Assembly: GCA_012932865.1 (NCBI GenBank)
Contig: SAXG01000031.1
Location: 310,001-374,000, forward strand
DNA length: 64,000 nucleotides
Origin: Amylostereum areolatum
Lineage: Eukaryota; Basidiomycota; Agaricomycetes; Russulales; Stereaceae
Direction of reading: 5' to 3'
The position numbers and the translations under genes were made by a program. The notes below the pieces were generated by a model that saw only the letters and a program-made list of their open reading frames with translations, ran no database searches and was not told the origin of the DNA. Shown here piece after piece: positions 1 through 64,000 of this stretch (the first letter of the stretch is position 1; every line of letters begins with the position of its first letter).

Positions 1-565
1 TGCCGTCTCTACGACATTAAAAACTCCCACTACGGACCTCCCGAACGCACCGGTTTTCCTCCCGTTCAACGGAAAGCCGATCACCCCCCGCGACGACGCA
101 CCACTCCCCTACCCTTGGTCCGACGCCGTCACCGTCAACTGCCTCGTCCCCGTACAGAACCTCTGCAAGAAAGATCCCTGGACTGCGCACGGCCTCAACT
201 TCCGCATCTTCGAGTGGAGGTGGCACAAGGATCACGGTACTGTCGTCCTCGCCCTATACGTCCGGATCACTATGTGCATCAACGTAGATCTCGAACACCT
301 TGAATTCACCCTCCACGCCCCCACCTACCACACATACCTCATCCAAGACGCCCCCAACCCGATCCTCCAAACCAGTTTCACCTCCGTCTCCCAGTTTAAC
401 CGTCGGACCCCCGAATCCACCCCGCCACCAGTCCTCCGTCCCACCATCAAGGGTAAGACCCTTCGTCGCCGCCACCACGAACATAAGATCCGCCAGGCAG
501 TAAAAGCCGGCTACCTCACCAAGAAACTCCTCGGCCGTCGCCCCATCGCAGCGGACTTCTTCTAG
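1..565 (+). CDS. Chromovirus A pre-gag ORF, 5' partial
   Basis: This reading frame is open from the first bases of the window (frame 2) to a TAG at 563-565, about 187 codons, so its start lies outside. It encodes a proline-rich protein of unknown function. Its C-terminal end, reading LLGRRPIAADFF before the stop, recurs before the gag genes of elements B and C on the other strand, which argues for a real protein rather than a chance ORF. I recognise no domain. It lies upstream of gag, between the expected 5' LTR and the gag ATG at 1157. After the TAG the same frame stays open all the way into gag. It could be a separate ORF or the front half of a longer gag made by readthrough. Confidence 0.6.
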   Translation, partial: AVSTTLKTPTTDLPNAPVFLPFNGKPITPRDDAPLPYPWSDAVTVNCLVPVQNLCKKDPWTAHGLNFRIFEWRWHKDHGTVVLALYVRITMCINVDLEHLEFTLHAPTYHTYLIQDAPNPILQTSFTSVSQFNRRTPESTPPPVLRPTIKGKTLRRRHHEHKIRQAVKAGYLTKKLLGRRPIAADFF

Positions 566-1156
566 ACCATCATCACGTCCTCCACAGCCCCTCGTCCCCC
601 CACCCCGAACCTTCCCCCAGGCGTCTTTCGAGACTACTGTCCCGAAGAATACTATATCCTCACCTCGCAGCAGACTAAGGAATCCGTACGTTGGCTGCAC
701 GACGAACCAAACCGGCAACGTCGAGACTGGTACTTTGACGACCGCGACGAACAACCCTACGTCGAAGAATCGGATTTTGCCACCGCTGCGGACGTTCTAC
801 AGCGCTTCCTGAACCCCCCTCCGACCAACTCGCCCCCACCCCGTCGACGTACTGTAATCGAAGTCCCAGAAGGGATCAACCACAACGACACAACTGGGAA
901 GTGGTACGCCTATAGACGGAACAAGAACGGAACCCCAGGACGATCAGTAGTTGGGTGGCAGCCCACTTCGTTCAGTCCCGTCCAAGATCACTGGTCGTGG
1001 CATCATAACCAGCAATTCCTCACCCCCGCCGACTTCCTTGTCGCAAAACAAGTTGAGGACGAAGTTGAAGAAGCAGAAGAACGCCGACGAGAAACCCTAC
1101 GCCGCCTTGATCAAGAACTCGCCCAATCCCTCACCGTCCCCCTCCCCTTCGACAAG
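566..1156 (+). other. Conserved ATG-less coding segment between pre-gag ORF and gag (element A)
   Basis: The frame that follows the TAG at 563-565 is open for 197 codons and runs directly into gag, with no in-frame ATG before 1157. It translates to an aromatic- and charge-rich stretch (for example DWYFDD near 730 and KWYAYRRN near 900). Related peptides can be read in element B (about 44200-44770, minus) and C (about 49970-50560, minus), but there the frame relative to the stop differs. Gypsy-2 has a similar WYF...EADF stretch at about 7230-7290. Protein-level conservation without a start codon suggests readthrough, splicing or a non-AUG start; this is inference. Confidence 0.5.
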
Positions 1157-2182
1157 ATGTCCGATGCCGAATCCAAACCTGCCGTCTCCAAGCGGGAGAT
1201 CGGCCCCAAGCCAAAGCCATTCAAAGGCGATAGACGCGACACCCTCCGGTTCTCCCTCGAGCTCCGCATGTTCCTGCGCGTTAACAAAGATGTTTATGCC
1301 ACAGATGACGCCAAGATGATGCTCCTCCTCAGCCTGATGGAGGACAACACGGCGAAAGCCTGGGCCACGCATCGCCGCATGGAACTCTTCGCCAACGAAG
1401 ACGAGAAAGAAGACGCCGACACCCTCGACCCCACGCCCCCAACACTCCACTATAGCTCCTACAAAGAGCTCTTCGAGAGGTTTGGCAAAGACTTCGTGCC
1501 CGTCGATCCGAAGATAGAGGCTCAGCGTAAATTCAACGAGCTCGCAATGACCACCCGGGATGTCACTGACTTTATCACCGAGTTTGAGATGCTGGCAACC
1601 ATGTCAGCGTACGACGACGAGGCGCTAATCCACTTTTTCAAGAAGGGACTTCAGCGTGACCTCGGCAAGCAGGTGGCCCGGTCGTACCCGTTCCCCACCA
1701 AGCTCGCAGAGTGGAAGGAGCGCGCCCGCCGCATCAACCACCAGTGGCTCGAAGAGAACCCGGAGAGGAAGAGCAGTCAGTCCAAGGGGGCTGTCGCGCT
1801 CACCTCGAACGGTTCGACCAACGACTCCTCGTCGCGCCGAGTCGGCGCCTTCACCAACACCTCGACCCGCCCTGCAAAGCTGACGGACGACGAGCGCGCA
1901 AAGATGATGCGCGAAGGCAAGTGCTTCATGTGTCGACAAGCCGGTCACGTCTCTCGCGACTGCCCCAACCGCGACTCGAGTGCACAACGGGTGGGCGCAG
2001 TAGAGACTGGGTCCAAGGCCCCTCCCCTGCCGACAAACACGGCTCCGTCCACTGCGAAAGCAGCTCCCGACCCATCCAAAACCATCGCGGCGATCACTCG
2101 CCAGCTGAAGGATCTGGACACAGAAGGCAAGGAGCAGGCAGTAGCGCTGTTGAAGGACATCCTGGAATCGCAGGATTTTTGA
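1157..2182 (+). CDS. gag: Gag polyprotein of chromovirus A
   Basis: A 341-residue gag. The N-terminal half is a retrotransposon gag (capsid-like) domain. A CCHC zinc knuckle, CFMCRQAGHVSRDC, lies at about residues 255-268 and would bind element RNA. The C-terminus reads ILESQDF. Gag assembles the cytoplasmic virus-like particle in which reverse transcription occurs. The ATG at 1157 was chosen because gag of elements B and C begins at the same homologous place, before a shared KPKPF motif. Pol lies in the -1 frame and would be made by frameshifting at the gag stop. The reading frame is intact, so this copy could still supply capsid protein. Confidence 0.9.
   Translation: MSDAESKPAVSKREIGPKPKPFKGDRRDTLRFSLELRMFLRVNKDVYATDDAKMMLLLSLMEDNTAKAWATHRRMELFANEDEKEDADTLDPTPPTLHYSSYKELFERFGKDFVPVDPKIEAQRKFNELAMTTRDVTDFITEFEMLATMSAYDDEALIHFFKKGLQRDLGKQVARSYPFPTKLAEWKERARRINHQWLEENPERKSSQSKGAVALTSNGSTNDSSSRRVGAFTNTSTRPAKLTDDERAKMMREGKCFMCRQAGHVSRDCPNRDSSAQRVGAVETGSKAPPLPTNTAPSTAKAAPDPSKTIAAITRQLKDLDTEGKEQAVALLKDILESQDF
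2174..2182 (+). promoter_or_regulatory. Putative -1 frameshift site at the gag stop (element A)
   Basis: Gag ends GAT TTT TGA and pol continues in the -1 frame as TTG AAC. With the stop in the A site, the Phe tRNA on TTT can re-pair on the overlapping TTT one base back. The same layout occurs at the gag ends of Gypsy-2 (8592-8600), B (near 43208) and C (near 49108). It is not a canonical tandem-slip heptamer, so the mechanism is inferred. Confidence 0.5.
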
Positions 2183-5100
2183 ACCGCCCCCCAGTCGCGT
2201 CGTCTGGTGGAGGCAAAGGACTTTTGGTATCATCATCGAATTGTTTCGCTGTATTATCATCCATGCATACCTGTGAGCAATTGTATCCCCCGTGTTTGTA
2301 TCTGTCTACTGTCACCAAGAACAGGCAAACACCATCGATCACGCTCAAAGTCAAGCTGATCGGACGAGTTACTAAAAGAGAAATCGACGCAGACGCGCTG
2401 CTTGATAGCGGCGCAGAAGGAATTATCCTGAACCGAAGCTTCGTTGAACGCAAGAAGCTTACCACAAGAAAACTAGAAAACCCGTTCCCCGTGCGTAATG
2501 TGGACGGCACCGAGAACATCATGGGCTGGGTACGCGACACAACGACCCAGCGGATCCGGATATACTCGCAAGATTCAAAGGCGTACCATGAGGAAGAAGC
2601 TGAGTTCTTCATCACCGACATCGGCGATCATGACATGATCCTTGGAACAGACTGGCTCAATGAGCACAATCCCACCATAGACTGGCAACGAGACCGTGTT
2701 GACATGTTCCGCTGCCCCCCCTCATGCACTCTGTCCAAACCTCCTGTGACAAACCTCGCAACCAAGCCACGGAGACCATCATCGGTCCAATCACAGCGTA
2801 AGGTTGAAGCAGGTAAAACCCCGAGGACACCTCTCATTCTGGACGATCCCTTCCCAGAGCCAACATATGTGTCCTGGACCCCAGTCCCCACTTATGTTAT
2901 TCCTGCACGCAGAGTCAAAGGTGTTCGCGTCCGCACGGTCCATCGCTCCCCTCTACCCGCACGACTCTTCACTGAAGACGACGACAAGCGGCCCATGGTA
3001 TTCCGAGACTGGGAGATCAATGGACTACGCCGCGCCGGAATCCTCCCTGAAACCAATGGTCCTAATCCAGATACAATACCCATCCGCGCGGGCTTTACAA
3101 AAGCGCAGGAGCTTGCAGAGCATTCAAAAGAGAACACACGCCCGCAAACCTTTGAAGACTTAGTCCCCCCGCCGTACCGCGACTTCGCGCCTGTATTCGA
3201 CAAAAAAACCTCCGAGCGACTTCCTGACAGATGACCATGGGACCATGCTATCGACATGAAAGACGGCTTTGAACCCAAACCGTGCAAAATCTACCCCCTC
3301 TCACCTTCCGAGCAGATCGAACTCGACACCTTCCTCGACGACCACCTGAAGAAGGGCTATATCCGCCCATCGAAGTCACCTCAGGCGAGTCCGTTCTTCT
3401 TTGTGAAGAAAAAGGATGGAAAGCTGCGTCCCATACAGGACTATCGAGAATTAAACAAGGGCACTGTCAAGAATGAATATCCCTTGCCACTGATCCCTGA
3501 AATTGTCGACCGTCTCAAAGGTGCAAAGATCTTCTCCAAGATGGATGTTCGCTGGGGCTACAACAATGTCCGCATCAAGGAAGGCGACGAGTGGAAGGCT
3601 GCGTTCAAGACGAATCGCGGTCTCTTCGAACCTACGGTGATGTTTTTCGGGCTTATGAACTCCCCCACGACGTTTCAGGCAATGATGAATGAACTGTTCA
3701 AGGATCTCATCGACTCGGGCAAGGTCATCATCTACATGGACGACATCTTGGTGTTCACTCGCACCATGAACGAACACTGTGCCATAGTGCGGCAGGTTCT
3801 GCAGCGTTTGCAAGACAACGACCTCTTCCTCAAACCGGAGAAATGCGTCTTTGAACAAGACTCTGTCGAATACCTTGGACTCATCATCTCGCACGACAAG
3901 ATCGCTATGGACCCCGTCAAGGTAGCAGGTATTCAGGACTGGCCGACACCACGAACGGTCAAAGATGTGCAATCCTTCCTCGGCTTTGGCAACTTCTACC
4001 GACGTTTCATCAAGGACTTCTCCAAGGTGGCACGGCCCCTATTTGATCTGACAAAGAAGGACTGCACATGGGACTGGTCGACGGACTGCCAAACTGCGTT
4101 TGACGCACTGAAAGCTGTGTTTACTTCCTCCCCCGTCTTGGTCATGCCTGACCCAAAGAAGCCTTACCTCGTTGAAGTCGATGCCTCGGACTTTGCTACT
4201 GGAGGTATACTCTCGCAGAAAGGCGACGACGGTCACTGGCATCCAGTGGCGTATCTGTCCAAGGCCCTATCGGAACCGGAACGGAACTACGACATCTACG
4301 ACAAGGAGCTGCTTGCGATCATCCGTGCGCTTGAAGCCTGGCGCCACTACCTCGAAGGCGCCCCCGACACCGTCGAAATCTGGACAGATCACAAGAACCT
4401 GGAGCACTTCAAGACGGCACAGAAGCTGAGCCGCCGACAGGCACGTTGGGCTCTATTCCTCACTCGATTTGACTTCTCGCTCGTTCATAAACCAGGAATT
4501 TCCCACCGCCCGGATCCAATGTCTCGACGACCCGATCACAAGGATGGTGTTGAAAACGACAACAAGGAGCGCGTCTTGCTTGACCCCAAGTACTTCCAAG
4601 TACGCGCAACAAGGCCAGGAGCAGTAACCTCCCTCGGTGATGTCGAACTCCGACGACGTATCCGCGACTGCAAAACCAAGGACATCGAGGTCGTTCAAGC
4701 CCTGGACGCCATCTTACCAAACGGACCACGTACACTCGTCAAGAACCTTCAAGAGTGGAACTACGAAGAAGGCCTGGTCCTGTTTAGAGGAAAGGTATAT
4801 GTCCCTGCAGATGACGAGTTGCGACGCGACATTGTCAAAATGTACCATGAATCGCCCCTGGCTGGACACCCCGGTCGCTTCAAGACTTACGAGCTTGTGA
4901 GTCGTGAATATTGGTGGCCTGGCATGTCTGTCTTTGTCCGCGACTTTGTAGCAGGATGCGCAACCTGCCAGTCGACAAAGACACAGAGCAGCAGACCCCA
5001 CGTCGACATGATCCCAAACGAAGTACCCGATCGACCATTTGGCGTCATCTCCACCGACTTCATCGTCGAACTCCCTGACTGCGAAGGCTATAACGCCGTC

Positions 5101-6270
5101 AATGTCGTGGTCGATCGCCTCACCAAGATGGTGGTTACCACCCCATGTACAACGAAGATCACCAGCGATGGCACGGCCGACATTCTCTTCGACAAGGTAT
5201 ACCAACACTACGGCTTAGCAGACAAGATCATCTCGGATCGTGGACCCCAATTTGCTGGACAGGTGATGCGTACACTCAACGAGAAGCTCGGGATCAAGTC
5301 CGCCCTCAGCACAGCGTATCACCCACAGACAGACGGCCAAACCGAACGCGAGAACCAGAACCTCGAGCAGTTTCTGCGAGTATTCTGCAACTACCGTCAA
5401 GACGACTGGGTGAAGTGGTTGCCCTTCTTCGAGTTTTCTCACAACTCTCGCACCCATGCAGCTACTGGAAAGGCTCCCTTTGAAGTCCTCTACGGCTTCC
5501 TCCCCAAGATGTACCCATCCGTAAACCCGTCCTCAAAGGTCCCTGCAGTTGAAGAACGCCTCCGTCAACTTGAAGAAGTCCGACAAGAGATCAAAGCCAG
5601 CCTTGCCCTCGCATCGGACTTAATGAAGCACTACAATGGTGACACGATCAGCAAATCAACACTGTTCGCCATTGGAGACAAGGTCTGGCTCGAAGGCAAA
5701 AACCTGAAGACGACGAGGCCGAAAGCTAAGCTTGCTGCCAAACGATTTGGACCCTTCGAGATCGTTGACGTCATTAGCCCAGTGAACTACCACCTGAAGC
5801 TGCCGAAGACGTGGAGAATCCACCCAGTCTTCCATGCTTCGCTGCTCACCGCGTACAAGGAGACAACGGCACATGGTCCAAACTATGAACAACCGCCGCC
5901 TGACCTCCTTGATGACGAGGAAGAATATGACGTTGAAGACATCATCGACTCGAAGCCGACCCGCAACAAGAAAGGCATACAATACCTCGTCAAGTGGGCA
6001 GGCTATCCTGACTCCGAGAATACCTGGCTCCCTCGCTCCTCGCTCTCAAAGGTCACCGACATGATCGACGCCTTCCACAAACGCCATTCAAACGCGCCCC
6101 GCCCTGTGCGTTCCCTCGGCATCTCCTTTGACGATTTTCTCGCATCTACCCTTGCAGATGACATTGCGCTCCAGGCGAAAGCGCGTCTTAAAGGGGGGGT
6201 AATGTCACGGATCGCTCCATTTCTCTCTTCGTTTGCAGACCTCGTACACGCGACGTGTCACGGCACATGA
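2179..6270 (+). pseudogene. pol: Pol of chromovirus A (PR-RT-RNaseH-IN-chromodomain) with one nonsense codon
   Basis: The pol frame covers about 1,360 codons. In order: aspartic protease (LLDSGAEG, ~residue 75), reverse transcriptase with YMDD (~520), RNase H (VEVDASDFATG, ~665), integrase HHCC zinc finger (~890-930), DDE core (D near 958, D near 1018, E near 1056), and a C-terminal chromodomain (~1250-1295, ending in a WAGYP-type motif). The chromodomain places it in the chromoviruses, whose integrase targets methylated-histone chromatin. The only lesion I see is TGA at 3232-3234 between protease and RT. Element B has CGA at that position, so a single C-to-T change explains it. The last 22 codons run into the 3' LTR, as in element B. 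Confidence 0.92.
6190..6202 (+). promoter_or_regulatory. Polypurine tract of chromovirus A
   Basis: AAAGGGGGGGTAA lies immediately before the LTR start TGTCACGG. It is the expected primer site for plus-strand DNA synthesis. Element B has the complementary run at 37675-37690. Confidence 0.8.
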
Positions 6271-6622
6271 CTTTCCCTTGCATCACATGCTTCAATGACG
6301 TCATTGCCCGGACTTCCGAGCGGGGTTCCGCATCCTTATCTATAACACCACTGCTCCGGACCTTCGTCCTCCGCCCCATGACTCCTTTCCTATTGTTCCC
6401 CCCGCTCGCACCACTATCGCATCGCATCGCACCATCGTTCTCACTTGTATATAAGGACAGTGTTTCTCTTCCCTTTTCCCTAGACTGTCCATCTCGTCAT
6501 ACGGTACTGTAGCGCACGTTGCACTACCCTAGACCCCGGCACTCTCGAATCTATTTTCTTCTCGCTCCTCCCATCGTCGCGACTTAGGCGGTTCATCGGT
6601 CTCATAAACTGCGTTTCTGACA
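6203..6622 (+). repeat. 3' LTR of chromovirus A
   Basis: A 420 bp LTR with TGTCAC...CTGACA ends. Copies related to it bound element B at 37253-37674 and 45904-46326 on the minus strand. It contains a TATA box and, downstream, an 11-mer identical to the complement of the primer binding site found in element B. The matching 5' LTR lies outside the window. Confidence 0.9.
6448..6491 (+). promoter_or_regulatory. LTR promoter and self-priming 11-mer (element A)
   Basis: TATATAAGG at 6448-6456 is followed, 33 bases from its start, by TAGACTGTCCA (6481-6491). That is the expected RNA 5' end. The same 11 bases are the exact complement of the PBS next to the 5' LTR of element B (45891-45901), as in Tf1-type self-primed elements. 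Confidence 0.7.
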
Positions 6623-6834
6623 CCACTATTGCATCGCATCGCACCATCGTTCCCACTTGTATATAAGGACAGTATCCCTTTTCCCTTTTCCTCAGACTGT
6701 CCATCTCGTCATACGGTACTGTAGCGCACGTTGCACTACCCTAGACCCCGGCACTCTCGAATATATTTTCTTCTCGCTCCTCTCATCGTCGCGACTTAGG
6801 CGGTTCATCGGTCTCATAAACTGCGTTTCTGACA
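6621..6834 (+). repeat. Truncated LTR fragment of family A
   Basis: This segment repeats the last ~214 bp of the preceding LTR, starting at CACCACTATTGC and ending CTGACA, with a few substitutions. It has its own TATA box (near 6658). It is joined directly to the end of the first LTR at a shared CA and so looks like an LTR recombination product. Confidence 0.8.
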
Positions 6835-7038
6835 AACCAGGGTGTTGTACAAGATACTTGGAGTGAAGCCGTGGGAGGCGGACACTTGTGGGCTGGACAG
6901 AATGGTGTAGCCTTGGGGCACAGAAAAGGGTGTGTAGAGGCAACAGGAGAGGTATTCGTGTAAGAGTCTTGACACAGACAGGGAGAGTTGATGAAAGTAC
7001 GCGACCTGCGGCCGGGACTANACCTCACCCACTTATAA
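6835..7038. other. Unassigned segment containing an ambiguous base
   Basis: No gene or repeat is recognised here. A single N at 7021 marks an assembly ambiguity. Right after it the coding sequence of a different retrotransposon begins without any LTR, so this may be a collapsed gap. Confidence 0.5.
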
Positions 7039-7344
7039 ACAATTCCCTCGTTCGGACTCAACGGCTCCGACTCCAGTTCTGACTCCGACACCGACGTTGA
7101 GGACGAAAACTGCTACATATATCCCCTCCCTCTAGGCTTCACTGAACGAGGAAACGACTTCTTTGTCCAACTCGGAGACACCACTGTCGAAGTCGCCTTT
7201 GTAGCAACCCAAACAAGTGGCATCAGTTGGTACTTCGCCAACGAAAGCCAAGACGACCTCACTGAAGCCGACTTCAACCTCATCGCCGCCTCCGCCCTAC
7301 CGCCTATCACCGACGAAGACTTCTCCGATCTCGACGAACCAATC
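7039..7344 (+). other. Gypsy-2 pre-gag coding segment, 5' truncated
   Basis: The frame is open after a TAA at 7036-7038 and runs in frame into the gag ATG at 7345. It contains a WYF...EADF stretch resembling the pre-gag segment of element A (DWYFDD...EESDF). No known domain is recognised. It is presumably a fragment of a longer upstream frame. Confidence 0.45.
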
Positions 7345-8600
7345 ATGGCTGCCCAGTGGATCCACACCGACCCCCAACCCCCTCTCCCCGCCGAACTTGC
7401 CAACTGCACCGAAATCGGTGGAACATGGAACATTGTCATCGGCCAAACTGGCTCTCCCATCCAACACATGAATAACGGCACCGACGATGCCTGGCTCATG
7501 GAAGTAAATGGCCAATGGGTCGCCATCCCTGCCGTGCTTGTTGCTGCCCTCAACCTGCCACCCCCCACTGTCAACGTCACGGCCCCCCCATCACCGTCAA
7601 CCCCCCTGCAGTCACTGTTAGTGCCCCAGCCGCCGCCGCCGCCAGACCCCCCCGAAAGAAAGTCCATGCGAAAACTCCTGAAGGCTTCTCTGGGAAACGA
7701 GAGGACTTCAATGACTGGATGCGGTCGTGCGAGGAATACATGCGAGCTGCTGAGGATGACCTCGTGACGGACAAGGACAAAGTCCTCTTCATTCTCACCT
7801 ACATGACGGGGGAGGCAGCACGCACCTGGAAGGCCGAGTATGAGGATGCACACTTGGCCAATGGAGCCATGGTCGCCTGGGTGGACTTCCACAAAGCACT
7901 CAAAGGGGCCTTTACCGACGTCAATGAGCAGCACCGTGCCGCAGTCGAACTGGACGGGTTCAAACAGACGAAGGGTACCACTGCCCATGAATACTTCGCC
8001 AAGTTCGAGCAACTCGCAAGAAAGGCAGGATACTCCACGGCGCAGGACCCTATCCACCTCATGCAGCTGCTCAAACACAACGTCTACTATCGGACCATCG
8101 ACTCCATCTACGACAGCGGTCACGTTCCTCAGAAATACGAGGACCTCAAAGAGCGCATCATCCTGATTGACGGTCTGCGACAGGAGCGGGAGGACCTTAA
8201 GACCCAGCGCAGTGGACCCGTGCAGAACCAAAAACCCAAAGGACAAGGATCGTCCAATGGGCAACAAGGGGGGCAGGTCCCATGGCGCCGCGATGGAACC
8301 GGCACGGTGCATGGTGGCAAAGGTCAGCCGATGGACGTCAACCGTGTCGACATCAAGGGGCGATGCTTCCGCTGCGGACAGAATGGCCACCAGGTGCGGG
8401 ACTGCAGGGTGGACGTGAAGAACATCCGAGACATGTGGGGGAGGGACCGGTACACGGAACCACCAAAGCGGGAGGCTCGAGCACAGACGTTCGAGACGCC
8501 CACCGCCTGGGCTAGGAGCCTGTCGGCCGAAGATCGGAAAAGCATGATGGACGCGCTTCAAGCTCAGCCGAAGGTGGAGGAGAAGAAGGAGGGTTTTTGA
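7345..8600 (+). pseudogene. gag: Gypsy-2 gag with a poly-C frameshift
   Basis: The start ATG at 7345 (MAAQWIHT) opens frame 1. The reading frame must pass to frame 3 near a run of seven C at 7583-7589, where a one-base indel separates the N-terminal part from the capsid-like domain (from about 7660). A CCHC zinc knuckle, CFRCGQNGHQVRDC, lies at about 8367-8408. The gene ends EEKKEGF followed by TGA inside a TTTTTGA context, with pol in the -1 frame. The homopolymer indel could be a real mutation or a sequencing error; the other lesions in this element favour real decay. Confidence 0.8.
8592..8600 (+). promoter_or_regulatory. Putative -1 frameshift site at the Gypsy-2 gag stop
   Basis: GGT TTT TGA, with pol continuing from TTG in the -1 frame. 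It has the same arrangement as in elements A, B and C although the proteins have diverged considerably. Confidence 0.45.
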
Positions 8601-11600
8601 GGGGGCTGACGATGTACACGGCATCTGAAGCCCAAGTTTCTGTTTCTCGCTCGTCTGGTTTTGTGACGCCTCGGTGGCCTGGTTCTCGTTTACATATGCG
8701 CATTGTTGATTCGGACTGTACTACTACGGGGGATATCCCCATTATGACTTCTCTTACGGACTCTATCGGTACGGGCACGCGTCCCGTTGTTATTTTAGAT
8801 ACTCAGGCTTCGATTTGTGAGCCTTCGGCTTTGGATATGGCTTCGGTTTCGGCTTCAGTTTTGGATACGGCTTTGGATACGGTTTTGGATATGGACCCTG
8901 TGAAGTCAGGGACAACGCCGTGCGATGGAAGGGGCACGGCGCCCAAATCATGTTATATGGCACCTGGAACGGCTCAATGGACGCTTCGTCGCTTAAGGGA
9001 AGACAAACCCGAAAGTGCGATTGCAATCCTTCGCATCTGGACACACCACCGACGCCGTGACGAGGCTACTTATGAAGCCATCAAGGAAATAACTGGCATG
9101 GGAGACGAGTTAGCATGTCAAGCTCTACTAGAGCTCGCCACTCCTATGCAGTTCATACGCTCCGCCAGCGCCAAGGAACAAACGGTCATTCCCACACAAC
9201 TTGTGGTAGATTCCAAGCGCATTGTCAAAGCTCACACACTCCTGGACAGTGGTTGCACTGGCTCGTATATTAACATGAAGTTCATGCAGGAAAATCTCAT
9301 CCCCACGCGATAGACTGCTCGCCCAATCCCAGTACGAAATGCAGATGGCACGCTCAACGCAGGAGGTCCCATCACGGAATATGTCACGCTTCGTCTAATC
9401 ATTCAAGACCATGAAGAGAACATCGACCTCGCGGTCTCCAATCTAGGAGATACAGACCTCTTCATTGGACATGAGTGGCTGAAAAAGCACAATCCTCACA
9501 TCGACTGGAAATCAGGATCAATTGAATCTGACCGATGCCCTACAAGCTGCTCTCGTCCCCCTCCCCTTCTCAATATTGATGATGACAAAGAAGAGGAGGA
9601 AGAGCCAGTCCACACGGAAAAGGATGAGCAGCTGTTCGCTTTTGACTGGGATGGTTACAAGACAACCTACCACATCTGGACCCATGCATCAGACATTGCA
9701 ATCGAGGAGCACACTAAGAAAAAGGAACAGACCTTCTCGGAGCGGGTCCCAACGGTGTACCATGAATTCAAAGACGACTTCGACAAACTTCCTGAGCGAC
9801 GCCCATGGGACCACGCCATTGAACTCACTCCTAACTTCAAACCGGTCGATTGCAAAGTTTACCCCCTCACATTGGACAAGCAGAAGCAACTGGACACCTT
9901 TTTGGAAGAGAACCTGAGATCTGGTCGGATCCAGCCATCCAAATCACCCATGGCCTCCCCATTCTTCTTCATCAAGAAAAAAGACGGCTCGTTACGCCCT
10001 GTGCAAGACTATCAAAAGCTCAATGAAATGACAATAAAGAACCGTTACCCGCTCCTGCTCATCCAAGAGTTGGTTGACAAGCTTAAGGGAGCACGGCACT
10101 TTACCAAGCTCGATGTCCGATGGGGGTACAACAATGTTCGGATTAAAGAAGGAGACGAATGGAAAGCGGTGTTCCGCACGAACAAAGGGCTCTACGAGCC
10201 TACAGTCATGTTCTTTGGACTCACCAACTCCCCGTCAATGTTCCAAGCCATGATGAACGACCTATTCAAAGACTTGATCCACCAAGGAGTCATGGCCGTC
10301 TATTTGGACGACATCCTCATCTTCACGCATACACTAGAAGAACATCATCGGATAGTCAAGGAGGTCCTCCGGATCCTGCGAGAGAACAAACTCTATCTGA
10401 AGCCAGAAAAGTGCGAGTTTGAGAAGGCAGAAATTGAATACCTAGGCATGATTGTCAGCGGAGGAAGGGTTCGCATGGATCCAGCAAAGGTTGCAGCAAT
10501 CACCAATTGGCCAGCCCCCAAAACGGAAGAAACAACTTCAATTGTTTTTGGGCTTTTGCAACTTCTACCGTCGCTTTATCAAGGACTTCAGTGGCATTGC
10601 TCACCCAATGACTAAGCTCACAGGGAAGACGGAATGGGTCTGGGACACCCCGCAGCAGGAGGCGTTTGAGGAACTCAAGCGACGTATAACATCGCAACCA
10701 GTTCTAGCAATCCCTACAGATGAAGGACAGTTCCGTGTCGAGGCGGACTCCTCTGACTATGCCACGGGCGCGGTACTTTCGCAACAACAGGACAATGGCA
10801 AATGGCACCCGGTCGCCTTCCTCTCAAAGTCCCTCAGCGAAGCTGAGAGGAACTATGAGATTTATGACAAGGAATTACTGGCTATCATGACGGTGCTAGA
10901 GGAATGGAGACAATACCTCATGGGGGCACAACAGGAGTTTGAAATCTGGTCGGATCATCGCAATCTCACGTACTTCTGCAAGGCACAGAAGCTAAATCGA
11001 AGACAAGCACGGTGGTTAACGGAGCTACAAGAGTATCATTGTACGCTACTCCACAAGCCTGGAAAAACAATGGGTAAACCCAATGCTATTTCCCGACTAG
11101 CAGGCCTTGAGAAGGGGAGAAAGACAATGAAAACATCGTCCTCCTGAAACCAGAACTCTTTCGCGCCCTCAACCATGCAGGAATCGTAACCAATGGACCT
11201 GACAATGTCTTCATTGAGTGGATTCAGGAGGCTACCTTACTCCGAGACCATGCAGTAGAACGCGCCTTAGCACTCAAAGTGAAGGGATGGCTGGAACACG
11301 CAGACAGAAGTCACCTGGCAACACAGACTCTATGTCCCAAGAGACAAAGGACTCCGTGCAGACATCATCCAAGCTCATTATGACGGCCCGCTTGTCGGTC
11401 ATCCAGGACGATACAAGACCCACGAGCTCATCACACGCAACTACTGGTGGCCTGCCATTAGAGATGATGTCCGAAAATATGTTGAAGGATGTGAGACCTG
11501 CCAACGTACCAAGATTAGACATGATCGCATTGCTGCTCCACTCCACCCACATGACCCGCCACAAGCGCCTTGGGAGCATGTATCCATCGACTTTGTCATG

Positions 11601-12740
11601 CCGCTCCCAGTCTCGGATGGAAGTGACGCCATCTGCAATGTGAACTGCATGGGTACCAAACAGGTTGTATTCTGGGCCACGACCAAAGACCTAACGGAGG
11701 ACGAACTCGCCTTCAAGTACCTACGCGAGGTGGTCCCCCATCATGGAATTCCTAGAAAGATCGTCAGCGACCGTGGCAGCGTGTTTGTCTCCAAGTTCAC
11801 CACGGCATTGTTCCAACTGTTAGCCATTGAAGGGAACCCGTCCATGGTGTATCACCCTCAGACGGACGGACAGACCGAACACTCCAACATGACCATGGAA
11901 AACTACCTTCGCATCTTTGTCAATCAACAACAGGACAATTGGACACGTTACCTCCCACTTGCCATGACTGCGCTCAACAACATGGTCCATAGTTCGATTG
12001 GGATGTCTCCCAACTTTGCCAACTATGGTCGGGAACTCTACCTGGGGACAAACCCTCGACACGAGACAGACAACCCATCAGCAAACAAGTTTGCACAACA
12101 CCTATGAGACATCTACGAGGAAGCCCGCTCTGCGCTAAAGGCAGCACAGGATGATCAAAAGGATCGCAAGAAGGACGAACCAATAGATTACAAAATTGGC
12201 GACTTCGTCTGGCTGGAAGCCAAGACTAGAGACGGTCAAACTGTAATCAAAACGGCACGTCCTATGCAAAAGCTAGATGACAAGTGTTTCGGTCCTTTCG
12301 AAATCCTGGAAAAAGTCGGAGCATCGGCTTACAAGCTTCGCCTCCCTGCATCCCGGTCACAAAAACATCCGGTCTTCAACGAGTCCCTCCTATCCCCACA
12401 CAATGGTCCTGCCTTTGACAATCAGAAAGCACCTCCACCTCCACTCCCAGAGTTAGTCTAAGGAGAGGAAGTCTATGAGGTCGAAAAGATTATAGACTTC
12501 AAGAAGGTTGGTCGCGGCTTCAAGTACCACGTCAAATGGAAAGGCTACCCAGACAATGACAATACTTGGGAGCCTCTCACCAATCTCCAGAATGCCAAGA
12601 AGTGCATTGACAACTTCCACCGTGAACATCCAGGTGCCCCCAAACCGGCACGCCTCAATCGTTGGGAACTCCTATCGGAGGAAGAAGCTGGATCTGATTA
12701 CGACGAGGACGTCGAATCTAAGGAAGGGGTGATGTCATGA
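8597..12740 (+). pseudogene. pol: Gypsy-2 pol (PR-RT-RNaseH-IN-chromodomain), multiply broken
   Basis: Recognisable in order: protease (LLDSGCTG near 9240), RT with YLDD (near 10300), RNase H (near 10740-11060), integrase zinc finger (near 11395-11515), integrase core and YHPQTDGQTE motif (near 11850), and a chromodomain (about 12470-12620). Lesions: TAG at 9311-9313, frameshift at about 10525-10545 before the FLGFCNFYRRF motif, frameshift at the G run 11114-11117, frameshift near 11290, TGA at 12105-12107 and TAA at 12459-12461. The intended stop TGA (12738-12740) falls inside the LTR. No functional polymerase or integrase can be made from this copy. Confidence 0.9.
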
Positions 12741-13190
12741 ACGGTCTATAATTTTCTTTTTACTTTACATTGGTTACATGCTTTAGGACTTATCGACTTA
12801 TCACCGGTCCGGCTCCACTTCGGCCCGGACCCGGTTCGTCTATATCCCGCCCGGACCCACGTGACTCATCTTGGCCCGGGTCTGACTCCTTTCTCTTGAC
12901 TCATGCAGTACGATACTGACTCATGCTGTGCTCCTTTACATATGACTGCTTACTTATACTAGGTCTGCTTACTGATTGCCGTGTATCGGTTGGTTACCTA
13001 AGTCTCTCTCCTCTTGTGTATATAAGGCTTGCTCTCGCTGTACATATTCCCTATCTCGAGCTAGTCAATTCTACCAACTTTGCTTGCTTTCCCTTGTCTG
13101 TTGCCGTGTCTGATCGGCTCCCTTCCATTATCCTCATCTTCTAGTCAACTGTGTTGTAACTTGGTGCTGTCGCACTAGTCATTGCTGACA
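12733..13190 (+). repeat. 3' LTR of Gypsy-2
   Basis: A 458 bp LTR, TGTCATGAACGG...TTGCTGACA, directly preceded by a purine tract AAGGAAGGGGTGA. It is closely similar to the solo LTR at 23261-23716. A TATATAAGG box lies near 13019. Confidence 0.9.
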
Positions 13191-13526
13191 CTCAGTGATC
13201 TCGCAAGGTTGTGCCACCCTGGGGACACAGCTAGCAGAGCAGTCCAAAGAGCACCACACGAGGATTGAGGCCTCTTTGGCAAAATGGTGATCCCAAATTC
13301 AGGACCTTCGAGTTCACATCTGCAGCCCGTTCCGCCTCGTAAAATCAAAGGAAAGGGCAAAGTTTATATGACAGACATGCGTGTGCTCGATTGAGAGGTG
13401 GATGATCATCTTCAGCTGGTTTTATTTTGAGTGGGTTGGATCCTTTTCCCCTGCACACGCAGCTGAGATTAACACGAACAGGCCCTTATCTGCAAGCATC
13501 TCCTTTGCCTCCTCAACATACTGTCA
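13191..13526. other. Unassigned sequence
   Basis: No gene, RNA or repeat is recognised between the Gypsy-2 LTR and the next open frame. Confidence 0.4.
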
Positions 13527-13904
13527 TTGAAAGCGATCTCTGATGCACCTGCCCCCTTTACTGAGCAACAAGTGGACAACTTTATCCACAAATGTCTAGG
13601 CAGTGTCCAAATCACAGCGGCAAATTTCCACATGGACTTCATACTTGACCGTTCTCATGCAATCAATCGGGTGTCATTCCACGTCTTTGCTGGACACTTT
13701 GTAGACTATGTTGTCAACCGTGGAATGTACGCATATCCCGAACCGCTAGACACACCATTTCGGGTTTTTGATCGCGTACTTTGGGCCATAACCAAGCACT
13801 TTAAGATGGCTCGCACGGCGTACAATAAGAGAGTGCTCTGGCCGGAGACCCGTGAAGAAATGGAAAGTGGCCTGTGCAGTGCATCAGGAGATCACGGAAA
13901 ATGA
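13527..13904 (+). CDS. Unrecognised 125-residue ORF, possibly a gene fragment
   Basis: The predicted protein is compositionally ordinary for a coding sequence, rich in aromatic and charged residues (FHMDFILDRS, VLWAITKHFKMAR). It has no domain I can name. A further open stretch at about 14020-14130 with an acidic SSDDSQSEDKDD motif may belong to the same decayed gene. There are no obvious neighbours to suggest a function. It could be a remnant of a host or transposon-borne gene. Confidence 0.35.
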   Translation: MKAISDAPAPFTEQQVDNFIHKCLGSVQITAANFHMDFILDRSHAINRVSFHVFAGHFVDYVVNRGMYAYPEPLDTPFRVFDRVLWAITKHFKMARTAYNKRVLWPETREEMESGLCSASGDHGK

Positions 13905-14835
13905 GGGTAAGGGCCCGCTCGTCATTTGTATTCACTGTACTTATATGTTATGAATCTAGCTTTACGAGAAATGATCGGAAGTCGTGGTGAGATATTTCCT
14001 GCAGCATGTTGATTTCTTCGCTCGAATGGGCTCTCAAGGTGTCAGCTCCGACGACTCTCAGTCCGAGGACAAGGACGATTCTGTCCCTTACATGACCTAC
14101 GTTCGCACCACACCTGTGTGGCGTAGCTGATCCCTTTCAAACTGGATGTGGGCATTGGACGAAATAGTGTCTAACCAGCGCATACTCCGTGTTGGTAGAT
14201 GAGCGGTCCCAGGATCAGAGCCGCGCCATCGTAAACATTCTATACCACACATTGCCCTCATGGTACTCCATTGTACATGGTGAGTGGATGCGCGGATTCG
14301 CTGATCATCACGGGCAAGCGGATGTCGGCCGACACCACCTAGGTCTTAGGCGAAACCCCAGGCAGTGTGGGGTCGGCCGATGCATGGCCTCCCGGTGAGA
14401 GCATCCCACCTTGTTTAGCGTCGGCCAACACTTGCAACATATTGGGTACACCCATATGCTGGGGTTAGGGGGGCTTGCCGCGCCAACGGGGAAAATTTTG
14501 CCATTTTTCATGATATATATGGCCAGATTTTGCACTGAAATATCTCACCAAGCATGGGTCCCCACTCACCGGGCAGAATTCCCCGCTCCAGCGGGGGGAT
14601 TTTTTGCCCTTTTCATGACATATATTGCCAAATTTGGCCACATTGAGTGTCCTCCCGCCTCACCGAGTGGGTCGCCGGGGTGTCAGGAGCTCTTGCCGAA
14701 GCACACTCAATGAGACCATAGCTAGCAGTGGTGAATTTATCAGCTGTTTCTAATACAAAGTCAGGTCTGGTGAGGGGGTAGGACTCTCTCTGCAACCTCA
14801 CAGGCTCGCCGAGATTTTGCCTAGTTCAAATACCA
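13905..14835. other. Degenerate sequence grading into satellite
   Basis: A short acidic coding-like stretch lies at 14020-14130. Two similar ~45 bp AT-rich blocks (near 14490-14535 and 14600-14640, both with TTTTCATGA and a TATAT motif) and weak satellite-like sequence precede the clear repeats. No complete gene is seen. Confidence 0.4.
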
Positions 14836-16085
14836 GCTCTCAGCAAGCTCAAGAGTTCTCACCAACCCTTGCCACCGGTGAGCCAATGGGCAGAAAGGGT
14901 AAATTGTTTCAGCTGTTTTTGATGCAAAGGTAGGTTCAGCAAGGCAATATTATGCTGTATACTACCTTATAGTCCCGCCGAGACTTTACCCAGTTCAGCT
15001 ACTTGACCTCGGCAATCTGAGGAGCTCTCACCGACCCTTGCCACCGGTTAGCCAATAGACAGAAAGAGTGAATTGTTTCAGCTGTTTTTGATGCAAAAGT
15101 AGGTCCGGCAAGGTGTTATTATGATTTATATGTCCTTCTGGTCTCGCCGAGATTTTGCCCAGTTCAGATAATAGGCCTCGGCAAGCCAGGGAGCTCTCAC
15201 CAACCCTTGCCACTGGTGAGCCAATGGGCAGAAAGAGTGTATTTTTTCAGCTGTTTCTAATGCAAAGGCAGGTCCGGCGAGGTGGTATTATGTCCAATAT
15301 GACCTTCTAGTCTCGCCGAGATTTTGTCCAGTTGAGGTACTGGAGCTTGGCGAGCTGAGGAGCTCTCACCGATCCTTGGCACCGGTTAGCTGATGGCGAG
15401 CAATGGTGAATCATATCACCTGTTTCTAATTCAAAGGCAGGTCCGGCGAGGTGATAGTATGCTATCTGTACCCTTCCAGACACGCCAAGATTTCACCTAG
15501 TTCAAATACTAGCTCTCATTGAGGTCAAGAGTTCTCACCGGCCCTTGCCACCGGTCAGCCAATGGGCAGAAAGAATAAATTGTTTCAGCTGTTTCTAATA
15601 CAAAGGCAAGTCCGGCAAAGTGTCATTATGATGTACATGACCTTCCGGTCTCGCCGAGATTTTGCCCAGCTCAGATAATAGACCTCGGCAAGCCGGGGAG
15701 CTCTCACCGACCCTTGCCATCGGTGAGCCAATGGGCAGAAACAGTGTATTGTTTTAGCTGTTTCTAATGCAAAGGTAGGTACGGTGAGGTGATAGTATGC
15801 TGTTTATGACCTTCTAGTCTCGCCGACATTTTGCCTAGTTGAACCACTGGATCTCATCAAGCTGGGGAGCTCTCACAGACCCTTGCCACTGGTTTGCATC
15901 AAAAACAGCTGAAACAATTCACTCTTTCTGTCTATTGGCTAAGGTATGTCCGGCAAGGCGTCGTTATGATGTATATGTCCTTCTGGTCTCGTCGAGATTT
16001 TGCCCAGCTCAGCTACTCAACCTCGGCGAGCTGGGGAGCTCTCACCGACACCTGCCACCCGTGAGCCTATAGGCAGAAAGAGTGT
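14836..16085. repeat. Tandem satellite, ~169 bp unit (arm 1, left part)
   Basis: About eight units, recognised by the recurring block CTCACCGACCCTTGCCACCG (near 14862, 15030, 15197, 15367, 15536, 15705, 15874 and 16043) followed by a GGCAGAAAGAGTG...TTTCAGCTGTTTC block. Spacing is 167-171 bp. One short internal inversion sits at about 15894-15943. The satellite resumes at 22447 beyond the CACTA element. Confidence 0.85.
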
Positions 16086-16177
16086 CACTGCGGCGAACGG
16101 CGAGATTACTCCCGGGGAGAATCCGCGAGGAATGAGCAAATTCCACGCAGATTCCGCGCGGACTCTGAGCAAATTAC
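16086..16177 (+). repeat. Left TIR of the CACTA element
   Basis: Pairs as an inverted repeat with 22355-22446, starting CACTGCGGCGAAC and continuing through GAGATTACTCCCGGGGA. Internal GATTCCGCG-type motifs repeat, as expected for transposase-binding subterminal repeats. Confidence 0.88.
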
Positions 16178-16504
16178 ACCCCCGGAGAATCTGTGAAGAA
16201 TGGTCGAAATACACGCCAGGTCACCGGCATGTTCTCGACAGATTTCTCTCAAGTTCCTCACAGGGTGTATTCTGTCTGCCGATAAGCTAATACATTGTAT
16301 AATTATTTCCATAACCGGTTGTCCTTGACAGCGGGAGACCTCCCCTGCGTGCTCCAGCCTGAGAATATCACTGTTACGGCAATCGAATGGTTATATCAGG
16401 CATCATAGACGATATATACAGGTCCACGACATCCAAAGACCATGCACGATAGACCAGGGACCTCGCGAGCGTACCAAACGCGTTAAGTGTCGACTGCCCG
16501 TCGC

Positions 16505-18224
16505 ATGGACGCGTTTGACCACCCTCCCGATGACCTCCCGCCCACACAACACTCCAAACGCCGCCGCCTCCTCCGTAAAATCCACAGCCCTTGAGCTCAC
16601 TCAGCTCCGGGAGTCGTTCGCTGAGTACAAGGTGATCTGCGAGCAAAAGTTCAGCATACTTCACGCGCGCTGCACGGCTCTGGAGGTAGAAAACAAAGCG
16701 TACCGGGAGCAGATATCCAAGCTCTTCACGGCACTAAATCACGACGAAGGTTCTTCGGAAGATGAGGAGAATGATGCCCATGTAGACGGCGAGATGGACG
16801 AGGACACAAAGGAGAAGGTTGGGATTGCGCGGCGGAGCGCTGAGGCTATCAAGTCAAGGCCGGTTCGTGTGAGTGACCAGATTATCCCCCTCTCACATAC
16901 ACTCACTCACCCTCATCCTTCAGAATGCCATTCAAAAAGCGATAGAGCACCTGATGGGCGTCAAGAAGCTATCGCCCCAGCACCTCCCTCTATATCCTGC
17001 GGGATTCAAGCTGAACTCGGAGGAGTGGCCGAAGGACCCCTTCACGAACGCGGCCCTCGTTCGATACGATTGGAACGCCGATCCTACGGCCGACACAAAT
17101 CAGTACGCAATACGCCAGACCTACGACTATATTCGTGCGGAGGCCACTGCAGGTCATGCTGGAACCGCGAACGTCATCCCGCTCCTAAAGCAGGTATCAA
17201 ACAAGGATCTTCGCGACAAGATAGAAGAGAAGTTTATGTACTGCGGGAAACAGTACCGGAGATGGACGAAAGAGCATTCTGTGCAGCTGTCGACGCCAGG
17301 TCCTGACAAAATCGAGGACGGTGATGGCCAGGATGAGGGGGGAGAAGAGAGGGGCGAGGGATCGGGTGAGGAAGATGGCATACCGAGTGGACCACGAACG
17401 TCAGCGACACCTGGTCCTGGGGCGGGGTCAGCGAGTGCAAGCGTGAAGATGACAATGGCAACGAGGAACTCACGGGCCAAGGGGGTAAGCATGCGCGCTC
17501 TTGACCTTGCGGTGGACACCGTTGCTGATTGTTTGGCACTTACACACAGAAACTGGAAGCACGGATTCGCAAGCGTGAGGTTGTGGCCGATGCCAAATGG
17601 AAGGATCCCAAGTATAACGACGCCCTGATTGTGAACGCGATGTCGGACGACGAGGAAGACCCAACATCGACGGAAGAGAACAAGCGGTTTGTCACGCGAG
17701 TTCCCATCTATCGGAGCAAAGACGTACGAGCTTGCTGCTTTGTTCATTACTTTTTCTGATTTTTTCTTCGAAAGCTCAAGGAGTTCTTCCTGGCGCTCGA
17801 CCTCACCCCTGACCCCAACAAGGACCGTGCCAAGTTGATGACTACCCGCGTGCAAGGGCTTCCCAAAGATTGCGAGCCGCCGAGGGCTAAGAAGCTGGGG
17901 ACGCGCCTTCGATCGTGGATGATCGATCGTGAGCAGCTAGATAAGCATCCTGAATGGTTTGAGAGGGGTTAGGTCGCGCTGAGTGGCCCGTTGTGGGGAG
18001 AGGCTGAGCCTACAGAAGATGATGGTGTGAAGAGGCGATCCGCAAAAGGAGATGGAAAGAAACGGCGTGGCAAAGTTGACGAGGATAGTAGGGTGTCCAA
18101 GAAGGCCAGAGGCGCCATTCTGAAAGATTCTGGAGAATCGTCGTCAGCGCCGGAGCTGGCTAAGGCTCAGAAGCGGATCGAGGAGCAGCTCAATGGACGT
18201 ACTTTGGACGGGTTGTTTTCGTGA
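16505..18224 (+). pseudogene. CACTA accessory protein gene (TnpA-position), four exons, one nonsense codon
   Basis: Exons 16515-16868, 16924-17484, 17550-17723 and 17775-18224 join in phase across three GT-AG introns of 55, 65 and 51 nt. An earlier ATG at 16505 reads MDAFDHPPDDLPP, with a basic KRRR stretch, but soon ends, so the start is uncertain. The protein has a predicted coiled-coil-like N-terminus (LRESFAEYKVICEQ...), an acidic stretch, a central conserved-looking region (FTNAALVRYDWNAD) and a lysine/arginine-rich tail. TAG at 17970-17972 interrupts the last exon while the same frame stays open to 18224. By position it is the second CACTA gene, which often encodes a DNA-binding partner of the transposase. 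I do not recognise the family. Confidence 0.65.
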
Positions 18225-18398
18225 GGTGGTGAAAGTGATGGGGAGTAGTGTTGTCTCCGATTCCTGTAAGATACTTTTTGTTCTTGTCACGCTGTCTCCA
18301 CGGCGCTATAAAGGTGTATGTAACGGCTATGTAATGATGAAGCATATTGCTCACCTCCCAAACTCCTCCAGCCATGGATCAGCCGTGTCCGCACCTGT

Positions 18399-21300
18399 CT
18401 ATGAGGATAAATACAACACGCAGGCAGAGTACTTGGCGACAGAACCTACATGATCGAACGAGTTTATGATCCACAAAGCTTGCTCGCTCCCGGGTTGGTG
18501 GGATGTCGCGGGGATGATGCAAACTTCGGACACGATGTCTTCTGAGCGAATGACTTCGAGGGGGTGGAATCGCTCCGCATAAGCGACATATGTTCCAAGT
18601 TCTGAAGCGCTGCGAGATGGGGAAAATGAGTCAGTGCCATATTACGGTGTTCCCACACGGAAAAGAAAAAAAAGACAAACTACGACTCGAAAGGAAGAGC
18701 AGGTATCTGGTCATCCGATACCATGCGCTGCACGACGGAGCACATCATGTCTTCTTTTCCAGAGACCACTAGCTCGAAATGGTAGACGAGCCGACAGGGA
18801 ACACGACAGCTGTCAATGTCAACAAGCGCAAACTGGTCCGCCTGTGTTTGGACGCCCTCCGAGCAGCCGAATCTGATACCGCCCTTGACGATTGAGTCGA
18901 GCCTCCTCGCAGACCGAGAAGCGGAGAAGATAGTACTCCCCTCTGAGATCGACATGTCATCTGAGAATGATATGTCATCCCACAGGTGTCGCACAAAGTC
19001 CAGGAGAAGTCGGTACACCTCGATGTGTCGTAGTCGTCGCAGGTCGAAGAACTTTGCACCCTCCTTGACATGATGTATTCCATCTAGACAAGGGCTGTCG
19101 TCAGTATAAGTGATGTACATTACTAGCAACTCACTGTTAGCGAATCCATTGAGCATGTTCTCAAGAGTACCGCGTGAGATCCCCTTTTCGCTGACAAACT
19201 GTCCTACGAGCTTCTTTTCCTTCTCATGCGCATCAGCGGGCATAGAGGTCACCTAAACGAAGAGTATCAAAAGTCACACGCATGGAATGGATAAAACTGC
19301 TTGCCAGTTCGTAAAGACGGTGTCGCTCCACCCATTTCTTGAGAAGAGATTTTTCCATCTCGCCGTTCTTGTGGCTGTTATGGTTGACTTTGGTCAAGAC
19401 GCCATTAAAGCGTTCAAATACGAACAACCACCAAGCGTAGACGGGGCCGAAAAGTTTGAAAAAGATGTGGTAGTGCATAGCAAGGTGGTGATTAGGGACG
19501 AGGTGGATGCCGAGACGGATGCAGCCTTTGCAGAACATTGAAAGGTACAACATCCCGCGATCGACGTCAGCCATAGATATTGATCGAGAAGCTAATATGC
19601 GCTCAGCGAGAGATAGATAGAGGGAGAGTCGATAGATCTCCTCGAGGTTTCGCTTGAAGGTCGGTACCGTCGTCGCTTTGGGGGGAACTGGCGGTGCGCT
19701 CGAGTTTATCGCGTCCGAGTCGACCGAATGGCGCCAACAAAGCCAGAGTACCGTCGGCTGAATTGTTACCCATCGCCTCCATTGATCCGCTTTTTGGAGG
19801 GAGTGGTCACTGCCGAGCTAATAGACGAGGAATCAGTTATGCCACTTATGGTACACCACAGGCTACATGCGGTGTGCACATACATTGGTAGGAAGACGAC
19901 CTATTCTGGATGGCCAAATTGCCGAGTTCACCGTCTTTTCGAGAAGTGCCCAGCCAGGAGCATCCAGGAGGTAACCTTTTACGATTGTCTGAAAAAAATG
20001 TCCGACAATCCCTGGATCGCGGGTCACTGGTGCGTAGACCGAATAAAAGTAAGAAATCAAACCGTAGAAGTTGTGCATGAAATCGACGGGCGAACACTGT
20101 GCAGGCATCCAGCCAGGGAGTTCATTGAGTGCGGACCATCGCACACCGTGCACATCAAGAATCCTCTTGCGGGCAGCGTTGCTCGGTGCATCTTTTGATT
20201 TCCACGCTTGCGCGAGCTGCTTCCAGTCATCGCGTAGTTCAAAATCTGTTGGCGCCGTTATAGCGGATCCATTATACAGCATACACAGAGAGCTTACTTG
20301 TCCAATCATAAGCGGCGACCTCGTTGATCTGATCGAGAGCCATGTAACAGATGTTGCATGGGTGTGTCTTATGACTGTGGCCTGCTTTGCCGGTTAGCTT
20401 CCTGCACGCAGGGATATCGCATGCGTCGAACGCGATGCTGCCACGAACATCTTGCGGTTGTGAGCATCCGTGGACCTTCATATGAATACCTGTAGTATAC
20501 ATAAGCCACACTGCGAACGGGTCAAGATTGATTGATGATTGACTTACCAAGTCCTAAAGCTCTCACTTCTTTGACGAGCGGCTCGATGCAGTGGTTGAGC
20601 TGCTCCAAACTCGGCTCTTTGGGGCCGGGAAGCGTAGTCACCAAGTGAACGTTCTGCTGAAGGAAGCGGACGGAGCGGTGGAGGTTATTGAAGCTGATAT
20701 AGATCCCGCCAGTGGAATGGGGTCGTCCTTTGGTAATACCAAACCTAAGGGGATTCGTCGGGACTTACACGCCATGCGTCAACTGATAGACTATATGCTC
20801 ACCAGTCAAGGTTGACGGTCATGCTGAGACCGAACTTGAAGGAGATAAGCGCCTTTCGCGAACCTGTCGTCACCTCGACGTCTTGTACCCGGCCTTGCTG
20901 ATCATAGATCCGACGCTGGCCCACTTGAGCTTTCCTCCACGCGTCGCCGTCGTGTATGTCGTGCATCAGGTCCTCGTAAGCAAGCGGAGGTCGGCCAAGG
21001 TCTTCAGAGGTATCACGAAGGTGCTGCACGAAGTCCGTCCTCATAAGCATACGGCGGATCGCTTTTTCGAGAGGAGCGTATGGCTGAATCTTAGCGGGTA
21101 TCTGTTTGGTAGTCGCCTGAGATTCAGAGCCCGGAGTGCATAGATGGTCAGCGGTCCTTTTCTCGCGATAAACTATGCCGCGACAGCGTGGTACAAGACA
21201 GTCAGGAGAGCCCATGGCCTGAATAGCCTCAAGAGTGTAGTGCTTGAAGCAGAGAGTGCATATCGGATGATCTTCGATGTAGTCGGTAACCTGCAAGCCA

Positions 21301-21863
21301 AGCCGTCGCTTCACAGTGTCGATGCAGGTCGCAGGATGACGTGGTTCCAGCGGTAGCGAGCCCCTTTCCACTTCGATGATGTCCAGCCGATTTTTGAGAG
21401 CCAGTGTTGCCTTGTCGCGCGCTTCGCCGTGACAGATATGCGAAACTGCTGTTTGGAGGTACGCCAGACGCACCGAGAGGATCTCTGAGAAGGCCGGCAC
21501 CAGATCTTCGGATCCCGCATCGTCGTAAGTATCAAGCGGAGGAGGCGAGCTAGATGGTGACAGAGATGGCGACGGAGGGGGCGAAGAGTTCTCATATGAA
21601 TTGTCCGGAGTGAATGTCGGGGGCGACGTATGCTGACCATCCACATAGCTAGTGTCATCGCTGTCCGAGAAGCAGTCTGGTTCTTGTGCTTCGTCCCAGT
21701 TGCTAGGGCCATTGGACGTGATAGCTGTCGCATTTGTTACCGGCACATCGTCACTGTCTGGAGGAGCGCTGGGTCGTGGCTGGCAGGCTGAGAAATTTGA
21801 GCGGTCGGGCCAGGGTGCGATATCAGACGTGTCCGAGGGGTTTTGCATTGGGACTGCCGCCAA
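18399..21863 (-). CDS. Tnp2-type CACTA transposase, multi-exon
   Basis: Reads from MAAVPMQNPSD (21863) to TAG at 18399-18401 through several short introns (for example the donor at 20797-20802). The N-terminal half is acidic and proline-rich, then a zinc-binding cluster (HPICTLCFKHY ... CLVPRCRG) precedes the catalytic region. Catalytic-region signatures: DACDIPACRK (near 20425), HGVRWSALNELPGWMP with PVDFMHNFYG (near 20080-20140), and NHHLAMHYH ... FGPVYAWWLFVFERFNG (near 19400-19490), typical of the DDE-type transposases that cut CACTA ends. The exons I followed are open, so it may be functional. The exact exon boundaries in the middle part (19570-20300) are not fully resolved. Confidence 0.88.
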
Positions 21864-22354
21864 ACTTTAGAATAGAACGACGAATAACAGCGGCTAAAAC
21901 GCACCTGAAGATCCGTCAAGTCTTGTTGCATCCTCCTCTCTGCTCCTCGCCTCGTCTTTCGCCACATGACGACGCACGGTCCTTCGAGACTGCCACCGAA
22001 ACCCATCAATACTTGTTGCGCATTTACTACAGACGCATTTTTCGACGCCCATGGCGCGAGCTACGAGTGAAAGGAGGTCTGAAGGATGTATTAGCAGCGC
22101 ATATATCCAAGTCGGGCGGAGGATACGGCGTCAAAGTGACGCGTGAGGATCGTCGAGCGCGAAGGAGCGTGATCGCGGAAGGACGACTTAGTCGTGGCTC
22201 AGCGGTTTCTCGACTTAGCGGTTTCTGACTTGACATGATAACCTCAAAAAGCGGACGCTAAGGGCTCAGATGTAAAATAGCGTGATAATTGGAGAGAGCA
22301 TGGCGAGAACATGCAGAGAGAATCTGGATTATCTTCGCGTATTCTACTTGGAGA

Positions 22355-22446
22355 GGAATTTGCTCAGAGTCCACGCGGAATCTGCGTGGAATCTGCTCAT
22401 TCCCCCCAGATTGTCCCCGGGAGTAATCTCGCTGTTCGCCGCAGTG
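22355..22446 (-). repeat. Right TIR of the CACTA element
   Basis: Inverted partner of 16086-16177, ending CTGTTCGCCGCAGTG. The flanking TGT duplicates the left flank. Confidence 0.88.
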
Positions 22447-22695
22447 TGTATTGTTTCAGCTATTTCTAATGCAAAGGCAGGTCCAGCAAGATGATTGTAT
22501 GTTCTATATGGCCTTTTGGTCTTGCTGATATTTCACCCAGCTCCACTACTATATCTCGGCCAGCTCAGGAGCTCTCACTGCCCCTTGCTGCTGGCAAGCT
22601 AATAGGCAGAAAGAATAGAGTGTTTCACCAGTTTCTAATGCAAAGCAAGGTTGTGTGAGATGGTATTAAATCAGTATTGATCAATTGATCATGTA
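22447..22695. repeat. Satellite arm 1, right part
   Basis: Continues the ~169 bp satellite interrupted by the CACTA element. It is the inverted counterpart of about 24085-24340. Confidence 0.8.
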
Positions 22696-23260
22696 TATGG
22701 GCTTTGCCATGATTCAGCCTAGTGTACATGGTAGAACTCACCAAGCTAGGAATTTCTAGCTAGTGCATATCATGTCTAAGCTCATAGCTGAAAATAGTGA
22801 ATTGTATTAGTGGTCCCTAATGCAAAGGTAGCTTCAGTGAGATGGTAGATCATTTTCTGAGGTCATGTCCATAGAGATACTAGACTAGTAAAACTATCCA
22901 GTCCTGCTACCATATCATAGAACTTACAAGAGTTCTGTTGAAAATATATCATGAACCTTGCACATAGGGTAGAGCATACTGATATTATGGATTATTACTC
23001 TTTGAGGGAACTTCTTCTGTACCACACAGTTTTAGTGTTGCTGATACTCCATACATATTTCGCAGTACCAGGTCTAGTAGAGTATTAGACAGGTGCAATC
23101 ACCATCTCAATGTTGCTAGGATCGAGTCTGGATTATTTCAATAGCTCTGTATAGTTTTAGTGATCTTGCTCATGTCAAATGCACACAAGTATGTAGTATA
23201 GAATACAGTATGTTCTCATATGTGTTGTTGTATGCTGAGTGTTCTATGCAATTGTATCCT
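22696..23260. other. AT-rich degenerate satellite-like sequence
   Basis: Fragments such as a TAATGCAAAGGTAG block recall the satellite, but no gene is seen. Confidence 0.4.
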
Positions 23261-23716
23261 TGTCATGAACGGTCTATGATTTTCTTTTTACTTTACATCG
23301 GTTACACGCTTTAGGACTTATCGACTTATCACCGGTCCGGCTCCACTTTGGCCCAGACCCGGTTCATCTATATCCTGCCCGGACCCACATGACTCATCTC
23401 GGCCCGGGTCTGACTCTTTTCTCCTGACTCATGCTATATGATACTGACTCATGCTGTGCTCTTTTACATACGACTGCTTACTTATACTAGGTTTGCTTAC
23501 TGATCGCTGTGTATTGGTTGCTTACCTAAGTCTCTCTCCTCTCATGTATATAAGGCTCGCTCTCGCTGTACATACTCCTTATCTCGAGCTGGTCAATTTT
23601 ACCAACTTGCTTGCTTTCCCTTGTCTGTCGCCGTGTCTGATTGGCTCCCCTCTGTCATCCTCTTCCTCTGTCAGCTTTGTCGTAAATTGGTGCTGTTGCA
23701 CTAGTCGTTGCTGACA
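23261..23716 (+). repeat. Solo LTR of the Gypsy-2 family
   Basis: A 456 bp copy, TGTCATGAACGG...TTGCTGACA, with no internal domain. The flanks ATCCT and ATACT could be a 5 bp target duplication with one change. It sits in the spacer between the two inverted satellite arms. Confidence 0.9.
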
Positions 23717-24084
23717 ATACTACTCCAGAGTAATCAGACCACCATTCCTGCCAAGAATCATCTCAATATCCCAGACCAGATTGTAGTAGGTCCTAGAAGT
23801 AGTGAAATAACATCATCAAATCAGTCTTGTATTGAACTGTAGTCAAATGATGTTAAGACCTTACACTGATCTCTGACAGCACTCTTACCTATGCTCAATC
23901 TGTGCAAAGTACACTACATATACCAGACAGAATCAAGACAGCATCAAGAGGGTAGTAGTAATACTCAACCATCTTGTCAGAGTTCATACTATGCTAAAAA
24001 CCAGTGAAATAGTTCTATATCTCCAGCTGGTACTAGCTCTAGGGTAGCATACACTGATAAGATCTTCTTAGCTTAGTCTGAATT
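23717..24084. other. AT-rich spacer, no gene seen
   Basis: Lies between the solo LTR and satellite arm 2. No coding or RNA signature is recognised. Confidence 0.4.
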
Positions 24085-24744
24085 GTGGTATGATCAATTG
24101 ATCAATACTGATTTAATACCATCTCACACAACCTTGCTTTGCATTAGAAACTGGTGAAACACTCTATTCTTTCTGCCTATTAGCTTGCCAGCAGCAAGGG
24201 GCGGTGAGAGCTCCTGAGCTGGCCGAGATATAGTAGTGGAGCTGGGTGAAATATCAGCAAGACCAAAAGGCCATATAGAACATACAATCATCTTGCCGGA
24301 CCTGCCTTTGCATTAGAAATAGCTGAAACAATACACTCTTTCTGCCTATAGGCTCACGGGTGGCAGGTGTCGGTGAGAGCTCCCCAGCTCGCCGAGGTTG
24401 AGTAGCTGAGCTGGGCAAAATCTCGACGAGACCAGAAGGACATATACATTATAACGACGCCTTGCCGGACATACCTTAGCCAATAGACAGAAAGAGTGAA
24501 TTGTTTCAGCTGTTTTTGATGCAAACCAGTGGCAAGGGTCTGTGAGAGCTCCCCAGCTTGATGAGATCCAGTGGTTCAACTAGGCAAAATGTCGGCGAGA
24601 CTAGAAGGTCATAAACAGCATACTATCACCTCACCGTACCTACCTTTGCATTAGAAACAGCTAAAACAATACACTGTTTCTGCCCATTGGCTCACCGATG
24701 GCAAGGGTCGGTGAGAGCTCCCCGGCTTGCCGAGGTCTATTATC
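24085..24744. repeat. Satellite arm 2, left part (inverted copy of arm 1)
   Basis: Reverse complement of 15670-16085 joined directly to 22447-22695, with few differences. It therefore preserves the state before the CACTA insertion. TTATC at 24740-24744 is the left target duplication of the copia composite. Confidence 0.85.
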
Positions 24745-25195
24745 TGTTGAAGTCGCAGTTGAAGGGGCTAGCCAACTAGCTAGGGACGCTCAGAACTGAC
24801 ACAAACAGTGGATTGCTGCAGCACAGAATGAGCGACTGAGAAACAAGACAGAAACGAGCAAAGGGCATACCTGCAGCACAGAATGAGCGACTGAGGAGGA
24901 GCAGACGCGTGTGGCTGCAGGTAGAGGCCATGGAGCGTGGGAGGAAACTCGGAATAAGCCGAGAATCGACCTAAAGCGGTAACTAACTCGAAACTGAAGC
25001 TAGGGAAGCTAGCTCAGGCTGAACTACAGTAAGTACAGTACAATAGCGAACAGTGGGTGAAGTGGAGAGGGCATGTGAGGGTATAGACGCGGAATTAGAT
25101 GATAATAGGGTGAATGGAGCGGAATAGACGCGAATAGAAGGGAGATAGAACAGAATAAAGGCGTAGAAATCAGACATAAATGAATATCTTCAACA
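24745..25195 (-). repeat. Copia LTR (3' LTR of E1)
   Basis: A 451 bp LTR with TGTTGAAG...CTTCAACA ends. CTCCCCCGTGA follows on the plus strand, which is the complement of the element's polypurine tract. Confidence 0.92.
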
Positions 25196-25214
25196 CTCCC
25201 CCGTGATGAGACGC

Positions 25215-26190
25215 CTACTCGAGTCCCATCATCTCCCTGCAGCGCACAACGCGCTCCCGAGGCAGCGCCTTCGTCAGGATGTCGGCCGGCATCTCGTTTG
25301 TCCCCACAAACTTGAGAACAATCCGGCCGGCCTCCACTTCGTCTCGCAGCCAGTAGAAGCGCAGGTCGAGGTGCTTCATGCGTCCATGATGCTCGGGATT
25401 CTTTGAGACGTTGATAGACGACTGATTGTCCGAGTACAGGAGCGAAGCGCCCTCGACTGTGTAGCCAAACTCAGAGAGCAGGTTGCGCATCCAGACGATC
25501 TCCTTGCCAGCCTCGACGGCAGCAATGTACTCCGCCTCGGTCGTCGACTGTGCGACGAGCGATTGGAGGCGAGAGCTCCAGCTGACAGCGCCAGAACCAA
25601 TGCGGACGAGATACCCGCCTGTGGAGCGGCCATTGTCGACGTTTCCGCCGTGGTCCGAGTCTGTGAAGGTGGTGAACAGCTCGGAGTCGTCGGTCGGCCT
25701 GTACACGAGCTTCAAGTCCTTCGTGCCCTGGAGGTACTTGAACAGATGCTGGACGGCGCGCCAATGCTGAGGACCTGGGTCCGAAATGAAGCGGCAGAGA
25801 TTGGAGACAGTGTAGGCGATGTCTGGACGGGTCGCAGTCGCGATGTAGAGCAGGGAGCCGACGGCGCTGCCATAGGGCACCTTTTGCATGAATTCGCGCT
25901 CAGAAGCGTTCTGGGGCGACATGGCCTTCGTCAGACGCGAGCCAGGAAGCATAGGCGTGGTGACAGGGTGGCAGTCGGCGTGATTGTAGCGCGCAAGCGT
26001 GTCGATGATGTACTGGCGCTGGGAGAGGAAGAGGGTGCGAAGGGAGCGGTCTCGAGTGATGTGGATGCCAAGGAGGAAGGAGGTGGGGCCGAGGTCTCGC
26101 AGCTTGAAGTGCGTGCGAAGAGTGGCGATGATCTCGTCGAGAACAGGCTCCGAATTCGACGCCAGGGTGCCGTCGTCGACGAAGACAGGG
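25215..26190 (-). pseudogene. pol: Copia E1 pol, 3' part (end of RT and RNase H)
   Basis: The frame runs from just after the E2 insertion point (TGTCTTCGTCGACGAC, encoding the FVDD box of RT) to the stop at 25215. It contains the Ty1/copia RNase H signatures FTDSDHGG, STTEAEY and YSDNQSS and ends MMGLE. It matches the same part of E2 almost base for base. The remaining 5' part of this gene lies inverted at 27349-30688, so the piece is not expressible as a polyprotein. Confidence 0.9.
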
Positions 26191-26641
26191 TGTTGAAGAT
26201 ATTCATTTATGTCTGATTTCTACGCCTTTATTCTGTTCTATCTCCCTTCTATTCGCGTCTATTCCGCTCCATTCACCCTATTATCATCTAATTCCGCGTC
26301 TATACCCTCACATGCCCTCTCCACTTCACCCACTGTTCGCTATTGTACTGTACTTACTGTAGTTCAGCCTGAGCTAGCTTCCCTAGCTTCAGTTTCGAGT
26401 TAGTTACCGCTTTAGGTCGATTCTCGGCTTATTCCGAGTTTCCTCCCACGCTCCATGGCCTCTACCTGCAGCCACACGCGTCTGCTCCTCCTCAGTCGCT
26501 CATTCTGTGCTGCAGGTATGCCCTTTGCTCGTTTCTGTCTTGTTTCTCAGTCGCTCATTCTGTGCTGCAGCAATCCACTGTTTGTGTCAGTTCTGAGCGT
26601 CCCTAGCTAGTTGGCTAGCCCCTTCAACTGCGACTTCAACA
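26191..26641 (+). repeat. Copia LTR in plus orientation (recombinant LTR)
   Basis: A 451 bp LTR starting TGTTGAAGATATTC and ending CTTCAACA, opposite in orientation to its neighbours. It is followed by a PBS. By the inversion model it is a hybrid of the E1 and E2 5' LTRs. Confidence 0.9.
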
Positions 26642-26659
26642 GGTTATGGGCCCTGCGCT
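26642..26659 (+). promoter_or_regulatory. Copia primer binding site, half-tRNA type
   Basis: GGTTATGGGCCCTGCGCT directly abuts the LTR. Its complement, AGCGCAGGGCCCATAACC, reads like the anticodon arm of initiator tRNA-Met (CAT anticodon) rather than a tRNA 3' end, as in Drosophila copia. The same sequence lies at 36159-36176 and 53755-53772. Confidence 0.75.
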
Positions 26660-27348
26660 CTAGCCAACATCCATCGCTTTTATCTCGCCTCACAGCACCC
26701 CCCTCGCCTCGTCCTTCTACACACCTCTCCTACCATCCCTAGAGGCCCCAGCCCTCGAGTTTCAAGTCGAACGACCCATCCGTCGCCTCCCAACGCCATC
26801 CCCATCCTCCAGGGCGCGCATTTCGCAACATCAAGCGCGCACGCAACGCCCCTTCATCCGTTCGCCTCGCCCTTGCATATTCCGCATCTACTACTCCCTA
26901 TCCAACTTCGTGCCAAGCCCCAAGGCCGTCGCTTTTGTCGCTGCGCGTCCACAGCCTGTGACGCTTCCTCCTCCTCCTCCCACAAACATCAAAGGCGCCC
27001 TCAGCGCCCCTTCAACCGTTTGCTACCTCGCTTCGCGTCAGCCCTCCCTACCACCCTACCTACCCCCTCGCCAAACGCGGTAGCCGTCGCTGAAGCCGTT
27101 CGCCCTCAGGAGCTCGTTGTTTGCAGGAGGCTGTTTCGAGAAATTTTCACCTTGGGATCGGACGAGTGTAGCTTCCCATCGCGTTGTGCTATCGGTACGC
27201 GCTCTTCAGGCCTCCATCTAGACCATCCACCCTCCCCATCGCCGTCGTACCCGCCCCCATCGCCCTATCCCATCGCCCTCGGCGCCCCCTCGAACCTCTG
27301 CTCGTCCAAATCGTCGCTTTTTGCGTATATCCTCTCCAATTCCTCATT
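26660..27348 (+). other. Copia 5' untranslated leader
   Basis: About 690 bp between PBS and the gag-pol ATG. The same leader occurs in E2 and in element D. An open frame is present in it, but I see no evidence of a product. Confidence 0.5.
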
Positions 27349-30300
27349 ATGTCCGACTCTATCCCCAAAATCGACGCTCTCACCGGCCAAAACTACAAGG
27401 ACTGGTCGAACGAGGTTCTGGCCTGGCTCCAGACCAAGGGCTGGGACGCTGTAGTGCTGGGGGAGACGTCCAAGCCGGCGGATACTGCTGCTGCCGCCCT
27501 CAAGGAGTACACCTCGATCTGCTCCAAGGCTGGGGGTGCCATCTACCTCCTCATCTCCAAGGACCAGCGAGGTCCTGTGGACGACCTTAGGCGCGACGCC
27601 CCTGCTATGTGGACGAAGCTCGAGGCGCTGCACGTCAAGAAGGCGCCTGGCGCGCGCTTCAACGCGTATGACGACCTCTTCAATGTCCGCAAGAAGGAGG
27701 ACGAGTCCCTGCTCGCTATGGCGACGCGAGTCGACGATGCTATGCGTCGCATTCGTTCCCTTCGCCCTGCGTCTCTCACCCTCGAGGAGCTCGACAAGGA
27801 GCTCACCACCATGGCGTACATCCGCGCCCTCCCCTCGGAGTACTCCTCCTTCGTCTCGTCCCTCCTCCTGCTCGAGAAGCTCGACCCCGACAGCGTCAAG
27901 GACGCGTTTGTGCGCGAGGAGACCAACAGGGAGCGCAACCCCGAGTTCTTCAAGCCGGACGCTTCGTCTGCGCTCAGTGCGTCGTCGTCTGGCGCATCTG
28001 GCAAGGCCAAGGGGCAGTCCTCGCGTCCACGTCTCACTTGCGCGTTCTGCAAGAAGAGCGGGCACGAGGAGAAGACCTGCTATCAGAAGCAGATCAAGGA
28101 CCTGCGTTCTCGCCTTGGGGACAAGGCCAACGCCGCTTCGTCGTCGTCTGACGGCTTCAATCCTGCTGGCGAACACGCTGGCAGCGCTGCATCCGCAAGT
28201 GTCGCTCCTTCCGACCCCCTCTCGCCGCTGCAGCTCGATGCTGACGTCGATTGGAATGCAGACACCGGCGCCACGTCTCATATGACCCCGCATCGCCACT
28301 TCTTCGCCTCCTACCGTCCCCTTCGCACGCCCATTCGCCTCGCAGACGGAAAGACGGTGTACAGTGCAGGAGTCGGTTCAGTGGTGTTCAATCCGGTTGT
28401 AGCAGGAAAGGCGCAGGGTGCCGTCGAGTTTACTAGAGTCCTCCATGTTCCCCATCTTCGCAATAATCTCCTCTCTGTCCTCTACCTTGCGAAGCATAAG
28501 GCGTTCGTCGTCACCATCAAGGGGAGCCGCGTCTCCTTCGCTAAGGACGGCGCTGTGTGGTTCACTGCAACGATCAACGATGCGAACACCGCCTATCTCG
28601 ATGGTTCCACCTCTACAGCGTCGCACTACGCCCTATCCGCCGCGCTCGCCGCCTCTACGCCGCTCGACGCGTCCCTATGGCACCGCCGCCTGGCTCACTT
28701 CAACCACGCTGGTCTCCAGCGCATAGTGCGCGAGAATCTCGTCACCGGTCTCGTCTTCAACTCGTTAGAGAAGCCCGACCCTATCTGCGAGCCCTGCCTC
28801 GCTGGCAAGATGCATGCCGACCCGTTCCCCTCCTCTACCACCGTCTACACAAAGCGCCTCGCCCTCGTCCACTCTGACCTGCACGGTCCGCTTCCAGTCC
28901 GCACCGCCTCTGGCTATCGCTACTGGGTCCTCTACATCGACGCCGCCTCGCGTTTCTACGCCGTCTACCTGCTTCGCAAGAAGTCGGACCAGTACGAGGC
29001 GTTCAAGGACTTCAAAGCGTGGGCCGAGAAGCAGACAGGCGAGAAGCTGCTCGCGCTGCAGGACGACAAGGGGGGCGAGTACATGGGGCGCAACATGGAC
29101 GAGTTCTGTTCGCTGCACGGGATCGAGCGCCGTCATACGACGCGCAATCGCCCTCAGCAGAACGGCGTGGCGGAGCGTGCAAATCGCACCATTGAGGAGG
29201 GTGTCACCGCGATGCTTGCGGAGTCCGGCCTGCCTGCGTCTTTCTGGGGAGAAGCGCTCAGTGCCTACATCCACGTCCGCAACCGCCTGCCCACCGCCGC
29301 CATCAAGGCGCACACCACGCCCTTCGAGCTCTGGCACGGGTCCAAGCCGGATGTGAGTCGTCTGCGCGTGTGGGGATGCACCGCATACGTCCATATCCAG
29401 CGCGACAAGCGCAAGGGCCTGCAGCCGCACATGGTGAAGGCCGCCTTCATCGGGTATCCGGAGGGGTACAAAGGCTGGAAGTTCTGGGACCCTATAGCGA
29501 AGAAGGTCATCATTTGCGAGCGCGCCGACTTTGATGAGCGCGATTTCCCTCGCTCCAGGCTCAACAAGCCGCTCCTGCCCTCGCCTTCCGCTCCCCTCTT
29601 CCCTCCTCCGCCTCCATCGGAGCCTGCTCCCTCTCAGCTGGTGCTGGATGCCGGGGGAGACGACGACTCGTCCTCTGCTGAGCAAGACGAGCCTGATCTG
29701 CCTCCAGCTCCGCCTGCTGATGAGCATGATCAGGATGCGGCCGATCCCGCTCCTGCGCCGCCTGCAGCCGATCCTGCACCTCCCTCTCCACATGCGGGTC
29801 CTTCGCGGCCTGCTCCTCGAGGGAGGAAGCGCGCCGCCTCGCCCACCGGTCCTCTGCGCCGTAGCACGCGCGACGCCGTGGTCAAGGCGCGATCGAACAG
29901 CTGGCAGCCTCAACCAGTGCCCTCCAAGGCGAAAGTGCGCGAGCCGCTTCCTGCAGTCGAATCCGACGAGGAGGACGATGCTCACAGCGACTCTCCTGAG
30001 CCGTGGGCGAATGACGACGTCTACTCTGCGCAGGAGACGCCTGAGGCCGCCTTTGCCATCCACACCGCGTTGGAGACTGCCCTTCTATCCGCAGACGGCG
30101 AGCCGCTCTCCTACAGGCAGGCTATGCAGCGTCCAGACGCGGAGATGTGGCTTGCAGCGTGCAGAGAGGAGCTCGACGCGCATGCAGCCAATGGCACCTG
30201 GTCTATCGCTTCCCTTCCCCCTGGCGCGCACGCCGTCGCATCGCGCTGGGTCTTCAAGGTCAAGCGCAAGGAGGACGGCTCCATCGAGCGCTACAAGGCG

Positions 30301-30688
30301 CGCGTCGTCGCGAAGGGCTTTGCCCAGCGTCCTGGCTTCGACTACTTCGAGACCTTCGCTCCCACTGCCAAGTTCCAGGCCATCCGCACTGTCCTCGCCC
30401 TCGCCGCCGTCGAGGATCTCCACCTGCGCTCCATCGACATCTCCCATGCCTTCATCAATGGCGACCTCGATGCGGAGGTCTACATGAAGCAGCCTGAAGG
30501 CTTCGAGGAGGGTCCTCCTGGCGCGGTCTGCAAGCTGCAGAAGTCGATCTACGGCCTCAAGCAGGCCGCTCGCCTGTGGAAGATCAAGCTGATGGAGGTC
30601 CTGTGCGACAAGATGGGATTCCGCTGCATCTACAGCGACGCGTCAATCTACGTGCTCCAGCGCGACGCTGTGCGCGTTCTCCTCCCTG
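27349..30688 (+). pseudogene. gag-pol: Copia E1 gag-pol, 5' part (gag to mid-RT), inverted
   Basis: ATG at 27349 (MSDSIPKID). It encodes the gag domain (residues 1-225), a CCHC knuckle CAFCKKSGHEEKTC (~230), protease DTGA (~305), pre-integrase HHCC (~440-490), integrase core (D ~508, D ~570, E ~606) and the first half of RT. It stops within RT at the sequence encoding VLLPV, exactly at the CCCTG duplication where a copia LTR begins. An artificial read into the LTR ends soon after. Its continuation is 26190-25215 on the other strand. No internal stop is seen, so the break is purely structural. Confidence 0.9.
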
Positions 30689-31139
30689 TGTTGAAGTCGC
30701 AGTTGAAGGGGCTAGCCAACTAGCTAGGGACGCTCAGAACTGACACAAACAGTGGATTGCTGCAGCACAGAATGAGCGACTGAGAAACAAGACAGAAACG
30801 AGCAAAGGGCATACCTGCAGCACAGAATGAGCGACTGAGGAGGAGCAGACGCGTGTGGCTGCAGGTAGAGGCCATGGAGCGTGGGAGGAAACTCGGAATA
30901 AGCCGAGAATCGACCTAAAGCGGTAACTAACTCGAAACTGAAGCTAGGGAAGCTAGCTCAGGCTGAACTACAGTAAGTACAGTACAATAGCGAACAGTGG
31001 GTGAAGTGGAGAGGGCATGTGAGGGTATAGACGCGGAATTAGATGATAATAGGGTGAATGGAGCGGAATAGACGCGAATAGAAGGGAGATAGAACAGAAT
31101 AAAGGCGTAGAAATCAGACATAAATGAATATCTTCAACA
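30689..31139 (-). repeat. Copia LTR (3' LTR of E2)
   Basis: A 451 bp LTR with TGTTGAAG...CTTCAACA ends. The flank CCCTG (30684-30688) pairs as the inverted duplication with CAGGG at 26186-26190. Confidence 0.92.
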
Positions 31140-31158
31140 CTCCCCCGTGATGAGACGC

Positions 31159-34100
31159 CTACTCGAGTCCCATCATCTCCCTGCAGCGCACAACGCGCTC
31201 CCGAGGCAGCGCCTTCGTCAGGATGTCGGCCGGCATCTCGTTTGTCCCCACAAACTTGAGAACAATCCGGCCAGCCTCCACTTCGTCTCGCAGCCAGTAG
31301 AAGCGCAGGTCGAGGTGCTTCATGCGTCCATGATGCTCGGGATTCTTTGAGACGTTGATAGACGACTGATTGTCCGAGTACAGGAGCGAAGCGCCCTCGA
31401 CTGTGTAGCCAAACTCAGAGAGCAGGTTGCGCATCCAGACGATCTCCTTGCCAGCCTCGACGGCAGCAATGTACTCCGCCTCGGTCGTCGACTGTGCGAC
31501 GAGCGATTGGAGGCGAGAGCTCCAGCTGACAGCGCCAGAACCAATGCGGACGAGATACCCGCCTGTGGAGCGGCCATTGTCGACGTTTCCGCCGTGGTCC
31601 GAGTCTGTGAAGGTGGTGAACAGCTCGGAGTCGTCGGTCGGCCTGTACACGAGCTTCAAGTCCTTCGTGCCCTGGAGGTACTTGAACAGATGCTGGACGG
31701 CGCGCCAATGCTGAGGACCTGGGTCCGAAATGAAGCGGCAGAGAATGGAGACAGTGTAGGCGATGTCTGGACGGGTCGCAGTCGCGATGTAGAGCAGGGA
31801 GCCGACGGCGCTGCCATAGGGCACCTTTTGCATGAATTCGCGCTCAGAAGCGTTCTGGGGCGACATGGCCTTCGTCAGACGCGAGCCAGGAAGCATAGGC
31901 GTGGTGACAGGGTGGCAGTCGGCGTGATTGTAGCGCGCAAGCGTGTCGATGATGTACTGGCGCTGGGAGAGGAAGAGGGTGCGAAGGGAGCGGTCTCGAG
32001 TGATGTGGATGCCAAGGAGGAAGGAGGTGGGGCCGAGGTCTCGCAGCTTGAAGTGCGTGCGAAGAGTGGCGATGATCTCGTCGAGAACAGGCTCCGAATT
32101 CGACGCCAGGGTGCCGTCGTCGACGAAGACAGGGAGGAGAACGCGCACAGCGTCGCGCTGGAGCACGTAGATTGACGCGTCGCTGTAGATGCAGCGGAAT
32201 CCCATCTTGTCGCACAGGACCTCCATCAGCTTGATCTTCCACAGGCGAGCGGCCTGCTTGAGGCCGTAGATCGACTTCTGCAGCTTGCAGACCGCGCCAG
32301 GAGGACCCTCCTCGAAGCCTTCAGGCTGCTTCATGTAGACCTCCGCATCGAGGTCGCCATTGATGAAGGCATGGGAGATGTCGATGGAGCGCAGGTGGAG
32401 ATCCTCGACGGCGGCGAGGGCGAGGACAGTGCGGATGGCCTGGAACTTGGCAGTGGGAGCGAAGGTCTCGAAGTAGTCGAAGCCAGGACGCTGGGCAAAG
32501 CCCTTCGCGACGACGCGCGCCTTGTAGCGCTCGATGGAGCCGTCCTCCTTGCGCTTGACCTTGAAGACCCAGCGCGATGCGACGGCGTGCGCGCCAGGGG
32601 GAAGGGAAGCGATAGACCAGGTGCCATTGGCTGCATGCGCGTCGAGCTCCTCTCTGCACGCTGCAAGCCACATCTCCGCGTCTGGACGCTGCATAGCCTG
32701 CCTGTAGGAGAGCGGCTCGCCGTCTGCGGATAGAAGGGCAGTCTCCAACGCGGTGTGGATGGCAAAGGCGGCCTCAGGCGTCTCCTGCGCAGAGTAGACG
32801 TCGTCATTCGCCCACGGCTCAGGAGAGTCGCTGTGAGCATCGTCCTCCTCGTCGGATTCGACTGCAGGAAGCGGCTCGCGCACTTTCGCCTTGGAGGGCA
32901 CTGGTTGAGGCTGCCAGCTGTTCGATCGCGCCTTGACCACGGCGTCGCGCGTGCTACGGCGCAGAGGACCGGTGGGCGAGGCGGCGCGCTTCCTCCCTCG
33001 AGGAGCAGGCCGCGAAGGACCCGCATGTGGAGAGGGAGGTGCAGGATCGGCTGCAGGCGGCGCAGGAGCGGGATCGGCCGCATCCTGATCATGCTCATCA
33101 GCAGGCGGAGCTGGAGGCAGATCAGGCTCGTCTTGCTCAGCAGAGGACGAGTCGTCGTCTCCCCCGGCATCCAGCACCAGCTGAGAGGGAGCAGGCTCCG
33201 ATGGAGGCGGAGGAGGGAAGAGGGGAGCGGAAGGCGAGGGCAGGAGCGGCTTGTTGAGCCTGGAGCGAGGGAAATCGCGCTCATCAAAGTCGGCGCGCTC
33301 GCAAATGATGACCTTCTTCGCTATAGGGTCCCAGAACTTCCAGCCTTTGTACCCCTCCGGATACCCGATGAAGGCGGCCTTCACCATGTGCGGCTGCAGG
33401 CCCTTGCGCTTGTCGCGCTGGATATGGACGTATGCGGTGCATCCCCACACGCGCAGACGACTCACATCCGGCTTGGACCCGTGCCAGAGCTCGAAGGGCG
33501 TGGTGTGCGCCTTGATGGCGGCGGTGGGCAGGCGGTTGCGGACGTGGATGTAGGCACTGAGCGCTTCTCCCCAGAAAGACGCAGGCAGGCCGGACTCCGC
33601 AAGCATCGCGGTGACACCCTCCTCAATGGTGCGATTTGCACGCTCCGCCACGCCGTTCTGCTGAGGGCGATTGCGCGTCGTATGACGGCGCTCGATCCCG
33701 TGCAGCGAACAGAACTCGTCCATGTTGCGCCCCATGTACTCGCCCCCCTTGTCGTCCTGCAGCGCGAGCAGCTTCTCGCCTGTCTGCTTCTCGGCCCACG
33801 CTTTGAAGTCCTTGAACGCCTCGTACTGGTCCGACTTCTTGCGAAGCAGGTAGACGGCGTAGAAACGCGAGGCGGCGTCGATGTAGAGGACCCAGTAGCG
33901 ATAGCCAGAGGCGGTGCGGACTGGAAGCGGACCGTGCAGGTCAGAGTGGACGAGGGCGAGGCGCTTTGTGTAGACGGTGGTAGAGGAGGGGAACGGGTCG
34001 GCATGCATCTTGCCAGCGAGGCAGGGCTCGCAGATAGGGTCGGGCTTCTCTAACGAGTTGAAGACGAGACCGGTGACGAGATTCTCGCGCACTATGCGCT

Positions 34101-35469
34101 GGAGACCAGCGTGGTTGAAGTGAGCCAGGCGGCGGTGCCATAGGGACGCGTCGAGCGGCGTAGAGGCGGCGAGCGCGGCGGATAGGGCGTAGTGCGACGC
34201 TGTAGAGGTGGAACCATCGAGATAGGCGGTGTTCGCATCGTTGATCGTTGCAGTGAACCACACAGCGCCGTCCTTAGCGAAGGAGACGCGGCTCCCCTTG
34301 ATGGTGACGACGAACGCCTTATGCTTCGCAAGGTAGAGGACAGAGAGGAGATTATTGCGAAGATGGGGAACATGGAGGACTCTAGTAAACTCGACGGCAC
34401 CCTGCGCCTTTCCTGCTACAACCGGATTGAACACCACTGAACCGACTCCTGCACTGTACACCGTCTTTCCGTCTGCGAGGCGAATGGGCGTGCGAAGGGG
34501 ACGGTAGGAGGCGAAGAAGTGGCGATGCGGGGTCATATGAGACGTGGCGCCGGTGTCTGCATTCCAATCGACGTCAGCATCGAGCTGCAGCGGCGAGAGG
34601 GGGTCGGAAGGAGCGACACTTGCGGATGCAGCGCTGCCAGCGTGTTCGCCAGCAGGATTGAAGCCGTCAGACGACGACGAAGCGGCGTTGGCCTTGTCCC
34701 CAAGGCGAGAACGCAGGTCCTTGATCTGCTTCTGATAGCAGGTCTTCTCCTCGTGCCCGCTCTTCTTGCAGAACGCGCAAGTGAGACGTGGACGCGAGGA
34801 CTGCCCCTTGGCCTTGCCAGATGCGCCAGACGACGACGCACTGAGCGCAGACGAAGCGTCCGGCTTGAAGAACTCGGGGTTGCGCTCCCTGTTGGTCTCC
34901 TCGCGCACAAACGCGTCCTTGACGCTGTCGGGGTCGAGCTTCTCGAGCAGGAGGAGGGACGAGACGAAGGAGGAGTACTCCGAGGGGAGGGCGCGGATGT
35001 ACGCCATGGTGGTGAGCTCCTTGTCGAGCTCCTCGAGGGTGAGAGACGCAGGGCGAAGGGAACGAATGCGACGCATAGCATCGTCGACTCGCGTCGCCAT
35101 AGCGAGCAGGGACTCGTCCTCCTTCTTGCGGACATTGAAGAGGTCGTCATACGCGTTGAAGCGCGCGCCAGGCGCCTTCTTGACGTGCAGCGCCTCGAGC
35201 TTCGTCCACATAGCAGGGGCGTCGCGCCTAAGGTCGTCCACAGGACCTCGCTGGTCCTTGGAGATGAGGAGGTAGATGGCACCCCCAGCCTTGGAGCAGA
35301 TCGAGGTGTACTCCTTGAGGGCGGCAGCAGCAGTATCCGCCGGCTTGGACGTCTCCCCCAGCACTACAGCGTCCCAGCCCTTGGTCTGGAGCCAGGCCAG
35401 AACCTCGTTCGACCAGTCCTTGTAGTTTTGGCCGGTGAGAGCGTCGATTTTGGGGATAGAGTCGGACAT
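31159..35469 (-). CDS. gag-pol: Copia E2 gag-pol polyprotein, intact
   Basis: A 1,436-residue uninterrupted Ty1/copia polyprotein from ATG at 35469 (MSDSIPKID). Order: gag (1-225), CCHC knuckle (~230-243), aspartic protease DTGA (~304), GAG pre-integrase HHCC (~440), integrase DDE (~508, 570, 606), a low-complexity proline/acidic linker (~750-880), RT with FVDD at ~1112, RNase H (~1290-1370). The frame stays open upstream to 35634, but the internal ATG is preferred because element D gag aligns from the same Met. The protein would be cleaved by its own protease and act in cytoplasmic particles. With intact ends and near-identical LTRs this is the best candidate for an active autonomous element in the window. 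Confidence 0.95.
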   Translation of the reverse strand: MSDSIPKIDALTGQNYKDWSNEVLAWLQTKGWDAVVLGETSKPADTAAAALKEYTSICSKAGGAIYLLISKDQRGPVDDLRRDAPAMWTKLEALHVKKAPGARFNAYDDLFNVRKKEDESLLAMATRVDDAMRRIRSLRPASLTLEELDKELTTMAYIRALPSEYSSFVSSLLLLEKLDPDSVKDAFVREETNRERNPEFFKPDASSALSASSSGASGKAKGQSSRPRLTCAFCKKSGHEEKTCYQKQIKDLRSRLGDKANAASSSSDGFNPAGEHAGSAASASVAPSDPLSPLQLDADVDWNADTGATSHMTPHRHFFASYRPLRTPIRLADGKTVYSAGVGSVVFNPVVAGKAQGAVEFTRVLHVPHLRNNLLSVLYLAKHKAFVVTIKGSRVSFAKDGAVWFTATINDANTAYLDGSTSTASHYALSAALAASTPLDASLWHRRLAHFNHAGLQRIVRENLVTGLVFNSLEKPDPICEPCLAGKMHADPFPSSTTVYTKRLALVHSDLHGPLPVRTASGYRYWVLYIDAASRFYAVYLLRKKSDQYEAFKDFKAWAEKQTGEKLLALQDDKGGEYMGRNMDEFCSLHGIERRHTTRNRPQQNGVAERANRTIEEGVTAMLAESGLPASFWGEALSAYIHVRNRLPTAAIKAHTTPFELWHGSKPDVSRLRVWGCTAYVHIQRDKRKGLQPHMVKAAFIGYPEGYKGWKFWDPIAKKVIICERADFDERDFPRSRLNKPLLPSPSAPLFPPPPPSEPAPSQLVLDAGGDDDSSSAEQDEPDLPPAPPADEHDQDAADPAPAPPAADPAPPSPHAGPSRPAPRGRKRAASPTGPLRRSTRDAVVKARSNSWQPQPVPSKAKVREPLPAVESDEEDDAHSDSPEPWANDDVYSAQETPEAAFAIHTALETALLSADGEPLSYRQAMQRPDAEMWLAACREELDAHAANGTWSIASLPPGAHAVASRWVFKVKRKEDGSIERYKARVVAKGFAQRPGFDYFETFAPTAKFQAIRTVLALAAVEDLHLRSIDISHAFINGDLDAEVYMKQPEGFEEGPPGAVCKLQKSIYGLKQAARLWKIKLMEVLCDKMGFRCIYSDASIYVLQRDAVRVLLPVFVDDGTLASNSEPVLDEIIATLRTHFKLRDLGPTSFLLGIHITRDRSLRTLFLSQRQYIIDTLARYNHADCHPVTTPMLPGSRLTKAMSPQNASEREFMQKVPYGSAVGSLLYIATATRPDIAYTVSILCRFISDPGPQHWRAVQHLFKYLQGTKDLKLVYRPTDDSELFTTFTDSDHGGNVDNGRSTGGYLVRIGSGAVSWSSRLQSLVAQSTTEAEYIAAVEAGKEIVWMRNLLSEFGYTVEGASLLYSDNQSSINVSKNPEHHGRMKHLDLRFYWLRDEVEAGRIVLKFVGTNEMPADILTKALPRERVVRCREMMGLE

Positions 35470-36158
35470 AATGAGGAATTGGAGAGGATATACGCAAAAA
35501 GCGACGATTTGGACGAGCAGAGGTTCGAGGGGGCGCCGAGGGCGATGGGATAGGGCGATGGGGGCGGGTACGACGGCGATGGGGAGGGTGGATGGTCTAG
35601 ATGGAGGCCTGAAGAGCGCGTACCGATAGCACAACGCGATGGGAAGCTACACTCGTCCGATCCCAAGGTGAAAATTTCTCGAAACAGCCTCCTGCAAACA
35701 ACGAGCTCCTGAGGGCGAACGGCTTCAGCGACGGCTACCGCGTTTGGCGAGGGGGTAGGTAGGGTGGTAGGGAGGGCTGACGCGAAGCGAGGTAGCAAAC
35801 GGTTGAAGGGGCGCTGAGGGCGCCTTTGATGTTTGTGGGAGGAGGAGGAGGAAGCGTCACAGGCTGTGGACGCGCAGCGACAAAAGCGACGGCCTTGGGG
35901 CTTGGCACGAAGTTGGATAGGGAGTAGTAGATGCGGAATATGCAAGGGCGAGGCGAACGGATGAAGGGGCGTTGCGTGCGCGCTTGATGTTGCGAAATGC
36001 GCGCCCTGGAGGATGGGGATGGCGTTGGGAGGCGACGGATGGGTCGTTCGACTTGAAACTCGAGGGCTGGGGCCTCTAGGGATGGTAGGAGAGGTGTGTA
36101 GAAGGACGAGGCGAGGGGGGTGCTGTGAGGCGAGATAAAAGCGATGGATGTTGGCTAG

Positions 36159-36176
36159 AGCGCAGGGCCCATAACC
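36159..36176 (-). promoter_or_regulatory. Copia E2 primer binding site
   Basis: AGCGCAGGGCCCATAACC on the plus strand, next to the 5' LTR of E2. It has the same complementarity to the initiator tRNA-Met anticodon arm as at 26642-26659. Confidence 0.75.
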
Positions 36177-36627
36177 TGTTGAAGTCGCAGTTGAAGGGGC
36201 TAGCCAACTAGCTAGGGACGCTCAGAACTGACACAAACAGTGGATTGCTGCAGCACAGAATGAGCGACTGAGAAACAAGACAGAAACGAGCAAAGGGCAT
36301 ACCTGCAGCACAGAATGAGCGACTGAGGAGGAGCAGACGCGTGTGGCTGCAGGTAGAGGCCATGGAGCGTGGGAGGAAACTCGGAATAAGCCGAGAATCG
36401 ACCTAAAGCGGTAACTAACTCGAAACTGAAGCTAGGGAAGCTAGCTCAGGCTGAACTACAGTAAGTACAGTACAATAGCGAACAGTGGGTGAAGTGGAGA
36501 GGGCATGTGAGGGTATAGACGCGGAATTAGATGATAATAGGGTGAATGGAGCGGAATAGACGCGAATAGAAGGGAGATAGAACAGAATAAAGGCGTAGAA
36601 ATCAGACATAAATGAATATCTTCAACA
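36177..36627 (-). repeat. Copia LTR (right end of composite)
   Basis: A 451 bp LTR followed by TTATC, which matches the left flank of the composite. By the inversion model it is a hybrid of the E1 and E2 5' LTRs. Confidence 0.92.
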
Positions 36628-36632
36628 TTATC

Positions 36633-37252
36633 TGAGCTGGGCAAAATCTCGGCGAGACCGGAAGGTCATGTACATCATAATGACACTTTGCCGGACTTGC
36701 CTTTGTATTAGAAACAGCTGAAACAATTTATTCTTTCTGCCCATTGGCTGACCGGTGGCAAGGGCCGGTGAGAACTCTTGACCTCAATGAGAGCTAGTAT
36801 TTGAACTAGGTGAAATCTTGGCGTGTCTGGAAGGGTACAGATAGCATACTATCACCTCGCCGGACCTGCCTTTGAATTAGAAACAGGTGATATGATTCAC
36901 CATTGCTCGCCATCAGCTAACCGGTGCCAAGGATCGGTGAGAGCTCCTCAGCTCGCCAAGCTCCAGTACCTCAACTGGACAAAATCTCGGCGAGACTAGA
37001 AGGTCATATTGGACATAATACCACCTCGCCGGACCTGCCTTTGCATTAGAAACAGCTGAAAAAATACACTCTTTCTGCCCATTGGCTCACCGGTGGCAAG
37101 GGTTGGTGAGAGCTCCCTGGCTTGCCGAGGCCTATTATCTGAACTGGGCAAAATCTCGGCGAGACCAGAAGGACATATAAATCATAATAACACCTTGCCG
37201 GACCTACTTTTGCATCAAAAACAGCTGAAACAATTCACTCTTTCTGTCTATT
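36633..37252. repeat. Satellite arm 2, right part
   Basis: Continues the inverted ~169 bp satellite; it is the reverse complement of about 15053-15670. It is cut at 37252 by the LTR of chromovirus B. Confidence 0.85.
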
Positions 37253-37674
37253 TGTCAGAAACGCAGTTTATGAGACCGAAGGAACCGCCTAAGTTGCGAC
37301 AATGGAAGGAGCGAGGGAAACAAATGGATTCGAGAGTGCCAGGTCTAGGGTAGTGCAGTGCAAGCTACAGTACCATATGATGAGATGGACAGTCTAAGTA
37401 AAAGGGAAAAGAGATACTGTCCTTATATACAAGTGGGAACAATGATGCGATGCGATGCAATAGTGGTGCGAGCGGAGGAAACAATAAGAAAGGAGTCATG
37501 GGGCGGAGGACGGGAGTCCGGAGCAGTGATGTCATAGATAAGAATGTGGAACCCCATTCGGAAGTCCGGGCAATGACGTCATTGGAGCATGTGATGCGAA
37601 GGAAAGTCATGTGCTGTGACGTGTCGCGTGTACAAGGTCTGCAAACAAAGAGAGAAATAGAGCGATCCGTGACA
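37253..37674 (-). repeat. 3' LTR of chromovirus B
   Basis: A 422 bp LTR. The self-priming 11-mer TAGACTGTCCA is intact on the minus strand. The complementary polypurine tract (TTACCCCCCCTTTAAG) follows on the plus strand. Confidence 0.9.
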
Positions 37675-38343
37675 TTACCCCCCCTTTAAGATGCGCTTTT
37701 GCCTGGAGCGCGATGTCATCTGCAAGGGTGGATGCGATAAAATCGTCAAAGGAGATGCCGAGGGAACGCATAGGGCGGGGCGCATTTGGATGGCGCTTGT
37801 GGAAGGCATCAATCATGTCGGTAACCTTTGAGAGCGACGAACACGGGAGCCAGGTAGTTTCGGAGTTGGGATAGCCGGCCCACTTGACGAGGTACTGAAT
37901 ACCTTTCTTGTTACGAGTTGGCTTGGAGTCGACAATATCTTCAACATTGTATTCTTCTTCATCGTCAATGAGGTCTGGTGGCGGCTGTTCGTAATTTGGC
38001 CCGTGAGCGGCTGTCTCCTTGTACGCGGTGAGCAATGAGGCATGGAAGACTGGATGGATTCGCCACGTCTTCAGCAGCTTCAGGCGGTAGTTGACTGGGC
38101 TGATGACGTCAATGATCTCGAAGGGTCCAAATCGTTTGGTGGCGAGCTTAGCTTTCGGTCTCGTTGTCTTCAGATTCTTGCCTTCTAGCCATACTTTGTC
38201 TCCGACGGCAAACTGCGTTGATTTGCTGACCGTGTCGCCATTGTAGTGCTTCATCAAGTCTGATGCGAGGGCGAGGCTGGCCTTGATCTCCTGTCGGACT
38301 TCTTCAAGTTGACGGAGGCGTTCTTCAACTGCAGAGACCTTTG

Positions 38344-40015
38344 CATCAGGAAAACTCCACTTACTTGACAGTGCCTTGGGACCCTTGGGCAAGTCACCCA
38401 AGGCCCCAAGCTCCAAGTAACATGGCACTTGGCCAAGCCATGTCCCTTTACTTGTCCAAGGTCAGCTATAACTTGAACATGCCTTCCTAGGCACTTGAAG
38501 GTCCTGTACAATGTCCTTGAGCATACCTTGTCACTCAAGTACTCATGAGTTAGGTCCTTTTGATAGCTTGAGTTCTGTCTTGAAGAGCCTTGTCAAGACC
38601 TTAGATACACACATATTTCAGGGATATGGAAAATCAAAGTGTTATTCATAACTACTGAGTACAGGTAGATACTACTAAGTACATGTAGAGAGGTACAACA
38701 CAAACAAGAAAATAGATTGAGACACCAAGAACCATCACATATCACTAGCTCCCAACAAATTCTACCAGCTCAGTGTCAAACAACCTCAAAGAAAATATAG
38801 AAGTAAGAAGACATACCTTGTTGACAGCCCCGGCGAGGACGACAGGGCCACAAGTATCAAGGATGATGAAACCGCAAGCATTGGGGGCGACGGACCCGCG
38901 AGCGTCGGAACAATGGAGACACAGGGCGGCAGCGTTGAGGCGGCGGGACGGGAGGATGGCGTCAGCGCTGGGGAGTGACGAGGGAGTGGGGGCTCGGGAC
39001 GACGAGCGTTGCCGTGGGGGAGACAAGGGCATGGGCGTTGGGGGGAGACAAGGGCGTGGGTGTTGGCGGGAGACGTAGGCGTCGGAATTGACGGCGTCAG
39101 CATTGGGGGGAGACGAGGGCGTCGGCGTCGAGGGCGTCAGTGTCGCGGACGAAGCGCGTCGGCATAGGGAGGAGACAAGGGCGTTGGCATCGAGGACGTT
39201 GGCGTTGGGGGCGTTGGTGGGTGACATCGGCATTAGCATCAACGGTGTCGGCGCTGGGGGCGACGCACGTTGGCAGTGAGGGGAGACATGGGCATCGGCA
39301 TCAAGGGTGTTGGCGTTGAGGGGAGACGAGGGCATCGGGTACGTTGGCATTGGGGGGAGACGAGGGCGTTAGCAGGTGACCAGGGCGTTGACGTCGAGGG
39401 CGATGCGCGTGTTGGCATTGGGGGCGACGTGCGCGTTAACGTTGAGGTGATGAGGGCATAGGTGATGAGGGCAATGAGGGTTGGTGTCGAGGATGTTGGC
39501 GTTGGGGGCGACACATGCGTTGGCATTGGGGGGTGACGAGGGCGTAGGTGTTGATGGCGATGGGTGTGGGCGTTGAGGGCGACGGGACGGCGATGGGACG
39601 GCGACGGGTGTGGGCAGCCAAAGGGTGGCGGGTGACGGCGACACCAAGGTCGACGATGACAGCGACGAGGCAGGGTCCCCAACGACGACGGATGTCGTGG
39701 TTGAAGACAAAGAGACGACGCGGTGCTGAGCGTCAACATAACTAGTGAGTCACGTGACTATTTTGTTCTCGAAAATCACTAAGTCGTGTTTGCCTCAGAA
39801 CTGTAAGTATTTGCATGTTCAACCAAGCTACCTACTAAAGTTACAAGTATGAAAGTAAAATACCATATGTCCAAGGACACTTCCAAGTCCCACTTATTTC
39901 ACCAAGCCAGCCAGTCTTTTTGCCCCCAGTATAAGTGCACCTAAGGCTGATCTCCAAGTCCAAGCTGCTGGCCCAAGTTCCAAGCACGACTCAAGTACTT
40001 GTAGTTTTCCTGATG
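38344..40015. mobile_element. Non-autonomous TIR element, 1,672 bp, unknown family
   Basis: Interrupts the pol of B exactly. Ends are CATCAGGAAAACT and AGTTTTCCTGATG, an inverted repeat that continues imperfectly. Comparison with the uninterrupted A sequence near 5540 suggests only a 2 bp duplication (TG). Both subterminal regions are dense in ACTTG/CAAGT and CCAAG motifs. The middle (about 38990-39640) is a GC-rich degenerate minisatellite rich in GGCGTTGGGGG-type words. No transposase is encoded; the long open frames there are low-complexity. I cannot assign a superfamily. Confidence 0.7.
38990..39640. repeat. GC-rich degenerate minisatellite inside the TIR element
   Basis: Repeating words such as GGCGTTGGGGG, GAGACGAGGGCG and GTCGGCGTCGAGGG recur with a period near 30-40 bp. 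Frames on both strands stay open because of the three-base periodicity, giving proline/alanine-rich translations without domain character. Confidence 0.6.
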
Positions 40016-41188
40016 TGAGGATGGGTTTACGGATGGGTACATCTTTGGGAGGAAACCGTAGAGGACTTCAAAGGGAGCCTTTCCAGTAGCTGCATGGGTG
40101 CGAGAGTTGTGAGAAAACTCGAAGAAGGGCAACCACTTCACCCAGTCATCTTGTCGGTAGTTGCAGAATACTCGCAGGAACTGTTCGAGGTTCTGGTTGT
40201 CCTTGGTTTTGCAGTCGCGGATACGTCGTCGGAGTTCGACATTGCCGAGGGAGGTTACTGCTCCTGGCCTTGTTGCGCGTACCTGGAAGTACTTGGGGTC
40301 AAGCAAGACGTGCTCCTTGTTGTCATTTTCAACACCGTCCTTGTGATCGGGTCGTCGAGACATTGGGTCCAGGCGATGGGATACTCCTGGTTTGTGAACG
40401 AGCGAGAAGTCAAATTGAGTGAGGAATAGAGCCCAACGTGCCTGTTGGCGGCTCAGCTTCTGTGCCGTCTTGAAGTGCTCCAGATTCTTGTGATCTGTCC
40501 AGATTTCGACGGTGTCGGGGGCGCCTTCAAGGTAGTGGTGCCAGGCTTCAAGCGCATGGATGATTGCGAGTAGCTCCTTGTCGTAGATGTCGTAGTTGTG
40601 TTCCGGTTCCGATAGGGCCTTGGACAGATATGCCACTGGATGCCAGTGGCCGTCGTTGCCTTTCTGCGAGAGTATACCTCCAGTAGCAAAGTCCGAGGTG
40701 TCAACCTCAACGAGGTAAGGCTTATTTGGGTCAGGCATGACCAAGACAGGGGAGGAAGTAAATGCAGCTTTCAGTGCGTCAAACGCAGTTTGGCAGTCCG
40801 TCGACCAGTCCCATGTGCAGTCCTTCTTTGTCAGGTCACATAGGGGTCATGCAACCTTGGAGAAGTCCTTGATGAAACGTCGGTAGAAGTTGCCAAAGCC
40901 AAGGAAAGATTGCACATCTTTGACCGTTTGTGGTGTCGGCCAGTCCTGAATATCTGCTACCTTGACGGGGTCCATAGCGATCTTGTCGTGCGAGATGATG
41001 AGTCCAAGGTATTCAACGGAGTCTTGCTCAAAGACACATTTCTCCAGTTTGAGGAAGAGGTCGTTGTCTTGCAGACATTGCAGAACCTGCCGCACTATGT
41101 GTTGAAATAAGGCTAAGCCCTGGCCTGTTGCACACAATCAGAGCTCGGTGATATTCTCTATATCAACTACCAACCTGTTCCCACTATT

Positions 41189-41262
41189 GGACAGGTAGCT
41201 CAGTTGGTTAGAGCACCCTTCTAGAATATGGGAGGTCCTGGGTTCAATCCCCGGCCAGTCCA
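41189..41262 (+). tRNA. tRNA-like gene in TRIM-1 5' LTR
   Basis: 74 nt folding as a cloverleaf: acceptor GGACAGG/CCAGTCC with one A-A mismatch, D arm GCTC...GAGC, anticodon stem CCCTT/ATGGG with one mismatch, T arm CTGGG/CCCGG, discriminator A. A box TAGCTCAGTTGG matches the consensus; B box GGTTCAATCCC is near-consensus. Loop CTAGAAT would give anticodon AGA, yet the long variable arm of a serine tRNA is absent, so decoding is doubtful and a Pol III promoter role is more likely. Confidence 0.7.
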
Positions 41263-41308
41263 CTTTGTGTTTCACTTTATGACTGAAGGTCCCTCTGTGT
41301 TTTCAACA

Positions 41309-41322
41309 TGGTAGCAGCACCC
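41309..41322 (+). promoter_or_regulatory. TRIM primer binding site
   Basis: TGGTAGCAGCACCC directly follows the 5' LTR. Its complement ends GCTACCA, as expected of a tRNA 3' end and compatible with initiator tRNA-Met. It is identical in the other two full copies (45093 and 46805). Confidence 0.7.
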
Positions 41323-41482
41323 GCCTTCATGATTACTGTTGGGCACAAGTGGCGAGTGCCTAAGATCACATCAGGCCTGGTCTTACGGGGGTGTGTTGAA
41401 ATAAGGCTAAGCCCTGGCCTGTTGCACACAATCAGAGCTCGGTGATATTCTCTATATCAACTACCAACCTGTTCCCACTATT

Positions 41483-41556
41483 GGACAGGTAGCTCAGTTG
41501 GTTAGAGCACCCTTCTAGAATATGGGAGGTCCTGGGTTCAATCCCCGGCCAGTCCA
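41483..41556 (+). tRNA. tRNA-like gene in TRIM-1 3' LTR
   Basis: Second copy of the same 74 nt sequence, 294 bp downstream, in the other LTR. Confidence 0.7.
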
Positions 41557-43207
41557 CTTTGTGTTTCACTTTATGACTGAAGGTCCCTCTGTGTTTTCAA
41601 CACTATGGCATGCTGTTCATCCATGGTGCGAGTGAACACCAAGATGTCATCCATGTAGATAATGACCTTGCCCGAGTCGATGAGATCCTTGAACAGTTCA
41701 TTCATTATTGCCTGAAATGTCGCAGGGGAGTTCGTAAGCCCGAAAAACATCACCGTAGGTTCGAAGAGACCGCGATTCGTCTTGAACGCAGCCTTCCACT
41801 CGTCGCCTTCCTTGATGCGGACATTGTTGTAGCCCCAGCGAACATCCATCTTGGAGAAGATCTTTGCACCTTTGAGACGGTCGACAATTTCAGAGATCAG
41901 TGGCAAGGGGTATTCATTCTTGACAGTGCCCTTGTGTAGTTCTCGATAGTCCTGTACGGGACGCAGCTTTCCATCCTTTTTCTTCACAAAGAAGAACGGA
42001 CTCGCCTGAGGTGACTTCAATGGGCAGATATAGCCCTTCTTCAGGTGGTCGTCGATGAAGGTGTCGAGTTCGATCTGCTCGGAAGGTGAGAGGGGGTAGA
42101 TTTTGCACGGTTTGGGTTCAAAGCCGTCTTTCATGTCGATAGCATGGTCCCATGGTCGTCGGTCAGGAAGTCGCTCGGAGGTTTTCTTGTTGAATACAGA
42201 CACAAAGTCGCGGTATGGAGGGGGGACTAAGTCTTCGAAGGTTTGCGGGCGTGCGTTCTCTTTTGAATGCTCTGCAAGCTCCTGCGCTTTTGTAAAGCCC
42301 GCACGGATGGGTACTGCATCTGGATTAGGACCATCGGTTTCAGGGAGGATTCCAGCGCGGTGTAGTCCATTGATCTCCCAGTCTCGGAATACCATAGGCC
42401 ACTCGTCGTCATCTTCAGTGAAGAGCCTTGCAGGTAGAGGGGAGCGATGGACCGTGTGAAGGCGAACACCTTTGACTCTGCGTGCAGGAATGACATAGGT
42501 GGGGACTGGGGTCCAGAACACATATGTCGGTTCTGGGAAGGGATCGTCCACGACGAGAGGTGTCCTCGGGGTTTTACCTGCTTCAACCTTACGCTGTGAT
42601 TGGACCGATGATGGTTTCCGTGGCTTGGTTGCGAGGTTTGTCACAGGAGGTTTGGACAGAGTGCACAAGGGAGGGCAGCGGAGCATGTCAACACGGTCTT
42701 GTTGCCAGTCTATGGTGGGATTGTGCTCGTCGAGCCAGTCTGTTCCAAGGATCATGTCATGATCGCCAATGTCGGTGATGAAGAACTCAGCTTCTTCCTC
42801 ATGGTATGCCTTTGAATCTTGCGAGTATATCCGGATCCGCTGGGTCGTTGTGTCGCGTACCCAGCCCATGATGTTCTTGGTGCCGTCCACATTACGCACG
42901 GGGAACGGGTTTTCTAGTCTTCTTGTGGTAAGCTTCTTGCATTCCACGAAGCTTCGGTTCAGGATAATTCCTTCTGCGCCGCTATCAAGCAGCGCGTCTG
43001 CGTCGATTTCTCTTTTGGTAACTCGTCCGATCAGCTTGACTTTGAGCATGATCGATGGTGTTTGCCTGTTCTTGGTGACGGTAGACAGATACAAGCACGG
43101 GGGATACGATTGCTCACAGGTATGCATGGATGATAATACAGCGAAACGATTCGACAATGATACCAAAAGTCCTTTGCCTCCACCAGACGACGCAACTGGG
43201 GGGTGTT

Positions 43208-44194
43208 TCAAAAATCCTGCGATTCCAGGATGTCCTTCAACAGCGCTACTGCCTGCTCCTTGCCTTCCGCGTCCAGATCCTTCAGCTGGCGAGTGATCGC
43301 CGCAATGGTTTTGGACAGGTCGGGAGTGGCTTTCGCAGTGGGTGGAGCCATGCTCGTCAGTGGGGGAGGGGCCTTAGATCCAGTCTCCACTGCGCCCACC
43401 CGTCGCGCGCTCGAGTCGCGGTTGGGGCAGTCGCGGGAGACGTGACCGGCCTGTCGACACATGAAGCACCTGCCCTCACGCATCATCTTTGCGTGCTCGT
43501 CGTCTGTCAGCTTTGCAGGGCGGGTCGAGGTGTTGGTGAAGGCGCCGACTCGGCGCGACGAGGAGTTGTTGGCCGAACCGTTCGAGGTGAGCGCGACAGC
43601 CCCCTTAGACTGACTGCTCTTCCTCTCCGGGTTCTCCTCGAGCCATTGGTGGTTGATGCGGCGGGTGCGCTCCTTCCACTCCGCGAAGTCAGTGGGGAAT
43701 GGGTACGACCGGGCCACCTGCTTGCCGAGTTCTCGCTGCAGTCCTTTCTTGAAGAAGTGGATCAGCGCTTCCTCGTCATACTCCGTCATAGTTGCCAGCA
43801 GTTCAAACTCGGTGATGAAGTCAGTGATGTCCCGAGTAGTCATCGTGAGCTCGTTGATCTTACGCTGGGCCTCCATCTTCGGTTTGATGGGTACGAAGTC
43901 CCGACCAAACCTGTCCGAAAGCTCCTTGTAGGTGCTGTAGTGGGGCTTTGGGGGTGTTTTGCCAGAGTCCTCGGCTTCTTCCTTCTTGTCCTCGTCGGCA
44001 AAGAGCTCCATCAGGCTGAGGAGGAGCATCATCTTGGCATCATCTGTAGTGTAAACATCTTTGTTAACACGAAGGAACATGCGGAGCTCTAGGGCAAATC
44101 GGAGGGTGTCGCGTCTGTCGCCCTTGAAGGGCTTCGGCTTGGGGCCGAGCTCGCGCTTAGAGGCGGTCGAGGGTTTGGTTTCTTTGTCGGGCAT
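43208..44194 (-). CDS. gag: Gag of chromovirus B
   Basis: A 328-residue gag starting MPDKETKPS, closely related to the A gag. The CCHC knuckle CFMCRQAGHVSRDC is intact and the C-terminus is again ILESQDF before a TTTTTGA stop, with pol in the -1 frame. Relative to A it lacks 13 residues after SLME, an in-frame deletion within the capsid-like region. The frame is open, so a capsid protein could still be made, but the rest of the element is defective. Confidence 0.9.
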   Translation of the reverse strand: MPDKETKPSTASKRELGPKPKPFKGDRRDTLRFALELRMFLRVNKDVYTTDDAKMMLLLSLMELFADEDKKEEAEDSGKTPPKPHYSTYKELSDRFGRDFVPIKPKMEAQRKINELTMTTRDITDFITEFELLATMTEYDEEALIHFFKKGLQRELGKQVARSYPFPTDFAEWKERTRRINHQWLEENPERKSSQSKGAVALTSNGSANNSSSRRVGAFTNTSTRPAKLTDDEHAKMMREGRCFMCRQAGHVSRDCPNRDSSARRVGAVETGSKAPPPLTSMAPPTAKATPDLSKTIAAITRQLKDLDAEGKEQAVALLKDILESQDF

Positions 44195-44972
44195 TTTGTC
44201 AGCGGGGAGGGCGATGTCGAGGGATCGGGTGAAGGCTGCTTCTTATTGGCGTCGGAGTTCCTTGCGATGTTCTTCAGCTTCGTCAAGCTCGATTTGGACT
44301 TCACGCGCGACTTGGAATTCGAGGGGTGTGATGAGTTCCTGGTTGTGTCTCCAAAACCAGAGATCCTGAACAGGGTTTGCACTAGAGGGTTGCCACTCAA
44401 CTACTGTGCGCCCTGGTGTTCCTTGCTGGTTCCATTGATACGCGTACCACTTCCTGGTGACGCTGTCGAACTTGAATCCTCTGGGGGGGAAGAGGACGGT
44501 AGATCGGTGGGGCGGTGGGGAAGAGGATTCTGGTGGGTCGATGAAGGCGGCAAGGACGTCGGTTGCAAGATCAAAGTCTTCGTCTGTGAGATAGTTGCCT
44601 CCTTGAAAGTACCAGTCTTGTCTGCTTTCTTCGGAGGGATTGTGGGCCCAATGTACTGGTCTCTTGGTGTCTAGGGAGGTGAGGACGGAGTATTCGTACA
44701 GACAATAGTCGCGGAAGATACCCGGGGGGAACGCGGGGGTGGGGGGATGGGTGAAGGTTTGGGAAGCGATGGTTCTAGAAGAAGTCGGCCGCGACGGGGC
44801 GACGACCGAGAAGTTTCTGGGTGAGGTAGCTGGCTTTTACAGCCTGGCGGATCTTGTGTTCGAGGTGACGGTGGCGGAGGGTCTGTTGAAATAAGGCTAA
44901 GCCCTGGCCTGTTGCACACAATCAGAGCTCGGTGATATTCTCTATATCAACTACCAACCTGTTCCCACTATT

Positions 44973-45046
44973 GGACAGGTAGCTCAGTTGGTTAGAGCAC
45001 CCTTCTAGAATATGGGAGGTCCTGGGTTCAATCCCCGGCCAGTCCA
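44973..45046 (+). tRNA. tRNA-like gene in TRIM-2 5' LTR
   Basis: Same 74 nt cloverleaf sequence as at 41189, with consensus A box and near-consensus B box. Confidence 0.7.
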
Positions 45047-45266
45047 CTTTGTGTTTCACTTTATGACTGAAGGTCCCTCTGTGTTTTCAACATGGTAGCA
45101 GCACCCGCCTTCATGATTACTGTTGGGCACAAGTGGCGAGTGCCTAAGATCACATCAGGCCTGGTCTTACGGGGGTGTGTTGAAATAAGGCTAAGCCCTG
45201 GCCTGTTGCACACAATCAGAGCTCGGTGATATTCTCTATATCAACTACCAACCTGTTCCCACTATT

Positions 45267-45340
45267 GGACAGGTAGCTCAGTTGGTTAGAGCACCCTTCT
45301 AGAATATGGGAGGTCCTGGGTTCAATCCCCGGCCAGTCCA
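45267..45340 (+). tRNA. tRNA-like gene in TRIM-2 3' LTR
   Basis: Same 74 nt sequence, second LTR of TRIM-2. Confidence 0.7.
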
Positions 45341-45890
45341 CTTTGTGTTTCACTTTATGACTGAAGGTCCCTCTGTGTTTTCAACAGGGTCTTGCCCTTG
45401 ATAGTGGGACGGAGGACTGGTGGCGGGGTGGATTCCGGTGTGGGGATTGCAAAATTGTAGACGGCAGGGAAGTTGTGTTGGATGATCGATGGAGGTAGAT
45501 GGGTGTTGGAACAGGTGTGCCAGGTGGGGGAGTGAATTGAGAATTCAAACCGGTTCCAATCTACGTCAAAGCACGCAACGACACGAGCGTAGAGGCAGAG
45601 GATTGTCTGCCTACCGTGATCGTGATTCCAGTGCCACTTGTATATGCAGCAATTGACTCCGTGGACCTTCCAGGTATGTTCCCTACAGAGGAGTTCAAGA
45701 GCTCGTATGCAATCGACAGTGGCCACGTTTGCTCGGGGCCAGGGGAACGGGGTGTTGCAATCAGGGTTGAATGCTTGGAGATTGAAGGTGAGAAAGATCG
45801 GTTTGGCGGTGGGTTCCAGGGTGGGGGTTTTTAACGTCGTAGAGATGGCGAGGGAGGTATAGGGGAGAGGGGTGCGAGGTAGGCGTAGGG

Positions 45891-45901
45891 TAGACTGTCC
45901 A
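45891..45901 (-). promoter_or_regulatory. Self-priming PBS of chromovirus B
   Basis: On the minus strand TGGACAGTCTA lies two bases after the 5' LTR. It is the exact complement of TAGACTGTCCA found about 30 bases after the TATA box in the LTRs at 6481-6491 and of the 3' LTR of B. In B's own 5' LTR the matching site has one C-to-T change (near 46041). Confidence 0.75.
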
Positions 45902-45903
45902 GG

Positions 45904-46326
45904 TGTCAGAAACGCAGTTTATGAGACCGATGGAACCGCCTAAGTCGCGACAATGGGAGGAGCAAGAGTGAACAGATGGATTCGAGAGTGTCAGGCCTAG
46001 GGTAGTGCAACGTGTGCTACAGTACCGTATAACGAGATGAACAGTCTAGGGAAAAGGGAAGAGAAACACTGTCCTTATATACAAGTGGGAACGATGGTGC
46101 GATGCAATGCGATAGTGGTGCGAGCGGGGGGAACAATAAGAAAGGAGTCATGGGGCGGAGGACGAAGGTCCGGAGCAATGATGTCATAGATAAGGATGCG
46201 GAACCCCGCTCGGAAGTCCGGGCAATGACGTCGTTGAAGCATGTGATGCAAGGGAAAGTCATGTGCCGTGACACGTCGCGTGTACGAGGTCTGCAAACGA
46301 AGAGAGAAATGGAGCGATCCGTGACA
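45904..46326 (-). repeat. 5' LTR of chromovirus B
   Basis: A 423 bp LTR on the minus strand (plus-strand ends TGTCAGAAACG and CCGTGACA). It carries a TATATAAGG box near 46075. It lies directly against the RNase H remnant of chromovirus C. Confidence 0.9.
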
Positions 46327-46595
46327 GCAACAGGATGAAGGTGACCTCTTGGCTGTGTTGTGAGAGGATGCCTCTGGTTGCAAAGTCCGAGGCATCAAAT
46401 TCTACCAAGTACAGTTTCGACGCGTCAGGGAGAATCAGGACAGGGGATGAGGTGAACACAGCTTTGAGGGCAGCAAAAGTGTTTTGACACTCTACAGTCC
46501 AGTTCCATGGATGGTCCTTTTTGGTCAGTTCAAACAGGGGACATGCAGCCTTGGAGAAGTCCTTGATGAAGCAATGGTAGAAGTTTCCAAACCCA
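46327..46595 (-). pseudogene. pol: Chromovirus C RNase H remnant
   Basis: Reads GFGNFYHCFIKDFS ... VEFDASDFATRGILS, the junction of RT and RNase H. It continues the RT frame that is interrupted by TRIM-3. It ends abruptly at the LTR of element B. Confidence 0.85.
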
Positions 46596-46684
46596 TGTTG
46601 AAATAAGGCTAAGCCCTGGCCTGTTGCACACAATCAGAGCTCGGTGATATTCTCTATATCAACTACCAACCTGTTCCCACTATT

Positions 46685-46758
46685 GGACAGGTAGCTCAGT
46701 TGGTTAGAGCACCCTTCTAGAATATGGGAGGTCCTGGGTTCAATCCCCGGCCAGTCCA
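46685..46758 (+). tRNA. tRNA-like gene in TRIM-3 5' LTR
   Basis: Same 74 nt sequence as at 41189. Confidence 0.7.
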
Positions 46759-46978
46759 CTTTGTGTTTCACTTTATGACTGAAGGTCCCTCTGTGTTTTC
46801 AACATGGTAGCAGCACCCGCCTTCATGATTACTGTTGGGCACAAGTGGCGAGTGCCTAAGATCACATCAGGCCTGGTCTTACGGGGGTGTGTTGAAATAA
46901 GGCTAAGCCCTGGCCTGTTGCACACAATCAGAGCTCGGTGATATTCTCTATATCAACTACCAACCTGTTCCCACTATT

Positions 46979-47052
46979 GGACAGGTAGCTCAGTTGGTTA
47001 GAGCACCCTTCTAGAATATGGGAGGTCCTGGGTTCAATCCCCGGCCAGTCCA
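46979..47052 (+). tRNA. tRNA-like gene in TRIM-3 3' LTR
   Basis: Same 74 nt sequence as at 41189. Confidence 0.7.
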
Positions 47053-48548
47053 CTTTGTGTTTCACTTTATGACTGAAGGTCCCTCTGTGTTTTCAACAAC
47101 CCAAGGAATGACTGGACATCCTTGATGTTACGAGGGGTGGGCCACTCAGTGATGCCCGCTACCTTGACAGGGTCCATAGCAATCTGGTCGTGCAAGATAA
47201 TCAAACCAAGGTACTCAACAGAATCCTGTTTGAAGACACATTTCTCTGGCTTGAGGGAGAGGTCATTGTTCTTCAGCCATTGCAGCACCTGTGTCATCAG
47301 TTCACGGTGAGCTTCGAGTGTCTCTGTGAAGACAAGGATGTTGTCCATGTACATAATAACCTTGCCACTGTCGATGAGATCCTTGAAAAGTTCATTCATC
47401 ATTGCCTGGAACATTGCAGGAGAATTCATAAGGCCAAAGAATATCACCAGGGGTTCGTACAGCCCATGGTTCGTTCTGAAAGCAGCCTTCCACTTGTCTC
47501 CTTCCTTGATATGGACATTGTTGTATCCCCAGCGGACATCCATCTTAGAGAAGACCTTGGCACCTTTGAGTTTGTCAACAAGCTCGGAAATGAGTGGGAG
47601 TGGGTATTCGTTCTTGATAGTGCCTTTATTCAATGCTCGATAGTCCTGTACAGGACGAAGCTTCCCGTCCTTTTTCTTGACAAAGAAGAAGGGACTTGCC
47701 ATGGATGATTTCGACGGGCAAATGTACCCCTTGACGTGTTCATTGAGGAAGCTGTCCAGCTCTTGCTGCTCGGACGGGGTCAAAGGATACACCTTGCAAG
47801 CCTTTAGTTGGAAGCCTGGTTTCAGATCAATAGCATGGTCCCAGGGGCGTCGCTCAGGGAGACGTTCAGACGTAGCTTTGTCAAACACCAACTTGAATGA
47901 GCGATACTGCTCAGGAACTATATCCTCAAATGTTTTTGTCTTGACATCGGCTGCCTGTTCTACAAGCTGTTGCACCTTGGTGAAGGTGGCACATATGGCA
48001 AGGTCGTTGGACTGTTCTTCTTGTGCTAGCTGTTCAAAGGTGACCTCCTTTATGACTTCCGTGGCACGCAGGCCTTCTTGGGTCCAGGAAGCCAGGACAA
48101 TGTCCGACTGCTCGTTGTTATCTTCTGTGAACCACTTTGCACCTGAAGGTGTACGGTGGGGAGAACGAACACAAGCATGATGTACACAGTGGGCAGAGAT
48201 CATGTACTTCATGTTGCTTGGGTGGTTGGTCACAGTGTGGACACGAGGTTCTTTGACTTCAACCTCGTCGGCTTCAACGACGTCAATGGGTGGTTGTGGC
48301 CCAGACCAATGTTCAGGTTTGATGCGAAGCTTCTTGACTGGAGGCTTGTGTGGGACAGAGGTAGGTGGGCAGCGCGTCATGTCGACTTCTTCTCTGTCCC
48401 AGTTGATTTCTGGATTATGCTCCTTCAACCAGTCAGTTCCTAGAATCATGTCGTGATCACCAATGTCTGTGACAAAGAATTTGGCTGTTTCTTCATAATA
48501 CGATTCTGTGGATTGTGCATAGATGCAAACACGCTGGGTAGTCAGATG

Positions 48549-48749
48549 TGTTGAAAACACAGAGGGACCTTCAGTCATAAACAAAGTGGACTGGCCAGTG
48601 ATTGAACCCACGACCTCCCATATTCTAGAAGGGTGCTCTAACCAACTGAGCTACCTATCCGATAGTGGGAACAGGTTGGCAGTTGATATAGAGGATATCA
48701 CTGAGCTCTGATTGTGTGCAACAGGCCAGGGCTTAGCCTTATTTCAACA
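48549..48749 (-). repeat. Solo LTR of the tRNA-bearing TRIM, older copy
   Basis: A 201 bp solo LTR, TGTTGAAAAC...TTTCAACA on plus. It lacks 8 bp (AGTGAAAC region) and has several substitutions. The flanks AGATG and CAATG agree at only three of five positions. It is inserted in the protease region of element C. Confidence 0.85.
48587..48660 (-). tRNA. tRNA-like gene in solo TRIM LTR (diverged)
   Basis: 74 nt, with 5' end GGATAGG and a TGG substitution in the T-loop region relative to the TRIM copies. The A box is intact and the T arm weakened. Confidence 0.5.
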
Positions 48750-49308
48750 CAATGACATACCCATCCCATTATGTTCTCCATCCCATCTACATTGCGGACA
48801 GGGAACAGGCGGTCAAGGATATCTAACGAGAGCCCTTTCTTTTCTGCAAATCTTTGGTTAATGATAATGCCTTCAGCACCGCTATCCAGTAGCGCTTCAG
48901 CGTCGATTTTTCTTCCAGTGACTCGTCCAATCAGTTTGACATCCAGCAATATTGAGGGTGTGTGCCTATTCTTCCAACCTGCTTGAAACTGTCAACAGTC
49001 ACAAAGGACACGCTCCCTGGATTGCATAGATGATAGTATAGAGAAATGATTTGACGATGCCATAGAAAAACCTTTGCCACCCACAGATGACGTGACTGGG
49101 GGGCATTCTAAAAATCCAAACCGCCAGCAAGATCTTTCAACATCACCGCGGCCTCCTCACGCTCCTCCTTGCCTAACTTCTTCATCTTGTTGATCAGGAC
49201 CGACATCTCCTTAACTAGATTTGCATTTGAGGTTGTTGCCGCTTGAGGGGACAAGAAAGCAGGCGCGGAGGGTACTCCTGAGTTTGAGTCAGTTTCCAAT
49301 GCTCCTAC

Positions 49309-49517
49309 TGTTGAAAACACAGAGGGACCTTCAGTCATAAAGTGAAACACAAAGTGGACTGGCCGGGGATTGAACCCAGGACCTCCCATATTCTAGAAGG
49401 GTGCTCTAACCAACTGAGCTACCTGTCCGATAGTGGGAACAGGTTGGTAGTTGGTATAGAGGATATCACCGAGCTCTGATTGTGTGCAACAGGCCAGGGC
49501 TTAGCCTTATTTCAACA
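49309..49517 (-). repeat. Solo LTR of the tRNA-bearing TRIM
   Basis: A 209 bp solo LTR with a perfect 5 bp duplication CCTAC (49304-49308, 49518-49522), inserted in the gag of element C. Confidence 0.92.
49355..49428 (-). tRNA. tRNA-like gene in solo TRIM LTR
   Basis: Minus-strand copy of the 74 nt sequence, with the same loop and the same A and B boxes as in the full TRIMs. Confidence 0.68.
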
Positions 49518-49960
49518 CCTACACGTCTTCCACTGCTCGAGTCCTTGTTTAGGCAGTCGCGCAGCATGTGACCTGGTTGGCGACAGAGGAAACAACTACC
49601 TTCCTTGCACAGGCATTCGCGCTCAAACTGCTTGAAGTCCTTGTCGAACTGGGCGAGGACCTCCTTGAGGGTGAGCCACTTTGCACAAGTGGTCATACCC
49701 GCTGGCTTGTTATCCTTGGCATCGAGGATCTCCTCCTAGCACAGCTCTGCCCATACACCGGAGACTGAGCCTTCCATCAGGGAAAGCATCAGCTGTATCT
49801 GGTCATCGTCGCTTGCGTACTTCTTGCTACTTGCTCTAAGGAACATGCGGACAGCATTTTTGAAGCGACATGACTCTTTGCGATCGCCGGTGAATGGCTT
49901 AGGCTTAATACTTATCTCACTGGTGGAGGGGGTAGGGGTGGTCGAGGCTGGCTGAGACAT

Positions 49961-51158
49961 AGTGGTTGTGGGCAGTTGAAATGGGGGGAGAGGGTTAATA
50001 GGGGCTACAGGGGACTGATGGGGACTTTGAACGGCTAGAGTGCCTAGGTAGAGGGAGGCAGGGGAACTGTGAGCGCATTGCGGAAGGATGCGACACATTC
50101 ATTGTGTGCAAGTGTGATCCTGTAGAATGCTTCTGCAGCGACCTCAAGTCATAGAAGCTGGGATACCACCCTACAACTGCATGTCCGTTCTTCTTGTAGG
50201 TGTACCATTTCTTTGTACACTCGTCGAATCTGATACCGAGGAGAACAGACCAAGTTTGGTCTTATCGCGGTGGAGGTGGAGGGGAGCCTTCTTCTTGAGG
50301 AGCAGTGGTGACTTCTTCTCGCTTGGGAGTCCGGGGTTATAGATGCAGTTGTGCTCCTGCGCCATGATGTTGATATCAATGTAAGTTCCTCGTCGTTGAA
50401 GTACCACTAGGCAGTGACTCTGTTGTCGTGTGTCCAATGTACAATTCGTCGTCCACCAAGGGTGAGGGCGTAGTACTCACCTGGGGTAGCTCCGCGAGTG
50501 AAGCCGGGAGGGAAGTCTGGAGTGGTGGCATGGGGGGAGGATTCGGAAGCGATGGTGGTGTCTAGAAGAAGTCTGCCGCGATGGGGCGACGGCCTAAGAG
50601 GCGAGCAGTGAGGTAGGAGGCTTTGAGAGCTTGGCGGATCTTGTGCTAATGATGACGCTGTTGCAGCTCTTTGCGGCTAGTGACCATTTGACGAAGTGGT
50701 GGTGGCGGAGTAGATTTGGGTGTAGGGAGGGAAAAGTTATAGATGGTGGGGAAGCTTTGATAGACGGGTGATGGTGGCAGATGTGTATTGGAACAGGTGT
50801 GCCAGGTGGGGGAGTGGATGGAGAACTCAAAGCGGTTCTGATCTATATCAAAGCGCACAACAACGCGAGCGTAGAGGCAGAGGATTGTCTGCCTACCGTC
50901 ACCGTGATTCCAGCACCACTCGTAAATGTGGCAGTTGACACTGTGGACTTTCCAGGTGTGCTCTTTGCAGAGGAGCTCGAGGGCGCGTAGGCGATCGACA
51001 GTGACGGCATCTTCTCAAGGCCAAGGGAAGGGAGCATCGTGATTAGAGTTGAAGGTTTGGAGATTGAATGCAATAAAGATTGGTTGATTGAGTGGTTCTA
51101 GGATGGGGAATTTAATGTCGTAAAGACGGCAAGGGATGTGGTGAAGTGGGTGTGGGGG
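49961..51158 (-). pseudogene. Pre-gag region of chromovirus C
   Basis: Homologous to the pre-gag regions of A and B. The pre-gag ORF includes RFEFSIHSPTWHTC (near 50810) and is interrupted by an extra TAG near 50645. It then ends RRPIAADFF with TAG at 50562-50564, matching A and B. A second coding-like stretch (EYYALTLGGRR near 50470) lies in a different frame. Confidence 0.5.
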
Positions 51159-51169
51159 AGATTGTCCTA
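51159..51169 (-). promoter_or_regulatory. Self-priming PBS of chromovirus C
   Basis: Plus-strand AGATTGTCCTA next to the 5' LTR. The LTR motif downstream of its TATA box (about 51299-51308) reads AGATCGTCCT on the minus strand, one mismatch in ten. It differs from the A/B pair at two positions that changed on both sides. Confidence 0.6.
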
Positions 51170-51170
51170 G

Positions 51171-51412
51171 TGTTAGGGATCAGTCCAGCGACTGGCAGAT
51201 CACCCAAGTCACCTAAAGAGAGAGAGAAAAGAGGATGGATTGACAGGAGAGGGTCCAAGTCCAGGCGTAGGGCCGAAGAAGTATATGGAGAATGAAGAGG
51301 ACGATCTAAGAAAAAGGGACACAGAGGAGAGCCTTATATATGTACAGGATCGATGATGCGAGAATGGTGCGAGCAGGAGAGAACAATAAGGAAACGGAAG
51401 GGGGACCCCCAT
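51171..51412 (-). repeat. 5' LTR of chromovirus C
   Basis: About 242 bp; the plus-strand left end is TGTTAGGGATC. A TATATAAGG-type box reads on minus near 51335. The outer end merges with a run of C and host sequence, so the right boundary is approximate. Confidence 0.7.
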
Positions 51413-51707
51413 TTTTCCATTGGTTTGGGCCAAGCGTGGCATGGCGCTGCTTTGTGTTTGAACGGTAGAACTTCCTCCTCCAGTTGATCAATATGAACTG
51501 TTGAACCATCTAGGTAAGTATCCTGATATAAGACAATAACGATGTACTGATGACTTCGTCTGTAAAGGTAAACTCGAGAAGACCATGTTCAAGCGGTTAT
51601 GCATGGGACAGCGTGTTGGTTCCCTTATCCAGGATAGCTCCCTAGGCTAGAAGTTGCAGAGTATCATTCCTGCATATACACAAACATTCAAATCAGATGC
51701 TTGTGGT
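51413..51707 (+). repeat. Inverted duplicate of 61306-61605 (host-like DNA)
   Basis: About 295 bp matching 61306-61605 in opposite orientation with roughly five differences. It contains a spliced-gene-like stretch on plus (after a GTAAGT donor): GKLEKTMFKRLCMGQRV ending in a stop. The function is unknown. Confidence 0.75.
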
Positions 51708-54223
51708 TGTTGAAGTCGCAGTTGAAGGGGCTAGCCAACTAGCTAGGGACGCTCAGAACTGACACAAACAGTGGATTGCTGCAGCACAGAATGAGCGACT
51801 AAGAAACAAGACAGAAACGAGCAAGGGGCATACCTGCAGCACAGAATGAGCGACTGAGGAGGAGCAGACGCGTGTGGCTGCAGGGAGAGGCCATGGAGCG
51901 TGGGAGGAAACTCGGAATAAGCCGAGAATCGCCCTAAAGCGGCAACTAACTCGAAACTGAAGCTAGGGAAGCTAGCTCAGGCTGAACTACAGTAAGTACA
52001 GTACAATAGCGAACAGTGGGTGAAGTGGAGAGAGCATGTGAGGGTATAGACGCGGAATGAGACGATAAGAGGGTGAATGGAGCGGAATAGAAGCGAATAG
52101 AACGGAGATAGAACAGAATAAAGGCGTAGAAATCAGATATAAACGAATATCTTCAACACCAATCGACGTCAGCATCGAGCTGCAGCGGCGAGAGGGGGTC
52201 GGAAGGAGCGACACTTGCGGATGCAGCGCTGCCGGCGTGTTCGCCAGCAGGATTGAAGCCGTCAGACGACGACGACGCGGCGTTGGCCTTGTCCCCAAGG
52301 CGCGAACGCAGGTCCTTGATCTGCTTCTGGTAGCAGGTCTTCTCCTCGTGCCCGCTCTTCTTGCAGAACGCGCAAGTGAGACGTGGACGCGAGGACTGCC
52401 CCTTGGCCTTGCCAGGCGCGCCAGAGGACGACGCACTGAGCGCAGACGAGGCGTCCGGCTTGAAGAACTCGGGGTTGCGCTCCCTGTTGGTCTCCTCGCG
52501 CACAAACGCGTCCTTGACGCTGTCGGGGTCGAGCTTCTCGAGCAGGAGGAGGGAGGAGACGAAGGAGGAGTACTCCGAGGGCAGGGCGCGGATGTACGCC
52601 ATGGTGGTGAGCTCCTTGTCGAGCTCCTCGAGGGTGAGAGACGCAGGGCGAAGGGAGCGAATGCGACGCATAGCATCGTCCACTCGCGTCGCCATAGCGA
52701 GCAGGGACTCGTCCTCCTTCTTGCGGACATTGAAGAGGTCGTCATACACGTTGAAACGCGCGCCAGGCGCCTTCTTGACGTGCAGCGCCTCGAGCTTCGT
52801 CCACATGGCAGGGGCGTCGCGCCTAAGGTCGTCCACAGGGCCTCGTTGGTCCGTGGAGATGAGGAGATAGATCGCACCCCCAGCCTTGGAGCAGATCGAG
52901 GTGTACTCCTTGAGGGCGGCAGCAGCAGTATCCGCCGGCTTGGACGTCTCCCCCAGCACTACAGCGTCCCAGCCCTTGGTCTGGAGCCAGGCCAGGACCT
53001 CGTTGGACCAGTCCTTGTAGTTTTGGCCGGTAAGAGCATCGATTTTGGGGATAGAGTCGGACATAGTGAGGAATTGGAGAGGATATGCGCAAAAAGCGAC
53101 GATTTGGACGAGCAGAGGTTCGAGGGGGGCGCCGAGGGCGAAGGGATAGGGCGATGGGGGCGGTTACGACCGCGATGGGGAGGGTGGATTGTCTAGATGG
53201 AGGCCTGAAGAGCGCGTACCGATAGCACAACACGATGGGGAGCTACACTCGTCCGATCCCAAGGCGAAAATTTCTCGAAACAGCCTCCTGCAAACAACGA
53301 ACTCCTGAGGGCGAACGGCTTCAGCGACGGCTACCGCGTTTGGCGAGGGGATAGGTAGGGTGGTAGGGAGGGCTGACGCGAAGCGAGGGAGGAAACGGTT
53401 GAAGGGGCGCTGAGGACGCCTTTGATGTTGGTGGGAGGAGGAGGAGGAAGCGTCGCAGGCTGTGGAGGCGCAACGACAAAAGCGACCGCCTTGGGGCTTG
53501 GCACGAAGTTGGATAGGGAGTAGTAGGTGCGGAATATGCAAGGGCGAGGTGAACGGATGAAGGGGCGTTGCGTGCGCGCTTGATGTTGCGAAATGCGCGC
53601 CCTGGAGGATGGGGATGGCGTTGGGAGGCGACGGATGGGTCGTTCGACTTGAAACTCGAGGGCTGGGGCCTCTAGGGATGGTAGGAGAGGTGTGTAGAAG
53701 GACGAGGCGAGGGGGGTGCTGTGAGGCGAGATAAAAGCGATGGATGTTGGCTAGAGCGCAGGGCCCATAACCTGTTGAAGTCGCAGTTGAAGGGGCTAGC
53801 CAACTAGCTAGGGACGCTCAGAACTGACACAAACAGTGGATTGCTGCAGCACAGAATGAGCGACTAAGAAACAAGACAGAAACGAGCAAAGGGCATACCT
53901 GCAGCACAGAATGAGCGACTGAGGAGGAGCAGACGCGTGTGGCTGCAGGTAGAGGCCACAGAGCGTGGGAGGAAACTCGGAATAAGCCGAGAATCGACCT
54001 AAAGCGGTAACTAACTCGAAACTGAAGCTAGGGGAGCTAGCTCAGGCTGAACTACAGTAAGTACAGTACAAATGGGTACAGTAGGTGAAGTGGAGAGGGC
54101 ATGTGAGGGTATAGACGCGGAATGAGACGATAAGAGGGTGAATGGAGTGGAATAGAAGCGAATAGAAAGGAGATAGAACGGAATAAAGGCGTAGAAATCA
54201 GACATAAATGAATATCTTCAACA
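51708..54223 (-). mobile_element. Copia D, internally deleted non-autonomous element
   Basis: LTRs 51708-52158 and 53773-54223, with the PBS at 53755-53772, leader and only the first ~302 codons of gag-pol between them. All sequence from the protease onward is missing and the 3' LTR abuts the truncated gene. The flanks GTGGT and AAAGG do not match, so the structure probably arose by recombination. Confidence 0.88.
52159..53064 (-). pseudogene. gag: Copia D gag, truncated
   Basis: Begins MSDSIPKID at 53064, contains the gag domain and CCHC knuckle CAFCKKSGHEEKTC (near 52340), and stops at LDADVDW where the LTR begins, just before the protease DTGA motif. It is nearly identical to the E2 gag. 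It could still encode a capsid protein with a short LTR-derived tail. Confidence 0.88.
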
Positions 54224-56679
54224 AAAGGTAGGTCACTTTGTTGTCTGCCCTGTCACGGGATGTTTACCATGATTTGTCTCTAGACATTTGTCCACCGTGC
54301 TCCTCGCGACCACGCCTCTGCAGCTTCCCCTCGTGCCTGAGATTGCATCCTGACACCGCAGACTGTGCATCGCAGTATCCACAGGTGCACACACCCCCGC
54401 AATTGAACATGCCACTGTCAAGTTGAATGGGGGGACGCACCCCCAGGAACTCACTTAACGCGTCCACGAAGCTCCACGTCATCGTCGACGCAGAACAACT
54501 AAGATTTTATGAGAGCAAACCAGCAGGGCCACCTTCATACCCCTCAATCGCATCAAGCCCAAGAATCCCACATCTCCCAATGCCCACGATGCCATCCCAC
54601 TTGGAGACATGCCTGGGGAGCACTAAAAGCAAGATGTCCGTGAGATATACAGCATAGGAAACAAGAAAATCTACTGCTTATTGATGGCAGTTGCAGACCT
54701 CTTCAGCTCTTGTTCTTCCTGACCGTAGCCCATACTGGATCTGTTGAAGTCGCAGTTGAAGGGGCTAGCCAACTAGCTAGGGACGCTCAGAACTGACACA
54801 AACAGTGGATTGCTGCAGCACAGAATGAGCGACTGAGAAACAAGACAGAAACGAGCAAAGGGCATACCTGCAGCACAGAATGAGCGACTGAGGAGGAGCA
54901 GACGCGTGTGGCTGCAGGTAGAGGCCACAGAGCGTGGGAGGAAACTCGGAATAAGCCGAGAATCGACCTAAAGCGGTAACTAACTCGAAACTGAAGCTAG
55001 GGGAGCTAGCTCAGGCTGAACTACAGTAAGTACAGTACAAATGGGTACAGTAGGTGAAGTGGAGAGGGCATGTGAGGGTATAGACGCGGAATGAGACGAT
55101 AAGAGGGTGAATGGAGTGGAATAGAAGCGAATAGAAAGGAGATAGAACGGAATAAAGGCGTAGAAATCAGACATAAATGAATATCTTCAACAAAAGGTAG
55201 GTCACTTTGTTGTCTGCCCTGTCACGGGATGTTTACCATGATTTGTCTCTAGACATTTGTCCACCGTGCTCCTCGCGACCACGCCTCTGCAGCTTCCCCT
55301 CGTGCCTGAGATTGCATCCTGACACCGCAGACTGTGCATCGCAGTATCCACAGGTGCACACACCCCCGCAATTGAACATGCCACTGTCAAGTTGAATGGG
55401 GGGACGCACCCCCAGGAACTCACTTAACGCGTCCACGAAGCTCCACGTCATCGTCGACGCAGAACAACTAAGATTTTATGAGAGCAAACCAGCAGGGCCA
55501 CCTTCATACCCCTCAATCGCATCAAGCCCAAGAATCCCACATCTCCCAATGCCCACGATGCCATCCCACTTGGAGACATGCCTGGGGAGCACTAAAAGCA
55601 AGATGTCCGTGAGATATACAGCATAGGAAACAAGAAAATCTACTGCTTATTGATGGCAGTTGCAGACCTCTTCAGCTCTTGTTCTTCCTGACCGTAGCCC
55701 ATACTGGATCTGTTGAAGTCGCAGTTGAAGGGGCTAGCCAACTAGCTAGGGACGCTCAGAACTGACACAAACAGTGGATTGCTGCAGCACAGAATGAGCG
55801 ACTGAGAAACAAGACAGAAACGAGCAAAGGGCATACCTGCAGCACAGAATGAGCGACTGAGGAGGAGCAGACGCGTGTGGCTGCAGGTAGAGGCCACAGA
55901 GCGTGGGAGGAAACTCGGAATAAGCCGAGAATCGACCTAAAGCGGTAACTAACTCGAAACTGAAGCTAGGGGAGCTAGCTCAGGCTGAACTACAGTAAGT
56001 ACAGTACAAATGGGTACAGTAGGTGAAGTGGAGAGGGCATGTGAGGGTATAGACGCGGAATGAGACGATAAGAGGGTGAATGGAGTGGAATAGAAGCGAA
56101 TAGAAAGGAGATAGAACGGAATAAAGGCGTAGAAATCAGACATAAATGAATATCTTCAACAAAAGGTAGGTCACTTTGTTGTCTGCCCTGTCACGGGATG
56201 TTTACCATGATTTGTCTCTAGACATTTGTCCACCGTGCTCCTCGCGACCACGCCTCTGCAGCTTCCCCTCGTGCCTGAGATTGCATCCTGACACCGCAGA
56301 CTGTGCATCGCAGTATCCACAGGTGCACACACCCCCGCAATTGAACATGCCACTGTCAAGTTGAATGGGGGGACGCACCCCCAGGAACTCACTTAACGCG
56401 TCCACGAAGCTCCACGTCATCGTCGACGCAGAACAACTAAGATTTTATGAGAGCAAACCAGCAGGGCCACCTTCATACCCCTCAATCGCATCAAGCCCAA
56501 GAATCCCACATCTCCCAATGCCCACGATGCCATCCCACTTGGAGACATGCCTGGGGAGCACTAAAAGCAAGATGTCCGTGAGATATACAGCATAGGAAAC
56601 AAGAAAATCTACTGCTTATTGATGGCAGTTGCAGACCTCTTCAGCTCTTGTTCTTCCTGACCGTAGCCCATACTGGATC
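53773..56679 (-). repeat. Threefold 969 bp tandem array of copia LTR plus 518 bp spacer
   Basis: Units 53773-54741, 54742-55710 and 55711-56679. Each has a 451 bp LTR variant followed by the same 518 bp spacer; I see no differences between units. The three LTRs share variants (AGGCCACAGAGCG) not present in the following LTR. The spacer has no PBS or purine tract, so these are not miniature elements but repeats of captured flanking DNA. Confidence 0.92.
54224..54741. other. Spacer of the tandem array (also 55193-55710 and 56162-56679)
   Basis: 518 bp of apparent host DNA. Minus-strand frames include a cysteine-rich stretch (FNCGGVCTCGYCDA near 54370). No known gene is recognised. The final GGATC of the spacer is repeated after the last LTR. 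Confidence 0.5.
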
Positions 56680-57127
56680 TGTTGAAGTCGCAGTTGAAGG
56701 GGCTAGCCAACTAGCTAGGGACGCTCAGAACTGACACAAACAGTGGATTGCTGCAGCACAGAATGAGCGACTGAGAAACAAGACAGAAACGAGCAAAGGG
56801 CATACCTGCAGCACAGAATGAGCGAGTGAGGAGGAGCAGACGCGTGTGGCTGCAGGTAGAGGCCATGGAGCGTGGGAGGAAACTCGGAATAAGCCGAGAA
56901 TCGACCTAAAGCGGTAACTAACTCGAAACTGAAGCTAGGGAAGGCGCGGGCTGAACTACAGTAAGTACAGTACAATAGCGAACAGTGGGTGAAGTGGAGA
57001 GGGCATGTGAGGGTATAGATGCGGAATGAGGCGATAATAGGGTGAATGGAGCGGAATAGAGGCGAATAGAACGGAGATAGAACGGAATAAAGGCGTAGAA
57101 ATCAGACATAAAGGAATATCTTCAACA
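56680..57127 (-). repeat. Solo copia LTR with target duplication
   Basis: A 448 bp LTR flanked by a perfect 5 bp duplication GGATC (56675-56679, 57128-57132). It is a different sequence variant from the three LTRs of the array, hence probably the older resident copy. Confidence 0.9.
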
Positions 57128-57132
57128 GGATC

Positions 57133-57857
57133 TCTAGAGTTGGCAACACGTTCGGCCGGAATGTGAAATATTGTACAAAGTTGCCATACTTGATTGCCTG
57201 GAAGAACAATGTTTGCTCTTTCCCAGTTATGTAGGGATGGTGGCGGGTCCTCATCCATGTCGATGGAGGAGGAGAGTCATACACTGTACACATCATTAGA
57301 AAGGAATCAATGGCTGCTATTGGGAGATGGTCAAAGTCTGCACCTCATTAGTTAATGTAATGTGAAGAGATACATTCTTTTGGTGTCTACGAAAATATAT
57401 TTCCCATGTACATAGTACTCATGACATTTGGCAATGCAACGGCAACACAACAACAAGTAAAGCCTGTCCCAACTCTCATTCAAATTGACATCCCTGACAG
57501 CAGCCCAAAGAGCTCAGTGATATCGTTCTTTGACAATGAAGAGGGGGTTTTGTGGCTGCCTTTGTTTAAGGCATCTCTCACTAAAGCTCTCTTTCGTGTT
57601 TGTAACTAAGCAGCATGTGAGTAAGAGGGCAATGGTGAACATAGATCACCAACTGACCTGAAGAATGTGTTCTTCAATTGTGTCTCAAATAATGACCTTA
57701 TAAACGTATACACTACACAATTGTCTGACACGGTGCACTTGATCGAAAGCTTGCTCCTGCCAGTAAACCTAAGCTGTGTGTCTTTTCACTTGATCAATTA
57801 GCCTACCTCGGTTGCCAGATTCCACCAGAGATCGGCAAGGATGACATTGTTACTATA
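57133..57857. other. Host-like sequence without a recognised gene
   Basis: A minus-strand stretch near 57133-57258 (MDEDPPPSLHNWERA) may be coding and would continue across the LTR into the spacer sequence. Otherwise nothing is identified. Confidence 0.35.
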
Positions 57858-58058
57858 TGTTCAAACAAGGCTAAGCCCTGGCCTGTTGCACACAATCAGA
57901 GCTCAGTGATATCCTCTATATCAACTGCCAACCTGTTCCCACTATCGGACAGGTAACTCAGTTGGTTAGAGCACCCTTCTGGAATATGGGAGGTCCTAGG
58001 TTCAATCCCTGGCCAGTCCACTTTGTGTTTCACTTTATGACTGAAGGTCCCTTCAACA
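57858..58058 (+). repeat. Solo LTR of the tRNA-bearing TRIM, diverged
   Basis: 201 bp, TGTTCAAACAAGG...CTTCAACA, missing 8 bp near its 3' end (CTGTGTTT). No matching target duplication is visible. It lies at the 3' end of the SNF2 gene. Confidence 0.82.
57947..58020 (+). tRNA. tRNA-like gene in solo TRIM LTR (diverged)
   Basis: 74 nt with TAACTCAGTTGG as A box (one change) and loop CTGGAAT, so the position-34 to -36 triplet becomes GGA. This variation fits a sequence not under decoding constraint. Confidence 0.5.
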
Positions 58059-58062
58059 CAAG

Positions 58063-59724
58063 CCTCTTGTCAATTTCCTTGGCCGAACGGCCGAGCAGTA
58101 GGTACTTATCTAGAGCATGAGACTCAAAAATCTTGTTAAGCTTATCCAGTTCCTCTTCCCTGAGATGTGAGAGTAAGCATATAGAAAGATGACAACAACA
58201 GGGGTCTAACTTGGAGGTGTACATGGGGATGAAGTTATTCTCCCCTCGAGCAATGACAGAGGATGCGAAGGCAGGGTGGCAGCAAACTTGTCAACCGAGA
58301 AGCTGTTAGAGATCAGTTGAAGATATACTGAAGCGACTCACATTGACCAAGTCAAAGAATTGCAGTCAGGACCAATTTTATTGACAAACCCCAATTGAGT
58401 AAAAGACCAACGTATCCCGTTAAATTTCTCTCCAGATCGTGATATAATTGCTTCTTGTTGGTCTCGAGTTTGCACAGAATGACCAAAACTTCACAAGAGG
58501 GCAAAGACACTTCCTTCTTGAGGCGTCGAAGCATAACTTTGTGAAAGACAAACTGTAAATGAATCGTGAGGAAAGCACTCACAATAAGTTCACAAACATG
58601 TAACTTTCTCCAAGCAGCTTTTGAATCTGTCTGGAGGGGTTCACTGATTTCTTCTTGAAATGTTGCCCGCTGGTCCATCAGTGATATACGCAAGAGCTTG
58701 AGGTAGGAGTACAACTTGTCAACCTGGTTGTGACTTTACAGCCGTCAGTTGGATGTGCTGGCTCGACAGTGATAAATCAGAGTACATGGGTGTGCCCATC
58801 AAGCACCAGCAAAACTGTGACTTCAGCGCGCAGGAAGCAATAGCTGTCTTGGTCTTGTGCTTCTTGATGAGATGAGCTTCATCTAGATGAATATTATGAT
58901 TTGGTTGGCTCTATTGGAATAAGATGGAAGATACCTAGAATTACCCTACGCCAACACGTAGAGAGCAGAGCAGTGTGGGCGCCCTTGGTCAATTTGATAT
59001 GTGATTGATGTTTATACATAAGAACACTGTAACTTGTGAGGATGACATCCGCTATCAAAGAAATCTTGGTATCTAAGTCGTATCAGCATGTAGACATGCG
59101 CCGATATTCAGCAAAGATCACCCTTGATACGTTTGGGTCCAGCGTGTAGATGTACACGACAATCTTCAATACTTTGCTTGATCTCGGATGCCCACTGCAT
59201 GATCAAGTTGGGGGGGCATACGACTCTAAGTTAACAGTCAGATAACATTGGTGTAACATTGAGAGTAAAAGGTTGCTCACAATGTACACCGCTCGTGCAC
59301 AGGCGTACTTCCCCTGGTAGAAATGTCCTCCGCGACAAGAGATAGCACCTGGATGGTCTTTCCAAGGCTATGAAGATGCAACCAAACAACAGATTACTTC
59401 AATAGATGTGAAAATAAGCTGTAAACTCACCCCATGATGTCGGAAAGTATTCCGCCCTTCAGTTCCCCGGCCTGCTTGCAGTTTAGCATCCACACCCTTC
59501 CATGAACTTGATGAGGTAGGAGGGTTATGCTTGAATGGAAGCCGCGGGGATTCACAGTCTGCTCTATAGCAGGAGACAGGTCAGATATGCTCCCTAGCTT
59601 TTCATCGAGAAAGTTGCGCAGAGCGATTTGGCAAGACTTGGTGCAAGAGAGTGCAGTCTTGCGTTTTGTTGTCATCTAGTGACGGAAGTCATAATTAGCA
59701 TCATAATATCCCAAACTACTCACC
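58063..59724 (-). CDS. SNF2-family ATPase gene, multi-exon, probably incomplete
   Basis: Exons separated by short GT-AG introns carry the SNF2 helicase motifs in order on the minus strand: LLPHQVHGRVWML and GGILSDIMG|LGKTIQ (motif I, split by an intron near 59370-59430), RVVCPPNLIMQWASEI (motif Ia, near 59200), ADVILTSYSVLM (near 59040), RVIL-DEAHLIKK (motif II, split by an intron near 58895-58950), GTPM (motif III, near 58785), VDKLYSYLKLLRI (near 58700) and RRLKKEVSLP (near 58510). Such proteins remodel chromatin or act in repair using ATP. The C-terminal helicase half was not identified, and a TRIM LTR abuts the 3' end, so the gene may be truncated. An upstream exon ending near 59724 suggests the start is further right. 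Confidence 0.7.
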
Positions 59725-60121
59725 GAAGGATTGTTGTAGAACAGACCGCAGGGACAATTTCCAGGAGGAATGGGTGAGAGTGATAATTGAAAAAGGCGTG
59801 CAACAGCCTATGCCTATAGCCTCAAGAACAAAGGGGCTTAGAACAAAGAAATGAGGTTAACCGGGCTGAAGGCTGGCATTCACACAGGAACACCAGCTGA
59901 CTCTTGCTCTAGCTATGGCTAGTGTGGTCTTTGCCCTCAGTACAATTCCTATTTCCAATGTGATGGCCCCAAAGAATGTCTGATGAGAAAGCACAACATA
60001 CTTGTTGGACAAGAGAAGATGTGTTACACGGAAGAGCAACAAGGATATGAGAAACACACTTTTATCAACTCAGCAGCTGCCTTCAATCCCGTGCAATCTG
60101 CTCCTCAACCTTGTCCATTGA
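59725..60121. other. Upstream part of the SNF2 locus, unresolved
   Basis: Probably holds further 5' exons or the promoter of the minus-strand SNF2 gene. No exon could be fixed with confidence. Confidence 0.35.
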
Positions 60122-60600
60122 TGTTATGAACGGCACGGTTTCGGACATCTTGGACACCTCAGGGATCTCGGTGATATTATCCCAATTCATTTTCTTTTCT
60201 TTTCTTTTCTTATCTGACACCTTACCGTTTAGTCATACTCCGTTGCTCTGCTCCAGACTTGGCTCATCCTTATTGCTTCACTTACTGATCCTACTACACA
60301 TTACATCATAAACACTGTGTATAATGTCATACCGCTCTGGACCCAGCTCATCTTTATTGTCTTGCTTACTGATCCTGCTGCACATGTATCTATACTTAGC
60401 CTCGCTTATTGACCGCCGTGTATAGTAGGTTACTAAGTGACCCCATCTCCCAATACACAAGGACTCCATTCCGCCTGTACATACTCTTCATCTCAACCTG
60501 GTCAATACTACCAACCTTATCCTCTATCACTCCTTCTTGTCTCATTATTCTGTGATTGTATACACATACACCAGCCTAGAAAGTCCATGTTGCTCATGTG
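60122..60600 (+). repeat. Degenerate solo LTR related to Gypsy-2
   Basis: Begins TGTTATGAACGGCACGG and keeps the order of Gypsy-2 LTR blocks (TTGACCGCCGTGTATAG, CTGTACATACTCTTCATCTC, CAATACTACCAAC), with many changes and a small internal duplication. The ends are approximate. Confidence 0.6.
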
Positions 60601-61305
60601 CTAATACTGCTATGTCCCCGGCTGGCCTCCAACGCTCCCCCCTTGCACCTCTTTATTTGCCCTCATATGTGTTCAATTAATTCGTCTGAGGCTCACTGTG
60701 TGGCTAGGAATTTTGTTCAGTGTCAAAAGCAGTAAGAGATAAAATAAGTTGCTTACCTAATCCAGAGGCAGAAAATGTGTCACAGGAGTAGGAATACTTG
60801 ACCAGAACTATTCGGTTATTGACACGTGGCAGAGAATCGGTTCAACCCCCACTAGGTGAGCACTGGTCTCCAGATCCTGATAATACAGCCTGCCAGTAAG
60901 CCGTCTTGTGAGAATCTGTTGTAGGCATCAAATGCTGCATCTGCAGCTGACAGCGGCATATAGTATTGAACGAGTGCATAGTCTTTTTTGGTCTCAATGG
61001 GCTTCTTAGAATTGTAGGTGTATGTGAAAACACGACAGATTACTGCTAGATGCCAGTTGAAAGAAGCGCTTCTACCAAGTGCAACAAAACAATGGGGATA
61101 TAGGGGTGAGAAGGTCTCGCTGTGTTGTATGATTTGTGCTCACGGCTAGACCCATGAGTGGATAAGCTGTGCACCCAAGGCTTTGAGGTATTGTCAAAGA
61201 AGATCCAGCTCCCCTCCTTTGAGTTGCTCCTTAGAGTGTGTGAGAGCAGGTGAGGGCCCCGGGTTATAGTCCTGGAAGGCAAGCATGTCATTTAACAGCA
61301 TACCA
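60601..61305. other. No gene recognised
   Basis: Several short frames on the minus strand, none with domain character. Confidence 0.4.
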
Positions 61306-61605
61306 CAAGCATCTGATTTGAATGTTTGTGTATATGCAGGAATGATACGCTGCAACTTCTAGCCTAGGGAGCTATCCTGGATAAGGGAACCAACACGCTG
61401 TCCCATGTATAACCACTTGAACATGGTCTTCTCGAGTTTACCTTTACAGGCGAAGTCATCAGTACATCGTTATTGTCTTATATCAGGATACTTACCTAGA
61501 TGGTTCAACAGTTCATATTGATCAACTGGAGGAGGAAGTTCTACCGTTTAAACACAAAGCAGCGCCATGCCACGCTTGGCCCAAACCAATGGAAAAATGG
61601 GGGAA
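61306..61605 (+). repeat. Inverted duplicate of 51413-51707
   Basis: About 98% identical by eye to 51413-51707, in opposite orientation. Its flanks show that the host sequence continues beyond both ends of the duplicate, so this is the likely ancestral locus. Confidence 0.75.
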
Positions 61606-62545
61606 GGTGGACAGGGAACACCAGGGAAGAGGCGAACCAGCACCCTTAGACAGAGTTCCTGGATGCCATCATGCATTCTGTTATACTTGCCTCTACAACA
61701 CCATAGCTACTGCAAGAAAGGGCCAAAAGTACCACTGCCCCGCCTGCTGAAGAGAGTCGACACATCCGCCGGTTCGGGTTCCTACCATTGACCGCATAAT
61801 AGATGCCCTCAACATAGCAATTGGGAAGCCATCCCCAGAAGAATGCACAACAGATACTGGGTCTTTTGATTTATTGTTCCCTTCATGATTATAATATGTA
61901 CCGATAACGAAACCATCCTGAATAAGTGTGCGTTTGGTCATTGAGTGTTCCCGTTTTACTGTATTGCGCAAAGCTTGACACTTGACACGTGACGACAGAG
62001 ATGAAACAAGTATATTGGAACACTTCACATTTGGATTTATCGAACTTGACTACACCTGGAGTGTATGATATTATGCAACATGCCCATCACCACATGTCGC
62101 CGAGAAAATGCAGGCACCCTCGATAACTCCAACTCGTTGTCACGCACAAGCTCCCTAGACCTTATTCCTTAGGCCTTAAGCGCTTAAGCGCTAAGCCTTT
62201 GCCATAGATGTGTTCATGCAATCGCCTTTTCCTCCATCTATTTCTGTTGAACAGTTTCCGCCCGATGTCTCGGGAATCCTTGGCCTGGTACGACTATGCA
62301 GCCCCTAAGTTGTCAGCAAGTGAAGAAAGAAGGAATAACTCAGAAAGGTATACATCTACAGTGCACGTACGTGACCCGGCCTTGCACATTTTACTTGGAT
62401 GTTCTGTTCACGCACTTGGGACATAAGCCTGGGTAGTTTGTGTCGTTGGGCTCGTGTTCACAGGCAGCAGAGCATACCTTGATGGCAAACATTCAGCGAC
62501 GTCACCCCAGATGAACGACAATGCACCGGGAAAAGTCCTGGGTTT
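61606..62545. other. No gene recognised
   Basis: Ordinary-composition sequence with only short open frames. Confidence 0.4.
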
Positions 62546-62950
62546 GTGACCATGTCTTCTCTATCTGGTGCTTCTCAATATCACTTTGCCACTCTGCAGC
62601 TTCTGGTTTCTGTTCTTCCTGCGTCCACACCGAGAAGATATCATATAATAATATATCGTCACAACTTTGACCCCCTGCTCCTGTCTATCGTCAGCTGGTG
62701 GGCTGATGGTAACCCGTGCGAGCGCCGCAAGATGGATTTTCTAAGGGACCCTTCTACCAGACGGGGTCTAGCTATACAGGACAAGACACAGATGAGTGCA
62801 CGCCAAAGGGTTCAAGATGAGAGAAAGCTCACAGTGTTTGGAACTGGTATTTTGGCTCAAAGCTCGAGACAACCCCCATCTTGCTCTCTTGCACATTATG
62901 CTCAAAACCCTCTGTCAATACTGGAACTTCTCCAGGTGAGGTTGCCATAG
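62546..62950 (+). CDS. Unrecognised 134-residue ORF
   Basis: An open frame whose middle (WWADGNPCERRKMDFLRDP) looks coding-like and which meets a possible splice donor (GTGAGG) near 62936. No domain is recognised. It could be an exon of a larger host gene or a chance frame. Confidence 0.25.
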   Translation: MTMSSLSGASQYHFATLQLLVSVLPASTPRRYHIIIYRHNFDPLLLSIVSWWADGNPCERRKMDFLRDPSTRRGLAIQDKTQMSARQRVQDERKLTVFGTGILAQSSRQPPSCSLAHYAQNPLSILELLQVRLP

Positions 62951-64000
62951 ATCCTTAGATAAGTGGATCTGCAGCATCACTCGTCAGCAAGCAAAATGAA
63001 ACAAACGGCTCCATCAAGAAAAGACACCTTTTAAGGGCAGCTCGCAGAGCACTCAGAGGTGCATAGAATATACAAGACTTGAAGCTCAGGACGCTGGACA
63101 CACTTTCGCCAGAGCAAGATGGAGCCGGCTCCTTTTGTCCTTGGACAGAGAAGTCCACTGAGTGAGATGGGCATGTCACTGGGAGATAGCATCACTGCCA
63201 TGCAGGGCAGAGAAGCACACCTTTCGACGCAAGATCACCCATCTATCACCCAACACAACCTAATAGAGATGGCCAATAAAAACAGCGAGAGATAGCTTGA
63301 TAGTCCCAACATGAATATGCGTGGTACATGCTTCAAGAAGGCTGAGTCCACGATTCTCCAGAGAGCTCATTATGAGTGGTTACGAGCGGGCTGACTAGGG
63401 GCATGACAGTGAGCTTGTATTCAAGGCAAAGCAGAGCGCAGGCTTGAGAATTGTTCAAGCCCAAATGAAGGTAGAATAACTGCGCTGCTTCTAAAATATG
63501 CGAGCGTGAGTATTGCAGGTTTCTATTAAGTGAGAAAAGGGTATGAAGGGCATGCAATCCTTACATATTGCAGCCAAACCTATGAATCCGTCAGCATCAT
63601 TACCGTAGTAGTCATAAAAGCACCTACTTTTGTCGATTGGGTCAGAGGATGGACAGGTCTCCTTGGGACTGAGCTCCCACTAGTTGAGCAGCTTACAACG
63701 AGCCTAGGTATCACCGTAGGAAGCCGTTGAGGGTAAAGTTCTCCTTGTTGACGCGGTGGACTGCGATCATCCAATGTTAGTCTAACCTTCGCGGCAGAGA
63801 CGGAGGATGATATACTTACTCGACAAGGTTGCATAGTGGTCTTGATATTCCTCGCTGTATATATTCATCATTGATTAGTACCCGTCTCGTGTAGGCGAGA
63901 ATGGATGTACCCAATGCCATGCAGGTCATTAACATACACTATGTCAAGGTTTTTGAACTGCCAATACCCAAATATTGGACGACTGCACCGAGGGCACTGC
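62951..64000. other. No gene recognised
   Basis: Short frames only; no repeat or RNA identified. Confidence 0.4.

Follow-up and report, generated by a model that had tools for sequence, protein, structure and literature searches.

A Helenus-type miniature LTR retrotransposon with a tRNA relic in its LTRs, and a candidate Copia partner, in Amylostereum areolatum

The 64,000-nt stretch of Amylostereum areolatum DNA analysed here (the window) contains a 503-bp element in three copies (41100–41602, 44884–45386 and 46596–47098) that are identical letter for letter. We consider it highly likely that this element is a non-coding miniature LTR retrotransposon (TRIM) of the Helenus type, which has in its LTRs a decayed tRNA gene that serves as internal promoter and which moves by the cycle set out below. 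Its kind is already known: going by the description, it is very probably the Helenus family published for this species (PMC10886601). Our analysis independently confirms the Helenus type at the level of the sequence, with recent transposition and a named primer. Beyond the published account it adds that primer, a candidate full-size mover and the compact islands that the two share.

Structure of the element and its tRNA-like segment

In each full copy, an 85-bp interior lies between two identical LTRs of 209 bp, and the copy is flanked on both sides by its own 5-bp duplication, CTATG, GGGTC or ACCCA (Table 1). The element is an LTR retrotransposon of under about 1 kb that has a pair of LTRs and lacks a coding region; because the interior of copy 1 is only 85 bp long, it codes for none of the needed proteins. 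A primer-binding site (PBS) follows the 5′ LTR and a purine-rich tract (PPT), TTACGGGGGTG, precedes the 3′ LTR. A first-pass annotation of the window had described three identical copies with these duplications, an interior made up of nothing but a PBS and a purine tract, and three further single LTRs. The copies, their duplications and the single LTRs were borne out, the full copies at the same coordinates and letter by letter. Only one of the three single LTRs, 49309–49517, has a perfect 5-bp duplication; in the LTR at 57858–58058, 8 bp are missing just before the final TTCAACA.

Table 1. Features of the 503-bp element and of the Copia candidate, in window coordinates
Feature	Position	Strand	Description
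Copy 1, 5′ LTR	41100..41308	+	209 bp, TGTTGAA...TTCAACA; same as 3′ LTR and as copies 2 and 3
TATA	41159..41162	+	30 bp upstream of tRNA-like segment; could be an upstream element for either Pol III or Pol II; read from sequence
tRNA-like segment	41189..41262	+	74 nt; RF00005 56.1 bits; called by ARAGORN; loop reads AGA; short variable arm
A box	41196..41207	+	TAGCTCAGTTGG; fits the familiar consensus; intact in 117/119 LTRs compared
B box	41241..41251	+	GGTTCAATCCC; fits the familiar consensus; intact in 116/119 LTRs compared
TTTT	41300..41303	+	candidate weak Pol III terminator; present in 117/119 LTRs compared
Copy 1, interior	41309..41393	+	85 bp
PBS	41309..41321	+	TGGTAGCAGCACC; complementary to initiator tRNA-Met 3′ end with CCA, 13/13 bases
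Purine-rich tract	41383..41393	+	TTACGGGGGTG; precedes 3′ LTR of copy 1; read from sequence
Copy 1, 3′ LTR	41394..41602	+	holds tRNA-like segment 41483–41556
Copy 2	44884..45386	+	tRNA-like segments 44973–45046, 45267–45340; duplication GGGTC
Copy 3	46596..47098	+	tRNA-like segments 46685–46758, 46979–47052; duplication ACCCA
Single diverged LTR	48549..48749	-	92.3% identity, 8-bp deletion; no perfect duplication
Solo LTR	49309..49517	-	98.6% identity; perfect duplication GTAGG
Single diverged LTR	57858..58058	+	94.9% identity over first 195 bp; anticodon loop GGA
Copia, candidate partner family	30689..36627	-	identical 451-bp LTRs TGTTGAAG...CTTCAACA; PBS GGTTATGGGCCC; tract CACGGGGGAG

A pattern for the initiator tRNA-Met occurs at four places in the genome with one sequence, ending GAGGTGCTGCTA, and this 3′ end with its CCA pairs with the first 13 interior bases of the element at zero mismatches. 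An earlier pattern that used both acceptor arms had given one match, which is not a tRNA. The exact 13-base PBS matches the genome 56 times; 55 matches are assigned to interiors of the 503-bp element family, and the other lies at position 151468 of contig C117.

The tRNA-like segment occupies positions 90–163 of the LTR and is present in each LTR of the full copies, where it forms 19 of the 21 cloverleaf pairs; the acceptor stem has an A.A mismatch and the anticodon stem a U.U mismatch. Rfam family RF00005 matches the window at eight places, seven of them at 56.1 bits (E 2.2e-9) and one, at 57947, at 50.2 bits, with the LTR at 48549–48749 absent from these matches, and ARAGORN makes nine ‘tRNA-Ser’ predictions. 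Both promoter boxes are found in every LTR of the full copies. The A box had been annotated correctly as consensus; the B box had been called near-consensus and is in fact a full match. Together they arose in one of 20,000 mononucleotide shuffles of the LTR. Support for the cloverleaf comes from homology and folding stability gives none: the 74 nt alone fold with a z-score of −1.25 (26 of 200 shuffles as good), with the anticodon arm in a shifted fold, and in a 129-nt context the z-score is 0.27 (123 of 200 shuffles as good) and the predicted fold is not a cloverleaf.

Two other kinds of element resemble this one in part. Cassandra, a plant TRIM, likewise has in each of its LTRs a small-RNA gene that includes a Pol III promoter, but in plant hosts and with 5S rRNA in place of a tRNA; in the window, tRNA is the only family that reaches the Rfam gathering level. 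The first-pass annotation had proposed a miniature LTR retrotransposon that is a tRNA counterpart of Cassandra, its LTRs each holding a presumed Pol III promoter, and this turns out to be what has been published as Helenus. tRNA-derived SINEs are also non-coding and have a tRNA-like Pol III promoter, but they lack LTRs, PBS and PPT.

Helenus elements are TRIMs with tRNA-derived sequence in their LTRs, described from fungi, animals and a plant, and A. areolatum is among the named hosts (Kojima 2024, PMC10886601). According to that description, fungal Helenus have 5-bp duplications, an affinity to Copia and predicted pseudo-tRNAs that include Ser-AGA, with Ser-AGA look-alikes in the elements of Puccinia striiformis, Uromyces and Cronartium. 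The 503-bp element has the same TRIM structure, in each LTR a tRNA-like segment that includes A and B boxes, an internal PBS and PPT, 5-bp duplications, an anticodon that disagrees with the tRNA body and, as is usual in Helenus, a tRNA-like unit that is not a functional tRNA; for both, a link to Copia is suggested. Set beside the published description, it shows no structural difference. It differs from most fungal Helenus in its primer, as the 3′ end of the initiator tRNA-Met is described for a minority of them, of several origins (PMC10886601). The same account suggests that Helenus arose several times by insertion of a tRNA-type SINE.

Copies across the genome and recent activity

The tRNA-like core of the LTR matches the genome at 161 places with at most three mismatches, and its reversed control at none; 100 of the 161 were listed. 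An interior pattern that leaves out the tRNA part has 55 genome matches, of which we fetched 30. The first-pass annotation had proposed looking for further copies with 5-bp duplications, and had held that copies without the tRNA-like segment would make it an incidental capture. The fetched interiors speak against such a capture: allowing up to five mismatches, 26 of the 30 carry the segment in both LTRs. One exception (L081) has ten mismatches on one side, from a 1-base deletion, and in the other three (L085, L087 and L088) the segment is missing where the upstream LTR is expected. The proposed duplications are abundant as well: the fetched stretches contain 47 LTR pairs, 40 of which have perfect 5-bp duplications, as in fungal Helenus.

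Identical LTRs were found in 42 of the 47 pairs, the remaining five differing in length. We compared 119 LTRs, those of 122 alignments that cover at least 190 bp. One shared sequence accounts for 81 of them, and ten more, the window's full copies among them, depart from it only at LTR position 89. Given this number of identical pairs and of LTRs with one sequence, the family is a young burst that was recently active. Among the diverged LTRs we saw no constraint on the tRNA part: it has 20 distinct substitutions per 74 sites against 25 per 135 in the rest (Fisher p 0.16), and 15 of the 20 fall in paired columns, which make up 42 of the 74. This result says little, because most variants are single, probably dead copies.

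When the 100 listed matches (of 161) are collapsed, 65 insertions result, with a median nearest-neighbour distance of 3239 bp. Targeting of tRNA genes is not supported, as seven such genes, located on contigs that carry listed copies, are 115–849 kb away from the nearest of these. On contig C32, one copy is inserted in GTTTT at the end of the 3′ LTR of another.

A candidate Copia partner and shared repeat islands

The Copia element in the window shares with the 503-bp element the LTR tips TGTTGAA/TTCAACA (TGTTGAAG/CTTCAACA in Copia and TGTTGAAA/TTTCAACA in the 503-bp element) and the core ACGGGGG of the purine tract (CACGGGGGAG and TTACGGGGGTG, respectively); a Gypsy LTR in the window appears to begin TGTCACGG. 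Beyond tips and tract, the 503-bp element shows no longer similarity to the Copia LTR or to the 500 bp at each end of the Copia interior. Both elements lie in the same genomic islands and use the initiator tRNA-Met as primer, but the Copia PBS GGTTATGGGCCC matches its anticodon loop, over 12 bases, and this element, unlike the smaller one, codes for gag-pol and has 451-bp LTRs without a tRNA-like segment. Its LTRs are identical and its 5-bp flanks unequal (CCCTG and TTATC), so this copy lies in a rearranged spot. No Copia with the PBS of the 503-bp element was found by exact or near-exact genome patterns. A search for an autonomous element with both its LTR tip and its PBS returned 54 matches, 53 at places of its own family and one at an unrelated site with a mismatch, and a further pattern returned none.

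The Copia reverse transcriptase (RT) domain PF07727 has 130 matches in the genome, of which, all taken together, 74 are no more than 20 kb away from a known Helenus copy. Requiring at least 200 of the 244 domain positions likewise retains 74 of the 130, for which we took distances to 98 known Helenus insertions. Of the 45 matches scoring 203–209 bits, the class to which the window copy belongs, 38 have a Helenus insertion within 20 kb, as against 2 of the remaining 29 near-complete matches (0 of 19 above 209 bits and 2 of 10 below 203 bits); this class is defined by score, was chosen after the list had been seen and is not a phylogeny. Counting contigs instead gives 17 of 20 for this class and 2 of 20 for the others (Fisher p 3e-6), and a hand-picked set of 72 matches gives 38 of 45 against 0 of 27. 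The two near matches outside the class, on contigs C149 and C56, have a Helenus copy at distances of 255 and 473 bp; they may belong to the candidate Copia family and have been interrupted.

For comparison, of the best 150 of 897 Gypsy integrase candidates, among which lower-scoring copies such as those in the window do not figure, one is no farther than 20 kb from known Helenus. At most 2.4% of the genome is within 20 kb of a known insertion. The Copia LTR itself is present in 23 of the 38 merged stretches around Helenus copies, the window included. The shared tips, the shared tract core and the co-location hint strongly that one young Copia family may move the 503-bp element; that no Copia with its PBS was found by these patterns, and that the candidate primes at the other site of the tRNA, count against this, and the co-location could also reflect a shared preference for the same chromatin. 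In the published account of Helenus, the most direct sequence match to Copia pairs elements of two different species (PMC10886601). Here, a candidate helper from the same genome is offered, which makes the link testable.

On most of the contigs tested, the known insertions are packed into a single compact stretch. Examples are eight insertions in 14 kb of the 3.1-Mb contig C1 and twelve in 62 kb of the 790-kb contig C96. We compared their span with uniform placement in 20,000 trials on 18 contigs (C72, C100 and C131 being left aside), using the known insertions, without any that occur solely among the unlisted core matches. The observed span was reached in none of the trials on seven of the 18 contigs and in fewer than 5% on 14, the four above that level being C41, C76, C134 and C165. 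A duplicated segment, present twice, is part of the group of eight insertions on C1.

In Agaricus bisporus, each chromosome has one large repeat cluster that was interpreted as its centromere, and a Copia family is described as exclusive to these clusters (PMC7473861). By analogy, the islands of Helenus and Copia are perhaps centromeres. Co-location, the compact clusters and the Agaricus bisporus Copia clusters, as described there, would also fit a helper and parasite pair, in which Helenus and the young Copia insert almost only in one island per chromosome, probably the centromere; we offer this wider reading tentatively, and with more doubt than confidence. If it holds, the parasite lays scores of tRNA-like Pol III/TFIIIC sites in the islands, which could affect centromere or boundary function, and Helenus and its helper can use one tRNA at different ends, the 3′ end and the anticodon loop. 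Should the islands prove to be centromeres, this would connect TRIMs that carry a Pol III promoter with centromere biology. A tandem repeat of about 169 bp in the window, sought as a common centromere satellite, was present in one of 38 fetched stretches, the window itself; most of these stretches extend only 1.5 kb from the copies.

Proposed cycle and rival explanations

We infer the following cycle for the 503-bp element, including its Pol III transcription, the start and end of the RNA, the read-through, the packaging and the identity of the helper. Pol III would bind to both boxes in the 5′ LTR and start near the 5′ end of the tRNA-like segment, with the TATA at −30. It would often read through the weak TTTT close to the end of this LTR and stop at or past the corresponding TTTT in the 3′ LTR. 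This would produce an RNA of about 410 nt whose two ends share a repeat of about 115 nt, a prerequisite for strand transfer; a stop at the first TTTT would yield a short tRNA-like RNA as well. Copia proteins acting in trans would package the long RNA, the 3′ end of the initiator tRNA-Met would prime reverse transcription, and the Copia integrase would insert the DNA with 5-bp duplications.

The TTTT at LTR positions 201–204 is the only run of four or more T in the LTR and lies five bases before its end. It could stop Pol III before the interior, which counts against the cycle, as do the lack of constraint on the tRNA part in the mostly dead variants and the unremarkable folding energy of the cloverleaf. 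For comparison, 14 nuclear tRNA loci were viewed: 11 show at least five consecutive T within 60 nt and the other three only T4; these loci remained from 20 fetched after five AT-rich, probably mitochondrial ones and one Helenus copy had been set aside by eye. As three of the 14 loci have no longer run within this distance, T4 may suffice as a terminator, and, being at the weak end of the terminator range, it makes partial read-through plausible.

The TATA could serve either polymerase. One rival explanation we regard as unlikely, though it is the strongest of the rivals. Here, the TRIM would be transcribed by Pol II from the TATA at LTR positions 60–63, with a start near position 90, and the tRNA-like segment would be a mere passenger that came from a tRNA gene or a SINE. 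In favour of this, Pol II transcribes most LTR elements, the TATA stands 30 bp before the segment, constraint on the tRNA part is not seen among copies that are mostly dead, and the TTTT in the 5′ LTR is problematic for Pol III. Set against this, both boxes are intact in 114 of the 119 LTRs compared, though mostly in young copies, and they are described as conserved in Helenus of unrelated hosts (PMC10886601). In that account, Pol III transcription is the stated expectation for Helenus, short of validation.

A spread of the copies by segmental duplication or ectopic recombination, instead of retrotransposition, is highly improbable. Some copies do share their flanks, namely pairs on C1, those at 504997 and 513679 on C56, and those at 9034 on C72 and 11550 on C158, and by this measure at least four of the 40 perfectly duplicated pairs are segmental duplicates (two on C1, one on C56 and one for C72 and C158). 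Most of the 40 perfect duplications, however, differ in sequence and in flanks, which contradicts such a spread. We give equally little credit to the LTR segment being a functional tRNA-Ser(AGA) gene that is mobile and contributes to the tRNA pool of the cell. ARAGORN does call a tRNA-Ser and the Rfam score is above the gathering cut-off, but the segment has two mismatched pairs and a variable arm of 5 nt (AGGTC), where the three Ser-AGA genes viewed in the genome are about 82 nt long with the long variable arm of a functional tRNA-Ser. Its anticodon and body disagree, as is described for many Helenus (PMC10886601). The ‘complete tRNA-like gene’ of the first-pass annotation is thus real as a segment and overstated as complete, since it cannot be a proper tRNA-Ser. 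With its short arm beside the long-arm Ser-AGA genes, the segment is, judging from its letters, not a tRNA-Ser gene and appears to be a tRNA relic that keeps its promoter boxes. For A. areolatum, 457 tRNA genes have been reported (PMC7227769). The 161 places that match the LTR core with at most three mismatches suggest that this count, presumably made by tRNAscan-SE, is inflated by Helenus LTRs.

Copia arrangements and tandem repeats in the window

Self-comparison of the window revealed a head-to-tail array of Copia LTRs with a period of about 969 bp. Comparably even spacing was seen for Copia RT matches on three contigs of the assembly (3728 bp on C41, 4004 bp on C148 and about 4279 bp on C85). 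The window also holds an inverted pair of near-identical Copia copies with LTRs in common. The 5-mers flanking this pair differ from each other, and the arrangement is nested or rearranged.

Beside Copia copies, a repeat of ~169 bp, with 70-74% matches, forms tandem arrays. This repeat is possibly a local satellite; it was found in none of the 37 other short stretches around Helenus copies, most of which reach only 1.5 kb from the copies.

Coordinates of the repeat features
Feature	Location	LTR starts
Copia LTR array	window 53772-57127	53773, 54742, 55711, 56680
Inverted Copia pair	window 24744-36627	
~169-bp tandem repeat	window 14805-16084, 24137-24734, 36629-37246	
Helenus copy within Helenus copy	C32:62626-63626	

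A Helenus copy inserted in another

On contig C32, the 3' LTR of one Helenus copy is interrupted by a second copy at GTTTT near the LTR end. The insertion point is the candidate Pol III terminator of the target copy.

Published genome figures

The published count of A. areolatum tRNA genes given in PMC7227769 is 457. Of the 161 tRNA-like units in LTRs across the whole genome, many may have been counted among these genes. Genome size differs within that source, between its text (53,481,184 bp) and its Table 1 (57,567,124 bp).
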